Shown here one piece after another: positions 1 through 64,000 of a DNA stretch of 64,000 nucleotides; within the stretch, counting starts at the first letter, position 1; every line of letters begins with the position of its first letter. The stretch lies in contig NZ_CP036264.1 of assembly GCF_008035925.1 (NCBI RefSeq), positions 9,119,121 to 9,183,120 of the forward strand. Reading direction: 5' to 3'. Source of the DNA: Stieleria maiorica. GTDB lineage: Bacteria > Planctomycetota > Planctomycetia > Pirellulales > Pirellulaceae. Both the position numbers and the translations under genes were made by a program. A model generated the notes under the pieces. It had not been told where the DNA came from and did no database searches. It saw nothing but the letters and a program-made list of their open reading frames with translations.

Positions 1-303
1 AAAACTCGGGGTGCCGATGTCGAACGGATCGTCATCGAACTCGCCGGAATTGTCGGAGTCGACCCAGGACCGCTCACCCTCCGCCAACTAATCCAAATGG
101 CCGACGCGCGTCGGCGACATGATTGGAACATCGCTTCAAGCGTGATGGCGCTGACTGCCGAGATCAACCGCGATCGTCGGCGCCGTCGCAAACCTTTCAA
201 GCCCGACGACTTCAATCCATTGGTTCGGGTGACTACGAAGCCGGCTCCCATCACCGTGCCGCAACTGGCAAGCCTTCTCGGGAGACCGCTGAATCCCGCA
301 TGA
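1..303 (+). CDS. Tail-assembly-chaperone-like protein, 5' end outside window
   Basis: The reading frame is open from base 1 to the stop at 301-303, so the true start lies upstream; the internal ATG at 97 is not needed. The visible 100 residues are basic and end in Pro-rich sequence. Position two genes before a tape measure protein is where tailed phages keep small tail-assembly chaperones, and the motif TLRQLIQMADARRRHDW fits that kind of protein, but I have no direct domain match. Gene 2 begins 4 bases after the stop, indicating an operon. Function is inferred from position only. Confidence 0.5.
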   Translation, partial: KTRGADVERIVIELAGIVGVDPGPLTLRQLIQMADARRRHDWNIASSVMALTAEINRDRRRRRKPFKPDDFNPLVRVTTKPAPITVPQLASLLGRPLNPA

Positions 304-307
304 ACCC

Positions 308-607
308 ATGAAAGTTCATATCGAACCGATCGCGGCATGCTTACGCGTCTGGTCCAAGCCAGACTCCGTTTACGGTGATCCCTACGACTGGTCAGCAACT
401 TGCCGGTGGATCGACTGCGAAACGATGGAAGTCATCGGTGTTGATAAGCCGGTGACGAAAGCCATGTGCCATGCGATTCGCGATGAAGCTTGGAAGCTTG
501 GCGTGAAAAAGGTCGGCTTCACCAGAATCCGCAATGGATCAAAACGAAGGTTCTGGATCGTCACTACCAACGGCAAAGACTGGTCGGTCTTGACAGAACG
601 TCCATGA
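308..607 (+). CDS. Small hypothetical protein of the phage tail operon
   Basis: A 99-residue protein starting 4 bases after the preceding stop and ending 16 bases before the tape measure gene. It is rich in Trp, Arg and Lys, with no membrane segment or signal peptide and no motif I recognise. Tight packing between two phage-type genes supports it being real and co-transcribed. It could be a minor tail or regulatory protein; nothing in the sequence decides this. Confidence 0.55.
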   Translation: MKVHIEPIAACLRVWSKPDSVYGDPYDWSATCRWIDCETMEVIGVDKPVTKAMCHAIRDEAWKLGVKKVGFTRIRNGSKRRFWIVTTNGKDWSVLTERP

Positions 608-623
608 AGAGATTTTACCACCC

Positions 624-3600
624 ATGTCGCAAGTCAGAGCCGGAGCCGCCTACGTCGAACTGCTGACCAAGGATGCAGCGTTCGTGAAGGGGCTTCGATC
701 GGCTCAAAAGCGACTGCAATCGTTCGGGCAATCAACTCGCTTGCTCGGCACGAAACTCATGGGACTCGGCACCGCCGCGGCGGCCCCTCTGGGAGGTAGC
801 GTTGCCATATTCTCCAACTTCGACGATGCCATGCGGGGTGTCGCGGCGATCACACAGGCGACGGAAACACAGCTGGAGTCGCTACGCAGTACCGCCAAAA
901 AGCTTGGTGCAACAACCAGCTACTCTGCCAGCGAAGTTGCCTCCCTGATGACGGAACTCGGTCGTGCCGGTTTCAAGCCGGAACAGATCGAGAGAATGAC
1001 CGCCGCGGTGATGAATATGGCTCGCGCGACCGGCACCGATGCCACGCAGGCATCCGGCATCATGGCCGCCACCATCCGGCAATTTGGCATGGAAGCCGGC
1101 GAAGCAACTCGCGTTGCCGATGGATTGACCGCCGCGGCGAACAAGTCGTTCAACACGGTGGAGTCGCTCGGCGAAGCCTTGTCCTATGCCGGCCCCGTGG
1201 CCGCCGATGCCAACATGAGTCTGGAAGAAACTCTGGCGGTGCTTGGAACGCTTGGCAACATGGGCATCCAAGGCTCATCGGCCGGTAACGCGATGCGTCG
1301 CCTGCTGACGATCAGCGCTGCGGAATCGGAGAAGTTTCAAGCCGTCTTCGGTGTGGCAACCAAGGATGCCAAAGGAAACGCCCGATCGCTGGTCGACATC
1401 CTGGGCGAAGTCGCTGCGGCCACCGCGAACATGGGCACGGCCGAGAAGGCGGAAAAGCTCAACGAAGTCTTCGGGTTGCTGGGCATCACGGCCGCCAGTT
1501 CCATCGGGAAGTCGGTTGCTGATACGCGTGAGCTCTACCAAGAACTGCAGAACGCTGGCGGGATTGCGGCGAAGACATCCGAGGAAATGGAAGGCGGTCT
1601 GGGCGGCGCATTTCGGATTCTCAAGTCTTCGATCGAAGGCGTCGCCATCGCAATCGGTGAATCGCTCGAAGGCAGCGTCACCAACATGGTCAATGCGTTT
1701 AGCCGCGCTGCTTCAGGGGTGATCGAGTGGATCAATAAGAATCAAAAGATTGTCAAGATTGCGGCGGCAAGTGCGGTCGCCATCATCGGAATCGGCGCCG
1801 CACTGTTCACGCTTGGTTCGTTTGCCGCCGCGGCATCCTTCGCCGTTGGAGGCTTGGCCAGCATCTTTAGTTTCATTGGTGCCTCCATCGGCGTCATTGT
1901 CAGTGCCGTCGGGATGTTGTTCACACCGCTGGGGCTGGTCGTCGCTGCTATCGCGGCCCTCGGTGGCTATTTCCTGTATTCAACCGGCATCGCTGGCAAG
2001 GCTATTGAGTATCTGGGCAGCGTCTTTGAAGTCCTTAAAGCGGAAACGTTGGCCGCCTTCGGTGCAATCGCCAACGCGCTGGCGGCTGGTGATATCACCG
2101 CGGCCACCGACGTACTCTGGTCATATCTGAAACTGCAGTGGATCAAAGGCACGACCTTTCTGCAAACCAAATGGGGCGAGTTCACTCAGTACATTGCGGA
2201 TGTCTGGGCGGACTCGGCCTATGCCATTGGTGATGTGCTGATCGGTGCACTATCTGGATTAGCGGGCGTGTGGAACGAAACGCTCGGATTCATGGCAGAC
2301 GGCTGGACCATTCTGACGTCCGCGGTCCAGAAAGGCTGGAACAATACGATCGGTTTTTTGAAGAAGGGATTTCTCAAGCTTCATGAACTGGTCGATATCG
2401 CCGGTGACGTCGCCGTGCAAATCGGTGGCGTACTGATCAACGCTCTTGCCGGCGTTGAGAAAGCGTGGGTCGAAACGGTCGACTATCTGGCCGACACGTG
2501 GACCGTGTTTGTCGGGCAGGTGAAGTCGATGTGGAATTCGACGGTCGGCTTCCTCAAGAAGGCTTGGATCAAACTCAAAGCTCTGTTCGACGACGATATC
2601 AATGTCGACGTCGAAATGGCCAAGATCGACGCCGATACCCGCGCGGCCGAGGTGGCGGAGCAACAACGTCGCAACCAGGCAATCATTGAGCGGCAACAGC
2701 GACGATCGAAACGGAAACAGGAGATCGAAGCCAACCGCATCGAGATGCAAAAGGGCATCGCGGCTCAACTCGAAGCACGGCGTAAAGCCCGTGAAGGTCG
2801 TGATCTCGATGCAGAAATGCAAGCCATCGACGCGGAGACCGATGCTAAGAATACGGTCGTCGATCAGTCGAAACAGCAACAGTTCCGGGAAAACGATTCG
2901 GCTCAGGCTCGACGACAGCAACTGATCGACGACACTACGGCCGGCGTCCAATCTACCCTCGACCAAATGCGGGCGGAGTCCAAGGCGGCTCGTGAGGCAG
3001 CACGTGCGAATGAGCTAGGCGATCGCCAGCGGAAACGAGACGAGAAGGTTGCCGCAGCGCAAGCCGACTTCGAGGCCGCCATTGATCGTGCAAACAATGC
3101 AACCGCACCATCCGACCGTACCGATGAACCTGGTTCCCCACCTGACATTGCCGAGCCGCCGAAACCGCCGGCGTTGCCTGAACTGGTCAATCCTGATGAG
3201 GTCGATATTCCCCCCGTCGATCTCCCCGGGATCGATGATCCCGAATTGCAGCCTCCGAACCCTAAGGATCTAAAGCTCGGAATCGATCCTGATGCTCAAG
3301 CATCAATCGATCGATTCGCGGATGGTCCCGACAGCACGGCGCAAGTCGAGTCGGCAGGCAACTTCGATTCGCGAGGACTGGGACTCGGCAGCAGTGCGAG
3401 AAAGCTGGAACCTCTGAAACTGGATCCAATCGAACCGTTGGACGAGGAGGTAATCGCGGCGCCGCAGCTGAAAATTCCGGAGGAAGATAAACCTGTCGTC
3501 GAGGCATTGGCAGAAGTGGAGCCGGAAGCTGACGAACCGGCACTGGATGTTGCGTCGATCAACGAAGCTTTCGCCTCGGTCCGTCAGTCGCTCACCGAAT

Positions 3601-3758
3601 TCGACCTGGCACTCAGTGGTGCCACGTCTCGCTTGCAACTCCCCGTTTCGTCCGGCGATGGCATTACGGAGGACATGAAACGGGCGATCATCGCGACCGC
3701 AGAGAACACACGTCGGTTGGTCGAACGATCGAAGTCCGGAGGCTTGGTGTTTAGCTGA
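624..3758 (+). CDS. Phage tail tape measure protein
   Basis: A 1044-residue protein with the architecture of TP901-type tape measure proteins: an N-terminal domain with SNFDDAMRGVAAITQAT and repeated Ala/Gly-rich helices (about residues 50-340), hydrophobic segments around 370-460, repeated Trp-containing helical blocks (about 500-650), a highly charged coiled-coil stretch (about 670-830) and a Pro/Asp/Glu-rich tail. In phages it sets tail length and sits in the tail lumen. The stop overlaps the next start (TGATG). Large size and position after two small genes agree with a tail module. It could belong to a prophage or a phage-derived particle; no capsid or terminase gene is in view. Confidence 0.85.
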   Translation: MSQVRAGAAYVELLTKDAAFVKGLRSAQKRLQSFGQSTRLLGTKLMGLGTAAAAPLGGSVAIFSNFDDAMRGVAAITQATETQLESLRSTAKKLGATTSYSASEVASLMTELGRAGFKPEQIERMTAAVMNMARATGTDATQASGIMAATIRQFGMEAGEATRVADGLTAAANKSFNTVESLGEALSYAGPVAADANMSLEETLAVLGTLGNMGIQGSSAGNAMRRLLTISAAESEKFQAVFGVATKDAKGNARSLVDILGEVAAATANMGTAEKAEKLNEVFGLLGITAASSIGKSVADTRELYQELQNAGGIAAKTSEEMEGGLGGAFRILKSSIEGVAIAIGESLEGSVTNMVNAFSRAASGVIEWINKNQKIVKIAAASAVAIIGIGAALFTLGSFAAAASFAVGGLASIFSFIGASIGVIVSAVGMLFTPLGLVVAAIAALGGYFLYSTGIAGKAIEYLGSVFEVLKAETLAAFGAIANALAAGDITAATDVLWSYLKLQWIKGTTFLQTKWGEFTQYIADVWADSAYAIGDVLIGALSGLAGVWNETLGFMADGWTILTSAVQKGWNNTIGFLKKGFLKLHELVDIAGDVAVQIGGVLINALAGVEKAWVETVDYLADTWTVFVGQVKSMWNSTVGFLKKAWIKLKALFDDDINVDVEMAKIDADTRAAEVAEQQRRNQAIIERQQRRSKRKQEIEANRIEMQKGIAAQLEARRKAREGRDLDAEMQAIDAETDAKNTVVDQSKQQQFRENDSAQARRQQLIDDTTAGVQSTLDQMRAESKAAREAARANELGDRQRKRDEKVAAAQADFEAAIDRANNATAPSDRTDEPGSPPDIAEPPKPPALPELVNPDEVDIPPVDLPGIDDPELQPPNPKDLKLGIDPDAQASIDRFADGPDSTAQVESAGNFDSRGLGLGSSARKLEPLKLDPIEPLDEEVIAAPQLKIPEEDKPVVEALAEVEPEADEPALDVASINEAFASVRQSLTEFDLALSGATSRLQLPVSSGDGITEDMKRAIIATAENTRRLVERSKSGGLVFS

Positions 3759-4549
3759 TGACCTTTTCGGCCGGCGGATACAATTTCGAGACCGCGGCGC
3801 TCTCCGAGAAGGCATCGCGAGGAAAATCGCATTCGGACTTCGTCGCCTATGTTGCGACCAACGGTGGCGCAGTCGATCCGGCGGCGGCTGCCAGCGCCGC
3901 CTACGGCTATTACAAAGCCAACTTCCCGGACCTGATTCCGTATTTGCAGATCGACGCCGAGTTCATCAACGCCAAGCACGCGTTGGTGAGCGTCACCATC
4001 AATAAGACCAAGCTCGATCCGGTCTCGTTCAACACGACCGGAGCAACCACGCACCTCAATCAATCCCTCGGCACCCGCGGAATCTATCCCGCACCGGGCA
4101 AGGTCGCTCCGATCTACCAGGGCGCGATCGGCGTCAGCGATTCCGGTGTCGAAGGCGTCGACGTGACCGTACCGGCATTCGAGTTCTCGGTGCGAAAGAA
4201 GTTCGAGTGGGTTTCGACCGCCTATTTGCTGGCCGTTGTGGCAATGACTGGCCGCACGAACTCGACCGACTGGTCCATTTTCGCTCCCGGCGAAGCTCTG
4301 TTTCTCGGAGCCGACGGTGGCGAAGACGAACAGAATTGGGTCGACATCACTTATCACTTCGCCGCGCGTCCCAACCAACCGGCGTTGTCCGTCGGCGCGA
4401 TCTCGGGAATCAGTAAGCGGGGATGGGACTACTTGTGGGTCCGGCATGATGAAGAGGTGGTCGGCGATCGCGTTCTACGCCGTCCGGCCGCGGCCTACGT
4501 CGAGCAAGTCTATCCGGAGGGCAATTTTAACGCGCTGGGCATCAACTGA
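3758..4549 (+). CDS. Phage-type structural protein, unknown family
   Basis: A 263-residue soluble protein coupled to the tape measure gene by TGATG and to the next gene by another overlapping stop/start. It is rich in aromatic residues and beta-type sequence, with no signal peptide, membrane helix or enzyme motif. Gene order (after tape measure, before a large receptor-like protein) suggests a distal tail or baseplate component. That role is inference from synteny only. Confidence 0.6.
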   Translation: MTFSAGGYNFETAALSEKASRGKSHSDFVAYVATNGGAVDPAAAASAAYGYYKANFPDLIPYLQIDAEFINAKHALVSVTINKTKLDPVSFNTTGATTHLNQSLGTRGIYPAPGKVAPIYQGAIGVSDSGVEGVDVTVPAFEFSVRKKFEWVSTAYLLAVVAMTGRTNSTDWSIFAPGEALFLGADGGEDEQNWVDITYHFAARPNQPALSVGAISGISKRGWDYLWVRHDEEVVGDRVLRRPAAAYVEQVYPEGNFNALGIN

Positions 4550-7188
4550 TGACACGACGAGTTCGCCCCGGCGACCAGTACAATATCACCGCCACCGAGT
4601 ACAACCGGCTGTTGGCGGCGGCCGATGCACTGCACAAGAATCGGTTGCCCGGTGGAGGCGGACCACGGACATACCTGCAGAACGCGGCGACGGTTCGCGT
4701 TCACAACATCACAACGCAGACGATTCCGATTGGTGGCGCGGCTGGATTCGTTCAGCCACTGACCGACCCGCTCGATGGTCCGGTCGAACTCGCTCGATTC
4801 GTCCGTGATGCGACAATCAAAGTTGGCAAACCTGGAGCGAGTGCTTCCACGGGTCGCGTGGGCGTCGCGATCGAACCGATCGCCGAAGACAAAATTGGTC
4901 GCGTCGTCTTCGATGGCGTTGTCGCGGCTCAAGTCAATATCACCAAGACCTGGCATGACTTTGCCGACGCATCACTGTCGCCGAGCTTCTATCTGGAATC
5001 CAAACCAGAGGGTTCGGCCCAGATCCTCTGGCGACGAAATCCGACGGAAACCGGTTTGCAGTGGGCAGTCGTCCGGGTTGGTCATCCGACCGACATCGCA
5101 CATTTGGTCAAGGTTCCGGTCGGCGGCATCAGCGCCCGCCAGGGGACGACGACCGGCAGCGGGACATGTGATCTCCACCGACTAGACCAATCCGGCAACA
5201 TCGAACCGGTGTTGGATGTCGACGGCGAACGGGTCCGCATCGTTGCTCGGAATCACTCGGCCCAGCGGATCCGCGGGCCAATCGAGGGTGCCGGGGACCA
5301 GTATCTATCGGTCACCTTCGACGGCAACCAATCGTGGGTGCTTGACCCGCCCAAGCAAACGCTACTCTGCAAACCAACCAAAAGAATCAAAGCCAAATCT
5401 TGGGGCACGGCTCGCGAGCTGCGATTTGACGGGACGCAGTGGCGACCGATCGGTGTCAACGTTTCAGTCTACAACGTCTGCGACTACGCGCTCTTGGCAT
5501 CGCAGCAGATCGTTTGCCATTTCCATGAGGACACCTCGGCCTACCTCACGATTGGGTGCCGTTGCTGCGATGGCAGTAGTTCAAGCTCCAGCAGTTCATC
5601 GTCGAGCTCCAGCAGCAGCTCATCGTCAAGCAGCTCCTCGTCGGGTAGTTCATCATCAAGTGACTCGTCGTCCAGCAGTAGCTCTAGCAGCGCATCGTCC
5701 AGCCAAAGTTCATCGAGCAGCCTGGGATCATCCAGCTCGAGTAGTCTTTCGTCGAGTTCCAGTAGCTCGCTATCCAGTTCTTCATCAAGCTCGCTTTCGT
5801 CGTCGTCATCCGGCAGCTCCTCGTCATCATCAAGTCCCAGTTCATCCAGCAGTTCCTCTTCCAGTAGTTCGTCTAAATCCAGCTCGAGTTCGTCATCGAG
5901 TTCATCAAGCTCGTCATCCAGCAGTTCCTCATCATCCAGTTCGTTCTCATCTGACAGCAGCTCATCATCTAGCGATTCAAGTTCGTCCAAAAGCAGCGAA
6001 TCGAGTTCATCAAGCGAATCCTCAGAATCATCGAGCCAGTCATCCAGCGACAGCTCGGCGTCATCCTCTGACTCGTCAGAATCATCCAATTCGAAGTCTG
6101 ATTCGTCCGATGCCTCGAGTTCCGATTCGTCATCCAGCGATTCGAACGCGTCATCGGCAAGTAGTAGTGACTCCGATTCAAGCCAATCCGAAAGCGAAAG
6201 CGATTCGAGCCGCTCCTACAGCGAGCCGAGTTACTCAGGACCTTCGATTTCCGGTAGTTCCTCATCAAACTCATCCGACTCATCTTCCGGATCTCAGTCG
6301 GCGAGTTCGTCGGGATCGGACTCGAGTGATTCGGATAGCGACTCGGACAGCTCAGCCAGTGAAAGCGAGACATCGAGTGTCAGTGAGTCGGTCTCTGCGT
6401 CATCTGGGTCCAAGTCCGCATCAAGCGAGTCGGGAAGCGACTCACACAGTGTCTCCACAAGCGAATCGTATTCTCAGCCCAGCCATTCACGTTCTTACTC
6501 CGATTCAGCAAGCAGTCACAGTAAATCGGAATCAAGCCAATCGGAATCCAAATCAGAGAGTGAATCGCATTCGCAATCAACAAGCGAATCGATAAGCGAA
6601 CCAAGCTACTCGCGAGAATCGTCCTCCAGCGAGTCGTATTCCTACAGCCAGTTCGACTCGGGGAGCGGCTCGGCATCCGTCAGTGGATCTCAAAGCGAGT
6701 CCGGTTCACTTAGCGGTTCCGCCTCGCAATCAACGAGTGAATCCGAGTCAGATAGTGATTCCAAATCAGCGTCTGACAGCCGTTCACAATCGCAATCAGA
6801 AAGCGGATCGCAATCCGCCTCCGATAGCGACCGCCCCAGCGACAGCATTGATGATCCCAGCGTCGGTGATTCATCGGCCAGCGATAGTGAACCACCGTCA
6901 GAAAGCCATCAATCAACTTCCGACTCCGATCGACCGAGCCATAGCAGCGACCACAGTTCCGATCGCCCGAGCGAAAGCCGATCTGAATCCAGCGAAGGAT
7001 CCGAACGACCGAGCCACAGCGACAGTGAACCGCCGTCCGAGGATAGCAGCGGATCGAGTGAACCGTGCAACAGCACCTGGATCTGGTCCTGCGGTTGGGA
7101 ATTAGTCGATAGCGACTGCGAAGATCCCGGCGAGCCACCGAGCAATTCCGGAGCCTACGACGGTCAAGTTGCAGGGATGACCGCATGA
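4549..7188 (+). CDS. Tail-associated protein with a giant serine-rich C-terminal region
   Basis: An 879-residue protein. The first 340 residues are a mixed beta-rich globular part ending in a Cys pair (CRCC). Residues about 345-840 are nearly pure Ser, first poly-Ser, then Ser alternating with Asp, Glu, Lys, Gln, Tyr and Pro. A short closing segment contains CNSTWIWSCGWELV. All Ser codon types are mixed, so the tract is maintained at protein level and is not a simple DNA repeat. The position after tail genes suggests a fibre or surface-exposed adhesin, possibly glycosylated by the downstream transferases (inference). A truncated copy lies at 55989-57521. Confidence 0.75.
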   Translation: MTRRVRPGDQYNITATEYNRLLAAADALHKNRLPGGGGPRTYLQNAATVRVHNITTQTIPIGGAAGFVQPLTDPLDGPVELARFVRDATIKVGKPGASASTGRVGVAIEPIAEDKIGRVVFDGVVAAQVNITKTWHDFADASLSPSFYLESKPEGSAQILWRRNPTETGLQWAVVRVGHPTDIAHLVKVPVGGISARQGTTTGSGTCDLHRLDQSGNIEPVLDVDGERVRIVARNHSAQRIRGPIEGAGDQYLSVTFDGNQSWVLDPPKQTLLCKPTKRIKAKSWGTARELRFDGTQWRPIGVNVSVYNVCDYALLASQQIVCHFHEDTSAYLTIGCRCCDGSSSSSSSSSSSSSSSSSSSSSSSGSSSSSDSSSSSSSSSASSSQSSSSSLGSSSSSSLSSSSSSSLSSSSSSSLSSSSSGSSSSSSSPSSSSSSSSSSSSKSSSSSSSSSSSSSSSSSSSSSSFSSDSSSSSSDSSSSKSSESSSSSESSESSSQSSSDSSASSSDSSESSNSKSDSSDASSSDSSSSDSNASSASSSDSDSSQSESESDSSRSYSEPSYSGPSISGSSSSNSSDSSSGSQSASSSGSDSSDSDSDSDSSASESETSSVSESVSASSGSKSASSESGSDSHSVSTSESYSQPSHSRSYSDSASSHSKSESSQSESKSESESHSQSTSESISEPSYSRESSSSESYSYSQFDSGSGSASVSGSQSESGSLSGSASQSTSESESDSDSKSASDSRSQSQSESGSQSASDSDRPSDSIDDPSVGDSSASDSEPPSESHQSTSDSDRPSHSSDHSSDRPSESRSESSEGSERPSHSDSEPPSEDSSGSSEPCNSTWIWSCGWELVDSDCEDPGEPPSNSGAYDGQVAGMTA
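4858..6215 (+). repeat. Long direct repeat, copy 1
   Basis: This part of the Ser-rich gene is repeated in the same orientation at about 55989-57305. The non-repetitive portion (about 700 bases) is nearly identical with scattered, mostly synonymous changes, and the poly-Ser portion matches with small indels. The repeat starts at GTGGGCGTCGCG in both copies and ends near AAGCCAATCCGAAAGCGAA. The copies bracket 51 kb carrying the RNA and defence islands. Confidence 0.85.
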
Positions 7189-7751
7189 TTCACTGTCCTC
7201 ACTTGACCCAAGACAACGCCTGCGAAGTCGCAGGGCAAATGGCTGGCTGCAAGGTTCGAACGACACCTTCAGCCTGCAACGCCTGCCAAGCCAATGACAA
7301 CCCGAGGGCAATCAACTTGGTCACGATCGGCATGGCGCTGGTCAACAAGAAACGCCGCAAACAGGACACGCGCGAACTCGAGTCACTGCTTCGCAACTAT
7401 CTACCGGAGCGTGATGAACCCGAGACGATCAAGATCGATCGTTTTCGCCCCGGTCCTGGCAACGAACTGAAACGCATGTTGGCCTGGTTCGCCAAACCCA
7501 GCGAAACCTGCAACTGCGAAACCCGGGTCGACACGATGAACGACTGGGGTGCGGAAGGCTGTCGCCGCAACATCGACACCATCGTCGACTGGTTACTTGA
7601 AGAAGCCCAATTAAGAGGTCTGCCCCATGGAAGGTTTACGGCTCGAATCGCCCGCGGACTCGTCAACACCGCCATCCGCAAGTTCGAACAAAAGTTCCCC
7701 GAAGGGCCATCCGAGCCGAACGACGATCTTGAAGACACAGTCGATCGTTGA
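7185..7751 (+). CDS. Cys-rich hypothetical protein of the phage operon
   Basis: A 188-residue protein whose start overlaps the preceding stop (ATGA). The N-terminus carries several Cys and His residues (CPHLTQDNAC, CKV, CNACQAN), a possible metal-binding knuckle, and a second Cys cluster follows near residue 105 (TCNCETRVD). The C-terminal half is predicted helical. I do not recognise the family. Co-translation with the Ser-rich protein suggests a linked role. Confidence 0.65.
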   Translation: MIHCPHLTQDNACEVAGQMAGCKVRTTPSACNACQANDNPRAINLVTIGMALVNKKRRKQDTRELESLLRNYLPERDEPETIKIDRFRPGPGNELKRMLAWFAKPSETCNCETRVDTMNDWGAEGCRRNIDTIVDWLLEEAQLRGLPHGRFTARIARGLVNTAIRKFEQKFPEGPSEPNDDLEDTVDR

Positions 7752-9099
7752 TCGCTGCTTTTTGATCAACCTTGATCGCCGGACAGATCGCCTGCGGGAA
7801 TGGCTCGAACAGTTGCCCGATCCGTGGCCATTGCCCGAACCCGAGCGATTCCCAGCGATTGATGGCCGGCACGTCGCCACACCGCCGCAATGGCGAGCCG
7901 GCAACGGAGCGTGGGGCTGCTATCGCTCGCACCTATTGATCTTGGAAAAGTGCCTGACCGAACACATCGATTCGTATGTAGTCTTCGAAGACGACGCGGG
8001 ATTCACCGACGACTTTGCTGAACGCTTCACCGCATTCGTCGATGAGTTGCCGGCCGATTGGGGTCTGGCCTACCTAGGCGGCCAACACCTCTACGCCGGC
8101 AAGCATCCGCCACAGAAGGTCAGCGAACATGTCTATCGTCCCTACAACGTCAATCGCACTCACGCCTTCATGGTCCGCGGTCGCGAGAACATGAAAGGTT
8201 TGTACCGGCACCTGACATGGAACGATTGGCATCATAAACACCACATCGATCATCACCTCGGTCGCTTCATTCAACGCCGATACGAAGCGCTGGTCCAGGG
8301 CAAGAACATTCAAAAGGAATCAATCGCGGTTTATACGCCGGACCGTTGGATGGTGGGGCAATTGCCAACCAAGTCCAATATCTGTGGTCGCAAGTGGAAT
8401 CAGACGCGGTTCTTCAACGACGCCCGAAACGCTGACCATTCTGACGCACCATTCTTTGCTGTTCTCGGGCCGCATCGTGCGGGCACTTCATGTGTTGCGA
8501 TGGTCATGCATCATCTGGGCGTTCACATGGGCAACCAACTCGGTGGCTACGAGGCGACCGGCGGCGGCGAAGCCGTTGGACTTGCGCAGCTATGCGAGAA
8601 AGCCATGCGGTTTCCGGCGACAGACCCGGTGATCAGTGATCAGCAACTCACCCAGCAACTGAAATCTTGGGTTGTCACGAGAAAGTCAGAAGCCAATCGT
8701 GACAAAACTGTTGCCGGCGGGAAGTATCCGCATCTCTGCCGTTTCGCGGAGCATCTGCACACGGCACTCGGCGATTCACTCCGCATCATCGTCGTGAACC
8801 GAGACATTGAAGCCTCTATTCGCAGTTTGCAAGATCGATCCCGCAAGCACGCCGGTCAGTGGTTCGCTGCCGACGATGAGTCTTGCGAACGTTTGCAGCG
8901 GAGTCTTCTTGAACATCGTGATCGATTCGTTGAATCGCATCCGGAGGTTCCGGTGTTCAAGATCGAGTTCGCCGACCTGACTGCTGAGCCAGATCGCATC
9001 ATTGGCGAATTGATTGAATTCCTCGGCATTGAACCGACCGAGGACGAAATCGCCTCGGCCATTGCGCACGTCAACCCAGACCTTCGAAAGCACGGGTGA
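7729..9099 (+). CDS. GT25-type glycosyltransferase fused to a sulfotransferase-like P-loop domain
   Basis: The N-terminal half matches glycosyltransferase family 25: CFLINLDRRTDRLREW at the start and the acidic FEDDAGF motif. The C-terminal half begins with GPHRAGTSCVAMVM, the PAPS-binding loop style of sulfotransferases, followed by IIVVNRDIEASIRSL and a C-terminal FADL block. I prefer the TTG at 7729, just before the GT25 motif; an in-frame ATG at 7627 would overlap the previous gene by 125 bases. Such a fusion could add a sugar and a sulfate to one acceptor. An enzyme pair inside a phage tail operon is unusual; the Ser-rich protein is an obvious candidate acceptor (inference). Confidence 0.75.
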   Translation: MKTQSIVDRCFLINLDRRTDRLREWLEQLPDPWPLPEPERFPAIDGRHVATPPQWRAGNGAWGCYRSHLLILEKCLTEHIDSYVVFEDDAGFTDDFAERFTAFVDELPADWGLAYLGGQHLYAGKHPPQKVSEHVYRPYNVNRTHAFMVRGRENMKGLYRHLTWNDWHHKHHIDHHLGRFIQRRYEALVQGKNIQKESIAVYTPDRWMVGQLPTKSNICGRKWNQTRFFNDARNADHSDAPFFAVLGPHRAGTSCVAMVMHHLGVHMGNQLGGYEATGGGEAVGLAQLCEKAMRFPATDPVISDQQLTQQLKSWVVTRKSEANRDKTVAGGKYPHLCRFAEHLHTALGDSLRIIVVNRDIEASIRSLQDRSRKHAGQWFAADDESCERLQRSLLEHRDRFVESHPEVPVFKIEFADLTAEPDRIIGELIEFLGIEPTEDEIASAIAHVNPDLRKHG

Positions 9100-9103
9100 G
9101 CCA

Positions 9104-9865
9104 ATGGCCGCAGAAAAACCATTCACGCCCGACGACATCACCTTTTGCATCAAGACGATCCATCGTCCTTGGGCATGCCATCGATTGGTTCAGTCGCTAC
9201 GAAAGCACTTCAACCAGCCCAAGATCGTGGTCGTCGATGACGGCCGGCCAGAATTGCGATTCTCGGAAAAATATTCCGACATGGCCAAGCACTGCCATGT
9301 GATCAACCTCGACCGGCACGACGTCGGAGTTGGCGTTGGCCGCAACACGGCGATCGACGCCGCAGAAACCGAGCTCATCTTCTTACTCGACGACGATCAC
9401 GTCGTCACTCCGGATCTGCACTTCAATCGAGTTTACGATCGATTTCAGGAGCACGACATCGATATCCTCGGCGTCCGACAGGGCGCTGGCGGTCGGCCAC
9501 TATTGTTTGCGCCCCTGATGAATGGCCGGCGAATCTGGATGTTCCGAGGCGAACACCGGCGCATTGGCCCGCTGGCCTGGTGCGACATGTCCAGCAACGC
9601 ATTTCTCGCCCGTCGGGACGCGATCGCCAAGCTGCGATGGGATCCCGAGATCAAGACGTACGAACACTGGGAGTTCTTCTATCGGGCCAGCCACGTGGAG
9701 GAGCTGAAAATCGCCGTCGCGGAGGACTGCATGGTCGTTCATGCCCACGTTGGAGCGAAACCCTACGGTGATCTGCGATGTCGGCCAAAGTTCAGGAAGC
9801 TCGGCCTTCGCAAACATGGATTCCATTCAATGCGATATCCCGGAGGCGGCATCGTCCATGCGTGA
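9104..9865 (+). CDS. GT2-like glycosyltransferase, first of a tandem pair
   Basis: A 253-residue protein starting at ATG 9104, 4 bases after the previous stop. Glycosyltransferase A-fold signs: FCIKTIHRP near residue 15, VVDDG, then the metal-binding FLLDDDHVV and later WEFFYR. No membrane segment. It is clearly paralogous to the next gene (shared FCIKTIHRP, DDGxPELRFS, DDDH and KxEHWxFF motifs). The start overlaps none and the stop overlaps the next start. Acceptor and donor cannot be told from the sequence. Confidence 0.75.
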   Translation: MAAEKPFTPDDITFCIKTIHRPWACHRLVQSLRKHFNQPKIVVVDDGRPELRFSEKYSDMAKHCHVINLDRHDVGVGVGRNTAIDAAETELIFLLDDDHVVTPDLHFNRVYDRFQEHDIDILGVRQGAGGRPLLFAPLMNGRRIWMFRGEHRRIGPLAWCDMSSNAFLARRDAIAKLRWDPEIKTYEHWEFFYRASHVEELKIAVAEDCMVVHAHVGAKPYGDLRCRPKFRKLGLRKHGFHSMRYPGGGIVHA

Positions 9866-10571
9866 TCAAGTCACCTTCTGTATCAAGACCATTCATCGAC
9901 CGCAGTGCTGTGCCGCACTCGTGAGGAGCATCCACGAAAACTACGGAACCAATCGCCCGGCGATCCATGTGCTTGACGATGGCAAGCCGGAACTGCGATT
10001 TTCCTCCAATTGCCCGACTGAAGCGGCAATGGTGGACCAATTGATCGAGACAGATTTCGACATTGGATTATCCGCCGGGCGCAATCGATTGCTCGACGCG
10101 GGCAAGACGCCAATCGTCGTCTTCACCGATGATGACCATTTGGTGACCCAGCGGACAAAACTGCCGGAACTTGTCGCCAAGCTCAATAAGCACAACGACA
10201 TCGATCTGCTCGCGGCCCTGAGCAACGATGAAGAGCGTCCGCGATTACTGAGAAGTAACGGTCGTCGTCTCCGTATCCATCGCGGCGTTTTGAAACAACG
10301 AGGCTCGATTCGCTGGTGCCACTACGTCGGTAATTGCTTCGTCGCCTACCGCGATATTTTGCAGGCGATCCGTTGGGACGAATCGCTCAAAGTTGAAGAG
10401 CACTGGGACTTCTTTTGGCGATGCAAAGTCGCTGGCGTCAATGTGGCCTGCGAAGTCTCCCATTCATTCAAGCATGAACACATCGATCCGCCCGGCTACC
10501 AGCGACATCGCCCGCAATTCCTCAAACGCGGGCTGGAGAAACACGGTTTGGAACAGGTGATTTGGCGATGA
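9858..10571 (+). CDS. GT2-like glycosyltransferase, second of a tandem pair
   Basis: A 237-residue protein from ATG 9858, which overlaps the previous stop by 8 bases; a longer in-frame start at 9741 would run deep into the neighbour and is unlikely. Same motifs as its paralogue: FCIKTIHRP, VLDDGKPELRFS, FTDDDHLV and EEHWDFFWRC. The pair arose by tandem duplication and has diverged widely, so the two probably act on different acceptors or positions. It ends in an ATGA overlap with the radical SAM gene. Confidence 0.75.
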   Translation: MRDQVTFCIKTIHRPQCCAALVRSIHENYGTNRPAIHVLDDGKPELRFSSNCPTEAAMVDQLIETDFDIGLSAGRNRLLDAGKTPIVVFTDDDHLVTQRTKLPELVAKLNKHNDIDLLAALSNDEERPRLLRSNGRRLRIHRGVLKQRGSIRWCHYVGNCFVAYRDILQAIRWDESLKVEEHWDFFWRCKVAGVNVACEVSHSFKHEHIDPPGYQRHRPQFLKRGLEKHGLEQVIWR

Positions 10572-11374
10572 TCGAACTACCGGCGTTGGAGTATCACCTC
10601 GCACACGGTTGCAATTTATCGTGTCAGCAGTGCAGTCATTACAGCAATTTTCGTTTGGCGGGCACGATGCCAACGCCCGCGGATGCGAAAGCGGAATACG
10701 AAGTCTGGAATCATCGCATCCTACCGAAGCGATTCGCATTGCTCGGTGGCGAACCGCTGTTGAACCCAAACTTAATCGAGCATTTGCAGCTGGCTCGCGA
10801 GTGTTGGCCTCACTCAGATCTGATGTTGGTAACCAACGGGTTTTTCTTTGCTCGGCATCCCGAGCTTCCCAAAACTCTTGTCGAAATCAATTGCCGGCTT
10901 GAGGTCAGTCAGCATGGTACCCACCAGACATACCTCGAACGATTCCGCGAGGTGAAACAGACTGTTTGGCGATGGCGTGAAGAGTATCCCGGCATTCAGA
11001 TCAAGATCCGCCAGTCGCATCGCGGTTGGATGCGGCAATACAACGTTGAAGACGGAAAGCCGGTTCCCTTCGATTCAGAACCGGAATCGGCCTATCGAGT
11101 ATGTATGCAGAAGACATGCACGCAACTTTATCAAGGGAAGCTTTGGAAATGTCCGGCGCTCGCGTACTACGCGCAACTCGAAGCAAAGCTGAGTTTGCAC
11201 CATCTGCCTCAGTGGCAACCGTTCCGCGATTACCAAGCCTGCCCGCCCGACGCGAGCGACGATGAAGTTCGCCGGTTCTTGCAAACGAAAGCGATCCCCC
11301 AGTGCGGCCTGTGTCCAGCGAACCGCACCATGTTTGTTCATCCAAATCCATTGCAACGGAGTGCCCTGCGATGA
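10568..11374 (+). CDS. Radical SAM protein
   Basis: A 268-residue protein. The 4Fe-4S motif CNLSCQQC lies at residues 15-22, followed by LLGGEPLLNPNL, the GGEP motif that binds the SAM amino group. C-terminal cysteines (CMQKTC, KCPALAYY, CPPD, CGLCPAN) suggest an auxiliary cluster as in SPASM-type enzymes. Such proteins often modify peptides or sugars. Start overlaps the previous stop (ATGA). Its place after glycosyltransferases suggests it helps modify the same product; the reaction is unknown. Confidence 0.8.
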   Translation: MIELPALEYHLAHGCNLSCQQCSHYSNFRLAGTMPTPADAKAEYEVWNHRILPKRFALLGGEPLLNPNLIEHLQLARECWPHSDLMLVTNGFFFARHPELPKTLVEINCRLEVSQHGTHQTYLERFREVKQTVWRWREEYPGIQIKIRQSHRGWMRQYNVEDGKPVPFDSEPESAYRVCMQKTCTQLYQGKLWKCPALAYYAQLEAKLSLHHLPQWQPFRDYQACPPDASDDEVRRFLQTKAIPQCGLCPANRTMFVHPNPLQRSALR

Positions 11375-11790
11375 CCCCACATGATTCCTTCGAACCCGAA
11401 ATGCCACCGCCTCCATTCATTCCACCGTTTGATCCGCCGGGGAGCGAGTCGCCATCGTTGCCCGCCGATCCCGATCCGCCGGAAGGCTCCAGCACCGACG
11501 ACGAAACCTCCAGCTCGGGATCGCGGCCCGACTGGTGGCCCGAGGATTGGCCGTGGCCGCCGGAACCCGAAGAACCCGTCGTGATCGAAGCCCCGCCGCC
11601 GATCCACACTTGGCCGCGACTGCCGCCCGACCATCCGTACCACGTACCGCCTGGCTACTCCGCGCCGGACAACCTGCCGCCCGGTCACCCCGGTGAGTAC
11701 TATCCTGGCATGCCGCCGTATCCAGTCGTTCACCCGGTACCGGATGAACCGGAAGGCTCGACTGGAGATGGAAGCTTCACCAGTCAATGA
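11371..11790 (+). CDS. Proline-rich low-complexity protein
   Basis: A 139-residue protein coupled to the radical SAM gene by ATGA. It is dominated by Pro, Glu, Asp, Trp and Tyr, with runs such as PPPPFIPPF and repeated PPxHPxxY-like units. No domain is recognisable. It converges with the zinc-ribbon gene, overlapping by 7 bases. It may be a structural or substrate peptide at the end of the operon. Confidence 0.55.
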   Translation: MTPHDSFEPEMPPPPFIPPFDPPGSESPSLPADPDPPEGSSTDDETSSSGSRPDWWPEDWPWPPEPEEPVVIEAPPPIHTWPRLPPDHPYHVPPGYSAPDNLPPGHPGEYYPGMPPYPVVHPVPDEPEGSTGDGSFTSQ

Positions 11791-11975
11791 CGCTTCTTGC
11801 TCTTCCAGGTTCCACCGTATTGATAGTGTGGATTGTCAGGTTTGACTTTGCCGAGGCAGGTCGGGCAAACGAAAATCCAGTCGCCGTCTTCCTCGACGCG
11901 AACCCGGTAGAGAACATCGTTGGTTTCATTGCAGCGACCGCAGGGCTTTGTCCTGACTCGTTTGATCTTCGCCAA
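11784..11975 (-). CDS. Small zinc-ribbon protein
   Basis: A 63-residue basic protein with two CxxC pairs (CGRC near residue 12 and CPTC near residue 38), the pattern of a four-Cys zinc ribbon. The Lys/Arg-rich ends could contact nucleic acid. It lies 5 bases after the DUF2805-like gene on the same strand, so the two are probably co-transcribed. Family not recognised. Confidence 0.6.
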   Translation of the reverse strand: MAKIKRVRTKPCGRCNETNDVLYRVRVEEDGDWIFVCPTCLGKVKPDNPHYQYGGTWKSKKRH

Positions 11976-11980
11976 CGTGG

Positions 11981-12286
11981 TTATCCTCGCTGAGACGACG
12001 CTCGGAACCGCCGGAGTTCGTCGCCGTTCACGGTTTTGGCGAACTTGGCCTCATGCTTGGTGACTCGCCCCTGAGTTCGCTTCCGCCAAAGCTTGAAGGA
12101 ACTGGGCTTCATCTCGCGACGCATCAACTTAATGACGTCGCCTGGAGACAGGCCGAACTGGTCCTGGATGGCGTCAAAGCTGGTGCGGTCTTCCCAGGCC
12201 ATCATGATGACACGATCGATCTCGCCCCTCGATAGTTCGGGTTGGCCTTCGCCGATCAATGTTTCTCCAAAGACTTCGGACTCCAA
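11981..12286 (-). CDS. TIGR03643/DUF2805 family protein
   Basis: A 101-residue protein with the family core EIDRVIMMAWEDRTSFDAI and LMRREMKPSSFKLWRKR (residues about 22-75), a helix-turn-helix-like arrangement. The function of the family is unknown to me; the basic helical core suggests nucleic acid binding. The length fits the family. It precedes the zinc-ribbon gene on the minus strand. Confidence 0.75.
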   Translation of the reverse strand: MESEVFGETLIGEGQPELSRGEIDRVIMMAWEDRTSFDAIQDQFGLSPGDVIKLMRREMKPSSFKLWRKRTQGRVTKHEAKFAKTVNGDELRRFRASSQRG

Positions 12287-12397
12287 ACGATTTGCTCCAG
12301 GGCAGGATTGGCAAGTGTCAATGGCAGCATGGCCGTTGCTAGCCGAGTGCCTACAGTAACACAGTCAAGAAAGTTCAAAACGATGGAGTTGGGACGG

Positions 12398-13054
12398 ATG
12401 AAACGAGCAATGATCTATTTCGCGGGATTCCTCGGAGTCGCTCTGGTCGGCACGTTCGCCCTGGCGATGACCACTCGAGCGGGGTACGAGTCAGCGGAGT
12501 ACAAAGTGATCGAGTCGGACGGCAGCTTTGAAGTCCGCGAATACCCGGACCTGATGCTGGTCGCGACCGATTCTAAGATGGACTCTCAAGGTCGGGACGG
12601 CAGCTTCATGCGACTCTTCCAGTACATCAGTGGGGCCAACGAAGCCGAGCAGAAGATCGCGATGACGACGCCGGTTTTCATGGAAGGCGAAATCGGCAAG
12701 TCGGATGTCTCGATGGGTTTTGTGATGCCAAAGGACGTCGCGGCAAAGGGAGCTCCCGATCCGAAGGGTGAAGGCGTGAAACTGCGAGAGCGAAAGGGCG
12801 GCCGGTTCGCCGTGGTTCGCTTTCCCGGCAAGCTCGATTCTAAGCTCGCCAAAGAAAAAGAAACCGAGCTGCGAGAATGGATGAAGAGTCAAGGCCTGGA
12901 AGGAGAGGAGTCGGCCGAGGCGGCTGGCTACGATCCGCCGTTCACTCCAGCAGCACTCCGCCGGAACGAGATCCTGATCCGCCTGAAAACGTCGGTTGAG
13001 GAAACCGAGAAAGGCGATTCGGAATCTAGCAGTGAGACGGCGCAGGACTCATGA
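12398..13054 (+). CDS. SOUL-family heme-binding-like protein with N-terminal membrane segment
   Basis: A 218-residue protein from ATG 12398, preceded by GGAG with 8-base spacing. A hydrophobic N-terminus (residues about 5-27) is a signal or membrane anchor. The rest carries SOUL-family signatures: [38 protein letters not shown] and a closing [13 protein letters not shown] block. Heme binding is known for the family, not shown here. Coupled to the next gene by ATGA. Confidence 0.8.
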
Positions 13055-13446
13055 GCAGCGAAATGAACAACGACTGGCAGGTGGAAGTTTTCTACGACGG
13101 CGAGTGTCCGCTTTGCCTGCGCGAGATCAAACTGCTTCGTCGACTCGATCGGAAGCATCGAATCCGTTTTACCGACATCGCCGATCCTTCGTTCAGCTCG
13201 GCAAGCTACGGGATGACCACGAACGATTTCATGGATGAGATCCAAGGTCGGTTGCCCAGTGGCGAGTGGATCACAGGCGTCGAGGTCTTTCGTCGGTTGT
13301 ATGCTGCCGTTGGCCTGAAGCCGATTGTCTCGCTCACTCGCTTGCCCGGCATCTCGCACGGCCTCGAGTTCGGCTATCGCGTCTTTGCTAAGAACCGCTT
13401 GCGATGGACGGGACGCTGCGACGATGGAACTTGCAGGGTCAACTAG
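13051..13446 (+). CDS. DCC-family (DUF393) thiol-disulfide oxidoreductase-like protein
   Basis: A 131-residue protein whose start overlaps the SOUL gene stop. The family motif FYDGECPLC is near residues 14-22, giving a CxxC redox pair on a thioredoxin-like fold. Length is typical. The reaction of the family is poorly defined. It converges with the acetyltransferase gene on the other strand, overlapping 8 bases. Confidence 0.85.
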
Positions 13447-13933
13447 CTTCGGCTTTAACGGCTCGCTGCATTCGATAGTTGGTCATCCACACTCCGCGGC
13501 ACTCGACGGACTGCTCGCGCACGACGCTAAAGCCCATTCGGTCGAAGAATGGTTTTGCGGTGATACTGGCGTCCGTCGTGATCTCTTCGATTGAATGATC
13601 GTTCGCGTCTTTCAGGAGTCTTCTAACAAGTCCACGAGCAATCCCGCGGCCCTGATGGTCGGCGGATACAAACAAGCGATCGAGATGTCCTTCTCGTGTC
13701 ATATCGGTGAAGCCAACGATACAACCATCTTCGGTTGCAACGTAAGCGAAACGATCATGGAACCGTGCACGCCATGTTTCAAGATCAACCGTTCGTGAAG
13801 CCCACGCCTCGATCTGGTCGGGCGTGTAGTCACGTGAGTTAACACGATGGACGCAATCCCTAAACAATGCCAAGCACGTTTCTGCGTCCTGTGGTCTGAA
13901 CGGTCTAAGCTGTAGTGATGCAGCACCGCCCAT
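13439..13933 (-). CDS. GNAT-family N-acetyltransferase
   Basis: A 164-residue protein with GNAT motif A ([17 protein letters not shown]) and a C-terminal [13 protein letters not shown] block. The start chosen, ATG 13933, overlaps the stop of the upstream acetyltransferase (TGATG), so the two were translationally coupled before the IS insertion. An earlier in-frame ATG at 13975 is possible. Substrate unknown. Confidence 0.85.
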
Positions 13934-14050
13934 CACTCGACCCAGTATTTTTGGTGGTTCAAAGCTTCGCAGCACTTGACCGTGCCGTCGAACGATTTGG
14001 CCGCATCAGCTTCCAATTCCAGAACCATCCAAGCGTCTGCGTTCTTCTTA

Positions 14051-14988
14051 GGCTCTGTTTGAAAACTGGTGTTGGCTGTTTCGCCTTGATCTGCGATGTT
14101 TCCTTGATCGCCGATCAAGGAGGAATCGATGGCGCGACACAGTCTATCCAACGATCAATGGGAATGTATTAAGGACCTGTTCCCGGAACGCAAAGCAACT
14201 GGGCGGCCACCAACAGACGCGCGGGTTGCCTTCAATGGTATCCTTTGGATTCTCCGCACGGGTTCGCCGTGGCGAGATTTGCCTGAAGAGTTTGGCCATT
14301 GGAGAACGATCTACGGGTTGTTCGACAAGTGGAATGGCGATGGCACACTCGACGCGATTCTCGACCGTCTTCGCACGGCCCATATCGATGGCGAGGTGAT
14401 CGACAATGACCTTTGGTGCATCGACGGAAGCGTCACTCGTGCACATCGTTGTGCCGGAGGGGGTGGAAAAAAGGGGATCCGAACGAACCAGCTGACCATG
14501 CGTTAGGACGATCCCGCGGGGGATTTTCGACGAAGATTCATCTTTTGGTCGACGGGCTGGGCCATCTCCTTGCCTTTGTTATCACTGGTGGCCAAGCACA
14601 CGAGGCAACCGCGTTTGAGGCGGTTCTCCATGCAGCTGACGAGAATCTTCGTGACGGCAAAGGCGATCCAATCGCATGGCCTGTGAACTTGGCTGGCGAC
14701 AAAGGTTATCGGGCGGCGTGGATCGACGAGCATCTTGCGGAGCTTGGCATTCATCCTGTCATTCCCTGCAAGTCGAATGAAGACCGGGACGCACGCGGAA
14801 TCGAGTTTGATCGCGAGAGCTATCGCAATCGCAACATTGTCGAACGATCGATCGGTTGGTTGAAGGAATGCCGTCGCGTCTTCTCCCGTTTCGAGAAAAC
14901 AGCCATCAACTATTGCGGTATGATCAAGATGGCGATGATTGAGCGATTCCTGAAAACTACATGTCAGTAGGCGTTTTCAAACAGAGCC
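14051..14988 (+). mobile_element. IS5-family (IS427-like) insertion sequence
   Basis: A 938-base element bounded by 16-base perfect inverted repeats GGCTCTGTTTGAAAAC at both ends and flanked by a TA duplication (14049-14050 and 14989-14990). It holds one transposase split over two frames. The perfect termini and clean target site suggest a recent insertion. Confidence 0.92.
14129..14970 (+). CDS. IS5-type transposase, two overlapping frames (orfA 14129-14506, orfB 14413-14970)
   Basis: orfA carries the N-terminal DUF4096-like part (LSNDQWECIKDLFPERK, RTGSPWRDLPEEFG, first catalytic Asp in WCIDGSVTRAH). orfB carries the rest (TKIHLLVDGLGHLL, NLAGDKGYRA with the second Asp, and the NIVERSIGWLK block with Glu). 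A run of A6G4 at 14467-14476 in the overlap is a typical slip site, so a full transposase would be made by programmed frameshifting. Confidence 0.88.
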
Positions 14989-15519
14989 TAGGTATCGGAT
15001 AAGGAGCTTGCAAACCGCGAGCACCGGCGGGCACGAAACCAAATCGAGAATAGTAGCCTGGGTAACCGAGCACAAAAACAAGTTGCACGCCGACTGCGGC
15101 AAGTTGTTGCAATGACTCTTTGACGAGATGCGTGCCGATACCTTTGCCATGCAGTTCGCTGGGTACAGCCAAGGGCGCCAAGATTTGGGCATTCGTAGCA
15201 TCGGTAGAGACGCTGGCCGACTTGATCGTTACAGACGTGAAGAGCACGTGACCGACAATCTCGTCATTTGACTCGGCAACGAATGAATGGATCGGTTTCG
15301 CTGTCGGATCGTCGAGCATCTCTTGTAGCAAGCTCACTATCGCAGGACCTTCGTCCCCGCCGAATGCATTCAGATGCACTACAAGAATACAATCACGATC
15401 ATCGCTGCGAGCCGGTCGGACTTGAATGGCGTGGGAATTCATCGCTGGTGTCAATCTTCAGGCGTGTCGCCCATAATGTGCCTCGAAAGATTCAGATTCT
15501 ACCGAGATGCCGCAGACAT

Positions 15520-15987
15520 ATGAGTAACCTCCGTCAATTGCAGTTCAACAATCTTGAAGCCGCCGTTGATGACGCTCGGCAATTGTTGGCCAGCGGTCAT
15601 GTCCGGCACGCAAATTGGTCGCTTGGGCAGATCTGTCGGCACTTGGTTTTGGTTCAAGATCCCAGCGTCGATGGCTATCCGATTTGGATGTCGCTCTTTG
15701 CGCCATTGCGACCTTTGGTGCGACAACTGCTGTTGCCCAAAGTGCTGAGCGGTGATTCTCCTCGCGGGATACGGACGGCTCCAATGTTCGTTCCGCCCGA
15801 TAACTTGGAAGATGCAACCGAGGTGGAAGCTTTTGCGGCAAGTGTTACACGACTGCTGAATCACTCCGGCAGCTTCGCTCCGCATCCAGGGTTCGGCCGA
15901 TTGCCACGCGAGAAGATTCTGGAAATCCACACAGCTCATGCTGCTCACCATCTCCGACATCTTCGAGCACACGATCAGTCTGCTTAA
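15520..15987 (+). CDS. DUF1569 family protein
   Basis: A 155-residue protein from ATG 15520. The DinB-like four-helix fold of the family is suggested by NWSLGQICRHLVLVQD near residue 32 and HTAHAAHHLRHLRAH at the C-terminus, with spaced His residues that can bind metal. Common in planctomycetes. Longer in-frame starts upstream overlap the divergent acetyltransferase and are unlikely. Function unknown. Confidence 0.8.
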   Translation: MSNLRQLQFNNLEAAVDDARQLLASGHVRHANWSLGQICRHLVLVQDPSVDGYPIWMSLFAPLRPLVRQLLLPKVLSGDSPRGIRTAPMFVPPDNLEDATEVEAFAASVTRLLNHSGSFAPHPGFGRLPREKILEIHTAHAAHHLRHLRAHDQSA

Positions 15988-16456
15988 TTGGCCGACAGAT
16001 AAAATCTCGCGAACTGCGAGTACAAAAGCATGGACGAATCGTTTGACTTTCGTGCGAGAGATGGCAAAGTTTTTCTTGCGAGCATGAAATAATCTCGCGA
16101 CCTAGCGCATCTAGTTTTGTGAAAGCGAGTTTTTTCGCGAACCATTCAGATCCCATAGCGTCTATTACCCCAGAACCGGCCAAGCCGGAGCACAAAAGTC
16201 ACACCCAGAGAAGCGAGCAGAGCTTTCTGATGTTTACCAAACAGCAATCAAATCAACTCGAACGGATACACGAAGGGATTGCCTTCGGCGGTAGCGATTG
16301 GTCTTTAGCCAGTACGTTCCTGCCCGGTAATTCCCCGTATCGATTGCTCACGTGACACTCGCTCTAAGCGAACTGCTTTCTATATGAAGGCTCGGTGTCA
16401 CGCAGACATCGAGCCTTTTTTCGTGTCCATGCCGGACGAACCCAACAAGCCAACTT
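15988..16456. other. Gene-free leader of the tRNA array
   Basis: No convincing gene in 470 bases. It has a hydrophilic open frame at 16119-16355 with no motif, which I do not accept. A strong terminator-like hairpin lies at 16387-16421, preceded by an AT-rich TTTCTATATGA that could be a promoter element for a short transcript ending there. Confidence 0.5.
16387..16421 (+). terminator. Rho-independent terminator-like hairpin before the tRNA array
   Basis: AGGCTCG (16388-16394) pairs with CGAGCCT, with the inner pair TGTC/GACA, followed directly by a run of T. Located 36 bases upstream of the first tRNA. It either ends an upstream transcript or acts as a leader element of the array. Confidence 0.75.
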
Positions 16457-16528
16457 GGGCTGGTAGCTGAGACGGTCTAGCGGCGGTCTGAAGAACCGCA
16501 GACGAGGATTCGAGCGCCTCCCGGCCCA
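16457..16528 (+). tRNA. tRNA-Phe(GAA)
   Basis: Acceptor GGGCTGG/CCGGCCC; anticodon arm GCGGT-CTGAAGA-ACCGC. T arm is irregular (4-bp stem GAGG/CCTC). Discriminator A, then CT, no CCA. Confidence 0.8.
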
Positions 16529-16570
16529 CTGACAAGGAAGATATGCGCCGACGGAATCGGCAAAACACAT

Positions 16571-16670
16571 CGGATACAGGTGCAGATGGAAGCACGCCTG
16601 CTTTGGGAGCAGGAGACTGCGTTTATTTGTGGGTCGCTCCGCGACGGCGGTTCGACTCTCAGGTGTCCGA
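16571..16670 (+). tRNA. tRNA-Pro(TGG) with a hairpin insertion, probably non-functional
   Basis: Acceptor CGGATAC/GTGTCCG, anticodon arm CCTGC-TTTGGGA-GCAGG, discriminator A then CT. About 30 extra bases with the hairpin GTCGC-TCC-GCGAC split the variable region and 5' side of the T stem. An intact Pro(TGG) lies at 17663. Confidence 0.7.
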
Positions 16671-16688
16671 CTTGAATGGGAACAAAAC

Positions 16689-16760
16689 GGTAGTCGAGGG
16701 CTGGTTGCCCAAACACGGCTGATAACCGAGTTGCGCTGAGTTCGATTCCCAGGGCTACCA
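16689..16760 (+). tRNA. tRNA-Ile(GAT)
   Basis: Acceptor GGTAGTC/GGCTACC; anticodon loop CTGATAA; T loop TTCGATT; discriminator A then CT. Confidence 0.85.
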
Positions 16761-16831
16761 CTTATGACAACGAACACGAAGGAGAACCAAACATGCTTCA
16801 GCGATTGAAACGCATACCCCGAATCATTCTT

Positions 16832-16904
16832 GGGGTTGTGGTGTAACTGGCAGCATGACGGACTTTTAATCCGTTCGGTGAGAGTTCGATCCTCTCCGGC
16901 CCCA
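16832..16904 (+). tRNA. tRNA-Lys(TTT)
   Basis: Acceptor GGGGTTG/CGGCCCC; anticodon arm ACGGA-CTTTTAA-TCCGT; T loop TTCGATC; discriminator A then CT. Confidence 0.9.
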
Positions 16905-16915
16905 CTTGCTACCCA

Positions 16916-16988
16916 CGGCGTGTAGCTCAGGGGTGAGAGCGGCGTCCTTATAAGGCGACGGTCGCGGGTTCAATTCCCGCCACGCCGA
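16916..16988 (+). tRNA. tRNA-Ile(TAT)
   Basis: Acceptor CGGCGTG/CACGCCG; anticodon loop CTTATAA; T arm GCGGG-TTCAATT-CCCGC; discriminator A then CT. A TAT isoacceptor reading AUA directly is uncommon in bacteria, which usually use modified CAT. Confidence 0.85.
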
Positions 16989-17015
16989 CTGAAACGGAAC
17001 AACGAAAAGTAATTT

Positions 17016-17088
17016 GGGATTGTGGCAGACAAGGTAATGCATCGGTCTCTTAAACCGAACGATGTGAGTTCGATTCTCACCGGTCCCA
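17016..17088 (+). tRNA. tRNA-Lys(CTT)
   Basis: Acceptor GGGATTG/CGGTCCC; anticodon arm TCGGT-CTCTTAA-ACCGA; T loop TTCGATT; discriminator A then CT. Confidence 0.9.
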
Positions 17089-17102
17089 CTGAAGTACAAC
17101 AA

Positions 17103-17173
17103 GCACTGATCGTCTAGCGGCAAGATACCTCCGTCGTAACGAGGGGACGTCGGTTCAATTCCGACTCGGTGCT
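17103..17173 (+). tRNA. tRNA-Thr(CGT)
   Basis: Acceptor GCACTGA/TCGGTGC; anticodon loop GTCGTAA; T arm GTCGG-TTCAATT-CCGAC; discriminator T then CT. Confidence 0.85.
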
Positions 17174-17228
17174 CTTTGGATGCTTCGTGCATCCCTGATC
17201 TTTGACAATTTGGTTGTGATGCAATTTT

Positions 17229-17299
17229 GCGCCCATGATGTAGCGGTAGCCTGCTGCCTTGCCATGGCGGAAGTGTGGGTTCGACTCCCACTGGGCGCT
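17229..17299 (+). tRNA. tRNA-Gly(GCC)
   Basis: Acceptor GCGCCCA/TGGGCGC; anticodon arm CTGCC-TTGCCAT-GGCGG; T loop TTCGACT; discriminator T then CT. Confidence 0.9.
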
Positions 17300-17308
17300 C
17301 TTTGTTAT

Positions 17309-17382
17309 CAGGGTGTGGGAAAGCTTGGCAATCCGCGTGCTTCGGGTGCACGAGAACGCTGGTTCAAATCCAGCCATCCTGA
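17309..17382 (+). tRNA. tRNA-Pro(CGG)
   Basis: Acceptor CAGGGTG/CATCCTG; anticodon arm CGTGC-TTCGGGT-GCACG; T arm GCTGG-TTCAAAT-CCAGC; discriminator A then CT. Confidence 0.9.
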
Positions 17383-17397
17383 CTGTTGAGTTAAGAA

Positions 17398-17470
17398 TCC
17401 GGTGTGGCCCAATCGGTAGGGCGGCTCCCTGTTAAGGAGACGATTGATGGTTCGAGCCCATCCACCGGAG
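17398..17470 (+). tRNA. tRNA-Asn(GTT)
   Basis: Acceptor TCCGGTG/CACCGGA; anticodon loop CTGTTAA; T loop TTCGAGC; discriminator G then CT. Confidence 0.9.
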
Positions 17471-17488
17471 CTTGCAGTATTGCAATTC

Positions 17489-17556
17489 TCTCCGGCGCGT
17501 AGACGCGACGTGGGCCTTTGAAGCCCGCTGATCGGGTGCGATTCCCGGACGGAGTG
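17489..17556 (+). tRNA. tRNA-Gln(TTG)
   Basis: Anticodon arm GGGC-CTTTGAA-GCCC; T arm TCGGG-TGCGATT-CCCGG; discriminator G then CT. Acceptor has mismatches at both ends and the D arm is short, so the 5' end is approximate. Confidence 0.7.
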
Positions 17557-17572
17557 CTGAAGTTCGATTTAC

Positions 17573-17647
17573 ACCGAGGCGGCAACTGTTGGTCGTTGCA
17601 CCTGGCTCTGAACCAGGCAAACACAGGTTCGATTCCTGTCCTCGGCG
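17573..17647 (+). tRNA. tRNA-Gln(CTG)
   Basis: Acceptor ACCGAGG/CCTCGGC (first pair A-C mismatched); anticodon arm CCTGG-CTCTGAA-CCAGG; T loop TTCGATT; discriminator G then CT. Confidence 0.85.
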
Positions 17648-17662
17648 CTTGTTGAAATTTTG

Positions 17663-17733
17663 CGGGTATAGCTTGGAGTAAGCGGTGTGGTTTGGGACCA
17701 CGCATGGACAGTGTGCGACTCACTGATACCCGA
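17663..17733 (+). tRNA. tRNA-Pro(TGG), intact copy
   Basis: Acceptor CGGGTAT/ATACCCG; D arm GCTT/AAGC; anticodon arm TGTGG-TTTGGGA-CCACG; T arm CAGTG-TGCGACT-CACTG; discriminator A then CT. Confidence 0.85.
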
Positions 17734-17735
17734 CT

Positions 17736-17811
17736 GTGGCCAGATCTGGTGCTGGTTTCCAGAGACTCACTGTGAATGAGTTTGTCGCCGGTTCAATTCC
17801 GGTTGGTCACC
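17736..17811 (+). tRNA. tRNA-His(GTG), copy 1
   Basis: Acceptor GTGGCCA/TGGTCAC; D stem TCTGG/CCAGA; anticodon arm ACTCA-CTGTGAA-TGAGT; discriminator C then CT. Confidence 0.9.
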
Positions 17812-17819
17812 CTTTCAAC

Positions 17820-17891
17820 GCCGCATTCGACTACTGGCTAGGTCAGTTGCTTCTCAGGCAACAGGAAGGAGATCGATACTCCTATGCGGTA
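17820..17891 (+). tRNA. tRNA-Glu(CTC)
   Basis: Acceptor GCCGCAT/ATGCGGT; anticodon arm GTTGC-TTCTCAG-GCAAC; T arm AGGAG-ATCGATA-CTCCT; discriminator A then CT. Confidence 0.85.
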
Positions 17892-17916
17892 CTCGCTTCG
17901 AATGAAGCAATTAAAC

Positions 17917-17991
17917 GGCGTGGTAGATTCTGTTGGCAGAATCGTCTGGTTTTCATCCAGGAGTTCGCGGGTTCGATTCCCGCTCACGTCG
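17917..17991 (+). tRNA. tRNA-Glu(TTC)
   Basis: Acceptor GGCGTGG/TCACGTC with wobble pairs; anticodon arm TCTGG-TTTTCAT-CCAGG; T loop TTCGATT; discriminator G then CT. Confidence 0.9.
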
Positions 17992-18012
17992 CTGCGAGCG
18001 ATCGCAACACTC

Positions 18013-18095
18013 GGAAGTCACCCGGCCGGATGAGGACACTGTCTTGAAAACAGCTGCGGGTTAAACCGTTGTGGGTTCGAGTCCCACGGCTTCCG
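18013..18095 (+). tRNA. tRNA-Ser(TGA)
   Basis: Acceptor GGAAGTC/GGCTTCC; anticodon arm CTGT-CTTGAAA-ACAG; long class II variable arm; T loop TTCGAGT; discriminator G then CT. Confidence 0.9.
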
Positions 18096-18104
18096 CTTCA
18101 ACTT

Positions 18105-18189
18105 GGGAGCGTTTCCACACGGGAGGTTGTAACCCTTCTGCCTTTAATTGTGTGGTAGTCGGCGAGAGGTGCGATTCCTTGCGTTCCCA
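18105..18189 (+). tRNA. tRNA-Tyr(GTA)
   Basis: Acceptor GGGAGCG/CGTTCCC; anticodon arm GGAGG-TTGTAAC-CCTTC; long variable arm as in bacterial Tyr; T loop TGCGATT; discriminator A then CT. Confidence 0.85.
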
Positions 18190-18197
18190 CTTCACTC

Positions 18198-18268
18198 ACG
18201 TCCTTGGTGTAACAGTAGCACTGCTGATTCCAAACCAGTAAGTCAGGGTTCAAATCCTTGGGGACGTG
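18198..18268 (+). tRNA. tRNA-Trp(CCA)
   Basis: Acceptor ACGTCCT/GGGACGT; anticodon loop TTCCAAA; T loop TTCAAAT; discriminator G then CT. Confidence 0.85.
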
Positions 18269-18288
18269 CTCTCCGGATCGACAAACAC

Positions 18289-18360
18289 AGTCCTGTGGTC
18301 CAACGGCTACGACGCCTGTTTTACACACAGGAAACGATGGTTCGATTCCATCCAGGACTA
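18289..18360 (+). tRNA. tRNA-Val(TAC)
   Basis: Acceptor AGTCCTG/CAGGACT; anticodon arm CCTGT-TTTACAC-ACAGG; T arm GATGG-TTCGATT-CCATC; discriminator A then CT. Confidence 0.9.
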
Positions 18361-18367
18361 CTTGCAT

Positions 18368-18441
18368 GCCCAGGTACGCCAATCGGCAGAGCGACTCGGC
18401 TTAAACCCGAGTGTTTGCAGGTTCGATCCCTGCTCTGGGTA
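18368..18441 (+). tRNA. tRNA with anticodon TAA (Leu codon) but class I variable loop
   Basis: Acceptor GCCCAGG/TCTGGGT; anticodon arm CTCGG-CTTAAAC-CCGAG; variable loop only TGTTT; T loop TTCGATC; discriminator A then CT. Bacterial tRNA-Leu normally has a long variable arm. Confidence 0.85.
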
Positions 18442-18505
18442 CTGAAAACTTATGAAAGAGGCGAACCACTAGCCAAGCATTGTACTCTTCAAACACGAAA
18501 CACAT

Positions 18506-18576
18506 GGGGCGCTCGTCCAACGGGAAGACGTCTGTTTTGCAAGCAGAAAATCGGGGTTCGATTCCCCGGTGCTCCA
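18506..18576 (+). tRNA. tRNA-Ala(TGC), copy 1
   Basis: Acceptor GGGGCGC/GTGCTCC; anticodon arm TCTGT-TTTGCAA-GCAGA; T arm CGGGG-TTCGATT-CCCCG; discriminator A then CT. Confidence 0.9.
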
Positions 18577-18592
18577 CTTAGTTGATTCAAAC

Positions 18593-18666
18593 GGCTCGGT
18601 AGGCAACCGGAAGACCACTTTGGCTTAGAACCAGAGATGCTGTGGGTTCGAATCCCACTCGAGCTA
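18593..18666 (+). tRNA. tRNA with anticodon TAG (Leu codon) but class I variable loop
   Basis: Acceptor GGCTCGG/TCGAGCT; anticodon arm TTTGG-CTTAGAA-CCAGA; variable loop GATGCT only; T loop TTCGAAT; discriminator A then CT. Confidence 0.85.
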
Positions 18667-18679
18667 CTGCAAACATCAT

Positions 18680-18753
18680 ACGGGTGTAGTGTCCAACGGC
18701 CAGCACGATTGGCTTCCAACCAATTAGTCTCGGTTCGAATCCGAGTACCCGTA
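18680..18753 (+). tRNA. tRNA-Gly(TCC)
   Basis: Acceptor ACGGGTG/TACCCGT; anticodon arm ATTGG-CTTCCAA-CCAAT; T loop TTCGAAT; discriminator A then CT. Confidence 0.9.
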
Positions 18754-18768
18754 CTTTCCAATTCAATC

Positions 18769-18841
18769 GTCCTCGTGGAGCAGCGGAGTGCTCGCTTGCC
18801 TGTCACGCAAGAGGTCGTCGGTTCAAATCCGATCGGGGACG
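18769..18841 (+). tRNA. tRNA-Asp(GTC)
   Basis: Acceptor GTCCTCG/CGGGGAC; anticodon arm CTTGC-CTGTCAC-GCAAG; T loop TTCAAAT; discriminator G then CT. Confidence 0.9.
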
Positions 18842-18857
18842 CTTTTTCAATCCAAAC

Positions 18858-18936
18858 GGCGCGGTACGCAAACCGGTAAAGCGGCGGAGCTCAAACCTCC
18901 GTGAAATGTCTGTGGGTTCGATTCCCTCCCGCGCTA
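18858..18936 (+). tRNA. tRNA-Leu(CAA)-like, intermediate variable loop
   Basis: Acceptor GGCGCGG/CCGCGCT; anticodon arm CGGAG-CTCAAAC-CTCCG; variable region about 10 bases without a clear stem; T loop TTCGATT; discriminator A then CT. Confidence 0.85.
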
Positions 18937-18946
18937 CTTCCAAAAC

Positions 18947-19030
18947 AGCCAAGTGGTGGAACCGGTAGACACGCGATTCTCAGACGATCGTGCCCATCGC
19001 GGCGTGCGAGTTCGACTCTCGCCTTGGCTA
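18947..19030 (+). tRNA. tRNA-Leu(CAG)
   Basis: Acceptor AGCCAAG/CTTGGCT; anticodon arm CGATT-CTCAGAC-GATCG; proper long variable arm; T loop TTCGACT; discriminator A then CT. The only clearly class II Leu tRNA in the array. Confidence 0.9.
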
Positions 19031-19047
19031 CTTTTCAAGAACATCAT

Positions 19048-19117
19048 TGCAGGTGCGACAGGTGTCCAACTGACCGTCATAAGGTCGGTGTGCTCGGCTC
19101 GATACCGAGACCTGCAA
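19048..19117 (+). tRNA. tRNA-Met(CAT), elongator-type
   Basis: Acceptor TGCAGGT/ACCTGCA fully paired; anticodon loop GTCATAA; T arm CTCGG-CTCGATA-CCGAG; discriminator A then CT. Confidence 0.8.
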
Positions 19118-19135
19118 CTTCAGTGCAAACAACGA

Positions 19136-19204
19136 CGCGGATGGGCCAGTGCTCAGCCAGGCCTCATAAGCCAGGACCGCCGGGTGCGACCCCCGGATCC
19201 GCTA
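19136..19204 (+). tRNA. tRNA-Met(CAT), initiator-like
   Basis: First acceptor pair is mismatched (C1 opposite T72), and GGC/GCC pairs close the anticodon loop CTCATAA, both initiator features. T arm CCGGG-TGCGACC-CCCGG; discriminator A then CT. Confidence 0.8.
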
Positions 19205-19211
19205 CTTCCAA

Positions 19212-19287
19212 GGTCGAGTACGCAAACAGGCAAAGCGGCAAGCATGAGAGGCTTGTGATTTTGTAGGTTCGACTCCTATCTCGACTA
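19212..19287 (+). tRNA. tRNA with anticodon GAG (Leu codon), short variable loop
   Basis: Acceptor GGTCGAG/CTCGACT; anticodon arm CAAGC-ATGAGAG-GCTTG; variable loop about 7 bases; T loop TTCGACT; discriminator A then CT. Confidence 0.85.
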
Positions 19288-19300
19288 CTGGTTAGAAAAC

Positions 19301-19373
19301 GATCGCGTGGTCCAGCGGCGAAGACGTCTGCGTGACATGCAGAAGATCGATGGTTCGATTCCATCCGCGATCA
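19301..19373 (+). tRNA. tRNA-Val(GAC)
   Basis: Acceptor GATCGCG/CGCGATC; anticodon arm TCTGC-GTGACAT-GCAGA; T loop TTCGATT; discriminator A then CT. Confidence 0.9.
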
Positions 19374-19384
19374 CTGATTCACAA

Positions 19385-19455
19385 GGTCTGTAAGTGTTGC
19401 GGCAGCACGCGTCTGTGGTATGGACGAAGACCGGGTTCAATTCCCGGACGGACCT
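19385..19455 (+). tRNA. tRNA-Thr(GGT)
   Basis: Acceptor GGTCTGT/ACGGACC; anticodon arm CGTCT-GTGGTAT-GGACG; T arm CCGGG-TTCAATT-CCCGG; discriminator T then CT. Confidence 0.9.
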
Positions 19456-19462
19456 CTGATAT

Positions 19463-19534
19463 GGGCTGGCATGTTCCAAGGGGGCGACTGATTCTTGCAA
19501 GATCGGTGGGAGGGTTCGATTCCCTTCCGGTCCA
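19463..19534 (+). tRNA. tRNA-Ala(TGC), copy 2
   Basis: Acceptor GGGCTGG/CCGGTCC; anticodon loop CTTGCAA between GATT and GATC; T loop TTCGATT; discriminator A then CT. Confidence 0.8.
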
Positions 19535-19543
19535 CTCACTAAC

Positions 19544-19633
19544 GGAAGGGCAATCCGATCGGCGACGGTATCCGGTTGCTAGCCGGGCGAGCATCTTGAT
19601 GGTGCCTTGAGGGTTCGACTCCCTCTCCTTCCG
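19544..19633 (+). tRNA. tRNA-Ser(GCT)
   Basis: Acceptor GGAAGGG/TCCTTCC; anticodon arm CCGG-TTGCTAG-CCGG; long variable arm; T arm GAGGG-TTCGACT-CCCTC; discriminator G then CT. Confidence 0.9.
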
Positions 19634-19645
19634 CTTGTTTGTAAC

Positions 19646-19717
19646 GGCTCGATGGTGAAACGGACATCATCTCTGGCTTCTAACCAGAAGTTCCGGGTTC
19701 GATTCCTGGTCGGGCTA
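19646..19717 (+). tRNA. tRNA-Arg(TCT)
   Basis: Acceptor GGCTCGA/TCGGGCT; anticodon arm TCTGG-CTTCTAA-CCAGA; T loop TTCGATT; discriminator A then CT. Confidence 0.9.
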
Positions 19718-19788
19718 CTGCCGAATATCGCGGTCACGTTGGCTGCCGGCATCATTCCGCTTCTTTGACACTTTTGAAAGGCATTGTC

Positions 19789-20595
19789 ATGAGCATGCAG
19801 AGTATCGAGCGTCAATTCACGCGGATTGGTGCTCGAGCAAAAGTCCACCCTCCGATCGCCAGACGCTGGGGAACACCTCCCGAAGTTTCGATCGACATCG
19901 GCAACGACGCCGAGGGCGAGTTCTTCGATCTTGCGATTCAGCCCAAGTTGGTCGCTGAAACGCAAGTCATCGACGTACAGCCTTCAATGCGGCACTTGCT
20001 GTTGATGTCGCGTCAAGACGACGGAAAGCACAAGTTCCTGTGCGGACACGATGAACGTCACTGGTTCGTCGCGGCCGTTCCAGAGCGAGCCTCGGTTTCT
20101 TCGGTCAAGACAGCGTTCGACGCGCTCAAGCCGACGGCGGTGCGAGCACTCGAAAACCGTCTCGGCGTGAAGCCGCGAAAGCGAAACCGTCGACGTAACG
20201 AAGCGTTTATCCGTCAAGGTGAATGGTTCTTCGTTCCCGTCGAAAACCCGAGCTTTGTCGATAAGCGACTGGTATTGCGAAACGAGCCAATTGCACGTGG
20301 CAGCGGAAAGCCACACATGTGCGAAGAGGTCGTTCGGCAGGGAGGACAACTGGTTTACGTCAGCAACCAATACCCAAACGGTGTGACCGAGATCCAGCGT
20401 CGACAAATGATAAGTCGTCGACCTGAACTTCGTCATCTGCACTGGGTGGCTCAACGACGAAACCCAAGTGTGTTCGTTCGTGGACGAGTGCGTCATCCGG
20501 ATCACAAGACGATCATCTTGAACGGATGGCACCAAGTCTTGATGAACACAGAAAACGAATCGATTGCAATGCGACACGTCGCGTTCACCGATTAA
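19789..20595 (+). CDS. Unknown basic protein embedded in the tRNA array
   Basis: A 268-residue protein from ATG 19789, with AAAGG 8 bases upstream. It splits the tRNA array into 35 genes before and 4 just after, all on the same strand, so it is probably made from the same transcript. The middle is strongly basic (KPRKRNRRRNEAF near residue 130) and the C-terminal half has repeated Arg clusters, which suggests RNA binding. No membrane segment or enzyme motif is visible, and I do not recognise the family. A tRNA-handling role is inference from position. Confidence 0.7.
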   Translation: MSMQSIERQFTRIGARAKVHPPIARRWGTPPEVSIDIGNDAEGEFFDLAIQPKLVAETQVIDVQPSMRHLLLMSRQDDGKHKFLCGHDERHWFVAAVPERASVSSVKTAFDALKPTAVRALENRLGVKPRKRNRRRNEAFIRQGEWFFVPVENPSFVDKRLVLRNEPIARGSGKPHMCEEVVRQGGQLVYVSNQYPNGVTEIQRRQMISRRPELRHLHWVAQRRNPSVFVRGRVRHPDHKTIILNGWHQVLMNTENESIAMRHVAFTD

Positions 20596-20634
20596 CCCGC
20601 GGCTCTCCACCACGGTGGCGAGCCGTTTCATACG

Positions 20635-20709
20635 GTGTCCGTGGTGTACTCGGTTTGTGCACACTTGCCTGTGAAGCAAGAGGTAAGGGTTCAAATCCCT
20701 TCGGTCACC
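20635..20709 (+). tRNA. tRNA-His(GTG), copy 2
   Basis: Acceptor GTGTCCG/CGGTCAC with one mismatch; anticodon arm CTTGC-CTGTGAA-GCAAG; T loop TTCAAAT; discriminator C then CT. Confidence 0.85.
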
Positions 20710-20719
20710 CTGACGACTC

Positions 20720-20793
20720 GCCGACGTGGCTCGACTGAGAAAGGCACCGCTCTTGTAAAGCGGTTGATGCTGGTGCAAATCCAGTCGTCGGCT
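20720..20793 (+). tRNA. tRNA-Thr(TGT)
   Basis: Acceptor GCCGACG/CGTCGGC; anticodon arm CCGCT-CTTGTAA-AGCGG; T loop TGCAAAT; discriminator T then CT. Confidence 0.85.
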
Positions 20794-20804
20794 CTGATTT
20801 TTTC

Positions 20805-20877
20805 GTCCTTGGAGTGTGCCGGATTCGCACGCGACTTTGCGGAGGTCGTAGACCAGGTTCGATTCCTGGCGAGGACG
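20805..20877 (+). tRNA. tRNA-Arg(GCG)
   Basis: Acceptor GTCCTTG/CGAGGAC; anticodon arm CGACT-TTGCGGA-GGTCG; T arm CCAGG-TTCGATT-CCTGG; discriminator G then CT. Near-copy of the tRNA at 22078. Confidence 0.85.
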
Positions 20878-20888
20878 CTTAGTTACAT

Positions 20889-20960
20889 GACTCGCGGGTG
20901 TGCTGGATAGCATGACAGTCTTCGAAACTGTCGGACCAGGTTCGATTCCTGGGCGGGTTA
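20889..20960 (+). tRNA. tRNA-Arg(TCG)
   Basis: Acceptor GACTCGC/GCGGGTT with wobble pairs; anticodon arm ACAGT-CTTCGAA-ACTGT; T loop TTCGATT; discriminator A then CT. Confidence 0.85.
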
Positions 20961-21135
20961 CTTGCCTCGGCGGCGTTAGGAGCGAGCGAACAAATGGATC
21001 CTGCGTTCACCATTCGAAATGATCGCTCAGATTGTCCTGATCTGACAGCTCGTACTTCACATCAACTCCGCTCCGAGGCTCCATTCACTTAACCATTTCA
21101 AATCATCAATCACGCAAACCGACAGGAGGTGCATC

Positions 21136-22011
21136 ATGATGATTAGCGGTGCTCGACGAGAGTTCATCATTAAGGACACCCACCGCGGTTTGTACTACGA
21201 AGACGGTAAGCTGACGAAGATCCTCGAGGCGGGGCACTACAAGATTCCGCCGCGAAAGCGATTCTTCAAGAAGCTACCGACCGTCGAGTGCATGCTGGTC
21301 GACGTTCGTGAGCGAGAGCTGACGATCAAGGGCCAGGAAATCTTGACGGCTGACAAGGTGGCTATCCGAGTCAGCATTCTGGTGCAGTTCCGTGTGACCG
21401 ATCCGAAGGCTGCGATCCACACGGTCGATAGCTTTGAGGACCGACTTTACAGCGACGTGCAGCTAGCAGCGCGACGTTCACTGGCGTCGATGACGCTGGA
21501 GGAAATCCTGACGAACCGAAACCGGCTGAGTGAGGATATTCTGTCCGACGTCACCGAATCGGCTGGCAGCTACGGTGTGACGATCCGACGAGCCGACGTG
21601 AAGGACTTGATCTTCCCGGGAAACCTGCAGGAGATCATGAACCGCGTTCTGGCAGCCGAACGACACAGCCAGGCTCAGCTGGTCGAAGCACGAACGCGTG
21701 CGGAGGTCGAGCAGATCGAGGCGGAGTCTCGAGCTGAAATCACGCGACGCGATGCCCAGGCAGATGCCGAAGCACGACGACTGCGTGAGCAGGCCGAAGC
21801 GGAAGCAACGCGTTCGAAAGCGGAAGCCGAAACGCAAGCGTACGCGGAACGTCTCAAGGCAGCCGAGGCGCTGGAAGGCCACCCGGCACTGCTGCGACTG
21901 GCCGAACTCGAAACGCTGCGTGAACTGGCCAAGAACGGCAACGCTCGACTGTACCTCGGTCTCGACCGAGTCAGTCTAAACGGAACGGATTCTGGAAAGC
22001 ACGATTCGTGA
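21136..22011 (+). CDS. Slipin/SPFH (band 7) domain protein without membrane anchor
   Basis: A 291-residue protein preceded by an ideal AGGAGGTG site. Residues about 15-170 form an SPFH domain (VDVRERELTIKGQEILTADKVAIRVSI, FEDRLYSDVQLAARRSL, IRRADVKDLIFPGNL), and about 175-255 form a long Ala/Glu/Arg coiled coil. The N-terminal hydrophobic helix of stomatins is missing, so it would be soluble. SPFH proteins assemble into large rings or cages. Slipins recur in bacterial RNA-repair gene neighbourhoods, and here one lies between tRNA genes and upstream of Ro60, consistent with scaffolding RNA handling (inference). Confidence 0.85.
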   Translation: MMISGARREFIIKDTHRGLYYEDGKLTKILEAGHYKIPPRKRFFKKLPTVECMLVDVRERELTIKGQEILTADKVAIRVSILVQFRVTDPKAAIHTVDSFEDRLYSDVQLAARRSLASMTLEEILTNRNRLSEDILSDVTESAGSYGVTIRRADVKDLIFPGNLQEIMNRVLAAERHSQAQLVEARTRAEVEQIEAESRAEITRRDAQADAEARRLREQAEAEATRSKAEAETQAYAERLKAAEALEGHPALLRLAELETLRELAKNGNARLYLGLDRVSLNGTDSGKHDS

Positions 22012-22077
22012 TGGAAGCAAATCGTGTATCCGATTCAAGCAGGACCGGTGCCCCGTTCATCGGTTCTGCGGATTTTC

Positions 22078-22175
22078 GTCCTTGGAGTGTGCCGGACAGC
22101 ACACGACGTCGATCCTGAGGATCGCTCCGCGATGTGCCGAAGGTCGTAGATCAGGTTCGATTCCTGGCGAGGACG
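22078..22175 (+). tRNA. tRNA-Arg-like gene with about 25 extra bases in the anticodon region
   Basis: Acceptor, D arm and T arm nearly repeat the Arg(GCG) gene at 20805 (GTCCTTG/CGAGGAC; D stem GTGT/GCAC; T arm with CAGG-TTCGATT-CCTGG), and CT follows discriminator G. The anticodon arm CGAC...GGTCG holds an inserted hairpin including CGATC-CTGAG-GATCG and GATCGCTCCGCGATG. The anticodon cannot be assigned; it is probably a damaged gene or one carrying an intron-like insert. Confidence 0.6.
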
Positions 22176-22204
22176 CTTTGCACATATAATTGACGCCAAT
22201 ACAA

Positions 22205-22729
22205 ATGGAGAACACGACGCAAACCCAAACGATTGCATGTATCGATGTAGGCTACACGGATAGTGCAGCGCGAGCTGCGTGCGTTGTGATCGACAATTGG
22301 CGAGCCTCACGCCCAGTCGCCGAACATGTGGCGAAAATCCATGAGCTGAAAGAGTATCAGCCCGGCGAATTCTATCGTCGAGAACTGCCGTGCATCCAAG
22401 TGGTGCTGGCAAAACTCGATCAACCACCGACTTGCATCGTGGTCGACGGCTACGTTTGGCTGGATGGAAATGACCGTCCGGGATTGGGTGCTCACCTCTA
22501 CGAGACGCTTGATCGCAAGATTCCAATCATCGGCGTGGCGAAGAATCCGTTCAAAGAAACGGACCACGCCACTGAGCTCCGCAGAGGCACAAGCGATCGG
22601 CCGCTCTACGTTACGGCCGTGGGCATCCCAATCGCTCAAGCAGTGTTGAATATAGGTGCCATGCATGGCCCACATCGACTTCCAACAATATTGAAGCGAG
22701 TCGATCAGTTGAGCCGTGGTGGAAATTAG
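22205..22729 (+). CDS. nfi: Endonuclease V family protein
   Basis: A 174-residue protein from ATG 22205. Family landmarks: ACIDVGY with the first catalytic Asp (about residue 12), YRRELPCI with the catalytic Glu, CIVVDGYVWLD with the second Asp, GAHLYETLD and IGVAKNPF. Endonuclease V cuts next to inosine in DNA and, in several organisms, RNA. It is shorter than E. coli Nfi but has the complete core. Its place among tRNA genes makes an RNA or tRNA substrate worth considering (inference). Confidence 0.8.
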   Translation: MENTTQTQTIACIDVGYTDSAARAACVVIDNWRASRPVAEHVAKIHELKEYQPGEFYRRELPCIQVVLAKLDQPPTCIVVDGYVWLDGNDRPGLGAHLYETLDRKIPIIGVAKNPFKETDHATELRRGTSDRPLYVTAVGIPIAQAVLNIGAMHGPHRLPTILKRVDQLSRGGN

Positions 22730-22821
22730 CGAACCCAATCGCTTGCCATGAGTCTTAATCGTCAACTTGTTTACATCCGAAGCCAATCGCAGATTTTGGA
22801 GCGGACCGATGCAATACGAAA

Positions 22822-23022
22822 ATGAGCACAACGAAGACCATTGCTTTCGAGCCGATGAGTAAACGCCGACGCGGCTTCCCCTCGGAGACTCACGTCAAGT
22901 GTGGACTGCGAATCGTCCACGGCGACAAAACACTCGAAGAAAAGCTTGGACGCAATGATCCCTGCCCATGCGGAAGCGGCCTGCGATTCAAACGATGTTG
23001 CCTCAAATCGGGCCACTTTTGA
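22822..23022 (+). CDS. Small SEC-C motif protein
   Basis: A 66-residue peptide ending in [19 protein letters not shown], the SEC-C zinc-binding motif (C-x-C-x8-C-C type) found at the end of SecA and in many small proteins. The first 45 residues are basic. An in-frame ATG 11 codons later is an alternative start. It may deliver a zinc-finger contact to a partner; no partner is evident. Confidence 0.75.
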
Positions 23023-23092
23023 TGGCTCCAATCGAGACGACTACTTTTAGGGACAAGGATTGAAACATGTCCGTCGCATCGGCGGACAACAA

Positions 23093-23163
23093 AACGCTGG
23101 AGCCAGATGGCCAGGCAACCGGCTGCAACCCGGTCGAAGTGGGTTCGACTCCCACCAGCGTTT
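23093..23163 (+). tRNA. tRNA-Cys(GCA)
   Basis: Acceptor AACGCTG/CAGCGTT; D stem GCC/GGC; anticodon GCA in CTGCAAC; T arm GTGGG-TTCGACT-CCCAC; discriminator T then CT. Last canonical tRNA before the small-RNA array. Confidence 0.88.
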
Positions 23164-23165
23164 CT

Positions 23166-23238
23166 GACGAATCGACTGCAGGCCTGGATTACATATTGCT
23201 AATGTGACCCATCTGAGCTGCTACCTCGTCGATCCGTC
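23166..23238 (+). ncRNA. Y-RNA-like unit A (minimal)
   Basis: End stem GACGAATCGAC (23166-23176) pairs with GTCGATCCGTC (23228-23238), 10 of 11 pairs. It shows the shared 5' block (ACTGC, GGA, TACAT) and 3' block (TCTGA, ACCTCGTCG) but only 17 bases between them, so it lacks the tRNA-like part. Probably a degenerate or minimal member. Confidence 0.6.
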
Positions 23239-23252
23239 GCAAACCAACAATG

Positions 23253-23417
23253 CTTGAACTGCCGTTTGGGTCTACATATGAGGAGCCTAAGGTAGCGATG
23301 CCGGGCGACCGGCTAGTGAACGTCACCGGAGTCTCTCGCAGACAAAGGTGCCAGTCAACGATCGGCGAAAGCCGAGAACGGACGCTCTTAAACGACTCAA
23401 CAACCACCTCGTTCAAG
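23253..23417 (+). ncRNA. Y-RNA-like unit B (non-tRNA insert)
   Basis: End stem CTTGAAC (23253-23259) pairs perfectly with GTTCAAG (23411-23417). Shared 5' and 3' blocks are present. The interior has no T loop; instead it holds a different structured segment, including the tetraloop hairpin TCGGC-GAAA-GCCGA. Perhaps a different effector module on the same end stem. Confidence 0.6.
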
Positions 23418-23427
23418 TATAAAACAC

Positions 23428-23549
23428 GGCGACTGCCGGTTCGGAATACATGCTAACCAATGTGCCGTCCAGTGAGTCTGGCAACGACGTTCGCGTCGTT
23501 GGTGGGTTCGATTCCCACACGTTTGTGATCTGACCAATACCTCGTCGCC
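23428..23549 (+). ncRNA. Y-RNA-like unit C (T arm with short closed stem)
   Basis: End stem GGCGAC (23428-23433) pairs with GTCGCC (23544-23549). The interior has hairpins CCAG-TGAGT-CTGG and AACGAC/GTCGTT, a T arm GTGGG-TTCGATT-CCCAC and a short closed stem (ACA/TGT) where an acceptor would be. No D arm is seen. Confidence 0.65.
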
Positions 23550-23558
23550 AACCATACA

Positions 23559-23699
23559 CAACTGACTGCCGATTCGGAGTACATAGGGTTCTGTGGTCGA
23601 AAGACCTTGCGGGTTCGAATCCCGTCTGCGATCCACGATCGTAGTGGTGAAATTGGAAGACACGCGGAAAAAAGCCTCTGGTCAACACCTCGTCGGTTG
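23559..23699 (+). ncRNA. YrlA/Y-RNA-like unit D with permuted class II tRNA fold
   Basis: End stem CAACTGAC (23559-23566) pairs with GTCGGTTG (23692-23699), one wobble pair. Inside, the order is variable-arm hairpin GGTC-GAAA-GACC, T arm GCGGG-TTCGAAT-CCCGT, acceptor strand CTGCGAT, 5-base loop CCACG, acceptor strand ATCGTAG, then a Leu-like D arm (GTG...CAC with TTGG). Thus the 3' half of a tRNA precedes its 5' half. Confidence 0.78.
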
Positions 23700-23716
23700 C
23701 TTTTGAACACGAACAT

Positions 23717-23835
23717 GGCGACTGCCAGTTTGGAATACATGGATTAAGACACGTGCCTGCACGAGAAGCGGGTTCGAGTCCCGTCCAGCATCGCTGGTCG
23801 TCTATCTGATGCTTCTGAACGACAACCTCGTCGCC
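23717..23835 (+). ncRNA. YrlA/Y-RNA-like unit E with partial permuted tRNA fold
   Basis: End stem GGCGAC (23717-23722) pairs with GTCGCC (23830-23835). Inside: small hairpin CGTG-CCTG-CACG, T arm GCGGG-TTCGAGT-CCCGT, then acceptor-like hairpin CCAGC-ATC-GCTGG closed by three bases. The D arm is rudimentary (GTCTA). Confidence 0.7.
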
Positions 23836-23843
23836 GACCATAC

Positions 23844-23976
23844 ACGATTGACTGCCAGGTTGGACTACATCACGCGACGGTCGCGGGTTCGAATCCCGCC
23901 AAAGCGAACCGTTGGCTCGCTTTGTAGCTCAGTGGGTAGAGCATCGAACTGTCTGATCGATAACTTCGTTGATCGT
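23844..23976 (+). ncRNA. YrlA/Y-RNA-like unit F with permuted tRNA fold
   Basis: End stem ACGATTGAC (23844-23852) pairs with GTTGATCGT (23968-23976), nine pairs with two wobbles. Inside: T arm GCGGG-TTCGAAT-CCCGC, acceptor CAAAGCG, 12-base loop, acceptor CGCTTTG, then TA and D arm GCTC-AGTGGGTA-GAGC. The acceptor strands are perfectly complementary in reversed order. Confidence 0.8.
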
Positions 23977-24026
23977 ATTTGCAAATCCATGAGCGAAAGC
24001 CCAGCGTGGCCCGCTCAAACAAGACA

Positions 24027-24156
24027 CGACTGACTGCCGAGTTGGAGTACATCGACTTTTAATCGAAGGATGCGGGTTCGAGTCCCGTCGGTTTGGCCAA
24101 GCCGAGCCGTAGCTCAATTGGGAGAGCTTATCTCTGACACATCACTTCGTCAGCCG
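24027..24156 (+). ncRNA. YrlA/Y-RNA-like unit G with permuted Lys-like tRNA fold
   Basis: End stem CGACTGAC (24027-24034) pairs with GTCAGCCG (24149-24156), 7 of 8. Inside: anticodon-arm-like hairpin TCGA-CTTTTAA-TCGA, T arm GCGGG-TTCGAGT-CCCGT, acceptor CGGTTTG, loop GCCAAGC, acceptor CGAGCCG, TA, D arm GCTC-AATTGGGA-GAGC. T-run follows the end stem. Confidence 0.8.
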
Positions 24157-24300
24157 TTTTCATTTTCATTTGCTCGTTGAGAGTAACCATGCGTGTGCAA
24201 TTTCAATTCTTCGCCATTACGAAATCCGGCGCCGAGTAATCGGACGTCGAGCGAAGACTGTCTGCACATTCAAAACTACTTTCATCAAGCGATATGAATC

Positions 24301-24666
24301 ATGGAAACCACAACCGAAACCAACTTCGCGACGAACGTGGCAGCACGCGTCGCTGGAGAAGACATCAAACCAGGAGACTACGTCACCGCTTTGACAGAGA
24401 TCTACGAACTGCCATCGTTCCTGTGGTGCTGCACAAGCAGCACGCTCGCGGCGGACGAACCAGTTCGATCGGTCTACAAAGCCCGTGACGCTGGCCAGCC
24501 CAGCAAAGTCATCACCGTCTGCTTGCCGTTCGTTTACACCAAGCAAGCGAGAGGCGGTACCGCGATCTTCGACATCCGCAAACACCAGCTTGTCCGGCTC
24601 GACCGAGGCACTGGTCGCAAGGTGTGGAAGCGATTGCGGAAGAACTTGAAGAAGAAACGGAAATAG
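24301..24666 (+). CDS. Unknown protein inside the Y-RNA-like array
   Basis: A 121-residue protein lying between units G and H on the same strand. The C-terminus is very basic (RKVWKRLRKNLKKKRK), suggesting RNA binding; a Cys pair (WCCTSS) lies near residue 42. No recognised domain. The 144 bases between unit G and this gene hold nothing else I can identify. Being embedded among the small RNAs suggests a linked function, unproven. Confidence 0.6.
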   Translation: METTTETNFATNVAARVAGEDIKPGDYVTALTEIYELPSFLWCCTSSTLAADEPVRSVYKARDAGQPSKVITVCLPFVYTKQARGGTAIFDIRKHQLVRLDRGTGRKVWKRLRKNLKKKRK

Positions 24667-24675
24667 CAAGCGCAC

Positions 24676-24818
24676 ACGATCGACTGCCGATTCGGAGTAC
24701 ATGGTTCATACCCCGGGTGTCGTGAGTTCGAATCTCACCGGCCCAACTGTTTAACCAAAGCAGGGCCGTAGCTCAGTGGCAGAGCACCATAAAGTCTCTG
24801 ATCACAACTTCGTCGATC
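24676..24818 (+). ncRNA. YrlA/Y-RNA-like unit H with permuted Met-like tRNA fold
   Basis: End stem CGATCGAC (24676-24683) pairs perfectly with GTCGATCG (24811-24818). Inside: loop with TTCATAC, T arm GTGAG-TTCGAAT-CTCAC, acceptor CGGCCC then A and CT, a 16-base loop, acceptor GGGCCG, TA and D arm GCTC-AGTGGCA-GAGC. A T-rich run follows. Confidence 0.8.
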
Positions 24819-24858
24819 GCGTTTTGTTTTCCAAATGCATCACAACTAATAACCGAAC

Positions 24859-24965
24859 ACATTCGACTGCCGGAGTGGAGTACATGGCTTTGCAGGTTCG
24901 ATTCCCGCCCGGCCCGCTGACTTGATTTCAATCGGGCCGGATCTCTGCCCATACCTTCGTCGAAT
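24859..24965 (+). ncRNA. Y-RNA-like unit I with permuted acceptor/T-arm minihelix
   Basis: End stem CATTCGAC (24859-24866) pairs perfectly with GTCGAATG (24958-24965), followed by a T run. Inside is only a T arm (GCAGG-TTCGATT-CCCGC, one mismatch) and perfectly paired acceptor strands CCGGCCC then GGGCCGG joined by 18 bases. D and anticodon arms are absent. Confidence 0.75.
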
Positions 24966-25055
24966 GCTTTTTCCAAATCACCAAAGTGGGATAAGCATCA
25001 GGCCTGTCAATATTTGACAAGTCGGATGCTCATCTCACACAAGTTTCTTCGCCGT

Positions 25056-25073
25056 GGATCTTGTTAAAGATCC
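25056..25073 (+). promoter_or_regulatory. Small hairpin in the Ro60 leader
   Basis: GGATCTT pairs with AAGATCC around GTTA, about 50 bases before the Ro60 start. No T run follows, so it is not a terminator. It may stabilise the leader or regulate; meaning unknown. Confidence 0.35.
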
Positions 25074-25121
25074 CCGGCTGCCCGGATGTTGAACAACATC
25101 CATCACATGTAGGAGGTCAAG

Positions 25122-26765
25122 ATGGCCAACAAGAGTCTGTTTTCGAGCATCACGAGCGTTCTACCACGGGCGACGACTGTCAACGAAGCCGGCGGTCCGG
25201 CGTACAAGTTCCCGGCAAAGCATGCGCTCGCGCAGCTGGCGGCTACCGGTACGTTCGGAAACGTGTTCTACGCGACGGCCTCGGATCAGCTTGACCAACT
25301 GCGAAAGCTGATCGACGACGTCGGCGACAACGAGTTCCTGGCAAAGCTGGCTGTCTACTCACGTGAGCGTGCTTACATGAAGGACATGCCGGCGGCGCTG
25401 CTCGTCACGCTGTCGACTCGCGACACGGCTCTGATGCACAAGGTCTTTGACCGAGTTGCTGACAACGGCCGCGTTCTGCGCACGGTGTTCCAGATGGTTC
25501 GTTCAGGACAGTTCGGTCGCAAGGGTCTGTCGTCTTCGCTTCAGCGTGCGTTCCAGCGTTGGCTGAACGAGGCTTCGACGGGTAAGTTGCTGTCAAGCTC
25601 GATCGGTAACGATCCGAGCCTGCGCGACGTCCTGCGAATGGCACGTCCGACGCCGAAGGATGACGCTCGTCGAGCGTTGTTTGGTTGGCTGACCGATAAG
25701 GAAGTCGACAAGTGGGCTCCGGCAACGGAAGCTGACTTGCCGGCCGAGGTTCAGTCACTGAAGGCGTTCCGTGCTGTGGAGACCGAAGAGGCTCAGGCGT
25801 TGATCGCGGGCGACCTGCAAGTTCGATGGGACTTGCTGGCTGATTCAGCCAAGGGTCCGATTGTCTGGAAGGCAATTGCCCGACAGATGGGACCGCAGGC
25901 TCTGCGCATGAACCTGAACACGCTGTTGCGTCACGACGTTTTCAAGAACGGTAACAAGCCTGACGATGCAATGATCGATTACGTTGCCGGCCGCATCGCG
26001 GATCCGGAGGCGATTCGACGTTCACGTCAGTTCCCATACCAGTTCTTGGCGGCGTACCTGAACGCTGCGGACGAGGTTCCACACAAGATCAAGTCAGCGT
26101 TGCATGACGCGGCGGAGATTGCATGTGGCAACATCCCGCAGTTGCCGGCGCCGGTCATCATCGGTCTGGACACGTCTGGATCGATGGGATGCTCGGTGAC
26201 GGGTTGGCAAGGTCGAGGCCGCACGTCGAAGATGCGTTGCGTTGACGTCGCCGCGTTGTTCGCCGCAGCGATCCTGCGTCGTAACCCGGACAGCGTCGTC
26301 ATTCCGTTCGACACGCAAGCCTACACGGCAAAGATCGATCCAAGTGATTCGATCCTGAGCCTGTCGGCACGGCTGTCAAAGTACGGAGGCGGCGGAACGG
26401 ATGTGTCATTGCCGTTGGTCGAGGCCAACAAGCGATACGCAAAGCGTACGTTTGCTGGAATCGTCCTGGTCAGCGACAACGAAAGCTGGATCAACTCGGG
26501 ACGTGTCAACGAATACGGCCGAGGCGGTTCGACTGGCGTCATGACCGAGTGGCAGAAGTTCGTCACGAACGCTCGCCGCCACGGCACCACCGATCCGAAG
26601 TTGGTCTGCATCGACATCGCCCCATACGGCAACACGCAAGCACCCGATCGCCAGGACATCCTGAACATCGGAGGCTTCAGCGACGCAGTGTTCAACGTCG
26701 TTAGTAACTTCCTAGAGTCCGACACCAACCGTTTCGTCCGCGAGGTCGAAGCCGTTGAACTGTAG
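25122..26765 (+). CDS. rsr: Ro60/Rsr-type TROVE domain protein
   Basis: A 547-residue protein with an excellent AGGAGG site 6 bases before ATG 25122. The N-terminal two thirds is a TROVE HEAT-repeat ring ([32 protein letters not shown]). The C-terminal third is a von Willebrand A domain with the MIDAS motif DTSGSMG starting at residue 350. Length agrees with bacterial Ro proteins. Ro proteins form a ring that binds misfolded RNA ends and Y RNAs; in Deinococcus Rsr is tethered by a Y RNA to PNPase, and YrlA RNAs mimic tRNA. It directly follows nine Y-RNA-like units. Confidence 0.93.
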
Positions 26766-26783
26766 GACGATAGGCTAAATAGC

Positions 26784-26822
26784 AAAACGCCCGTGACGGA
26801 GATCTCTGTCGCGGGCGTTTTC
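26784..26822 (+). terminator. Rho-independent terminator of the Ro60 gene
   Basis: AAAACGCCCG pairs with CGGGCGTTTT around a partly paired centre (GTGAC/GTCGC), ending in a T run, 19 bases after the Ro60 stop. Confidence 0.85.
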
Positions 26823-26867
26823 TCGTAGTGGACGAGGCGACGAGTTCCTTCGATCCGTGAAAGTTAC

Positions 26868-26962
26868 ATCACCCGCCCGCTTGCGGGAGGGTCGGACGCG
26901 GTAGCGGCCGGGGAGGGCACCCTCTCCTCGCTTAGGCTCGACTCTCCCTCGAGGGAGAGTGA
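26868..26962. repeat. Palindromic dispersed repeat
   Basis: Contains hairpins CCCGC-TT-GCGGG and CTCTCCCTCGAGGGAGAG, with a GGGGAGGGCACCCTCTCC core. This intergenic style is common in Rhodopirellula-type genomes (from memory). The related TCGCTCCGCGA hairpin is found inside two tRNA genes of the array. Confidence 0.6.
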
Positions 26963-27008
26963 AATTGTGTGCGGTTCGTTATCGCTTGCTCACGGTACAA
27001 TCTCAGTC

Positions 27009-27563
27009 ATGAAATCTAAAGATAAACTCGTCTCCACCAGCAAATTCCTCAGCTTGGTCCTGCGGCATCGGCCCGAAGTGATTGGTGCAAAGCTAGACCC
27101 TGAAGGTTGGCTCGCGATCGACGAATTGATTGCCCAAGCAAACTCCCATGGAAAGGCATTAACGCTGGAACTGCTTCACGAAGTGGTTGCGACGAACGAC
27201 AAGAAGCGTTTCGCCTTGAGCGACGATGGATTGCGCATCCGCGCCAGCCAGGGTCACTCGGTCTCCGGTGTCGAACTCAACCTCGAACAGCAGACGCCTC
27301 CCGAGGTTCTCTACCACGGAACTGTCGCGGCATTTCTCGACAGCATTCGAGCGACCGGTCTGCAAAAGCGATCACGTCACCACGTCCATCTTTCGCCCGA
27401 TGAAGAAACCGCGACCAAAGTTGGATCGCGGCGAGGCAAGCCCATCATCTTGAGAGTCGCAGCCGAAACCATGCATCGTGACGGCCACCAATTCTATCTC
27501 TCCGCCAACGGAGTCTGGCTCGTCGACGCCGTCCCACCGATCTACCTGACTTTTACAGAATGA
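27009..27563 (+). CDS. kptA: RNA 2'-phosphotransferase (Tpt1/KptA)
   Basis: A 184-residue protein from ATG 27009; a GTG/TTG start upstream would add residues outside the family. Core motifs: SKFLSLVLRHRPEVIG at the N-terminus, LYHGT, and the Arg-His signature SRHHVHLS, then IILRVAAETM. It transfers an internal RNA 2'-phosphate to NAD+, giving ADP-ribose cyclic phosphate and nicotinamide, the last step of eukaryotic-type tRNA splicing; the bacterial substrate is unknown. Next to a tRNA/Ro60 locus it fits RNA repair (inference). Confidence 0.92.
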   Translation: MKSKDKLVSTSKFLSLVLRHRPEVIGAKLDPEGWLAIDELIAQANSHGKALTLELLHEVVATNDKKRFALSDDGLRIRASQGHSVSGVELNLEQQTPPEVLYHGTVAAFLDSIRATGLQKRSRHHVHLSPDEETATKVGSRRGKPIILRVAAETMHRDGHQFYLSANGVWLVDAVPPIYLTFTE

Positions 27564-27570
27564 TTGGCTG

Positions 27571-28095
27571 ATGGATACTCCTGATCTCTCTCAATTTAAT
27601 TTCACAATCACAGTCGACGATGTCGCCACCGCGATCAAAAAGGTGAATGCGTATTCGACCGAACAAAGAATCAGTCGTTTTGATGATGTTGCGGCCAAGC
27701 AAGGCAATGTGATGGGCGCTGCCGTCCAGCTTGGCTCGCTGAAAGTGCCAATGGAATTGGTCGAGGAGAGTCTCTACGTATTACTGGTTCTCTTTGAACT
27801 ATTTGAAGCTGTTGCCCCAGCCATGCCAACGGTAAGCCAAAAGACGGTGCAGGATTCATTTGAAAAATATGCTGCGATGATTCGATTCTACGACGAAGAG
27901 TCTCCCCGCGAGATCCAGCGATTGTCGCAGGCTCAGTGGAAGAAATTCCAGGAGCATGCAGTCCTCGCCTTTGTCGTTAACCACTTGAAGGAAAAACTCA
28001 TCGGCATCAATCACGAAACCGAGTTGGTTCGTCAGTGCTGCATGGTTATGACGCAGTCATTCGTTTCAACTTACGTTGAATCGCGAGGGAATTAG
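27571..28095 (+). CDS. Hypothetical protein downstream of kptA
   Basis: A 174-residue, mainly helical soluble protein starting 7 bases after kptA, likely co-transcribed. It has no Cys cluster until one CCMVM near the C-terminus and no motif I recognise. Composition is ordinary for the region. Confidence 0.6.
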   Translation: MDTPDLSQFNFTITVDDVATAIKKVNAYSTEQRISRFDDVAAKQGNVMGAAVQLGSLKVPMELVEESLYVLLVLFELFEAVAPAMPTVSQKTVQDSFEKYAAMIRFYDEESPREIQRLSQAQWKKFQEHAVLAFVVNHLKEKLIGINHETELVRQCCMVMTQSFVSTYVESRGN

Positions 28096-28163
28096 AAACT
28101 TCAGTACGGTTGAATGCATAGTAATTCGTTTTTTTGAAGATGACTGTAGGTGGGGGCCAATGA

Positions 28164-29216
28164 ATGAAGCGAGATGCGATCGGTGGATGCATTCTGGGGA
28201 CTGCGGTCGGGGATGCGCTAGGTCTACCCTATGAAGGCGTATCGCCAAAGCGAGCTGCTAGGCTGCTTGGTCCACCCGATCGGTACCGATTCTTCTTTCG
28301 TCGCGGAATGATCTCCGACGACACCGAACACACCTGCATGGTCGCTCAATCGTTGATTGACGCGGGTGGCGAAGTTCCAAAATTCACGCGTACTTTTGCA
28401 AGACGGTTGCGGTGGTGGATTCTGGCATTGCCGGCCGGGGTTGGCAAAGCGACGGCGCGGTCGGGGATCAAGTTGTGGCTCCGGGCAAGTCCCGAGAGGT
28501 CAGGTGTATTCTCAGCCGGGAATGGTCCTGCCATGCGTGCAGCGATCTTCGGAGCTGCCTTGAACGACGTTCCGTCGATCCTGGAATTCGTTCGGGCCTC
28601 CTCGCGGTTAACTCACAGTGACCCGAAAGCAGAGTACGGTGCGATCGCCGTGGCATTGGCAGCCAAACACTCACGCGACAATACAACCGTCGATGCGAAC
28701 CTTTGGCTCGACGAAGTTGTCGATGCGGTGGGAGAAGGCGGAGCGGAATTGATTGATTTGCTCCGCCAAGCCATTCAAAGCGTTGCTGCCGGCGAAACAA
28801 CCCAGACGTTCGCAGGTTCGCTTGGGCTTGATCGAGGCGTGACCGGATACACCTACCACACCGTTCCGGTTGCTATCCACGCATGGCTGTCCAACCCGAA
28901 AGACTTTCGCAAGGCGGTGACAAGCATCATCGAGTGCGGTGGCGACGCGGACACGACCGCCGCGATCGTCGGTAGCATCGTGGGCGCTGGTGTCGGGCGA
29001 GCAGGCATCCCAGGCGAATGGCTCGACGGCATTTGGGATTGGCCACGCAGTGTTTCTTGGATGCGGCGACTCGGTGACGCTCTGGCTAACTCGCTCGCTG
29101 GTGACCATTTGGTGAATTCGCCCACCGTCAATCCAGTCGTAGTGCCTTTCCGCAATCTGCTGTTCCTATTCGTCGTTCTCTTTCACGGCTTCCGCCGACT
29201 TGCTCCACCTTACTGA
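28164..29216 (+). CDS. ADP-ribosylglycohydrolase (DraG/ARH family)
   Basis: A 350-residue protein preceded by AGGTGGGGG. Family motifs: GCILGTAVGDALGLPYEG at the N-terminus, the metal-binding SDDTEHT near residue 51, and the second acidic site GGDADTTAAIVGSIVGA near residue 257. These enzymes remove ADP-ribose from protein, nucleic acid or small molecules. The C-terminal 40 residues are hydrophobic (FRNLLFLFVVLFHGF), a possible membrane anchor unusual for the family. Its stop overlaps the next start by one base. Confidence 0.88.
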   Translation: MKRDAIGGCILGTAVGDALGLPYEGVSPKRAARLLGPPDRYRFFFRRGMISDDTEHTCMVAQSLIDAGGEVPKFTRTFARRLRWWILALPAGVGKATARSGIKLWLRASPERSGVFSAGNGPAMRAAIFGAALNDVPSILEFVRASSRLTHSDPKAEYGAIAVALAAKHSRDNTTVDANLWLDEVVDAVGEGGAELIDLLRQAIQSVAAGETTQTFAGSLGLDRGVTGYTYHTVPVAIHAWLSNPKDFRKAVTSIIECGGDADTTAAIVGSIVGAGVGRAGIPGEWLDGIWDWPRSVSWMRRLGDALANSLAGDHLVNSPTVNPVVVPFRNLLFLFVVLFHGFRRLAPPY

Positions 29217-30106
29217 TGTCTATCGACCGCGACACGATCGAGAAGAATCTGCGACTGCATGTCGATCGGCTTGCGGGATTGATCGGTCCGCGCACCTTAA
29301 GCAAGCCGAAAACGATTCAGGCCACGATCGGGTACGTCGAAAGTCAGTGGTCCGGGATGGGATACAGTCATTCGCGGGAATGCTACGACGCCATGGGCGA
29401 TGAGGCGACTAACTTGATCGTCGAGCGTCCTGGTACCAAACGAGCCGATGAGATCGTTTTGCTCGGCGCCCACTACGACACTGTCTTCAGCACACCTGGT
29501 GCCGATGACAATGCCTCCGCCGTCGCGGTATTGATCGAAGTCAGCCGATTACTGCGCGAGCACAGTGGAAAGCGGACCGTCCGATTCGTCGCGTTCGCTT
29601 GCGAGGAGCCGCCCTATTTCAACATGGATTCCATGGGCAGCCAGCACCACGCCCGCCTCTCACGCGAGCGCGGCGACAACATCATTGGAATGCTGTGCCT
29701 GGAGATGGTCGGTTACTACAGTCTGACGAGAGGCTCGCAGACGGTTCCGCCGGGAATTCCCAAATGGATGCACCGATTCTTTCCACAACGTGGCAACTTT
29801 CTGGCAGCCGTCGGCAACATGCCATCCTGGAAGTTGTGCTGGAGATTCCGGCGAGGATTCAAACGCGGCACGCGCCGCATGCCGCTGTTCTCGATCTGCT
29901 TACCCGAAAAGATCCACGAGATCCGTCTCAGCGACAACAGCTCATTCTGGGACCAAGGCTATCCCGCCCTGATGCTCACCGACACCAGCTTCTTGCGCAA
30001 TCCAAACTATCACCAAGCCACCGACACACCAGACACGCTCGACTATCCCAGGATGACCGAAGTCACCCTCGGCGTCGCATCTGCGATGCGCAAACTGCTC
30101 GGCTAA
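29216..30106 (+). CDS. M28-family zinc peptidase
   Basis: A 296-residue protein coupled to the previous gene (TGATG). Zinc ligands of M28 are visible: GAHYDT, GADDNASA, CEEPP, and the late His in NPNYHQATDTPDTLDY. No signal peptide, so it is probably cytosolic. M28 members are aminopeptidases or glutaminyl cyclase-like; the substrate is unknown. It ends 4 bases inside the convergent phosphoesterase gene. Confidence 0.85.
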   Translation: MSIDRDTIEKNLRLHVDRLAGLIGPRTLSKPKTIQATIGYVESQWSGMGYSHSRECYDAMGDEATNLIVERPGTKRADEIVLLGAHYDTVFSTPGADDNASAVAVLIEVSRLLREHSGKRTVRFVAFACEEPPYFNMDSMGSQHHARLSRERGDNIIGMLCLEMVGYYSLTRGSQTVPPGIPKWMHRFFPQRGNFLAAVGNMPSWKLCWRFRRGFKRGTRRMPLFSICLPEKIHEIRLSDNSSFWDQGYPALMLTDTSFLRNPNYHQATDTPDTLDYPRMTEVTLGVASAMRKLLG

Positions 30107-30762
30107 ACCTCAACGACAATACCGTTGTTCTTGAGTTTGCCTGCGAGATCACAACATGTGCAGTTGATGAACTGGGTCGCACCGCGGGTGAACATTCCGT
30201 AGTTGCTAATTCCCTTCTCGTCATGCAGATGCCCGAAGGCGTGAATACGTGGTTGGATTCGTTCGTCGACATGCCGGCGAAGGGCGGCACAGCCGACTTG
30301 AACAATTGCGTGTGACTCGATGTCGTGCGTCAGATCGAGGACACCCTTGGGCGGCCCATGCGTAATGAGAATGGCGATGTCGTCGGGAATTGACTGCCGA
30401 ACAAGATCCAGCTTGCCACGTTTCTTCATGTAAGCCCAATCATGAAACCGTGGCGTGCAAGGCGATCCGAAGATCTTCAATCCATGACACGCCATCTGAT
30501 CATGGATCAGGAAGTGAACTGCCGGGTAGTCTTCCGCTCGGATCAAACCTTGTTCGACCGCCGTTGAATGGTTGCCTGGAACGAACACCTTGGTTGCGAT
30601 TTCCAACGTGGAATACCAATCGAAGAACCGCCTTGCTTCGGGTTCATTCATCCAAGCATTACCATGAGTCGCTTCGTCTCCGCAATGAATGACCAGGTCG
30701 ACATCGGGTACTTGCAGGCCAAGATGTTCGTTGTGGGTGTCTGAAATAAACCAAATCTTCAT
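30103..30762 (-). CDS. Calcineurin-like metallophosphoesterase
   Basis: A 219-residue protein with all metal-site blocks: FISDTHNEH, VIHCGDEA (GD with CGD), FVPGNHS, LITHGPP and AFGHLHDEKG. Compact form without extra domains. Its start overlaps the stop of the upstream gene (ATGA), placing it at the end of the phosphorothioation-associated methyltransferase operon. It may be a nucleotide or nucleic acid phosphodiesterase. Confidence 0.88.
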   Translation of the reverse strand: MKIWFISDTHNEHLGLQVPDVDLVIHCGDEATHGNAWMNEPEARRFFDWYSTLEIATKVFVPGNHSTAVEQGLIRAEDYPAVHFLIHDQMACHGLKIFGSPCTPRFHDWAYMKKRGKLDLVRQSIPDDIAILITHGPPKGVLDLTHDIESHAIVQVGCAALRRHVDERIQPRIHAFGHLHDEKGISNYGMFTRGATQFINCTCCDLAGKLKNNGIVVEV

Positions 30763-31394
30763 TTGGAGGCATTCTCGTCATCGATGCGATAGAGGAACGC
30801 GTTGCCGACTTTTTTGAAGGGAATGTTCCCTGCGTCTCGTTGATGAGCAAGCTCGCAAGTCGTCCATCCAAAACGTTTCCGGACCTCCTCACTGCGAAGC
30901 CAGCTTTCTGTGGTTATTTGATTGAGTCGTGGGACCACTTCTCTGTTCCAATAGCTTGCTCGGCCGATCAGTGATCTGTCCACGTCAGGCAAAGCCATCC
31001 ATTCGGACGATCGCGTCTTGCTCTCTTCGACGTCGAATCCTTGATATGCATCGTCAACGAAGAGCCACTTGTGGTGATAGATGTACGGATCTAAAGGCGG
31101 CTTTCGCATGCTGATTGATCCGTCCTCCCGGACTAGTAGCTGTTTTCCAACAATCGGCTCATGAACAGTGTCGAAGTCAGGCGACTGTGTAAACGTGATT
31201 GCGTGCGTATTCAAGTTTAGCTTCACGACTGTGTAGCCAAAGTCCGTTGGCAAGCTTCGCTTGGCACTCTCAAGTTCGTTACCTATCACCGACTCAAAAT
31301 CTCGATGGAGATATACGTTGCCACCGATCTCTTTTCCCACGCCAAACTTAATTGACCGCCTTGGCAGCTTCACTTTTGATTCCGCTGGTGACAT
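30759..31394 (-). CDS. Hypothetical protein between methyltransferase and phosphoesterase
   Basis: A 211-residue protein starting 2 bases after the methyltransferase stop and overlapping the phosphoesterase start. It contains YIYHHKWLFVDDAYQGFDVE in the middle and a C-terminal segment resembling a small helix-turn-helix (SEEVRKRFGWTTCELAHQRD) that could bind DNA. Family not recognised. The context suggests a part in the phosphorothioation-associated operon. Confidence 0.65.
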   Translation of the reverse strand: MSPAESKVKLPRRSIKFGVGKEIGGNVYLHRDFESVIGNELESAKRSLPTDFGYTVVKLNLNTHAITFTQSPDFDTVHEPIVGKQLLVREDGSISMRKPPLDPYIYHHKWLFVDDAYQGFDVEESKTRSSEWMALPDVDRSLIGRASYWNREVVPRLNQITTESWLRSEEVRKRFGWTTCELAHQRDAGNIPFKKVGNAFLYRIDDENASK

Positions 31395-31396
31395 AA

Positions 31397-32860
31397 CTAT
31401 GACCTTTTTCGGATCAGCCGGTGACCACGGTGAGTGAAGCCAAGAAAACTAAGTGTTGACTGCCATTGAAGTCTTGATTGAAGGTCGTTGTGACCTTCCA
31501 GCACTCCGTGCTTCAGTTCTTGCTTGGAAAGGCGCTCAAACTTCGCCCGGAACGGGTAGTCAGCTGGCACCATGCAATCCTTCAGATCGAGTAGTAGCGG
31601 ATCTTTAGCAGCAGCGTACTCAAAATAGTCAAGCCGCAGTGTCCGCAAAGCTACTTTGACGGTTGCCGTCAGAGGAGGATGGGCTTCGTAATCAAATGAG
31701 CCACATGACAAGTAAGAGATTTTTCCGGAAAAGCGATGCAACTTCACTATATTCATGTCGTCCAAGGAACCCACATAAGCCCGTGCACAACCTTCGTAGA
31801 TACGGAGAATCGGAGAAAGGGACGGAACAGCATTGCGATGAACCCACAGAGCATTTGACGTCAGTCTACCGACAGCGGAATTGACGCAAGCCGCATCGAT
31901 GGCGGTTGCATCACCCGTTTCGAAGAGAATCGCATCCGCGCTGTCACAGGCGTTCTTGTATGAACCGAAGAATGCCTTGATGTCCCTTTGTGTCCGCTTT
32001 GGCAGCCGCGAAAACGGTGGTCGGTTCGCAAATTTTGCCAAAGCAATGTACACAGTCAAATCTTCGACACGAGCGACGTGGATCGATTCCCAGTCTTCCT
32101 CGCCAGTAACTTTCTTAATGAGGGCGAACGCTCGCTTCAACGAGCCAAAGGCATCAACAATCTCAGAGGTCAACTCGAATTCATCCTCCGCTGGCAATCG
32201 CCCGAGCGACAAGACACACTCAACAAGCGGTTCAAGAATTGCTTTGTGCTCTTCGAAACGAACCTCTGCGATTCGTTTACGCGGTGCTGTAATCGACCGG
32301 CGAACTCTATCGGACAGGAACTGGGTCTTAAGCTCTTCGTCCCGAAAAACGTAGAAGACCCCTGGTGCAGCCGGATATGCTTCCGAGCCGAGTGACTCTT
32401 CTATGTACTCTCGGAGTTCCGCTTGCGTGAAGTACTTCTGAAAGGTCCCAATTGACGTGACGAGCCCGTCACCAAATTCGACTTCTCGACCGCTGGACTC
32501 CCCCATCACGACTCGGGCAGCGACACAGAGGACGCGATCCGCGATAGCCCATGCTTTCTGGAGCGTCAACCTTCGTTCCTCAACGTCTTCGATCACGTTG
32601 ATCACGTAACCGATATTCACTATATCTGACGGTTGAGGATCTACGTTAGGGCGGAATTTTGGATCGAAACCGTCGCATGCCACTCCATCTTCGCGAAGAG
32701 CTGCGAGATCATCACCGTGTCCGCAGCCGTAGTCGAAGAAACTACGCTCTGGCGTGATCATGCGGTCTCGCCAAAGGCACTTGAGCGGACGAGAATAGTC
32801 CGACCGTTTGATAGCGGCTTTGTGACGCTTGATACGCGGGGTTGTGGGTGGAGATCGCAT
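31397..32860 (-). CDS. DNA phosphorothioation-associated putative methyltransferase
   Basis: A 487-residue protein. The SAM-binding motif FFDYGCGHGDDL is near residue 42, with GYVINVIEDVEER as the acidic post-motif. The long C-terminal region (LKRAFALIKKVTGEEDW, NALWVHRNAVPSL) is characteristic of the methyltransferase family that accompanies Dnd/Ssp systems. Its substrate is not known to me. It is divergent from sspA with 56 bases between, a probable shared promoter region. Confidence 0.82.
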   Translation of the reverse strand: MRSPPTTPRIKRHKAAIKRSDYSRPLKCLWRDRMITPERSFFDYGCGHGDDLAALREDGVACDGFDPKFRPNVDPQPSDIVNIGYVINVIEDVEERRLTLQKAWAIADRVLCVAARVVMGESSGREVEFGDGLVTSIGTFQKYFTQAELREYIEESLGSEAYPAAPGVFYVFRDEELKTQFLSDRVRRSITAPRKRIAEVRFEEHKAILEPLVECVLSLGRLPAEDEFELTSEIVDAFGSLKRAFALIKKVTGEEDWESIHVARVEDLTVYIALAKFANRPPFSRLPKRTQRDIKAFFGSYKNACDSADAILFETGDATAIDAACVNSAVGRLTSNALWVHRNAVPSLSPILRIYEGCARAYVGSLDDMNIVKLHRFSGKISYLSCGSFDYEAHPPLTATVKVALRTLRLDYFEYAAAKDPLLLDLKDCMVPADYPFRAKFERLSKQELKHGVLEGHNDLQSRLQWQSTLSFLGFTHRGHRLIRKRS

Positions 32861-32916
32861 AAACCGCTAGGATACAGGACTCCGCAAGCCAGGAAAGCCG
32901 AACAGTACCGCTTCTC

Positions 32917-34101
32917 ATGAACGATTCAGCCAAACTCCCAAACCGATCATCGCAACTAATCTACCTCGATCACTGTTCAACAACACCACTCGATCCAAAT
33001 GTACTGGATGCGATGCTTCCATTCCTGCGAGAGTCATTCGGGAATCCGGGAACTCCCCACCCATCAGTAGGCGGTGTTGTGCAGCGTGCAGTTCGGGAAG
33101 CACGCGAGGAAACTGCTCAGCTCGTCAATTGCAGACCAAACGAGTTGATATGGACCAGCGGCGCGACCGAGGCCAACAATCTCGCCATTCTCGGGCTCGC
33201 AGAGCAGACGCCTGAAGGACGGCGACACATCGTTACTCAAGTGACAGAGCATTCGGCAGTATTGGAACCATGCCGTCACTTGGAGTCTAAAGGCTGGGAA
33301 GTAACTTATTTGTCTGTGGATGAATTGGGGTTGATCGATCTTCAGCAACTCGAAAACGCGATCACCGATGCCACATCATTGGTGTCGATCATGTGGGGCA
33401 ACAACGAAATTGGCACGATTCAACCCGTGGCCGATATCGCGAGACTTTGCGCTGCTCGCGGCATTCTGTTTCATTGCGACGCAGCACAGGCAGTTGGAAA
33501 GATTGTGGTCGACCTAGAAGCAGTCGCGATTTCGATGCTCACGTTTTCGGCTCATAAGCTTTACGGACCGAAAGGCGTAGGTGTCCTCTTTGTACGCGAC
33601 CTGAACAAGCAACAGATGATTTCACCACGCCAGTTCGGTGGCGGCCAGGAGAAATCACTTCGTGCTGGAACACTAAATGTGCCGTGCATTGTTGGATTGG
33701 GGGCAGCTTGCAAACTTGCCGCTGCACATCAACAGCGTTGGCACGACAAAGTTGTAGCGCTCCGAAATCGATTTGAGTCGATACTTCTCGATCGTCTCCA
33801 ACATATCTCGATCAATGGTGACAGAGATAATCGATTGCCGCATATCAGTAACATTGCGTTCTACGAAACGGATGACGAAGGGTTACTGACAATGCTGCCG
33901 GAAATTGTTGCCAGTACTGGCTCTGCTTGCCACGTATCCGATTTCGCACCGAGCCATGTCCTAGATGCGTTGCCGGTAGATCCCAAGCCGACTGAGTGTT
34001 CCCTGCGATTCGGTTTCGGAAAAGGGAACACTGAGCAAGAAACTCGCTCGGCGGCAGATGCAATCTGCCGTGCTGTCGAGCATTTCCGAGCAAGCTTATA
34101 A
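32917..34101 (+). CDS. sspA: Cysteine desulfurase (SspA/DndA/IscS type)
   Basis: A 394-residue PLP enzyme. Visible landmarks: STTPLDP near residue 21, WTSGATEANN, the PLP-binding Lys in SAHKLYGPKG (Lys214), and the catalytic loop Cys in STGSACHVS (Cys338). It would mobilise sulfur from cysteine for backbone sulfuration. It is on the plus strand, facing the minus-strand sspBC...D operon, and ends 11 bases from the HNH pseudogene. A housekeeping IscS role is possible, but the location argues for the Ssp pathway. Confidence 0.88.
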   Translation: MNDSAKLPNRSSQLIYLDHCSTTPLDPNVLDAMLPFLRESFGNPGTPHPSVGGVVQRAVREAREETAQLVNCRPNELIWTSGATEANNLAILGLAEQTPEGRRHIVTQVTEHSAVLEPCRHLESKGWEVTYLSVDELGLIDLQQLENAITDATSLVSIMWGNNEIGTIQPVADIARLCAARGILFHCDAAQAVGKIVVDLEAVAISMLTFSAHKLYGPKGVGVLFVRDLNKQQMISPRQFGGGQEKSLRAGTLNVPCIVGLGAACKLAAAHQQRWHDKVVALRNRFESILLDRLQHISINGDRDNRLPHISNIAFYETDDEGLLTMLPEIVASTGSACHVSDFAPSHVLDALPVDPKPTECSLRFGFGKGNTEQETRSAADAICRAVEHFRASL

Positions 34102-34663
34102 GAATCCACGTATTAGGTGAGCAGGAACTCCCGATGCATCTGCAAATATCGTTCGGTCTCCAACGTCGGCTTAGTTAGCAAACGCATGTCAGTGGCGATC
34201 CCGAGGGCCGTCTGCTCGTGTTCGGGCAAACTATTGCTAAGCATGATTTCGCCGTTAGTGTTGAACGAAATAAGGTGTGAATCGAAAAGTGCATCAAGCG
34301 TCGCAACAAGTGGCAGTCCATTATTTGGGTCGAGACGCTCGGCGTCACTGCAATCTCGCCATGGTTTAATATGTGACGCCCTAACAGCGAATCTCGTCCC
34401 GGTCACTGCACACCGGTTGCTCCATAGTAACAGAACACCACTTCGAAATTGCCCCTGTCCCACGCGAGCGAGCACCAGCTGCTCTTTCTCGGTTGGCGTT
34501 TGCTCGCCGCCAAGTATTTCGGATACATCGTCGTCCAATTCTGAAGAACGGTCAGAATTACCCTTTAGTTCGTTGCCCGTTTCCAGCCATTCAATGAGTC
34601 CATACGTTGCTGGCGACGCTCTATAGAATCGCTTGTCAGGACTTGAATGTCCAATATCGACAT

Positions 34664-36095
34664 GAGGTATTGTCAAAAGTCGTGTTCTTGAGCGAATGAA
34701 AAAGGTGGCGCATCCTGTTGGAACTTCAACCCTCCAACGGCCCGAAGTGGGCAAAGGAATACGCCATGAACAAGACTATGACAGACAGGCTCGACGTGCC
34801 AGTAGACGAATCGAACGTCGTTTCTTTTCCATCGCAGGTGGACCAGAAAAGCCCGCTAGACGAACTCGTCCGAGAGGGGGCCAGACGGATGCTGCAGTCC
34901 GCGATTGACGCCGAGGTCGAAGCATTCATCGACCAACATGATGATCGACGTGACGAGCAGGGAAGACGCCTGGTTGTCAAGAATGGAAGCCTTCCAGAGC
35001 GAGAGATCCTGACCGGCGCTGGAGCCATTCCGGTGAAGCAGGGACGCGTTCGGGACAACACGAAAGACCCTGATAGGCGAGTCGTCTTCTCCCCCAGCGT
35101 GCTGCCAGCCTATCTTCGCAAGACTGAGGCAATCGAAGAACTGATTCCTTGGCTTTACCTCAAAGGAATCTCCACGGGTGACTTCGCCGAAGCTTTGCAG
35201 TCGCTTGTCGGCGAAGGGGCTCGTGGGCTCAGCGCGAACGTTGTTGTTCGACTCAAAGATCAGTGGTGCGATGAGTACGACCAATGGAGCAAGCGGGATC
35301 TGTCCGGCAAGCACTACGTCTACATCTGGGCCGACGGCATTTACGCGAAGGTCCGGCTTGAGGATGACGCCAACAAAAAGCAGTGTTTATTGGTGATAAT
35401 GGGTGCAACGGCCGACGGGAAGAAAGAGCTAATCGCTGTGCTCGACGGTTACCGCGAAAGCGAACAAAGCTGGAGTGAACTGCTCTTGGACTTGAAACAA
35501 CGCGGTTTGACAAAAGCGCCCAAGCTGGCGATCGGCGACGGTGCACTTGGATTCTGGAAGGCGCTTCGGAAGGTCTTTCCGCAGACCCGTGAGCAACGTT
35601 GTTGGGTCCACAAGACAGCAAACGTTTTGAACAAGATGCCCAAGAGCGTTCAGCCAAAGGCCAAGCAATCGCTCCATGAAATCTGGCAAGCAGAGACAAG
35701 ATCTGATGCGGAGAAAGCGTTCGATGAATTCCTTGAAAAGTTCGAGGCCAAGTACTCGCCGGCGTGTGAGTGCTTAAAGAAAGATCGTGACGTCCTTCTG
35801 ACGTTCTACGACTTTCCGGCCGAGCACTGGAGTCACCTTCGCACAACGAACCCGATCGAGTCCACCTTCGCCACGATCCGCCTGCGTCACCGGAGGACGA
35901 AGGGCAACGGAACTCGACGTGCGAGTCTGGCAATGATGTTCAAACTCGCGCAGTCCGCGTCCAAGAAATGGAGACGACTCAACAGCCACGACAAGATCAT
36001 TTACGTCATCGAAGGACGGCCCTTCAAAGACGGAATCATGCAGGAGCAAGTCGCCGCCTGATCATTTTTCAAAACACAACAATTGACAATTGCTC
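34664..36095 (+). mobile_element. IS256-family insertion sequence
   Basis: A 1432-base element with imperfect inverted ends of about 27 bases (both start GAG then ATTGTCAA, then GTGTT) and a 9-base target duplication TATCGACAT at 34655-34663 and 36096-36104. It carries one intact transposase. Confidence 0.93.
34766..36061 (+). CDS. IS256-family transposase
   Basis: A 431-residue mutator-type transposase (in-frame TTG at 34718 would add 16). Catalytic DDE residues are visible in WADGIYAKVRLED, IGDGALGFWKAL and NPIESTFATIRLR; the RCWVHKTANVLNKMP block is typical. Intact, so the element should be active. Confidence 0.93.
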   Translation: MNKTMTDRLDVPVDESNVVSFPSQVDQKSPLDELVREGARRMLQSAIDAEVEAFIDQHDDRRDEQGRRLVVKNGSLPEREILTGAGAIPVKQGRVRDNTKDPDRRVVFSPSVLPAYLRKTEAIEELIPWLYLKGISTGDFAEALQSLVGEGARGLSANVVVRLKDQWCDEYDQWSKRDLSGKHYVYIWADGIYAKVRLEDDANKKQCLLVIMGATADGKKELIAVLDGYRESEQSWSELLLDLKQRGLTKAPKLAIGDGALGFWKALRKVFPQTREQRCWVHKTANVLNKMPKSVQPKAKQSLHEIWQAETRSDAEKAFDEFLEKFEAKYSPACECLKKDRDVLLTFYDFPAEHWSHLRTTNPIESTFATIRLRHRRTKGNGTRRASLAMMFKLAQSASKKWRRLNSHDKIIYVIEGRPFKDGIMQEQVAA

Positions 36096-36269
36096 TATCG
36101 ACATTGCTGGATCTGCGACTGAGTTGGATTGCAAGGGCGTTTTCAGGTTCTTGGGCCCCGAATTTGTAATACCCCTTGTCTACAATGTGGCGACACAAGG
36201 ATGACACATGCGTCGGAACGCCCTTCTCGCGTAGAGCTTTTTCAGCAGCTTCATGAATAAACATGCGTC

Positions 36270-37082
36270 TTACAATTGACAGATTAAACAGCCGTCCTCG
36301 CGACCGGGATCGTCTTCAAATTCGACGTCCGTGAGAATCTGAACGAGTTTGGGAGATTTTCGCTTCTTGGCCTTCTTCTCTTCCCATTGTCGCTCAATTT
36401 CAGCCATTCGTTCCGGCTGCTCCAGTTCTTCAAGTGTCTCGTCACCGCACCAGTAAAATGCGTTGCCATCCTTGTTGTACTTCAGCTGGTCGAACTCGTA
36501 AGCCTTGGCTTGCTCGAACAAGTCTGGATAAGTCTGCTTCAAACGAACCCATTCAATTTTCTGCTGATAGAAACAGAAGAAGCAGCCAGAACGGGTTCGT
36601 CCCCAGTCGGTGTACTTCGGCAATCCCAAGCCTGATTCTTCTAAGATGCGAATCACATCCTCGTAGACAAGGCCGTCTTCGCGGAAAGGGTACACAGTCG
36701 TGATGTTTGGCTTTGCGCTGATGTACCCTGAGCGACTTTCGTCTGCACGTAACCCGATGTAGTTCACAACCGGGTCATCACCAATCCACTTTTCAAACGG
36801 CTTCAGCTTCAGGTTCTTGGTACACCATCGCCGCATATTCGACGGGATCATCCCGCGATATACCTTCAACCAGTGATCAAAACCACGATCTGGATTGCTT
36901 TTGAGAATTGGCTTTCCAAGGATCGCTTCTAGACGGTCAAGATACTCATACGTTTCGTCCAATTCCTTGAACGTATCGTGGAAGATGTACTCCATCTCCG
37001 GCACGCGATCACGCATGTAGATCGCGAGAGCCGCGCTGTCCTTGCCACCCGACAAGCTAAGAATGTGTCGTGTTTCTTTCAT
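36270..37082 (-). CDS. sspD: PAPS-reductase-like ATP pyrophosphatase, SspD/DndC type
   Basis: A 270-residue protein. The PP-loop SGGKDS is at residues 11-16, followed by RRWCTKNLKLKPFEKW, YIGLRADESRSGY and RTRSGCFFC, with a final CLICQ; these cysteines could hold an Fe-S cluster as in DndC. It would adenylate the DNA backbone for sulfur insertion. It is shorter than classical DndC (about 500) and matches the compact SspD form. Located 4 bases after the unknown 307-residue gene. Confidence 0.85.
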   Translation of the reverse strand: MKETRHILSLSGGKDSAALAIYMRDRVPEMEYIFHDTFKELDETYEYLDRLEAILGKPILKSNPDRGFDHWLKVYRGMIPSNMRRWCTKNLKLKPFEKWIGDDPVVNYIGLRADESRSGYISAKPNITTVYPFREDGLVYEDVIRILEESGLGLPKYTDWGRTRSGCFFCFYQQKIEWVRLKQTYPDLFEQAKAYEFDQLKYNKDGNAFYWCGDETLEELEQPERMAEIERQWEEKKAKKRKSPKLVQILTDVEFEDDPGREDGCLICQL

Positions 37083-37086
37083 CAGG

Positions 37087-38010
37087 CTACTCTTCGTTGA
37101 TTGCTAGCACAACGGAAAATTTTTTATTTAATTTGTCCCGAGAAATTGGCTCGCCATGTGATATGCCAAAATGAGAAATTGCGTTCGACGAATTCCCTAC
37201 CAAAATCTTCAGCGCAGTTACATTTGTCTTTACTGATTCAGTGACAACTACCTTCTCGGGGATAACGATTGGTGATTTGTGGAGCTGAAAAAAGCAAGAT
37301 TGTAATTCGCTCATTGCAGCTGCAACTGAAGTCATTACTGCAACCGCATCACGCAAGTGCGATAATGCATCATACTTGAGGACCACGACGCGGTTCTGCC
37401 GTGAATGAAATGCAATCGCTCCAATATTGTATTCAGTCCCGAATTCGGCTAAGGCACCGCCCACATTCGCGAAGAGCCTAATCCTGACGTCGCGATGCAG
37501 CGGTGGCTGCACTTCCAAACCGACGCGACTGTGATGCGAGAAACATGCCTGCTGCAATTCGAGTGCTCGTGACATTTGCAAACGACAGTCATGTCGATAG
37601 CCACGTTCCTGAAAAACATTTCGTATCGCGCCATGAGGTACGGAAATCAATTGCTGCGGAAACCAATCAATTGCCAACCATTCTGCGTCGATTTGGATCA
37701 ATCCAGTTGTGAGCTTGCTAGATGGTTGATGAGTCGCGATGCGAAACGCTCCGGGTACCAGCAAAATTGAATCGAGCCGATCACGTATCCGTGCATCTCT
37801 TGGTTTTACGTTACGTGCTCGCCAAATATGATTTGGAACATACTGCAAGTCACATGACGCATTCACAACCGCAAATAGAAGGCATTCTCTGCTATGAAAA
37901 AAAACGTCCCCCAATTGCACGAACGGTAAGTTTTCTTCCGCGTCATCGACCATCCCCAGCGTTTGAAGGACGTTCTTATAACCATCTTCGGCCGGGACGT
38001 CACTCATCAC
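37087..38010 (-). CDS. Unknown protein of the Ssp-associated sensor trio
   Basis: A 307-residue soluble protein overlapping the receiver gene by 11 bases. It has a GDVFFHSRECLLFAVVNASCDL block near residue 50 and a C-terminal half rich in Val/Ala helices. No known domain is recognisable. Overlap with the receiver gene, itself overlapping the kinase gene, argues for a three-gene functional unit whose output may be this protein (inference). Confidence 0.65.
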   Translation of the reverse strand: MMSDVPAEDGYKNVLQTLGMVDDAEENLPFVQLGDVFFHSRECLLFAVVNASCDLQYVPNHIWRARNVKPRDARIRDRLDSILLVPGAFRIATHQPSSKLTTGLIQIDAEWLAIDWFPQQLISVPHGAIRNVFQERGYRHDCRLQMSRALELQQACFSHHSRVGLEVQPPLHRDVRIRLFANVGGALAEFGTEYNIGAIAFHSRQNRVVVLKYDALSHLRDAVAVMTSVAAAMSELQSCFFQLHKSPIVIPEKVVVTESVKTNVTALKILVGNSSNAISHFGISHGEPISRDKLNKKFSVVLAINEE

Positions 38011-39094
38011 TCCCCCCGTCAGTGCTCTCGTTTTCCCAAGGATGTTCGCCCCAAGGATTTGTGATGGGTTCCACTAGCGACGCCGCATATAACTCCTTCA
38101 ATGAATCTGAAGGATCAGAGGCTACCGGTAGAAACTCTGTGAATCGCAATTGGTCGAGCTTTCTAAGGCTTCCGGCAACATCCTGAGTGGCAAATACCTG
38201 ATGAACTAGATGAGATCCAAAGAGCCTTCGTATGTAGTCGCCAAGTGGGTGGCCTTCGTCAGACAATGTGAGTTCACAAAGTATGGCATAATCTTGTAGT
38301 GGGAGCGTCCGCAGTACATTCATGAATCGACGTATCGCCTGGCCAACTACAGGATTATCTGGTAGCTCGTCGCGTTCCAACTCTTCGATGTTGCCGCCAA
38401 GTGTTGCCTCCAATGCGTCTATAAGGTCGTGAATAGTGTGACAAACTTCGGAATTCTCGGGAACAAAAAGTAGCGTCCGATAGACGGTCTCCGAATTAAC
38501 CAGTTCGCGCTTGGGGAGATATCGAAAGAATCCTCGCAGGAGTCTAGTCTCCCGGCGAAAGTTCTCTTCGTCCTGCTCAGCGTCTGGTTTGTCAGACATA
38601 AGAACGATGAAAGCACGATGGGCCTTATAGATGTCTCTGGCAACAGCCTTGGACTCGTTCTTTCCATCTTTGAGATTGTAGTCTAGGAAGACGACACTTA
38701 GCTCATTCACCCCTTCTAGTTCCTTCTTCGAAGCAAACCTTTCTACGCTGACTCCAGGGAACTTTTTAATTCCTTCCACAATCGCATCGAGGTCCGCACG
38801 TCGACGTTTGAAGTCGGCAAATAAGCTCTCCAACTCGACCTGGATTTCCTTAAACTGATTCTGCGATTCAAACAAGGCAGCGACCTGACTGTCAGTGATG
38901 GCGGACGGGTCGTGCGCAGCAATACCAGTTGTGTCGAGCAGTCGCCCGCTCAACTCATCATGTTCGCCCGCTGCCTCACAAAAAATCTCTAGATCAGAAA
39001 GCTCAACAGAATCACGATCTGGTGCAGCGAACGCGTCATCAACGACTCCGATACGCAAACCCGGTTTGCCATTAGCCGATTCTAAATCACTCAC
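38000..39094 (-). CDS. Receiver-domain-like response regulator with unusual architecture
   Basis: A 364-residue protein. Beta-strand 1 with acidic pair is IGVVDDAF (residues about 15-22), and the candidate phosphoacceptor is in SVVFLDYNLKDGK near residue 133, followed by HRAFIVLMSDK. About 100 residues of helical insert separate the two, far more than in a normal receiver, so the fold is expanded. The C-terminal 180 residues are helical without a DNA-binding motif. Start overlaps the kinase stop by ATGA. Confidence 0.75.
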   Translation of the reverse strand: MSDLESANGKPGLRIGVVDDAFAAPDRDSVELSDLEIFCEAAGEHDELSGRLLDTTGIAAHDPSAITDSQVAALFESQNQFKEIQVELESLFADFKRRRADLDAIVEGIKKFPGVSVERFASKKELEGVNELSVVFLDYNLKDGKNESKAVARDIYKAHRAFIVLMSDKPDAEQDEENFRRETRLLRGFFRYLPKRELVNSETVYRTLLFVPENSEVCHTIHDLIDALEATLGGNIEELERDELPDNPVVGQAIRRFMNVLRTLPLQDYAILCELTLSDEGHPLGDYIRRLFGSHLVHQVFATQDVAGSLRKLDQLRFTEFLPVASDPSDSLKELYAASLVEPITNPWGEHPWENESTDGGSDE

Positions 39095-41487
39095 GCTTTC
39101 ATTCCCGAAAAGTCAACAAGAAAAGTGGTCAATCGTCCATTCTCATTTACGTTCTCTTCAGACAGCGTGATTGTGCCCCCGTACAGCTCCAAGAGTTCCC
39201 GAGCGATGAACAGCCCAAGACCTTTGCCTTCGCCACTTTTTTTTAGCGTATAGAACTCCCTAAAGACACGTTCTCGATTTTCTGGTGCGATGCCTGGCCC
39301 ATTGTCGAAAAACTTGAACGTTCCATCTTGAGCGTTTACGATAATCTCGATTTTTCGCCGTTCATCGACAATATCGTGCTTGCGCCGTTTTGCCGTGAGC
39401 CAATAAAACGAATTGTCCAGTAAGTTATGGAGGACCTGAATAACACACGCCTTGACGGTCTTCAAATTAATCGGACGATTGGGATGAAACTGTACAGACA
39501 ATTCTACTCCGTGTCGCTTAGCCTTGCCTTCATATGCGCCGACGGCAAGTCGTATGCAATCTCTTAAGTCGAACTCTTCTTTGCGATTGCGCTTGGGGCC
39601 AAGTTGAGGGTCGAGATTCTGTAATCGTTTTTGCAATGACACGAGTTGAATTTCAGCAGCCTCTCGAAGCGAATCGGCGTCCTTGCCCTTCTGAATTCCG
39701 TGCAATGCTTCTAACGCATGACGTGTCGTTCGGTTTAGCTCATGTGCCAGTTTTTCAACAGAAAGCCCAAGTGCTGCCAAGTGCAGCAACTTCGATTTTT
39801 CGTCTTCAGTTGCTTCAACGGTAGATTGCATTTCTTCAACAACATCAACGACGGTGTCGTATGCTGATCGGAGACGTTTTTCGACCGTAGCAAGCCCCAG
39901 TTCCGGCTTTTGGTCGTGCTTATTCAACAATGCGTCGAGTGACTGATTGATTTTCTCTTCAACTTCCGACAGCTGATCAGAAAGTTCGCCGAAATCGACC
40001 TTCTGTTTTCCTTTTGCCCGAAGTTCTTCATCTACTTCGATTAGATAACCACGGAATTCATTTTCTAGTGCAAGCTTGCATAGATTGATCAGCGCACGTT
40101 TTTCGGGGCAATCCCGAAGCCCCTCACGGTTCGTCTGATCTTCCAACTTAGGATTAGCGGCCGCCGAAATATCTACTTTGCCAATTAGTTGAGCCCGATT
40201 TACCTTGTAGCCCTGAGACGCGAGCGCACGCCTATCAAGATCCAGCCAATCATCTTCTTCACTGCCATAAGGTGGTACACGAAATCCGTCACGGTAGAGA
40301 GCAAGCCCGCCTGACCACTGTCTAATTAGCGACTTGAGGTCCAGCACTTCTTCATTCACCGTGATCTTCTTTATCAAGCGGCGATTGAACCAGTAGCATT
40401 TGAGTGTAAATGGACCCAGCGAGTAAAGCGTATCCAAATCGATGTCGAAGTCGCTCGACTTTTGGTCGTTGAACAGGCCACAAAGGTCGTCATAATTGTG
40501 CACGAAGCTTGTCCTCCGACCTTCTAGCTTCTCGCCAGTTGCACTCGAAACCAGATATTCAATATCTCCGCTAAATCGAACGTCCTTGCCGCCATTCCTG
40601 GTTTTTGCAAGCTCAAATCGGGATTCAAGGATCCCGTGTGCTCGTTCGGTCAGAATTTCGCTCATTCGCGGCACGGGAACTCGTTGACCGTTATACTTCA
40701 ACGTAACAGCAATCCGTCGGCTGCTTGCGAAGGGGTCAAGAAGTCTCGCGATGTCATCGTTGGCAATCTCCGCCAACTTCGAGCGGGACCAATTCTCGTT
40801 GAGACGTGAAATCCACACGGTGGTTCCGCGTTTCTCCTCCGTTTCGATCATGTCCCCTTTCACGGGACTGACATCGACATCTTCGATTAGTTTGCCGATC
40901 TCGTCGCCAAAATCGCCCCAGTCAATTTCAAGAATATTCCAGTGAGTATCTTCCGCGGTAGCTGTTTGAACCCAAAGGTGCTTTCCGAGCCGCATCGTCG
41001 AAAGCCGTCCGATCCCTTTTTCACCTAAAATTGTCTTTGTTGAGTTTAGGCGTTCGAGTTTTCTGTGTGGTGTCCCGACTGTCAAATAATTGGCATCCAG
41101 CTCCGCCAGCGACATGCCATGGCCGAAATCCGTGAAGCTAATCGTATTTGCATCAAGCAACAGAGACGCGAGTTCGTCCAGTTTCGCTGCAGCATCTACT
41201 TCTCTTAGCCAATCGACGATCCCTCTTGCATTCGACTCCGCGTGGTAATGAATCTTTTCCTTCACCGCTTTCAGTAATCTATCTTGTTTGGTTTCCCCAA
41301 CGCTCGAAATGTCTTCAAGTAGAGACTCGACAATCTCGATCGGCAGCCGGTTGGCGACGTCAACGATCACTCGTTTCGATCCCGCATCGAACGCATTCTT
41401 GATCAATTCGTAGAATGCGACCCCGTCGGAGCTAATTAACTCCCCACCAAGCTGAAGAATTGTTCGTGCTGTAACTTTGAATGGCAT
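39091..41487 (-). CDS. Dual-GHKL protein: Hsp90/MORC-like ATPase plus histidine kinase
   Basis: A 798-residue protein with two ATP-binding folds. N-terminal GHKL: ELIKNAFDA (27-35), DFGHG (120-124), GEKGIGR (155-161). C-terminal kinase: candidate H-box EKLAHELNRTTRHALEAL, N-box LHNLLDNSFYWL, DNGPGIA, FYTLKKSGEGKGLGLFIAREL. No membrane segment, so it is a cytoplasmic sensor. It lies 6 bases downstream of sspC. A double-GHKL kinase inside a phosphorothioation operon is not an arrangement I recall. Confidence 0.82.
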   Translation of the reverse strand: MPFKVTARTILQLGGELISSDGVAFYELIKNAFDAGSKRVIVDVANRLPIEIVESLLEDISSVGETKQDRLLKAVKEKIHYHAESNARGIVDWLREVDAAAKLDELASLLLDANTISFTDFGHGMSLAELDANYLTVGTPHRKLERLNSTKTILGEKGIGRLSTMRLGKHLWVQTATAEDTHWNILEIDWGDFGDEIGKLIEDVDVSPVKGDMIETEEKRGTTVWISRLNENWSRSKLAEIANDDIARLLDPFASSRRIAVTLKYNGQRVPVPRMSEILTERAHGILESRFELAKTRNGGKDVRFSGDIEYLVSSATGEKLEGRRTSFVHNYDDLCGLFNDQKSSDFDIDLDTLYSLGPFTLKCYWFNRRLIKKITVNEEVLDLKSLIRQWSGGLALYRDGFRVPPYGSEEDDWLDLDRRALASQGYKVNRAQLIGKVDISAAANPKLEDQTNREGLRDCPEKRALINLCKLALENEFRGYLIEVDEELRAKGKQKVDFGELSDQLSEVEEKINQSLDALLNKHDQKPELGLATVEKRLRSAYDTVVDVVEEMQSTVEATEDEKSKLLHLAALGLSVEKLAHELNRTTRHALEALHGIQKGKDADSLREAAEIQLVSLQKRLQNLDPQLGPKRNRKEEFDLRDCIRLAVGAYEGKAKRHGVELSVQFHPNRPINLKTVKACVIQVLHNLLDNSFYWLTAKRRKHDIVDERRKIEIIVNAQDGTFKFFDNGPGIAPENRERVFREFYTLKKSGEGKGLGLFIARELLELYGGTITLSEENVNENGRLTTFLVDFSGMKA

Positions 41488-41493
41488 AAAACT

Positions 41494-44400
41494 CTAATCC
41501 TTAGAGTTCTCAGGGAGGTGCATCAGCATTACTTGCGATGCAACTGCGATTGCCAAGCTTGGGTTTTCGTCAAACAATCGTTCCATCTTTCGCTTCAATG
41601 AAGCAGCCTTCTTGTTGTCTGGAACCTGTACGACGCAGCTGTTTTCCTCGCCGTTTGCCTTCAAAATGCCGATACGCAATGACTGTTGATTGGTGGCTTT
41701 TCCTTGTGTGAAAGCCAAGCTAGCTGTCTTGGTAAAGCGAACGACGAGGTCTTGCAGTGCTTCCTCAAACCTTCGCACATCGGAGTCGTGCCAGCGACGG
41801 GGCGGTTTCGCGAGGACGAGACTGCCGACGGATTCCAACCATGCATCTCTCCCTAGGTTTAAATCGGCCAATCGAAGGCAAAACGCCTTCAACGTCGGCT
41901 CGGTCACATACACTCCCAGGGCGTGCGAGCTTTTCTCAAGTTGCTTTCTCAACTTGTCATGCTCAGCCACGACTTCAAAGGCTGATGCAACAGCCTTCTC
42001 GATTCGACTAAGCAGCGATGGGTAAACGCTGCGAAGTTCGCCAAGACTCTTCTTAAGGTCCCTTACATACTTCTTGGTGTCAGTCGCTGCTGATTTCTTT
42101 CGCACAGGGATCCGCGATAATCCGCAAGCGACAGGAAGCTGCTCAAAGATCAGTGTTGATGGTTCTCGTGCGTCAAATAACGCTTCGCGAACTGCTAGGG
42201 TCTTCGCGCTGAGTGATGTCGTATTGCGAGAGTACTCTGGGAGACTGGCTGCGAACTCACATAACGGACGAACTACGTCGATCAGGTCGGGGGCGCGGGA
42301 GTCATCGATTTCGGTGCCGACAACATTCAGGAGTTGGTTGAACACCTCCGATCGAACGCCACTGAGCTTGCAGTACTGCATTTCGAAAGATTCAGGTACT
42401 TTTGAAAGCCGATGAAACTCAGCACCTCCGATCTCGTAAAGAAAGACGTTGTCTTCGTATAGTGCGACGTGCTGTGATTCAGCAACACAAAACACGGCTA
42501 GCATCAAAGGCAGCAAGCCGTCTCTCGCCCCTATTGGAGCCTTCCTTAGTTCTGCAAACAGGTCAGAAACACGGATGCGGCTGCCTTCCTTCTCTGTTAG
42601 AACCGACCGTAAGCGATTAAAAAGGGGGAGCAGATTGCAGGTGTCGTCGCCTGCGTTTGGGATTGCAATCGTTGACCCTTGCCGATTCGTCGTATGTAGA
42701 TTGGTCTGCTTGAGTGCGGACAAGTACATCGACATTTCTGGAGGCTTCCTGGTTGGATCCATTCCCAACAAGTCTTCGGTTGCGTTGTCTAGCACGCGTT
42801 CGATCAGTCGCATCCGCGCCGCAGCAGCAGCCGAGCTGAGGCGTCTTCGATTCAACAATTCGTTTCTTAAGACAGGCGACTCGGGGAACACTCGGTCGCA
42901 AATAGTGGAAACGAATCCAAACAGTTCACGGGAGTTTGCAAGCTCGATCACTTTGCCTTTGTGAAACCAGGTCATTCCTTGGCCACGTCGAAACGAGCGT
43001 ACGTCAAGAACTTGATTGATTCGATCAAGCAAGACTGCCTTGGCGGCAGCGATTTGACGGGACACTTCTTCTCGGCCGTGTTTATCTCCGGCAAGTTCCT
43101 CCGTGTTCTTTGAGACGTATTCCCATCTTCGCACCTCAGCCACAAGCCCTGAGAATCCGCTCAAAGGCTGTGGCAGCGCAATTAGTATCTCATCTCGCTT
43201 GCGTAGCCCCAGTTTGGAAACTGATTCTTCTACCTGCGCCCGCTCTGCATTCGTCTGGCAAAGGGGTACAAAGACGGCACCGTCAGCGTCGTTTGGCTCC
43301 CATTGACTGATCACATTGCCCAGTTCACTTGCTCTGACGTAGACAAGATCGAAATGCCGTAGGTTGCCGGTCTTGACGTAGTGACGACGCGCGACGATTG
43401 GACGTTCAGCAAGATTCTCTGCTACAGCGTCAACGACATTCGCTTCCTTGCGGATAATTCTTTCAGCTTCGGCATACTTCAACTCCAAGTTGACGCTTGT
43501 GTATGGCCAAAGACAGTAGCCTCCAGCAGCTCCTCGGTAGTACAGCACCTGTTTCTTACGACGAAGAGTTTTTAACGTCGCGTCAAAATTCATTCGTCCA
43601 GGCAGGCAAGACCGGTCCAATGCCGCTTCAAGAGCCGCTTCACTCGCGATCAATCTCTGGTCGTCAAGCATGTTCAAAACGCCCACCGACTTCAGCATGG
43701 CAACCTCGTGCGGAGAGCTGCAAAGCGAAGCGTCGATTACGGATTCGATTTGGCTCCATCGACTCGACAAGGCACGGGTGTGCAACCGATAGCCAATGGA
43801 CTGTCGCACGAAATCGTAAAGTTGATGGATTCCAAAGAACCCTTCACCGACATTGTGCTGTTCGGCAAATGATCGCAACGCACCCGCATCTGCCGAATAC
43901 AGAAAACTAAATAGAGATCGTTCGTTTTGCCCAAAGCGGCTGAAGAATCGAACGAGGACTGGCAAAAGCATCGGCTGGAGCGGGTAAATCAACGGCGCCT
44001 GATCCATTAGCGCCTGTTTGTTGCTTACCGCGCCGAACCAGCCCAGGTCGATTGCGTGGGCCATATTCTCCCGGGCGGCGCGCTTGACCGCTGGCGGCAA
44101 CCGGTCCACTTTCACGCCCAATGCGCTCGATACGAGCGAAACAAGTTGCTCTAGCGGTTGATCGAATAAAAGTTCTTCAAATCGTCCGCCAATCTTGTCC
44201 CATTCTCGCTGGTCGTTGGCTTCCATTCGGTCTGCGTAGGCGGAAAAGCCCTGGTGCAGGATACCCAGAACGACCAATGGCGTTTCGTTGCTGCGTGACG
44301 CTGATTCGGCTAGAACTTGCAAGAACGTTATGTCCTGCTGTTCGGGATGCTGCGTCGCAAATTCGAGTGACTTGCCCAACTCATCAAGAATTAGCAAGAC

Positions 44401-44940
44401 GCCGTTGCATTGACGCGATTCATTAACAAACCGCGTTGTGGCTTCAAGCAATTCAATCGCATACCGATCTCGGTCGGTTGGACTAGCGTCACGCAATATT
44501 TGCTTGGCCTTACGTAATTCCGGTGGTCGCCTCTTTGTCCTTAATCGGCCCAAGGTTGTTTCAATACCACGAATAATCGCGGTGGAGATCGGCTCGCGAG
44601 TGCCAGTGACCAAAACAGGCAATGCCTGCGCGCTGGAAAGCGATTTCTTCAATTTGCCCAAATGCGAATAAGTACCCTTGGACTTAGGGTCACATATCCT
44701 GGCCAGGGCGAGTGCAAGACAGGATTTGCCGGTTCCGTAGTCGCCAGTGATTCGCCATGCTCGTTCAGTTGAGCCTTCGGCAAACGCCGAAGCAAACCTC
44801 CGGCTCAGTTGTTCAATCCGATCGGTGACAACGTATTGATCCAAGGCGGTTGAATCAAGAAAGTCACGCTCCAAATGCACTGATCGTGAGAATCGCTGTT
44901 TCGGTTGAAGTACCGTTTGGATTTTGGCGGCACTAGACAT
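41494..44940 (-). CDS. sspC: Large P-loop ATPase, SspC-like
   Basis: A 1148-residue protein from ATG 44940, overlapping the sspB stop by 8 bases; ATG 44964 is an alternative. Walker A GDYGTGKS is at residues 66-73 and Walker B LLILDELGKS at 181-190. The rest is helical without further motifs I can name. In SspABCD systems the ATPase/helicase SspC works with nickase SspB and SspD. It also resembles the BrxC-type ATPases of BREX; the neighbours favour SspC. Confidence 0.78.
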   Translation of the reverse strand: MSSAAKIQTVLQPKQRFSRSVHLERDFLDSTALDQYVVTDRIEQLSRRFASAFAEGSTERAWRITGDYGTGKSCLALALARICDPKSKGTYSHLGKLKKSLSSAQALPVLVTGTREPISTAIIRGIETTLGRLRTKRRPPELRKAKQILRDASPTDRDRYAIELLEATTRFVNESRQCNGVLLILDELGKSLEFATQHPEQQDITFLQVLAESASRSNETPLVVLGILHQGFSAYADRMEANDQREWDKIGGRFEELLFDQPLEQLVSLVSSALGVKVDRLPPAVKRAARENMAHAIDLGWFGAVSNKQALMDQAPLIYPLQPMLLPVLVRFFSRFGQNERSLFSFLYSADAGALRSFAEQHNVGEGFFGIHQLYDFVRQSIGYRLHTRALSSRWSQIESVIDASLCSSPHEVAMLKSVGVLNMLDDQRLIASEAALEAALDRSCLPGRMNFDATLKTLRRKKQVLYYRGAAGGYCLWPYTSVNLELKYAEAERIIRKEANVVDAVAENLAERPIVARRHYVKTGNLRHFDLVYVRASELGNVISQWEPNDADGAVFVPLCQTNAERAQVEESVSKLGLRKRDEILIALPQPLSGFSGLVAEVRRWEYVSKNTEELAGDKHGREEVSRQIAAAKAVLLDRINQVLDVRSFRRGQGMTWFHKGKVIELANSRELFGFVSTICDRVFPESPVLRNELLNRRRLSSAAAAARMRLIERVLDNATEDLLGMDPTRKPPEMSMYLSALKQTNLHTTNRQGSTIAIPNAGDDTCNLLPLFNRLRSVLTEKEGSRIRVSDLFAELRKAPIGARDGLLPLMLAVFCVAESQHVALYEDNVFLYEIGGAEFHRLSKVPESFEMQYCKLSGVRSEVFNQLLNVVGTEIDDSRAPDLIDVVRPLCEFAASLPEYSRNTTSLSAKTLAVREALFDAREPSTLIFEQLPVACGLSRIPVRKKSAATDTKKYVRDLKKSLGELRSVYPSLLSRIEKAVASAFEVVAEHDKLRKQLEKSSHALGVYVTEPTLKAFCLRLADLNLGRDAWLESVGSLVLAKPPRRWHDSDVRRFEEALQDLVVRFTKTASLAFTQGKATNQQSLRIGILKANGEENSCVVQVPDNKKAASLKRKMERLFDENPSLAIAVASQVMLMHLPENSKD

Positions 44941-45868
44941 TGGCGAAATCTCCTTCATAGGCATATTCGATTAGCTCCTCCGTCGTGTATGCGTTTCTAA
45001 CTCGCACTAGTTGCTCGAACATCGCCGACTCACGATACTCATAGTCTTCTCCCCAGCTGCCCATCGTGGATAGCCGATGCCTGATGTCGTCTTCAGGAAG
45101 CTTGAAGACTTGGCCAGGGCTGCCAATCCCAGTAGTCAGCTCGCTAAGCGAAAGCGATTGCTCATCCGACTTGCAGCGTTTCCAAAAATCATCGATCGCA
45201 AAAGCAAATACGCCCATCGTCAAATCGGGTTTCGGCTCTCGATTGAATCCGTAGACCGGCTCCTTCACGCTCTTCTTGTTAAACTTTTCACCGGTTCGCT
45301 CGATCAAGCCAAGCTCGACCAAAGGACAATCGAGGTTATCTTCGATAATTTCATTCTTTTTGCCGCGTGTAGGCATGTAGGTATGCATGAACACGTCAAA
45401 ATGCTGAGCTAAAGTCGCTTTTGCGAGTGGACGGGCTAACTGCCTTGATTCTGTGTCGATGGCTTCGAGCACTTCCGAGCGAACTATCTCAGGTTCGTTG
45501 TATCGGTTGAATAGGAAGTGCCAGGCAAAGAGAGGGTTGTCGTGATGAGAGCAAAGTTGCCAGTGAAGAAGCCAGAGGGTACTTGAATCTTCCATGAACG
45601 GATCAAGTCCGTCGCGCCCGAAAATACTCTTTCCGAACCCTGTAAGCCGCAGGTGATTTCCGTCACCTGGCTCGGCAACTCGCATTGCCTGAACCCAAAA
45701 CCGAAGTGACTGAACCATGTTCTTTCCCAGTCCTAGCTGAACCATCGCCTCGTCGATTTCGCTGAACAATGACGGGTTGCTGGACAAGGCTTCAACCGCC
45801 TTTGGAAGCCACGCATACCGGCAGGTGAAGGATTCGTGGCCGCTAAATCGGTAGTTGGGTTCGCTCAC
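44933..45868 (-). CDS. sspB: DUF4007 protein, SspB-like
   Basis: A 311-residue protein from GTG 45868, with AAAGGA 6 bases upstream; longer starts would invade the divergent promoter region. The DUF4007 signature is clear at the N-terminus: YRFSGHESFTCRYAWLPK, then LGLGKNMVQSLRFWVQAM. In phosphorothioation systems this family provides the nickase SspB that opens one strand for sulfuration. First gene of the minus-strand operon. Confidence 0.8.
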   Translation of the reverse strand: MSEPNYRFSGHESFTCRYAWLPKAVEALSSNPSLFSEIDEAMVQLGLGKNMVQSLRFWVQAMRVAEPGDGNHLRLTGFGKSIFGRDGLDPFMEDSSTLWLLHWQLCSHHDNPLFAWHFLFNRYNEPEIVRSEVLEAIDTESRQLARPLAKATLAQHFDVFMHTYMPTRGKKNEIIEDNLDCPLVELGLIERTGEKFNKKSVKEPVYGFNREPKPDLTMGVFAFAIDDFWKRCKSDEQSLSLSELTTGIGSPGQVFKLPEDDIRHRLSTMGSWGEDYEYRESAMFEQLVRVRNAYTTEELIEYAYEGDFANV

Positions 45869-46037
45869 GTCGAGTCCTTTCGGCTGTGTAGTTGAGATTT
45901 GGGAGAAAGTTGGAGATGATGATAGCAAAATGACCCGGCTTTGTGTTGCGTATTGCGGCCTTAGCCAAGGGTTTTCACGTCGCTGCGCTTCAAAGGGTTC
46001 GGATTGCGCACGGCCCAAATTATCGGAGGCTCGGGCA
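45869..46037. promoter_or_regulatory. Divergent promoter region between modification and restriction operons
   Basis: The 169 bases between the sspB and sspF starts contain no gene. Both operons must start here, so this is where marking and attack genes could be balanced. GGAGG at 46025-46029 serves sspF. No clear operator or palindrome was found by eye. Confidence 0.5.
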
Positions 46038-47924
46038 ATGGCAAGCAAGGGACCACAGTGGATTCGATTTCTGCGGCACTACGGCCCCAGTGCGCGAAAC
46101 GACAACATGTACGACGAGCATATCCGCGCATCGGCAGCTCGCAGCAACCTCGATCCATTGCTGTTCAAGCATCCAATTGAAGACGAACTACTGCCGCTCT
46201 TCTCTCAGGATGCTGAATCGCCGACCTCGGTAATTCTCACGGGCACCGCCGGTGACGGGAAGACCCACCTTTGCCGTCAAATTTGGATTCAGCTTGGTGG
46301 TGACCCTGAAGCTTGGGAATCGGACGACGTCTACTTTCACGTCAATGCGAGCATTGCCGGGAGGGAAACGACCGTTCACATTGTCCGTGACCTGACTGGA
46401 CTTCCCGAAACAGGGAAGACCGGCGCCTTCCTGACGAAAACAGATCTTTTAGAGTTCTTTGCGCACACCATTTTTGATTTATCATCAAGCAGCGTTTTTC
46501 TGATTGCTGCTAACGATGGTCAGCTTGTCGATACGTGGGCACGACTGAACCAAACAAATGACCGAATCGATGAGACGGGCAGGTTGCTCGAAGAACTGCT
46601 CTTCAATGACCGGCGTGAAGAAGAAGGCAGTCGGCTTAAGCTCTTTAACCTCAGCCGCATTTCGTCAGCTGAGTTGTTTGATCGGGCCGCTGAGGCGTTT
46701 GTAAGACACGAAGGTTGGCAGCACTGTATCGACGAGGAAGGAGCAGATGACCAGCTGTTTGGGAGTCTCTGCCCCATTCGTCGCAATTATGAATTACTGA
46801 AGTCCGACCAAGTGCGCGGGCGACTGCGAGCGTTGCTGGAGCTTTGCGACCACAATGACACGCATCTTTCCATTCGTCGAGTTTTGATGCTGCTTGCTAA
46901 TTCCGTGCTCGGCTTCTCGGGAAATGAAGCAGGTGGAATTAAGGTTCCTGATCGACTGATGCGTGCTGTGGACGTACCACGCATCATTGCATCGCAACAG
47001 GTTGCTAAGGCAAGTATCTACAACAACATATTTGGAGGCAATCTAACGGAGCACCGTCGCAACTCGCACGATATCTATGAACAACTTGGGCGGTTCCGAA
47101 TCGGGCATGAAACATCAAACAGAATCGACAATTTGCTTATCTATGGTGATTCGGACACCGGACTACGAGAGCACTTTGATCGCTTCTTGACTGACGACAC
47201 GTTCTACGGCGCCAACGAAGCCTACCGAGCGTTGCAGACGGCGTATATCGAAGGTGCTGAAGAGGGCGGTGAGGAGACCGAGCAGTTCCTAGAGGTCTTG
47301 GTTTCACAGCGTCGGGGTCTATTCTTCAAAATTCCGGAATCAATCGAACGCGAGTTATCACCCTGGGATCTAACAGTATTCACATTCGCAGGCGAGTATT
47401 TGGAGCGGGTGCTACAGCGAATTCGCCGCGGCAAGAAGATTGAAAAGCGAGTCATCGCACGCTTAGTCCAAGGTCTGAACCGCATCTTTATTGGTATGCT
47501 TGTCTCGTCCGATGAGGAACTGTGGCTAACCACTGGTTTGTCAGGGTCGAACGCGAAGGTCAGTGTCGTACTGGAAGACCGTGTTTCCGTTGCACGCGAT
47601 TCCCACCGGTTTGTTAATATCGCAAATGACATCTCAGGTTCTCCTGTCCTGCGAGTTTCTTTTAGCGAGAGTAACATCATCGAATTGAGGTTGACTCTTA
47701 CTCGATTCGAGTTTCTGAGCCGCGTAGCGGAAGGAGTTCTTCCCGGCAGCTTTTCCAAGGAGTGTCACGAAGACATGCTCGCTTTCAAGTCCCGTCTGCT
47801 CTCAGCAGCTAACTCGAGAAAAGACGCCTCTGAGGACGATGAAGAGTCGCAAACTGAGTTTAGGTTCGTCGAATTGGACGAGATGGGGTACCCACGCCCG
47901 AAGACGGTGGAGCTAGATCTATGA
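46038..47924 (+). CDS. sspF: P-loop ATPase, DptF/SspF-like restriction component
   Basis: A 628-residue protein from ATG 46038, with GGAGG 8 bases upstream; an in-frame ATG at 45855 would overlap sspB. Walker A GTAGDGKT is at residues 69-76, with GDGKTHLCR typical of DptF. The N-terminus has the phospho/DNA-binding-like NDNMYDEHIRA. It is the first gene of a three-gene operon of the DndFGH/SspFGH kind that attacks DNA lacking phosphorothioate. Coupled to the next gene by ATGA. Confidence 0.8.
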   Translation: MASKGPQWIRFLRHYGPSARNDNMYDEHIRASAARSNLDPLLFKHPIEDELLPLFSQDAESPTSVILTGTAGDGKTHLCRQIWIQLGGDPEAWESDDVYFHVNASIAGRETTVHIVRDLTGLPETGKTGAFLTKTDLLEFFAHTIFDLSSSSVFLIAANDGQLVDTWARLNQTNDRIDETGRLLEELLFNDRREEEGSRLKLFNLSRISSAELFDRAAEAFVRHEGWQHCIDEEGADDQLFGSLCPIRRNYELLKSDQVRGRLRALLELCDHNDTHLSIRRVLMLLANSVLGFSGNEAGGIKVPDRLMRAVDVPRIIASQQVAKASIYNNIFGGNLTEHRRNSHDIYEQLGRFRIGHETSNRIDNLLIYGDSDTGLREHFDRFLTDDTFYGANEAYRALQTAYIEGAEEGGEETEQFLEVLVSQRRGLFFKIPESIERELSPWDLTVFTFAGEYLERVLQRIRRGKKIEKRVIARLVQGLNRIFIGMLVSSDEELWLTTGLSGSNAKVSVVLEDRVSVARDSHRFVNIANDISGSPVLRVSFSESNIIELRLTLTRFEFLSRVAEGVLPGSFSKECHEDMLAFKSRLLSAANSRKDASEDDEESQTEFRFVELDEMGYPRPKTVELDL

Positions 47925-49465
47925 ATGAGCTACAGGAAGAAATCAAGAAAGCGTTCCAAGATCATTCATTGGAATACTGGGTTGAAGAGCAAATTTGGGG
48001 GCATCGCATCTGGGACAACCAGACGCCTTGGTTGATGTTCCTGGAACTGCTAGGTATCGCCGATTATGCCCATAGCACGGGCAAGTTGCTGGATGAAAGT
48101 GGAAAGTTTTACCCTCTTATTTTCCATCCGCAAAGACGCATGATGCTTCGCAACGTGCTCTACAACAATCAAATCATGCCTTACCTATTGGACAAGTTCC
48201 CAGATGATAACAGAGCATGGAAAGAGTGGCAGCAGTGGATGAACGACAACGCGAGAGGAATAGTTGAACGCGACTTTAGCTATATTCCCAAACGCTTTGG
48301 AAGCTTTGATGAGTTCACGAAGCTGGTTGCGATGCTGCGATCAGCGACTGTCGAGAGTGAATCGAACAGACGTTGGTCCTCACGTTTTCTCTTCCCATTT
48401 GGGCGAGAGTGCCTTTTCGAAGATGTGCGGGTAACTGCCGGGGGAACACCGTCACGTGAATACATTAATTTCGGCCGAACAGGCGAACTGCTCTACTTAA
48501 TGCTTTGCCGATCGCAGTCATCCAAAAGCCTGACTCCTCATTTGGCGGGTGTGGTCACTAGCAAGAATCCATGGAATGCACTGGTCGGACAACTGCAACC
48601 TGGCAAACCCGACCAAACCGACGCCAAAGGAAAAAGCTTTCTCCCATACAAGAGCCACTCAACTTTTGATTTGCTGGGAGAAGATTGGCTCCACGTGTTT
48701 GATCTAAACCTTCCACGGTTTGATGCTTATCCACACATCACGCTGCTTGGTGCATTCCATGTCATGCTTTACCAACTGACGATTGCCAGGGAGGTAGCGG
48801 CGGCAAAGCGGCCAATCATCGTTTGTGAAATGGTTGCCCCCCAAAAAACCTTGGTTCGTGAACTGTCGATCCGAAGTTTTCAAGAGAACAGTCAATTATC
48901 TGAACTTGCCATTACCGCTTTTATCAATCGCATCGCAGCTTCGGACGAATGGAAGCAAGCATTGTCAGCAACTGATGCGTACCCGCAGTGCAAAGAGATA
49001 CTGAATCGAAGGGTCGGCTGGCCGAGAGAGGAGACAAACTATGGTGGCAATCCTGACCCGGATGCACTGTTAAAGAATCTGCGTCAACGGGCGATGACGA
49101 AGCACCGGCAGCACGCAGGGAATGTTCACCGCACTTACGGTCGCGCCGTCGGACTTATCTCCAAACGGGGAACGAACAAGCTCCGATACGCACCAAACGA
49201 TTCGCTGCTGAAGGCGTTAATCCTAGCTAATGTAAAAGACCGTATGGAGTTTAAAGCATTCCTCCGCTTGCTGTTCGATCGGTATGGAATCGTGCTTGGA
49301 GAACGCGAGGCCGAAACGGTCATGGACGACTCAGACTTTGACAAGAAGTCCTTTCAAGCCAATGCTACAAGACTAGAACAAAGACTTAGCAGCCTTGGCA
49401 TGGTCAAGCGTTTGTCAGACGCCTGCGCATATGTCTTGAATCCATATTCCGAGGCGAGTCGATGA
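47921..49465 (+). CDS. sspG: DptG/SspG-like restriction component
   Basis: A 514-residue protein between the DptF-like and DptH-like genes, coupled to both by ATGA overlaps. It begins with a Trp-rich region (WVEEQIWGHRIWDNQTPWLMF) and has no ATPase motif. Identity is based mainly on gene order and size, as DptG is poorly conserved. Probably a structural or DNA-contacting subunit. Confidence 0.7.
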   Translation: MNELQEEIKKAFQDHSLEYWVEEQIWGHRIWDNQTPWLMFLELLGIADYAHSTGKLLDESGKFYPLIFHPQRRMMLRNVLYNNQIMPYLLDKFPDDNRAWKEWQQWMNDNARGIVERDFSYIPKRFGSFDEFTKLVAMLRSATVESESNRRWSSRFLFPFGRECLFEDVRVTAGGTPSREYINFGRTGELLYLMLCRSQSSKSLTPHLAGVVTSKNPWNALVGQLQPGKPDQTDAKGKSFLPYKSHSTFDLLGEDWLHVFDLNLPRFDAYPHITLLGAFHVMLYQLTIAREVAAAKRPIIVCEMVAPQKTLVRELSIRSFQENSQLSELAITAFINRIAASDEWKQALSATDAYPQCKEILNRRVGWPREETNYGGNPDPDALLKNLRQRAMTKHRQHAGNVHRTYGRAVGLISKRGTNKLRYAPNDSLLKALILANVKDRMEFKAFLRLLFDRYGIVLGEREAETVMDDSDFDKKSFQANATRLEQRLSSLGMVKRLSDACAYVLNPYSEASR

Positions 49466-52400
49466 ATCCGACTGAACTGATTGGCGAAGTATTCACTCGT
49501 TATCTGGCTTCATCCATCGACATAGAAGGCGATGAAGGTACCGCCCGGCTGATGATTGACCACCTCTCGGCGTGCCAAACCGTCGCTATCGCCAAGGCAA
49601 TTCTCTTGCACGGCTCGCTCAGTGGCGTGGTTGACCTCAAGATCAACAAAGAGTTTGTTGGCGAATCTGATTTGCCCGAAAGGGTCTTAACCACAGACCC
49701 TGCTACCTACTTTCGAAATTGCAAATGCGATCGGCCAATTCTTCTTGTTGCTGCAACTGGGGACGATGAAGAACAATCGCTTAAAGAGTTTGTCCGCATT
49801 GGTGCCGACGAGCTGAAAGCAAGCCCCAAACTCTGGGTGGACGCAGCCAGCAGCGGGATCGCGCTGACGGACGATCACAAAACCTGGTGGGAGAAAGCAC
49901 TTGCTGGACTGTGTGACTTGCGAGTTATAGCGCTCGAGCGATTGGCTGAATATGTCGTCAAAACGCGTGAGCTGATCGAGGATGAAGGCCTTCCTGTCGG
50001 GAAGGCGCTGGGGCAATCACTACCCGCCCTGCGATTTCCGATGGATTCGGGATTCTTCGATCGAATTGCTGATCGAACGCGAACACATAAATCAGCTTGG
50101 AATCGCGAATTCAAGCGAGTCTACGGCAAGAATGCATGCTTCCTCGAAAAACGCACGCCGTCGCAATTGATCCTAAGCGAAGACGATTTGAGAAAATCTT
50201 TCGATAAGGTGAAATCGGAGATCGGCGAACACTTGCACCCAACGATCGAGACATTCATTGACGCCCCAAGTGGCTGGAACGAGGCGGCATCTGCGCTCGC
50301 GCATTGTGAGTGGGAAGATGTTCGCTTGCTATTCGATGGTCTTCGACGCGTAAAGCTGAATTTGGGTGAAGAAACCCGACAGTTTTATGACGAATTGAAC
50401 CCCGATTTGCTTAGTGAAACTGATAACGACTACTTGGACATCCTTGTTACGCGTAAGAAGCTTGGCGAAGCAACCGAGGAAGATCAGCAGTTTTATGAAT
50501 CGCACCGAAACGAAATAAAAGAAGATCGCAAGCTTCGATCAGGATGGGACAAGTTCATCTATGGTCGCCCACGCGAATGCACCGATTTTGTTATTGGACT
50601 TGCTGCTTGTATTGAATCGCTATTCAATCAAGTCGACGAAGCGAAAAAGCGAACGTTGCTGATTCGCTGCGATAGCGCAAACAAGCGTGACTTGCGAAAC
50701 TTGAACTATCACGCAGGCGAGTATTTTGCAACTCGTTACGCAGGCCTAAAATCATTGCTAGGCAACCGCGTAAAGTGGGAAGTGGGTAAGCTGTTCGACT
50801 TCCCGGAACTAGTAGAACAATGGCGAGAGAGCAAGAAAAAGTTAGACCGACTGAACACGTCGCAAGCTAAGAATGCTTTGCAACTCAAATTCTTCCTTGA
50901 AGTCGAGACGGAGGCGACCGAAGGAACTATTGACAAAACCTCGACCCAGCTTGTCTGGACCTACGATGTGAACGCTGTCACAAGTTCTTTTGTTGCGGAT
51001 TGGAGACGATTGGTAAAGCATCCTCTGGTTCGCTGCCGAACAGGCCTAGATCCGATTAGCTCCAAAGGAATTTATCAAACAGTCAGTCTGTCAGACGTAC
51101 AAACTTTTCAGCCGTCGTATGATCGAACAAAGGGTTCGTTTGTCGCGACCTACAAGAAAGATCGCGACATCCAGATTGAGTGGCAAGGGAATTTGGCAAT
51201 TGCGCAAGGAGATGGCTTCATTTCGGAGGCCGTCGCTTCCGACTTAAAGTCGAAATTTGACGACTTCGCAGCTGACTATTCCGAAGCAATTGAGCACTTC
51301 CCTGACGTTGGTGTTACCAGTGAGTCGCTGACGAAGCAGCTTAAGTCCTACACAGATTTGCTTTCCGCCATCTGCACCAACGCGAAAGGGGATCGAAATC
51401 GACAACTGCTACTTCGCCCACTTCTTCAGATAGGCGCTGTCGAGATTGATTCTGATGTGACCACAGTCATCGTAGCACCTTGGCATCCGTTGCGAATGGC
51501 TGCAATAGCGAAGAAAGCTCAGCTCGTCGCAGATATAATCAAGCGTCTGCTGACAGAAAAGCAGGTCGAATTTGGTGATCAAAGACTGTACTTCAAGGAG
51601 ATGGTTAGAGAGCTTGAGCATCCCTTCTATCCTGAAGTCGTCGTCGGCTGGACCGAATCCGAGGCTCACATTTTGTCGGTCACCGACGCTGTTGGTGACT
51701 ACAGCCTCCACGAACCACCCGTTCTGCAGAAAAAGCGAATCGCGGCAACTAACGAAAATCCCGGTCCTGCCGCCGCGCGAGTGATGGAACTGCTGAGGCA
51801 GTACGTCAGGTTGCACCCACACGAACGTGCCAACTTATCGTTGGTTTTGTTCAACAGTGATTCGTCGCGTTTGCCGCAGGCTGTCGTGGACAAGATCGCT
51901 GCGCTTCACGAAGACGACGAGGAAGTTCATTGTCAAATCATTTTACGGCACACAAACCCCAATCGGCTGAGGCATCTTTATCAAGAGATTATCGAGTCGG
52001 CGGATGAGGATGTGGATTCGTACAGCCCTAGCGAGGCAACTCAAGATTTTCTTGCGAGGCTGCGTATTGGCATCCTGGTAGATCAAGCCGCACCGCCTGA
52101 CCCAAAAGACGGCCCGCCGCACGACATCTCTTTCTCGCAGGACGTGATTGCTCGACATGCCGAATTGGAATGGTGCTCTGAGGATTTCGCACCGATAGAA
52201 TTGGAGCATTTCATTCCACCGCGTTGGTCTAGGCGAAGACCGGCTGCCAAAGACGATTTGAAGTCGATCGTCTATCTTTGTTGCCCTGTTCAAAGTAAAG
52301 AGACGTGGGCATACCTAACCGCAGTGACAACATTCAGAAAGGGTGGCGGTGACTGGGATGGCAATCCTGAGAAGCGATTGCTACCTGTTCGCCAACTTGA

Positions 52401-54762
52401 CTTCAGCAACAACGAAACTCGTCAGATTTTTGAAGAGACACACAACCTTGCGAACTGGGTTGTAAACTACGACGAACTGCTCGATAGACGACAGCTGCAA
52501 AATCAAAGCGTTCGCATCATTCGTTACAAACAGTCGGCAACTCAAGGACGTAATCTTATTATCTCGTCGACTGCCAGCTCTGGCATGTTGCGAACAATGC
52601 TCATCAATCGGCTGAGGCGGCTCAACCTCGATTTGACCGATGCCGAGTATCAGAAGCTTGCAGAGAAGTTGATTGAAGACGCAAATTCAATCTCGGGCGA
52701 CTTAGCTTTGCGTGCTGCCAAACGGGGGCGTAGTGCCTATGAGTTGATGGGCGTGGTCTTGAGCCGGTACTTAATCCGGCATGAATTCACTGGCGACCGT
52801 TACTTCGGTTGGTACTTCTTGGATGACTACGCGGAATGGCTGGGACAGAAAGAAGAGCAGATCGCTGATTTGATGGTTGTGAGCCCCGAGCAAACTGAAA
52901 ATGGATTACTTTTGTCGATAATCGTCTCCGAATCGAAATACATCGACGAAGCGAACTTAGCGCCTAAGAAGAAGGAAAGTCAGAAACAACTGCGTGATAC
53001 GGTACGTCGAGTTCACGAAGCGTTGTTCGGAAATCCAGATCGGCTTGACCGTGAATTGTGGCTAGCTCGTCTATCTGATCTGGTTCTTGATGGTGTCCTC
53101 TTCTCCGCGGGCCAGTCGCCTAAGGTTAGCGATTGGCGTCGCAACATCCGAGGCGGCAGCTGCAAGATCATGCTGCGCGGATATTCGCACGTCTTCGTAC
53201 ATTCACAGGATTCTTCCGATACAAACACCTTTCCATTGGATCAAGTCGAGAATTGTCACCAAGAAGTGTTCGCGCGAAAAGAGCTTCGCGAACTAATGTT
53301 AGCGTATTGGAAGGATGATGATCCTACCTCCGTTCGTAACCGTGAGTTTGATTTCCCGCCGTCAAATACTCCACATGAGTTTCTGCCGCCAACCGCCATA
53401 CGGCGTTCAAGCGATATTGTGAAGCGATTTCCTAATTCGCCTGATCGTGCAGTCCCACCGACCGAGGCTGGCTCCCAGCAGAGTCACGCCAAAACCGATA
53501 CGGAATCGCCGGAAATCGAAATTGATCCTTCTTCGGACAAGATAGAATCTATAAACCCGAGAGAATCTGGCCAAAACAGTGATCAAGCGGGGATTCTCAC
53601 CAGCAAAGAAAGTGTCTGGGCTTTTGATGGATTGTCACGCGTAATTGAAGCACACGTGGAGACACGACTGGAATCTGAAGCAGACATCGAGTGGCTCAAA
53701 GAGGTTGTGAAGCGAACGAAAACTGGTCTGCAGCAGTACAATTTGCAAGCCAAATTGAAGAGCGAAACGATGACGCCAAACGCGGCATTGTTGAAGTTCG
53801 AGGGCAGCTCTCACCTCACAGTCGATCAGGTAGTCAAGCGTCAGTCTGAATTCCTGACCACACATGGACTTAACATTATCTCTGTTCAACCGGAACCAGG
53901 AATCGTGTCCATTGCTGTTGCTCGCCGGGAGCGTGAGGTCGTAAATCTCGCGGCGATCTGGAAGCGATGGAGTCCCGCGCGATCCGATGGCAACCAAAGC
54001 ATAGCAATCGCCGTTCGCGAAAACGATGGATCTATACTTTACTTGGACCCTGGCCAGAAGCACGCTCCGCATACGCTGATAGCCGGCTCAACTGGCAGTG
54101 GAAAATCGGTACTAATGCAGAACATCTTGTTGGGCATTGCTGCAACTAATACCGTCAAGCAGGCCGAAATCGTGTTGATAGACCCCAAGCAAGGTGTGGA
54201 CTACTTCCAGTTTGAGGACCTGCCGCATCTCGGCGGTGGCGTCATAACTGATGACCAGAAAGCCATTGAGCGTCTCCAAAGTCTTGTCGTCGAAATGGAT
54301 GCCCGTTACTCGAGATTTAGACAAGCCCGCGCAAATAACATAACGTCATACAACAACAAGGTCGACACTGCTGACCGAATGCCAACTATTTGGCTGATTC
54401 ATGACGAGTTCGCCGAGTGGATGATGGTGGAAGAGTACAAAGAAGCGGTCTCTACAACTGTGCAGCGTCTTGGTGTCAAAGCCCGAGCCGCGGGGATTCA
54501 CCTAATCTTTGCTGCCCAGAGACCCGATGCCAACGTGATGCCCATGCAACTTCGATCAAATCTAGGAAACCGTCTCATCCTACGAGTCGATGGCGAGGGC
54601 ACGTCCGAAATCGCCCTTGGAGAAAAAGGAGCAGAGAAACTTTTGGGCAAAGGCCACCTGTTAGCAAAACTCGAAGGTGAACCTGTTTGTGTTTATGCGC
54701 AGGTTCCACTCGCTTCGGGAGATTTTGTCGATGCGGCCATTCACGAGTTCTTATCTAACTAG
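49462..54762 (+). CDS. sspH: FtsK/HerA-type ATPase, DptH/SspH-like
   Basis: A 1766-residue protein. The N-terminal 1300 residues lack a named domain; near residue 1300-1400 is a low-complexity linker; the C-terminal 270 residues form an FtsK/HerA ATPase with Walker A GSTGSGKS (1542-1549), IVLIDPKQGVDYF, Walker B TIWLIHDEFAEWM and the sensor region HLIFAAQRPDANVMP. Size and layout match DptH, the largest phosphorothioate-dependent restriction subunit. Likely the motor that translocates or processes unmarked DNA. Confidence 0.85.
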   Translation: MNPTELIGEVFTRYLASSIDIEGDEGTARLMIDHLSACQTVAIAKAILLHGSLSGVVDLKINKEFVGESDLPERVLTTDPATYFRNCKCDRPILLVAATGDDEEQSLKEFVRIGADELKASPKLWVDAASSGIALTDDHKTWWEKALAGLCDLRVIALERLAEYVVKTRELIEDEGLPVGKALGQSLPALRFPMDSGFFDRIADRTRTHKSAWNREFKRVYGKNACFLEKRTPSQLILSEDDLRKSFDKVKSEIGEHLHPTIETFIDAPSGWNEAASALAHCEWEDVRLLFDGLRRVKLNLGEETRQFYDELNPDLLSETDNDYLDILVTRKKLGEATEEDQQFYESHRNEIKEDRKLRSGWDKFIYGRPRECTDFVIGLAACIESLFNQVDEAKKRTLLIRCDSANKRDLRNLNYHAGEYFATRYAGLKSLLGNRVKWEVGKLFDFPELVEQWRESKKKLDRLNTSQAKNALQLKFFLEVETEATEGTIDKTSTQLVWTYDVNAVTSSFVADWRRLVKHPLVRCRTGLDPISSKGIYQTVSLSDVQTFQPSYDRTKGSFVATYKKDRDIQIEWQGNLAIAQGDGFISEAVASDLKSKFDDFAADYSEAIEHFPDVGVTSESLTKQLKSYTDLLSAICTNAKGDRNRQLLLRPLLQIGAVEIDSDVTTVIVAPWHPLRMAAIAKKAQLVADIIKRLLTEKQVEFGDQRLYFKEMVRELEHPFYPEVVVGWTESEAHILSVTDAVGDYSLHEPPVLQKKRIAATNENPGPAAARVMELLRQYVRLHPHERANLSLVLFNSDSSRLPQAVVDKIAALHEDDEEVHCQIILRHTNPNRLRHLYQEIIESADEDVDSYSPSEATQDFLARLRIGILVDQAAPPDPKDGPPHDISFSQDVIARHAELEWCSEDFAPIELEHFIPPRWSRRRPAAKDDLKSIVYLCCPVQSKETWAYLTAVTTFRKGGGDWDGNPEKRLLPVRQLDFSNNETRQIFEETHNLANWVVNYDELLDRRQLQNQSVRIIRYKQSATQGRNLIISSTASSGMLRTMLINRLRRLNLDLTDAEYQKLAEKLIEDANSISGDLALRAAKRGRSAYELMGVVLSRYLIRHEFTGDRYFGWYFLDDYAEWLGQKEEQIADLMVVSPEQTENGLLLSIIVSESKYIDEANLAPKKKESQKQLRDTVRRVHEALFGNPDRLDRELWLARLSDLVLDGVLFSAGQSPKVSDWRRNIRGGSCKIMLRGYSHVFVHSQDSSDTNTFPLDQVENCHQEVFARKELRELMLAYWKDDDPTSVRNREFDFPPSNTPHEFLPPTAIRRSSDIVKRFPNSPDRAVPPTEAGSQQSHAKTDTESPEIEIDPSSDKIESINPRESGQNSDQAGILTSKESVWAFDGLSRVIEAHVETRLESEADIEWLKEVVKRTKTGLQQYNLQAKLKSETMTPNAALLKFEGSSHLTVDQVVKRQSEFLTTHGLNIISVQPEPGIVSIAVARREREVVNLAAIWKRWSPARSDGNQSIAIAVRENDGSILYLDPGQKHAPHTLIAGSTGSGKSVLMQNILLGIAATNTVKQAEIVLIDPKQGVDYFQFEDLPHLGGGVITDDQKAIERLQSLVVEMDARYSRFRQARANNITSYNNKVDTADRMPTIWLIHDEFAEWMMVEEYKEAVSTTVQRLGVKARAAGIHLIFAAQRPDANVMPMQLRSNLGNRLILRVDGEGTSEIALGEKGAEKLLGKGHLLAKLEGEPVCVYAQVPLASGDFVDAAIHEFLSN

Positions 54763-54772
54763 TTCTATTGGC

Positions 54773-55684
54773 ATGGCTGTTCCAGACTTTCAATCGATGT
54801 TCGTTCCGTTTCTTAGCGTACTCTCGGATGGGGAAGAGCATGCCATCAAGCAGGTCACCGAGGCGATTGCGGATGAGATGGATCTAACGCGGCAAGACCG
54901 AGAGGAGATGTTGTCTAGCGGTAGTCAACGACGCCTGGCCAATCGCGTCGGATGGGCACGGACCCACCTAAAGCACGCCAAGTTGATCGAGTATACGGGG
55001 CGCGGCGTGATGAAGATCACTCAACGTGGACTAGATTCACTGTCAAGCCATCCCAATGGCCTGACGCTTAAGGATCTTGATCAGTTTGCTGAACACTACG
55101 AGTGGCACCACAAAAAACGGCCATCATCTCCGGCATCCACTGACGGCGATCAACGCGGCAGCACGTCTACACCTGAAGAGCAAATCGCTAGTTTGACCAC
55201 GGAATTAAACGCCAAACTTGCTGATGACATACTAGCGCAGGTTCGTGAAATGGACCCGTACAAGTTTGAGCAGTTGGTAATCGATTTGCTGTTTGCGATG
55301 GGCTACGGAGGTTCACGAGCGGAAGCAGCGAAGGTCACTAAGGCGTCAAATGATGAGGGCATAGATGGTATCATCAGCGAGGATCGTCTCGGTCTCGACA
55401 TGATCTACGTCCAAGCCAAACGCTGGAAAGATAGTGTCGGACGAAAGGAGATTCAGGCGTTTGTCGGCGCGTTGGCCGGCAAGCAGGCGAGCAAAGGGGT
55501 GTTCATTACGACGAGCAGCTTTCGCAATACAGCGATCGAGTACGCGGAAGCGGTGACACAGAAGGTGGTTTTGATTGACGGTGAACGCTTGGGGGAGCTC
55601 ATGATCGAGTACGACATAGGCGTGTCGCGAGACCAGGCTTTTGTGCTGAAGAAGATCGACTCGGACTACTTCGAAGATATGTAA
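54773..55684 (+). CDS. mrr: Mrr-type restriction endonuclease
   Basis: A 303-residue protein from ATG 54773, 10 bases after sspH. An N-terminal winged-helix Mrr_N region (HAIKQVTEAIADEMDLT, RRLANRVGWARTHLKHAKLI) is followed by a PD-(D/E)xK Mrr_cat domain: MDPYKFEQLVIDLLFAMGYG, DEGIDGII with the catalytic Asp and YVQAKRW with the QxK pair. Mrr cuts modified DNA in other bacteria. Fourth gene of the FGH operon, it may be the nuclease of the system. Confidence 0.9.
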   Translation: MAVPDFQSMFVPFLSVLSDGEEHAIKQVTEAIADEMDLTRQDREEMLSSGSQRRLANRVGWARTHLKHAKLIEYTGRGVMKITQRGLDSLSSHPNGLTLKDLDQFAEHYEWHHKKRPSSPASTDGDQRGSTSTPEEQIASLTTELNAKLADDILAQVREMDPYKFEQLVIDLLFAMGYGGSRAEAAKVTKASNDEGIDGIISEDRLGLDMIYVQAKRWKDSVGRKEIQAFVGALAGKQASKGVFITTSSFRNTAIEYAEAVTQKVVLIDGERLGELMIEYDIGVSRDQAFVLKKIDSDYFEDM

Positions 55685-55988
55685 CAACCAGGACGCCTGC
55701 TGCCTCCCAATCCGAGGCGGAGGGTGAGTTGGGCCGGCACGGGCAGTTCGATCGTGGTTACACGCGATAGTCGCTTCGCGGATGTGTCGCCCCGAATCGT
55801 TCGTTGTTGGTTAGCGGGTTGGAACAGGAGCTTGCCAATCGCGGCTGTTGTTTTGGTTCCTACGAGTGACGTTTGAGCCGTTTTTGGTCGGAACGGCCTC
55901 TGGCTTCGTAAGCTGTTTTGGGGTCAGGGTTTAGGAAAGAGAGAACCCCGGAAGTGTCTCACGCTGGGGGTTACACTCGGGGAGGCGA
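55685..55988. other. Junction region without genes
   Basis: About 300 bases with no open frame of note, GC-rich and without recognisable hairpins or promoters. It contains TTTTGGGGTCAGG, reminiscent of mobile-repeat ends. The right part abuts the truncated second copy of the Ser-rich gene, so it marks the edge of the defence island. Confidence 0.5.
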
Positions 55989-57305
55989 GTGGGCGTCGCG
56001 ATCGAACCGATCGGCGAAGACAAGGTTGGTCGCGTCGTTTTCGATGGCGTTGTCGCGGCTCAAGTCAACATCACCAAGACCTGGCATGGCTTTGCCGACG
56101 CATCACTGTCGCCGAGCTTCTATCTGGAATCCAAACCAGAGGGATCGGCCCAGATCCTTTGGCGACGAAATCCGACGGAAACCGGTTTGCAGTGGGCGGT
56201 CGTCCGGGTTGGTCATCCGACCGACATCACACATTTGGTCAAGGTTCCAGTCGGCGGCATCAGCGCCCGCCAGGGAACGACGACCGGCAGCGGGACATGT
56301 GATCTCCACCGACTAGACCAATCCGGCAATATCGAACCGGTGTTGGATGTCGACGGCGAACAGGTCCGCATCATTGCACGAAATCACTCGGCCCAGCGGA
56401 TTCGCGGACCGATCGAAGGTTCCGGGGACCAGTATCTCTCGGTCACTTTTGACGGCAACCAGTCGTGGGTGCTTGACCCGCCCAAGCAAACGCTACTCTG
56501 TAAACCGACCCGGCGGATCAAGGCGAAATCCTGGGGCACGGCTCGCGAGCTGCGATTTGACGGGACACAGTGGCGGCCAGTAGGCGTCAAGGTTTCGGTC
56601 TACAACGTCTGCGATTACGCGCTGCTTGCGTCACAACAGATCGTTTGCCATTTTCACGAGGACACATCGGCCTACCTCACGATTGGGTGCCGTTGCTGCG
56701 ATGGCAGTAGCTCAAGCTCCAGCAGTTCATCGTCAAGCAGCTCCTCGTCGAGTAGTTCATCATCCAGTGACTCGTCGTCCGGCAGTAGCTCTAGCAGCGC
56801 ATCGTCCAGCCAAAGTTCATCGAGCAGCCTGGGATCATCCAGCTCGAGCAGTCTTTCGTCGAGTTCCAGTAGCTCGCTTTCCAGTTCTTCATCAAGCTCG
56901 CTTTCGTCGTCATCGAGCAGCTCTTCGTCATCATCAGGATCTAGCTCATCCAGCAGTTCCGTCAGTTCGTCGGAATCCAGCTCGAGTTCATCATCGAATT
57001 CATCCAGCTCATCTCCCAGCAGTTCCTCATCGTCCAGCTCGTCTTCATCCGAAAGCAACTCATCATCAAGTGGCTCAAGTTCGCCCAAAAGCAGCCAATC
57101 AAGTTCATCAAGCGGATCCTCGGACTCGTCAAGCCAGTCATCCAGTGATAGCTCAGCGTCATCCTCTGACTCGTCAGATTCATCGGATTCAAAGTCTGAT
57201 TCTTCCGATGCATCAAGTTCCGATTCCTCATCCGGCGATTCGAGCGCCTCATCGGCAAGCAGCAGCGACTCCGAATCAAGCCAATCCGAAAGCGAATCAA
57301 GTCGG
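55989..57305 (+). repeat. Long direct repeat, copy 2
   Basis: Matches 4858-6215 in the same orientation, about 51.1 kb away. Start and end points are sharp. See copy 1 for detail. Confidence 0.85.
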
Positions 57306-57521
57306 TCGGTCACACGAGCTCGCCTCAGCCAGATCATGAACCTCTGCAACCTTGCCCCCGATCTTCAAGAAGAGCTGCTCTTCCAAAAGCCCTATTTCAA
57401 TGGCCGAGCGCCCATCACCGAGCGTCAAATTCGCCCGATCGCCGCCGAACCCAACTGGGAGAAGCAGCGGCGACGCTTCAAGAAGCTTACCGGTTCTGCC
57501 GGTCGCAGCGATCGCGATTAG
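55989..57521 (+). pseudogene. Truncated copy of the Ser-rich phage gene fused to a foreign tail
   Basis: An open frame of 510 codons from GTG. Residues 1-435 match the interior of the protein at 4549-7188 (missing its first 103 residues), including the CRCC pair and the poly-Ser region. The frame then switches abruptly to about 74 unrelated residues (TRARLSQIMNLCNLAPDLQE, RPIAAEPNWEKQRRRF). That tail resembles, from memory, the short proteins or ends of proteins that accompany site-specific recombinases. It looks like a recombination scar. Confidence 0.8.
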
Positions 57522-57756
57522 CTTGAAGGTCCGATAATCTCTGCTATGTCGTGAAGAATTGCAGACTGTAGCGACCGTGCGTTCTGTCATTTCGGCCTGG
57601 AACTGGTTTGCTTCGGGGCCAATGAAGCGCATTGAATCTGGGTCGAGCGTTCTCGGCGCATCACGTGCTGCCCGACGGTAAGATCGGTGAATTCTAGAGA
57701 GATTCTTGTTAACGATATCTCTCCACGTTCGGCATACGGTAGACACACAGGTTTTC
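57522..57756. other. Intergenic region upstream of the ECF sigma gene
   Basis: 235 bases with no gene. It likely holds the sigma factor promoter; no consensus could be picked with confidence. Confidence 0.4.
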
Positions 57757-58302
57757 ATGCCGGCCGTGCAAATGAACGAAGATCAAAAGATAGAACTATT
57801 CACTGAATTCTGGCTCAAAGCTGAGCCGGCGGTGTCGGCCTACGTATTTGCGTCGGTTTCCAGATTCCATGATGCCGAAGATGTTGTTCAGCGGATCGCC
57901 CAGGAGCTGGCCCGCCGGTTCGATGAGTACGACCCAAGTCGCCCATTCGTTGCATGGGCTTTGTGGATCGCCAAATCGCGAGTGATTGACTTTTACCGGG
58001 TCCAAGGTCGCGAGCGGGTTGTTTTCTCGGACGAATTACTCGGCAAACTCGCCGATACGATTGTCCAGCAGGCTGATGGTCGCAGCGGGCGGCGTGAGGC
58101 GCTCGAGGCCTGTCTCGATGAACTCCCGCCAAAGTCGCGCCGGCTACTCGATTTGAGGTATGTGGAGGAGCAATCCGCCGAAGAAGCCGCACGGGAATTC
58201 GACTCATCGGCAGCTTCGGTTCGGGTACTTCTGTCTCGCGTCCGGACCGTTCTCGCTAGTTGCATTGAGCGACGTCTCGCGATGGAGAATGTCCGATGTT
58301 GA
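57757..58302 (+). CDS. ECF-type RNA polymerase sigma factor (planctomycete type)
   Basis: A 181-residue protein from ATG 57757. Region 2 is HDAEDVVQRIAQELARRFDEYDPSRPFVAWALWIAKSR in pattern (residues about 38-75), with the DFYR segment, and region 4 is LPPKSRRLLDLRYVEEQSAEEAA near residue 125. This is the Rhodopirellula/Verrucomicrobium sigma type that pairs with FecR-LamG proteins. Its stop overlaps the next start (ATGTTGA). Confidence 0.9.
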   Translation: MPAVQMNEDQKIELFTEFWLKAEPAVSAYVFASVSRFHDAEDVVQRIAQELARRFDEYDPSRPFVAWALWIAKSRVIDFYRVQGRERVVFSDELLGKLADTIVQQADGRSGRREALEACLDELPPKSRRLLDLRYVEEQSAEEAAREFDSSAASVRVLLSRVRTVLASCIERRLAMENVRC

Positions 58303-59834
58303 AAGCAGACGAGTTAATCGACCGAATTCTCGAAGGAGACGCATCCGAAGAGGACGCCAAGGATTTTCAGGCATGGTTACAGGTTCCCGGAAACCTTGAA
58401 CAGTTTTCTCTCCGTGCCGAGTTGCACGCGGATTTGCGGCGATCATTACGCCGCCGATACATTCAAAATCGCGCATTGGAATCAGACGCAGATGGCACCG
58501 TTACTGACTCTGCATCATCGCCAGTAAATCACCCCGCTACGGTCGTCCTCTCGCGTCAAGTACTACGGCTGACCGTGGCGGGGATTGCAACTGCCGCTTG
58601 CGTCTTCATCGCATTGCTGTGGTATCGACGCGACGGGTTACCGACTTCTGAGGATGCTTTTGCAGCGACCGTCGTGAGCAATGTAAACGGGGTGCTCACT
58701 GCAGAAGGTTCGCAATGGAATGAAAAGCTAATTCCAACAGGTGATTACGAATTGCAGCAAGGACTATTAAATCTGCAGTTTGGCGGTGGAGTGATGGTCT
58801 ACGTCGAGGCTCCTGCCCGCTTCGCTGTGGTCAATCACAAGCGTGTGATTCTGCACGGCGGCCGGATGTCGGCCAAGGTTCCTCCCGAAGGGATCGGTTT
58901 CACCGTCGAAACGCCCGAAGCGGAAGTGGTTGACTTCGGAACGGAGTTCTCCGTTGATGTCGAAGGCGGGGCGAGCGAGGTCCACGTGTTCGATGGACTG
59001 GTGCGCGTTCATCCCGGAGCATCCAAACAACGTGATGTCTCAAGAACCATTGATCTACAAGCGTCTCAGGCTGTGCGGATTTCTAATGGATTCACGGAGC
59101 CCGAGGGCATCTCCGTTGCATTCGACAGGTTTGTTCGCAACTTTGACGAACCAAGGCTCAATTACGCTCGCGCGATCAAACAGTTATCGCCTTTGGTTTA
59201 CTACCGAATGCCAATCCGCGACCGAGGCTTAGTTGCTCAGCCACCCCAATATTCTGGCGTCGTCCTTACTGGCGAAGGCAAGCGTCCGCCCCATGCGTGC
59301 GGTGTGTTTATTGGCGGTTCACTGAGGGTTGGAGTCGATTCTACTGGCCGTGGAGGACGCGTCGATTCGCCGCCGACTTTGAGTACGGGGAAATTCTCAT
59401 TGACGGTGTTTGTCTATTTAGAAAATCCTGCGCGCCAAGCAGTGGTTGTCACGAACTTTGACGGGAAGCGTGGAAACTTTGGCTTGTCACTTAGTTCGCA
59501 GGGAATATTGGAGTTCACCCTTCGCAGCGATGTTGCTCGGAACACGGTACTGGGCACTTCCGTCTTGCCATTACAGACCTGGCGGCACGTGGCGGCGACT
59601 GCAGATGGCAATCATTTGCATCTTTACGAGGACGGGAAGCTCGTTGATTCCACGCCTTGTGTAGACATGGCAGTCAGCGACTCCGAAACGCTTTGGTTCG
59701 GCACCGATGCTAACTCAACCCGGGCGTGGAACGGACGGATCGATGAAGTCGCAATGTTCGACAGAGCGCTAACCGACGAAGAAGTTGCTGCACTGTACCT
59801 TACCGCTCAAGAGGAGATTGCCAGATCGCAATGA
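58296..59834 (+). CDS. FecR-domain / LamG-domain membrane protein
   Basis: A 512-residue protein. The short N-terminal cytoplasmic part has the ELIDRILEGDASEEDAKDF pattern of anti-sigma-like proteins, then one membrane helix (about residues 90-110), a FecR region (GDYELQQG to VDFGTEFSVDVEGGASEVHVFDGLVRVHPG) and a C-terminal LamG/concanavalin-like domain (about 350-505, WNGRIDEVAMFDRALTDEEV). It probably relays a periplasmic carbohydrate signal to the sigma factor (family-based inference). Coupled to the sulfatase gene by ATGA. Confidence 0.88.
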   Translation: MLKADELIDRILEGDASEEDAKDFQAWLQVPGNLEQFSLRAELHADLRRSLRRRYIQNRALESDADGTVTDSASSPVNHPATVVLSRQVLRLTVAGIATAACVFIALLWYRRDGLPTSEDAFAATVVSNVNGVLTAEGSQWNEKLIPTGDYELQQGLLNLQFGGGVMVYVEAPARFAVVNHKRVILHGGRMSAKVPPEGIGFTVETPEAEVVDFGTEFSVDVEGGASEVHVFDGLVRVHPGASKQRDVSRTIDLQASQAVRISNGFTEPEGISVAFDRFVRNFDEPRLNYARAIKQLSPLVYYRMPIRDRGLVAQPPQYSGVVLTGEGKRPPHACGVFIGGSLRVGVDSTGRGGRVDSPPTLSTGKFSLTVFVYLENPARQAVVVTNFDGKRGNFGLSLSSQGILEFTLRSDVARNTVLGTSVLPLQTWRHVAATADGNHLHLYEDGKLVDSTPCVDMAVSDSETLWFGTDANSTRAWNGRIDEVAMFDRALTDEEVAALYLTAQEEIARSQ

Positions 59835-61330
59835 AACTCGAAATGAAAGAAACATTCTTTAGACGCTTGATCCAGTGTGGGTTCAGCCTGTTCGTCGTAC
59901 TGCTGAATGTCTCGGCGACTACGATTTCTGCGGCCGAAAAGCCGAACATTGTGGTCATTCTCGCGGATGACTTAGGTTTCGGCAGTCTCAATAGTTACGG
60001 CGCGAGCGATTCTCACATACGGACGCCCAATATCGACCGACTTGCCCAAGAGGGGCGGCGATTCACCGACGCGAATACTCCGTCGTCCGTCTGCTCACCG
60101 ACTCGTTATGGATTGCTGACCGGGCGATATGATTGGCGTACGAATCAGAAGCATGGCGTCATCAGCACGACCGACCCACTGCACATCGAAACGTCGCGCT
60201 CGACGATCGCATCGCTGCTGAAGTCGACGGGTTATCGTACGGCCGCAATCGGTAAGTGGCACCTTGGGTATGGCACCAAGAAGGCTGACTTCACGAAACC
60301 ACTATCGCCCGGACCACTGGACCTCGGATTCGACTATCACTTTGCCGTGCCTCAGAACCACGGCGATGCTTCGGGTATTTACGTCCGAAATCAGCATGTC
60401 GTCGGCTTGCGTTCCGACCGCAGTATTTCGGTTGGTAAGTCACCCTATGGTCGAGACTTTATGGGGATCGATGCCCCGCAGCGCGTTGATGAACACGTGA
60501 TGGATGAGCTGACGACGGAAGCCGTTGACTGGCTTGAGAATCAATCAGCCGAACAGCCTTTCTTTCTGTACTTTGCAACCGTCGCAATCCACTTTCCCTA
60601 CACACCATCAGACAAGACCAAGGGCGACAGTGGGATCGGCCTTTATGGTGACTGGATTCATGAGTTGGATCTCTCCGTCGGTCGGATCTTAGACACGCTA
60701 GAACGAATGAATGTGACCGATGATACGCTCGTCATCTTCACCAGCGACAACGGTGGCGTATTGATGACGGAGGGACCACGACCCGAAGCGGAAGCGTATC
60801 GAGCTGGTTTTCGTTGCAACGGCGACTGGCGTGGACGTAAACACAGCATCTACGAAGGCGGTTTCCGAGTTCCATTTCTCGTACGCTGGCCCGGGCGCGT
60901 TCAGCCTGGAACGGTCTGCGACGAAACAATCAATCTCGTCGACACCTACGCAACGCTGGCCGCGTTGGTCGATCTTCCTATTCGAGCAGAGGAAGACCTG
61001 GCCGAGGACAGCTTCAATGTCCTGCCAGCGATTCTTGACTCTTCGTACGAAGAACCGTTACGGCCATCGATGCTCGTGCACAGCCCCAACGGCAACTTTG
61101 CGATTCGAAGCGGAGCATGGAAATACATCGAAGGCAAGCCGAGCCCAACACTAAAGCGGACTCCACAACGCGACGAACTTCACCCTCAGCTTTACAACCT
61201 GCGCGACGACCCAGGCGAAGAGAACAACCTCATTGATAAGCATCCCGACGTTGCAGAGCGATTGGCCGGATTGCTTGAGAAACATCGCGTTGACGGACGA
61301 TCAACGATAAAGGAGCAGCAAGACAAGTGA
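59831..61330 (+). CDS. Secreted sulfatase (arylsulfatase family) 1
   Basis: A 499-residue enzyme with a signal peptide (about residues 1-35). Active-site motif CSPTR with the formylglycine Cys at residue 88; metal ligands in ILADDLGFG and FTSDNGG; GKWHLG block present. Acts on sulfated polysaccharide in the periplasm or outside the cell; it needs maturation by a formylglycine-generating enzyme not in the window. Overlaps the next gene by ATGA. Confidence 0.95.
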   Translation: MKLEMKETFFRRLIQCGFSLFVVLLNVSATTISAAEKPNIVVILADDLGFGSLNSYGASDSHIRTPNIDRLAQEGRRFTDANTPSSVCSPTRYGLLTGRYDWRTNQKHGVISTTDPLHIETSRSTIASLLKSTGYRTAAIGKWHLGYGTKKADFTKPLSPGPLDLGFDYHFAVPQNHGDASGIYVRNQHVVGLRSDRSISVGKSPYGRDFMGIDAPQRVDEHVMDELTTEAVDWLENQSAEQPFFLYFATVAIHFPYTPSDKTKGDSGIGLYGDWIHELDLSVGRILDTLERMNVTDDTLVIFTSDNGGVLMTEGPRPEAEAYRAGFRCNGDWRGRKHSIYEGGFRVPFLVRWPGRVQPGTVCDETINLVDTYATLAALVDLPIRAEEDLAEDSFNVLPAILDSSYEEPLRPSMLVHSPNGNFAIRSGAWKYIEGKPSPTLKRTPQRDELHPQLYNLRDDPGEENNLIDKHPDVAERLAGLLEKHRVDGRSTIKEQQDK

Positions 61331-62718
61331 ATCGACCTATCCTTGCAATGATTGTTTTGTGCCTGGCCATCCCGCTTTCGGACGCCCGGTCGCAGGAACA
61401 TAAGCCGAATTTCATCGTTATCCTCGCGGACGACCTGGGCTACGGTGACCTCGGGTGTTTCGGAGCGACGGATATCCGCACTCCGAACATCGATTCACTG
61501 GCGCGGGACGGGATGAAGTTCACCAGCTTTTACGTACACCAGCGATGCTCTCCCTCCAGGCTTGCGTTCATGACAGGCTGTTACGCGCACCGCGTTGGTA
61601 CGACGAAAGTGATCTATCCGCGAGATCGCATGGGTATCAACCCGGCGGAAATCACCGCGCCGGAGCTTTTGAAGAAAGCCGGCTACACATGCGGGATCGT
61701 CGGTAAGTGGCATCTCGGCGACTGGGAACCTTTTCATCCGCTAAATCACGGCTTTGACTACTTCAAGGGCGCGTGGCATGTTGCTGCGGATGATGGAGAA
61801 TCGGCCGAAAGGGAAGGTGCCTTCATGGAGAACCGAACCACGGTATCAGAGACCTACCGGAAGTGCGGCGAGACCGAGCACGAGGAAGTCAACGGCGCGC
61901 TGCGATTCATCGAGGAGAACCGGTCCAGGCCCTTCATGCTCTACTATGCGAGCCGCGGCACACATTCACGCTGGAATCCCAGCCCGAAGTTTGTTGGCAC
62001 GTCGACCCGACCCAATCGCTACGGTGATGCCGTTCAAGAATTGGATTTTGAAGTCGGCCGCATCCTGCAGAAGCTCGACGAAATCGAACTGAGCCAGGAC
62101 ACGCTGGTGATCTTCGGCTCCGATAATGGAGCCCCGCTGAACAGCCCCGGTCCCTCCAATGCTCCCCTTCGAGACGGCAAGTGGACGAATTTCGAAGGCG
62201 GCATCCGCACTCCTTGGCTCATGCGATGGCCGGGGCACATTCCGGCGAATGTGACCACCGAGCGGATCGCCGGAATCTGGGACTTGCTGCCAACGTTCTG
62301 TGACATCGCTGGAGTGGCACCGCCGCATGACCGCGTGCTCGACGGCGTGAGCATTCTTCCCGTGATGCTGGGCGAGCAAGAATCAACTCCTCCGCGCGAC
62401 AGCGTCATCATGGACGGCTCGACGATCCGTATGGGTGACTGGAAGCTGTTCCTGAAAGCAGAGAAGCCTGGCGGAAGAAATGGCGGCGAGCGGATGGGAA
62501 CGGCGGCAGGCACGCTCTTCAATATGAAGACCGATTCGAGCGAAACCACCGATGTCGCCGCTGAAAATCCTGATGTGGTTCAGAGTCTGCGCGTTGCTGC
62601 GAAAGCCTTTGAGCAGGAACTGGCAAACCACTCTCGTCCCATCGGCCGACTGGAAGGCGACAACAAGGACAGTGCAAAGCCTGGCACAAAGACCAGGAAG
62701 AACAAAAGCGACAAGTGA
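61327..62718 (+). CDS. Secreted sulfatase (arylsulfatase family) 2
   Basis: A 463-residue enzyme with signal peptide (about 1-22). Formylglycine motif CSPSR with Cys at residue 74, metal ligands ILADDLGYGD and FGSDNGAP, GKWHLG present. The C-terminus is Lys-rich. Co-translated with sulfatase 1; the two likely act on different sulfate positions of one polymer. Confidence 0.95.
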   Translation: MNRPILAMIVLCLAIPLSDARSQEHKPNFIVILADDLGYGDLGCFGATDIRTPNIDSLARDGMKFTSFYVHQRCSPSRLAFMTGCYAHRVGTTKVIYPRDRMGINPAEITAPELLKKAGYTCGIVGKWHLGDWEPFHPLNHGFDYFKGAWHVAADDGESAEREGAFMENRTTVSETYRKCGETEHEEVNGALRFIEENRSRPFMLYYASRGTHSRWNPSPKFVGTSTRPNRYGDAVQELDFEVGRILQKLDEIELSQDTLVIFGSDNGAPLNSPGPSNAPLRDGKWTNFEGGIRTPWLMRWPGHIPANVTTERIAGIWDLLPTFCDIAGVAPPHDRVLDGVSILPVMLGEQESTPPRDSVIMDGSTIRMGDWKLFLKAEKPGGRNGGERMGTAAGTLFNMKTDSSETTDVAAENPDVVQSLRVAAKAFEQELANHSRPIGRLEGDNKDSAKPGTKTRKNKSDK

Positions 62719-62724
62719 ATTGAT

Positions 62725-64000
62725 ATGAAACCTAATCAACAAGTGATCAATAGGCTCGCGGTTCTCCTGTTCCTATGCGTGTTTTCCACGCAGAACGCAG
62801 CGGCGGAAAAGCCGATGAATGTTTTGATGTTGATCTCAGACGATTTGAATTCTTGGCTGCTGGAAAACCCAGAACGTTATGTTGGAAGAGTCATCGCCCC
62901 GAACCTGAAGGCGTTGGCTCAAAGCGGTGTGAATTTCAAGTACGCCTATACCTCGGCACCCGTATGCAGCCCCTCTCGAACTGCTTTCTTCTCCGGCGTG
63001 GCCCCTTGGAAATCAGGTATCTACAACAACGCGCAGAGCATCAGCACGAGTACGGCACTGAATCAAGATGCGGTGTTATCACTGGCCGGATTGTTCAGGA
63101 AGAGCGGCTACGCAACCTTTGGTTATGGCAAGATCACTCACGGCTGGGATCAGAAACAGCACTGGGACGATCATGTCGGTCACAAGCGAGACCCGGCTCC
63201 TCCTGGTGCGCCGTTGGCTGGACTGAGCAGAGGCGAGCAGGATTGGGGAAAAATCCATCTCACCGAGGATCAAATGAATGACACCCTCGGAGCCAACAAG
63301 GCCATCGCGGTCCTAGAGGAACAACACGACAAGCCATTCTTCCTAGCCTACGGCTCGTTCAATCCTCACATGCCATGGTACGTACCGCAGAAATATTTCG
63401 ATATGTATCCCTTGGATCAGATCGTCCTTCCCGAGCTGAAGGAGGACGACTTGGAAGACCTTCCGCCACTTGCAAAAGCGGTGAGTGATGGGCTCGGGAG
63501 CTTTGCCGACAAGGTCATCCGGTCCGGCAAACACAAAGAGGCGGTGCAGGCCTACTTGGCCACGACCACCTATGTCGACACTCAGTTTGGTCGTGTGCTC
63601 GATGCCCTTGAAAAGAGCCCGTACAAGGACAACACGATTGTCGTTTTCCTGACTGATCACGGGTTTCACCTGGGCGAAAAACATCACTGGCAAAAAACGA
63701 CTCTCTGGGAAGAGGGGACGCACACGTTGTTGATGTTTCGTGCGCCGGGAGTTACCCAAGCCGGTGGCGTGTCTGAACGGTTCGTCTCTCTTTTGGATAT
63801 CTACCCCACCCTGGCCGAACTCTGCGAACTTTCGCCTCCTGCGACCATCGATGGACGATCGCTGGTCCCCCTGCTCAAAGACCCGATGGCTCCCTGGGAA
63901 AGCACGGCCATCACCGGACTGTGCGACAAAAGCAAAACGGACCTAGCCTACGTCAGCATCCGTCATGAACTCGGACGCTATACCCGATACGGGTCTGACG
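62725..64000 (+). CDS. Secreted sulfatase 3 (iduronate-2-sulfatase-like), cut by window end
   Basis: The frame opens at ATG 62725, 6 bases after the previous stop, and is still open at base 64000 (425 codons seen). Signal peptide about 1-27; formylglycine motif CSPSR with Cys at residue 81; metal ligands LISDDLN and [15 protein letters not shown], the latter typical of iduronate/choline-sulfatase-like members. Third enzyme of the sulfatase operon. Confidence 0.92.

What the first reader, a model, noticed from the sequence alone, without database searches (positions are those of the whole stretch)
23166..24965. Nine tandem YrlA-like Y RNAs enclosing circularly permuted tRNAs, next to Ro60
Nine units follow one another on the plus strand. 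In each, the 5' end block (N..GAC, TGCC, small YGG hairpin, TACAT) and 3' end block (TCTGA, ACYTC, GTC..N) pair with each other within the same unit. The pairing covaries between units: CATTCGAC/GTCGAATG, CGATCGAC/GTCGATCG, CTTGAAC/GTTCAAG, CAACTGAC/GTCGGTTG, ACGATTGAC/GTTGATCGT. Between these strands, units D-H carry a tRNA in permuted order: T arm, 3' acceptor strand, short loop, complementary 5' acceptor strand, D arm. YrlA-type Y RNAs are known to have an end stem plus a tRNA mimic and to associate with Ro proteins, and a Ro60 gene follows. A nine-member array with different mimic modules suggests a repertoire of Ro60 adaptors, which I have not seen described.
Basis: partly seen in the sequence, partly recalled or inferred. 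Interest (0 to 1): 0.95.

Follow-up and report, generated by a model that had tools for sequence, protein, structure and literature searches.

The report
Ro60 RNA array mimicking tRNAs, rRNA
Beside the gene for the RNA-handling ring protein Ro60, this planctomycete carries nine small RNA genes that share one handle but hold up different copies of the translation machinery (rearranged tRNAs, an anticodon arm, and a cut-and-rejoined piece of 23S ribosomal RNA), which suggests a toolkit for bringing tRNA- and ribosome-recognising proteins to Ro60.

Summary
Nine + strand units share one Y-RNA frame (end stem, internal loop, second stem) and sit just upstream of a Ro60 gene. End stems match their own partner (22 arrays, 136 units: 907 of 1088 pairs; best of 20,000 permutations 776). 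Such units precede Ro60 in 33 of 35 loci with Ro60 at least 60% identical (two or more in 30). The permuted tRNA order is not new: it is built into Rfam's YrlA family, and tandem YrlA genes also occur in alphaproteobacteria.

Unit B is a circularly permuted mimic of 23S rRNA (helix 69 to helix 72 region), opened at the helix-69 loop. A covariance model built only from such units finds the genome's real 23S; one relative's unit shares 29 of 29 bases with 23S of other genomes. Twenty-two species carry the module. Unit A is an anticodon-arm hairpin (Ser GCU); relatives show Asn, Lys, Thr, Pro and Ser loops. A second array type, with different ends, precedes another vWA-type protein and carries the same kinds of module.

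Most likely function: exchangeable modules that dock tRNA/rRNA-recognising proteins on Ro60 (inferred). Rival: decoys. No expression or binding data.

The parts
16457..23164 (+). Cluster of 34 tRNA genes directly upstream; the last, tRNA-Cys (23093-23164), ends 1 base before unit A
   Evidence: ARAGORN; 25 over the Rfam cut-off
23166..23238 (+). Unit A: shortest Y RNA; its hairpin carries the anticodon-type loop TTGCTAA (Ser GCU)
   Evidence: fold z -2.8
23250..23420 (+). Unit B: Y-RNA frame around a circularly permuted mimic of 23S rRNA (helix 69 - CCTAAGGTAGCGA - helix 72 region), opened in the helix-69 loop
   Evidence: fold z -1.5
23428..23549 (+). Unit C: GTCCAGTGAGTCTGG hairpin, long hairpin and T arm; target of the mimicry unknown
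   Evidence: no rRNA match above shuffles
23559..23699 (+). Unit D: permuted Leu-like tRNA module with a type II variable arm (likeness read by eye)
   Evidence: sequence
23716..23836 (+). Unit E: T arm and acceptor strands, truncated D arm
23842..23978 (+). Unit F: classic YrlA-type permuted tRNA (T arm - acceptor - D arm)
   Evidence: RF02553 50.1 bits, E 1e-9; called tRNA after rotation
24028..24155 (+). Unit G: whole permuted tRNA, with an intact anticodon arm (loop CTTTTAA, Lys UUU)
   Evidence: RF02553 30.8 bits; called tRNA-Lys(ttt) after rotation
24301..24666 (+). 121-aa ORF inside the array, no Pfam or NCBIfam family; homologues inside the array in several relatives
24674..24822 (+). 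Unit H: YrlA-type permuted tRNA with a vestigial anticodon arm (read by eye)
   Evidence: RF02553 37.7 bits; fold z -3.9
24860..24966 (+). Unit I: T arm plus acceptor helix only (top half of a tRNA)
   Evidence: RF02553 18.5 bits, E 1.3
25122..26765 (+). Ro60 (Rsr) protein, TROVE plus vWA domains
   Evidence: PF25045 E 9.5e-13, PF05731 E 4.6e-9; PDB 2nvo E 7.3e-21

Best explanation
The locus encodes nine Ro60-linked Y RNAs in one array (shown at sequence and covariation level). The common frame is the Y-RNA handle: end stem, conserved internal loop and second stem, expected to sit on Ro60 (inferred from YrlA homology). The handles present different mimics of translation-machinery RNA: permuted tRNA bodies, a T-arm/acceptor minihelix, an anticodon arm, and a circularly permuted helix 69-72 region of 23S rRNA (shown; the target of unit C is unknown). 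The graft seems to follow a rule: the handle enters at an exposed loop of the parent RNA (helix-69 loop in B, anticodon loop in the F-type units of L092 and L095) or beside an arm left whole (G; L084, L090, L164 for helix 69), and the parent's other ends are joined by a short loop (read from sequence). Most likely mechanism: the modules are exchangeable docking pieces. Proteins that recognise tRNA or 23S elements (processing nucleases, modification enzymes, assembly factors; PNPase in the known RYPER complex) bind the mimic and are thereby tethered to the Ro60 ring, which passes damaged or misfolded tRNA and rRNA to them (inferred). I put about 0.9 on the array and its mimicry and about 0.5 on the docking mechanism.
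For: End-stem pairing: 907 of 1088 against a permutation maximum of 776. 26 of 46 pairs with two-sided changes over 20 B-type units. Position: 143 units within 3.5 kb upstream of Ro60 on its strand, 2 elsewhere on that strand, 5 on the other, over 35 loci. 23S mimicry: 26 B units match the window genome's rRNA at one place, L111:3909-3938, with 28.1-40.5 bits, 21 of the 26 above the best shuffle (29.7); every other match of any unit, B units included, is at most 26.6 bits. Model R1, built only from Y-RNA modules, hits the real 23S at E 3.8e-4 (rough), the only hit outside such modules in 395 kb. 29 of 29 identical bases between the G481 unit and 23S of three other genomes. The helix-69 part tracks the host 23S in the 5 genomes where both were read, GAGG with GAGG, GACG with GACG. 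Anticodon arms: 16 of 40 short units carry a real anticodon loop; 500 shuffles: mean 0.17, maximum 2. A second array type with other ends, upstream of a vWA-type protein, carries whole tRNAs, anticodon arms, a permuted tRNA and (L088) the 23S mimic. YrlA is reported to bind Rsr by its basal stem, to tether PNPase, and to be a DusA/TruB substrate (PMC8394870, passages).
Against: No transcript or binding data. All window units are under Rfam's gathering score. Fold energies are only modestly below shuffles, and single-sequence folds miss the tRNA arms in F, H and I. Some arrays are not beside Ro60: of 7 B-unit loci without Ro60 in the stretch that I checked (of 10 such), 4 genomes have a Ro60 match elsewhere and 3 have none; L159 has two units and no Ro60 in 12 kb. 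Six loci with a 40-43% identical Ro60 have no units. Exact natural anticodon loops are more than docking would seem to need and fit decoys as well. The 5 genomes of the tracking test hold only two states, and 4 of the 8 relatives searched gave no 23S with the pattern. TBK1r's unit has a mixed form.
Confidence: 0.55

Rival explanations
1. Decoys. The modules are baits for enzymes that cut or modify tRNA anticodon loops, tRNA bodies and 23S rRNA (toxins of toxin-antitoxin systems, competitors, phage defence), held on or cleared by Ro60.
For: Exact anticodon loops of several tRNAs; module sets differ between genera; array lies behind a 34-tRNA cluster. The idea that YrlA could competitively inhibit an anticodon nuclease is in the discussion of PMC7790460 (passages).
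Against: Modules such as F, H and I and the B units with a split helix 69 lack an intact loop; the same paper found no YrlA fragments; no nuclease is identified here.
Confidence: 0.25
2. Ordinary YrlA paralogues: all units do one job and module differences are drift after repeated capture of tRNA pieces.
For: Tandem YrlA genes exist in alphaproteobacteria; some modules look degraded (E).
Against: The 23S module is kept in 22 species of the collection with an invariant core and covarying stems and tracks host 23S where read.
Confidence: 0.12
3. Permuted tRNA genes that are spliced into working tRNAs; KptA (27009-27563) next door would help.
For: F and G are called tRNAs after rotation; KptA is a tRNA-splicing-type enzyme (PF01885).
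Against: A, B, C, I are not whole tRNAs; KptA is found in only 6 of 39 fetched relatives' stretches; 34 ordinary tRNA genes lie beside the array.
Confidence: 0.04
4. Decayed tRNA genes at the end of a tRNA cluster, without function.
For: Position after the cluster.
Against: Covariation, strand and position bias, 23S module.
Confidence: 0.02

Closest known systems
YrlA Y RNAs (RF02553) of Salmonella and other bacteria
   Same: End stem, internal loop, second stem, then T arm - acceptor - D arm in permuted order; gene beside Ro60/rsr
   Different: Nine units; scores under the gathering threshold; modules beyond the D/T/acceptor mimic: 23S rRNA, anticodon arm, T/acceptor only
Tandem YrlA genes behind Ro60 on Rhizobium, Methylosinus and Novosphingobium plasmids (L166, L165, L168)
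   Same: Same frame (GAATGC..ACTACA..CTCGTCGC in L166) and several units in a row
   Different: On the other side of Ro60; rtcR and rtcB annotated beside it in L165 and L166 (L168 carries no annotation); no 23S mimic (model R1, 0 hits in 4 loci)
RYPER (Rsr - Y RNA - PNPase) of Deinococcus radiodurans
   Same: Idea of a Y RNA tethering a partner to the Ro60 ring (PMC8394870, PMC8058203, passages)
   Different: PNPase as partner; here many modules, partners unknown
rRNA mimicry in RNA regulation (Meyer 2018; only the title seen, in a reference list)
   Same: Non-ribosomal RNA copying an rRNA binding site
   Different: As I recall, mostly cis elements in mRNA leaders of ribosomal proteins; here a separate RNA in a Y-RNA frame, permuted

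Membership tests
YrlA (RF02553) | 5' and 3' ends pair in a long stem | tested here: met
   9 of 9 units
YrlA (RF02553) | Permuted tRNA-like domain (T arm, acceptor, D arm) | tested here: inconclusive
   Met in D, F, G, H; not in A, B, C, E, I. Only D, F, G, H are filed as YrlA-type; the others share the frame only
YrlA (RF02553) | Score at Rfam gathering cut-off (69 bits) | tested here: not met
   Best 50.1 in the window, best 58.4 in relatives. A curation threshold; E 1e-9 still shows homology
YrlA (RF02553) | Gene next to Ro60/rsr | tested here: met
   33 of 35 loci have at least one unit within 3.5 kb upstream
YrlA (RF02553) | Binds Ro60/Rsr; D and T loops modified by DusA and TruB | not testable with these tools
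   Needs biochemistry
23S rRNA mimic (unit B) | Sequence similarity to one place of 23S above chance | tested here: met
   21 of 26 B units above the best shuffle, all 26 at the same place. Window unit B alone: 31.2 bits
23S rRNA mimic (unit B) | Both strands of helix 69 present, in swapped order, and paired | tested here: met
   Pairs 38-42/164-168 of A1, three of five with two-sided changes; helix number recalled
Ro60 (window 25122-26765) | TROVE and vWA domains | tested here: met
   NCBIfam Rsr equivalog E 4.8e-24 but 84.7 bits, under its cut-off of 900
Ro60 (protein of the second array type, L088) | TROVE and vWA domains | tested here: inconclusive
   No Pfam family at 0.01, VWA_2 only at E 0.096; profile match to Ro60 over the vWA part only, prob 83.8; no Ro60 among PDB matches; structure model too poor

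The most novel reading that the evidence does not exclude
Planctomycetes encode an RNA-written catalogue of translation-machinery mimics (anticodon arms of particular tRNAs, tRNA tops, whole permuted tRNAs, 23S helix 69-72) on interchangeable Y-RNA handles. At least two handle types are used, each with its own Ro60 or vWA protein, so that the cell can intercept, or recruit, many of the proteins that act on tRNA or the ribosome's core.
Probability: 0.35. Interest if true: 0.95.

Novelty: new variant of a known kind. Interest (0 to 1): 0.88.

Why it matters
Why Y RNAs carry a tRNA mimic is open. An array in which the handle stays and the mimic changes, and in which one mimic is a piece of 23S rRNA that follows the host's own 23S where I could read both, says the module is what matters and gives a direct test: pull down each module and see what it catches. 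My paper searches (a partial library, key Y-RNA papers not held) listed nothing about a Y RNA that mimics rRNA or a permuted rRNA mimic acting in trans.

Tried and rejected
Looked for other rRNA mimics among the units: only B units rise above shuffles (9.0 kb around a 23S gene and 3.0 kb around a 16S gene of the window's genome). The target of unit C and of the last unit type (L046, L048, L083, L095: GGTAGCCACG-like) was not found. The idea that the anticodon arms are all t6A-type (U36 A37 A38) failed when Ser UGA and Pro UGG loops appeared. Splicing into tRNAs was weighed and rejected (see rivals). Promoter/terminator scan of 22700-25200: none of either; shuffles gave means of 1.4 and 2.6. 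Structure of the L088 protein: pLDDT 38, not used. The 121-aa ORF remained without a family (alignment only). Pattern in viral contigs: 0. Two of 24 pattern hits (L086, L101) dropped as chance: no Y ends and no further mimic sequence. Papers Chen 2014, Sim and Wolin 2018, Wang 2018 are not held, so I cannot say whether large Y-RNA arrays were already noted there.
Full report
What was checked. The window lies in a genome of 9.9 Mb; named records with the same array are planctomycetes, nearest Stieleria (L093, Ro60 92% identical; Stieleria is Pirellulales), so 'Stieleria or close' is my inference. A cluster of 34 tRNA genes ends with tRNA-Cys at 23164, and the first unit begins at 23166. Nine units follow, then a Ro60 gene (PDB 2nvo, E 7.3e-21).

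Frame. Alignment and consensus fold of 20 B-type units show the shape: an end stem of about 8 pairs, an internal loop (TGCC / ACYTC), a second stem (YGGGAG with CTCTGR), then the module. 26 of 46 pairs show two-sided changes. In the window alone, own partners give 69 of 81 pairs, reached by 17 of 100,000 permutations; over 22 arrays of three or more units, 136 units, 907 of 1088 against a permuted maximum of 776 in 20,000.

Relatives. The window's Ro60 has matches in 59 of 296 genomes of the order. I fetched stretches around 40 of these places. Of 35 loci, window included, with Ro60 at least 60% identical, 33 have at least one unit and 30 at least two within 3.5 kb upstream on the same strand: 143 units there, 2 elsewhere on that strand, 5 on the other strand. 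Of the two without, L012 ends 1.5 kb upstream of Ro60 and still has a YrlA match (35.3 bits); L069 has 5.6 kb upstream and a Ro60 match that lacks the first part of the protein. Six loci with a 40-43% identical Ro60 have none.

Rfam. YrlA (RF02553) matches F (50.1 bits, E 1e-9), H (37.7), G (30.8) and I (18.5, E 1.3), all on the + strand and all under the gathering score of 69; relatives reach 58.4. The family model itself has the order T arm, acceptor, D arm, so permutation is known. Tandem YrlA genes also stand between Ro60 and rtcB in Rhizobium (98.4, 59.8, 33.0 bits) and Methylosinus (49.9, 27.5), and behind Ro60 in an unannotated Novosphingobium record (63.8, 40.3, 35.7, 33.4), so tandem arrangement is not confined to planctomycetes.

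Unit B is a 23S rRNA mimic. It contains CCTAAGGTAGCGA, which occurs three times in the 9.9 Mb genome: in two 23S genes and in unit B. In a search of the units against 9.0 kb around a 23S gene and 3.0 kb around a 16S gene of this genome, 26 B units match at one place, L111:3909-3938, with 28.1 to 40.5 bits (best L090, 27 of 29 bases; window unit B 31.2); 21 of 26 exceed the best shuffle (29.7), and every other match of any unit is at most 26.6 bits. The 5' half of the helix-69 stem stands at the 3' end of the module and the 3' half at its start, so the piece is circularly permuted with the handle in the helix-69 loop; in L084, L090 and L164 the loop is whole instead. L164 (G481) shares 29 of 29 bases with four 23S stretches of three other genomes; G481's own 23S was not read. 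A covariance model of the modules (R1) finds the real 23S at E 3.8e-4 (rough calibration), its only hit outside such modules in 395 kb. In the 5 genomes where both were read, the helix-69 bases of unit B follow the host 23S (GAGG or GACG); 4 of the 8 relatives searched gave no 23S with the pattern, and TBK1r (L092) has a mixed form, ATGACGAGCC, whose 23S I did not read.

Spread of the 23S module. A pattern scan of the one-genome-per-species collection gave 24 stretches: 22 real (20 titled as planctomycetes of some rank, 2 titled only 'bacterium'), 2 chance; none in viral contigs. End stems pair in 26 of 26 B units read (the 3' block was chosen for best pairing). R1 finds it in 10 of 392 genomes of the phylum, under strict filters; in 6 of the 7 stretches fetched for these Ro60 (71-75%) follows.

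Anticodon arms. Forty short units without T arm were examined, apparent false ones included: 16 carry a hairpin whose 7-base loop is exactly the anticodon loop of a tRNA called in the same loci (Ser GCU, Ser UGA, Pro UGG, Asn GUU, Lys CUU, Thr GGU); 500 shuffles gave a mean of 0.17 and a maximum of 2. Five of the 16 are the window and four near relatives, so they are not independent. The window's own tRNA-Ser(GCU) loop is TTGCTAG, one base off unit A. Unit G keeps a whole arm: Lys UUU here, Asn GUU, Lys CUU or Arg UCU loops in relatives.

A second array type. L088 has the 23S module in another frame (CCAGGGA with TCCCCTGG, then GTCAAT with GTTGAC), among five units upstream of a 535-aa vWA-like protein without a Pfam family. 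Relatives of that protein occur in 10 of 392 genomes of the phylum. Two have arrays of the same frame: five units in G494, and in G371 two by script and a third by eye; the modules are whole unpermuted tRNAs with a short or missing acceptor stem, anticodon arms (Tyr, Ser, Asn loops) and a permuted tRNA. G308 shows none in the 1.7 kb printed. Seven of seven paralogue loci have a single short RNA of this frame upstream. Profile comparison with Ro60 gives probability 83.8 over the vWA part only. So the same kinds of module ride on two handles.

How it may work. Shown: frame, covariation, mimicry, position, spread. Inferred: transcription together with the tRNA cluster (units are 5 to 49 bases apart except around the 121-aa ORF, and the scan found no promoter or terminator), binding to Ro60, docking of tRNA- and rRNA-specific proteins. 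Known support: YrlA binds Rsr by its stem, tethers PNPase, and is a substrate of DusA and TruB (PMC8394870, passages). The decoy rival has a published seed in PMC7790460 (passages).

Limits. No expression data; single-sequence folding energies are ordinary (z -1.1 to -3.9) and miss the tRNA arms in F, H and I; some arrays lie apart from Ro60; key Y-RNA papers could not be read.

Noticed in passing
window 16457-23164: An extra, mostly lower-scoring tRNA set: 25 of the genome's 69 Rfam tRNA hits lie in this cluster. In five of the seven stretches tRNA-Cys also stands just before the array.
   Followed up: partly
window 24301-24666: Conserved 121-aa protein of unknown family inside the array, 41-98% identical in eight fetched relatives; in L047 and L056 the homologue lies away from the array.
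   Followed up: partly
window 19765-20595: 276-aa protein without Pfam family inside the tRNA cluster, 71-97% identical in six fetched relatives.
   Followed up: no
window 27009-29216: KptA (RNA 2'-phosphotransferase), a 174-aa protein and an ADP-ribosylglycohydrolase follow Ro60; KptA is in only 6 of 39 fetched relatives' stretches.
   Followed up: partly
L139-L145, upstream of the vWA gene: A single conserved RNA of the second frame type (GTGGGACT..TTCCCC) in 7 of 7 loci; possibly a Y RNA of an unnamed vWA protein family.
   Followed up: partly
L081, L082, L098 (B units): Long insertions inside hairpins of the 23S module.
   Followed up: no
L038, L044, L093 (units F or H): Acceptor loops enlarged by a repeat-like GAGTCTTGAG-type insert, so the loop seems to tolerate insertions.
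   Followed up: no
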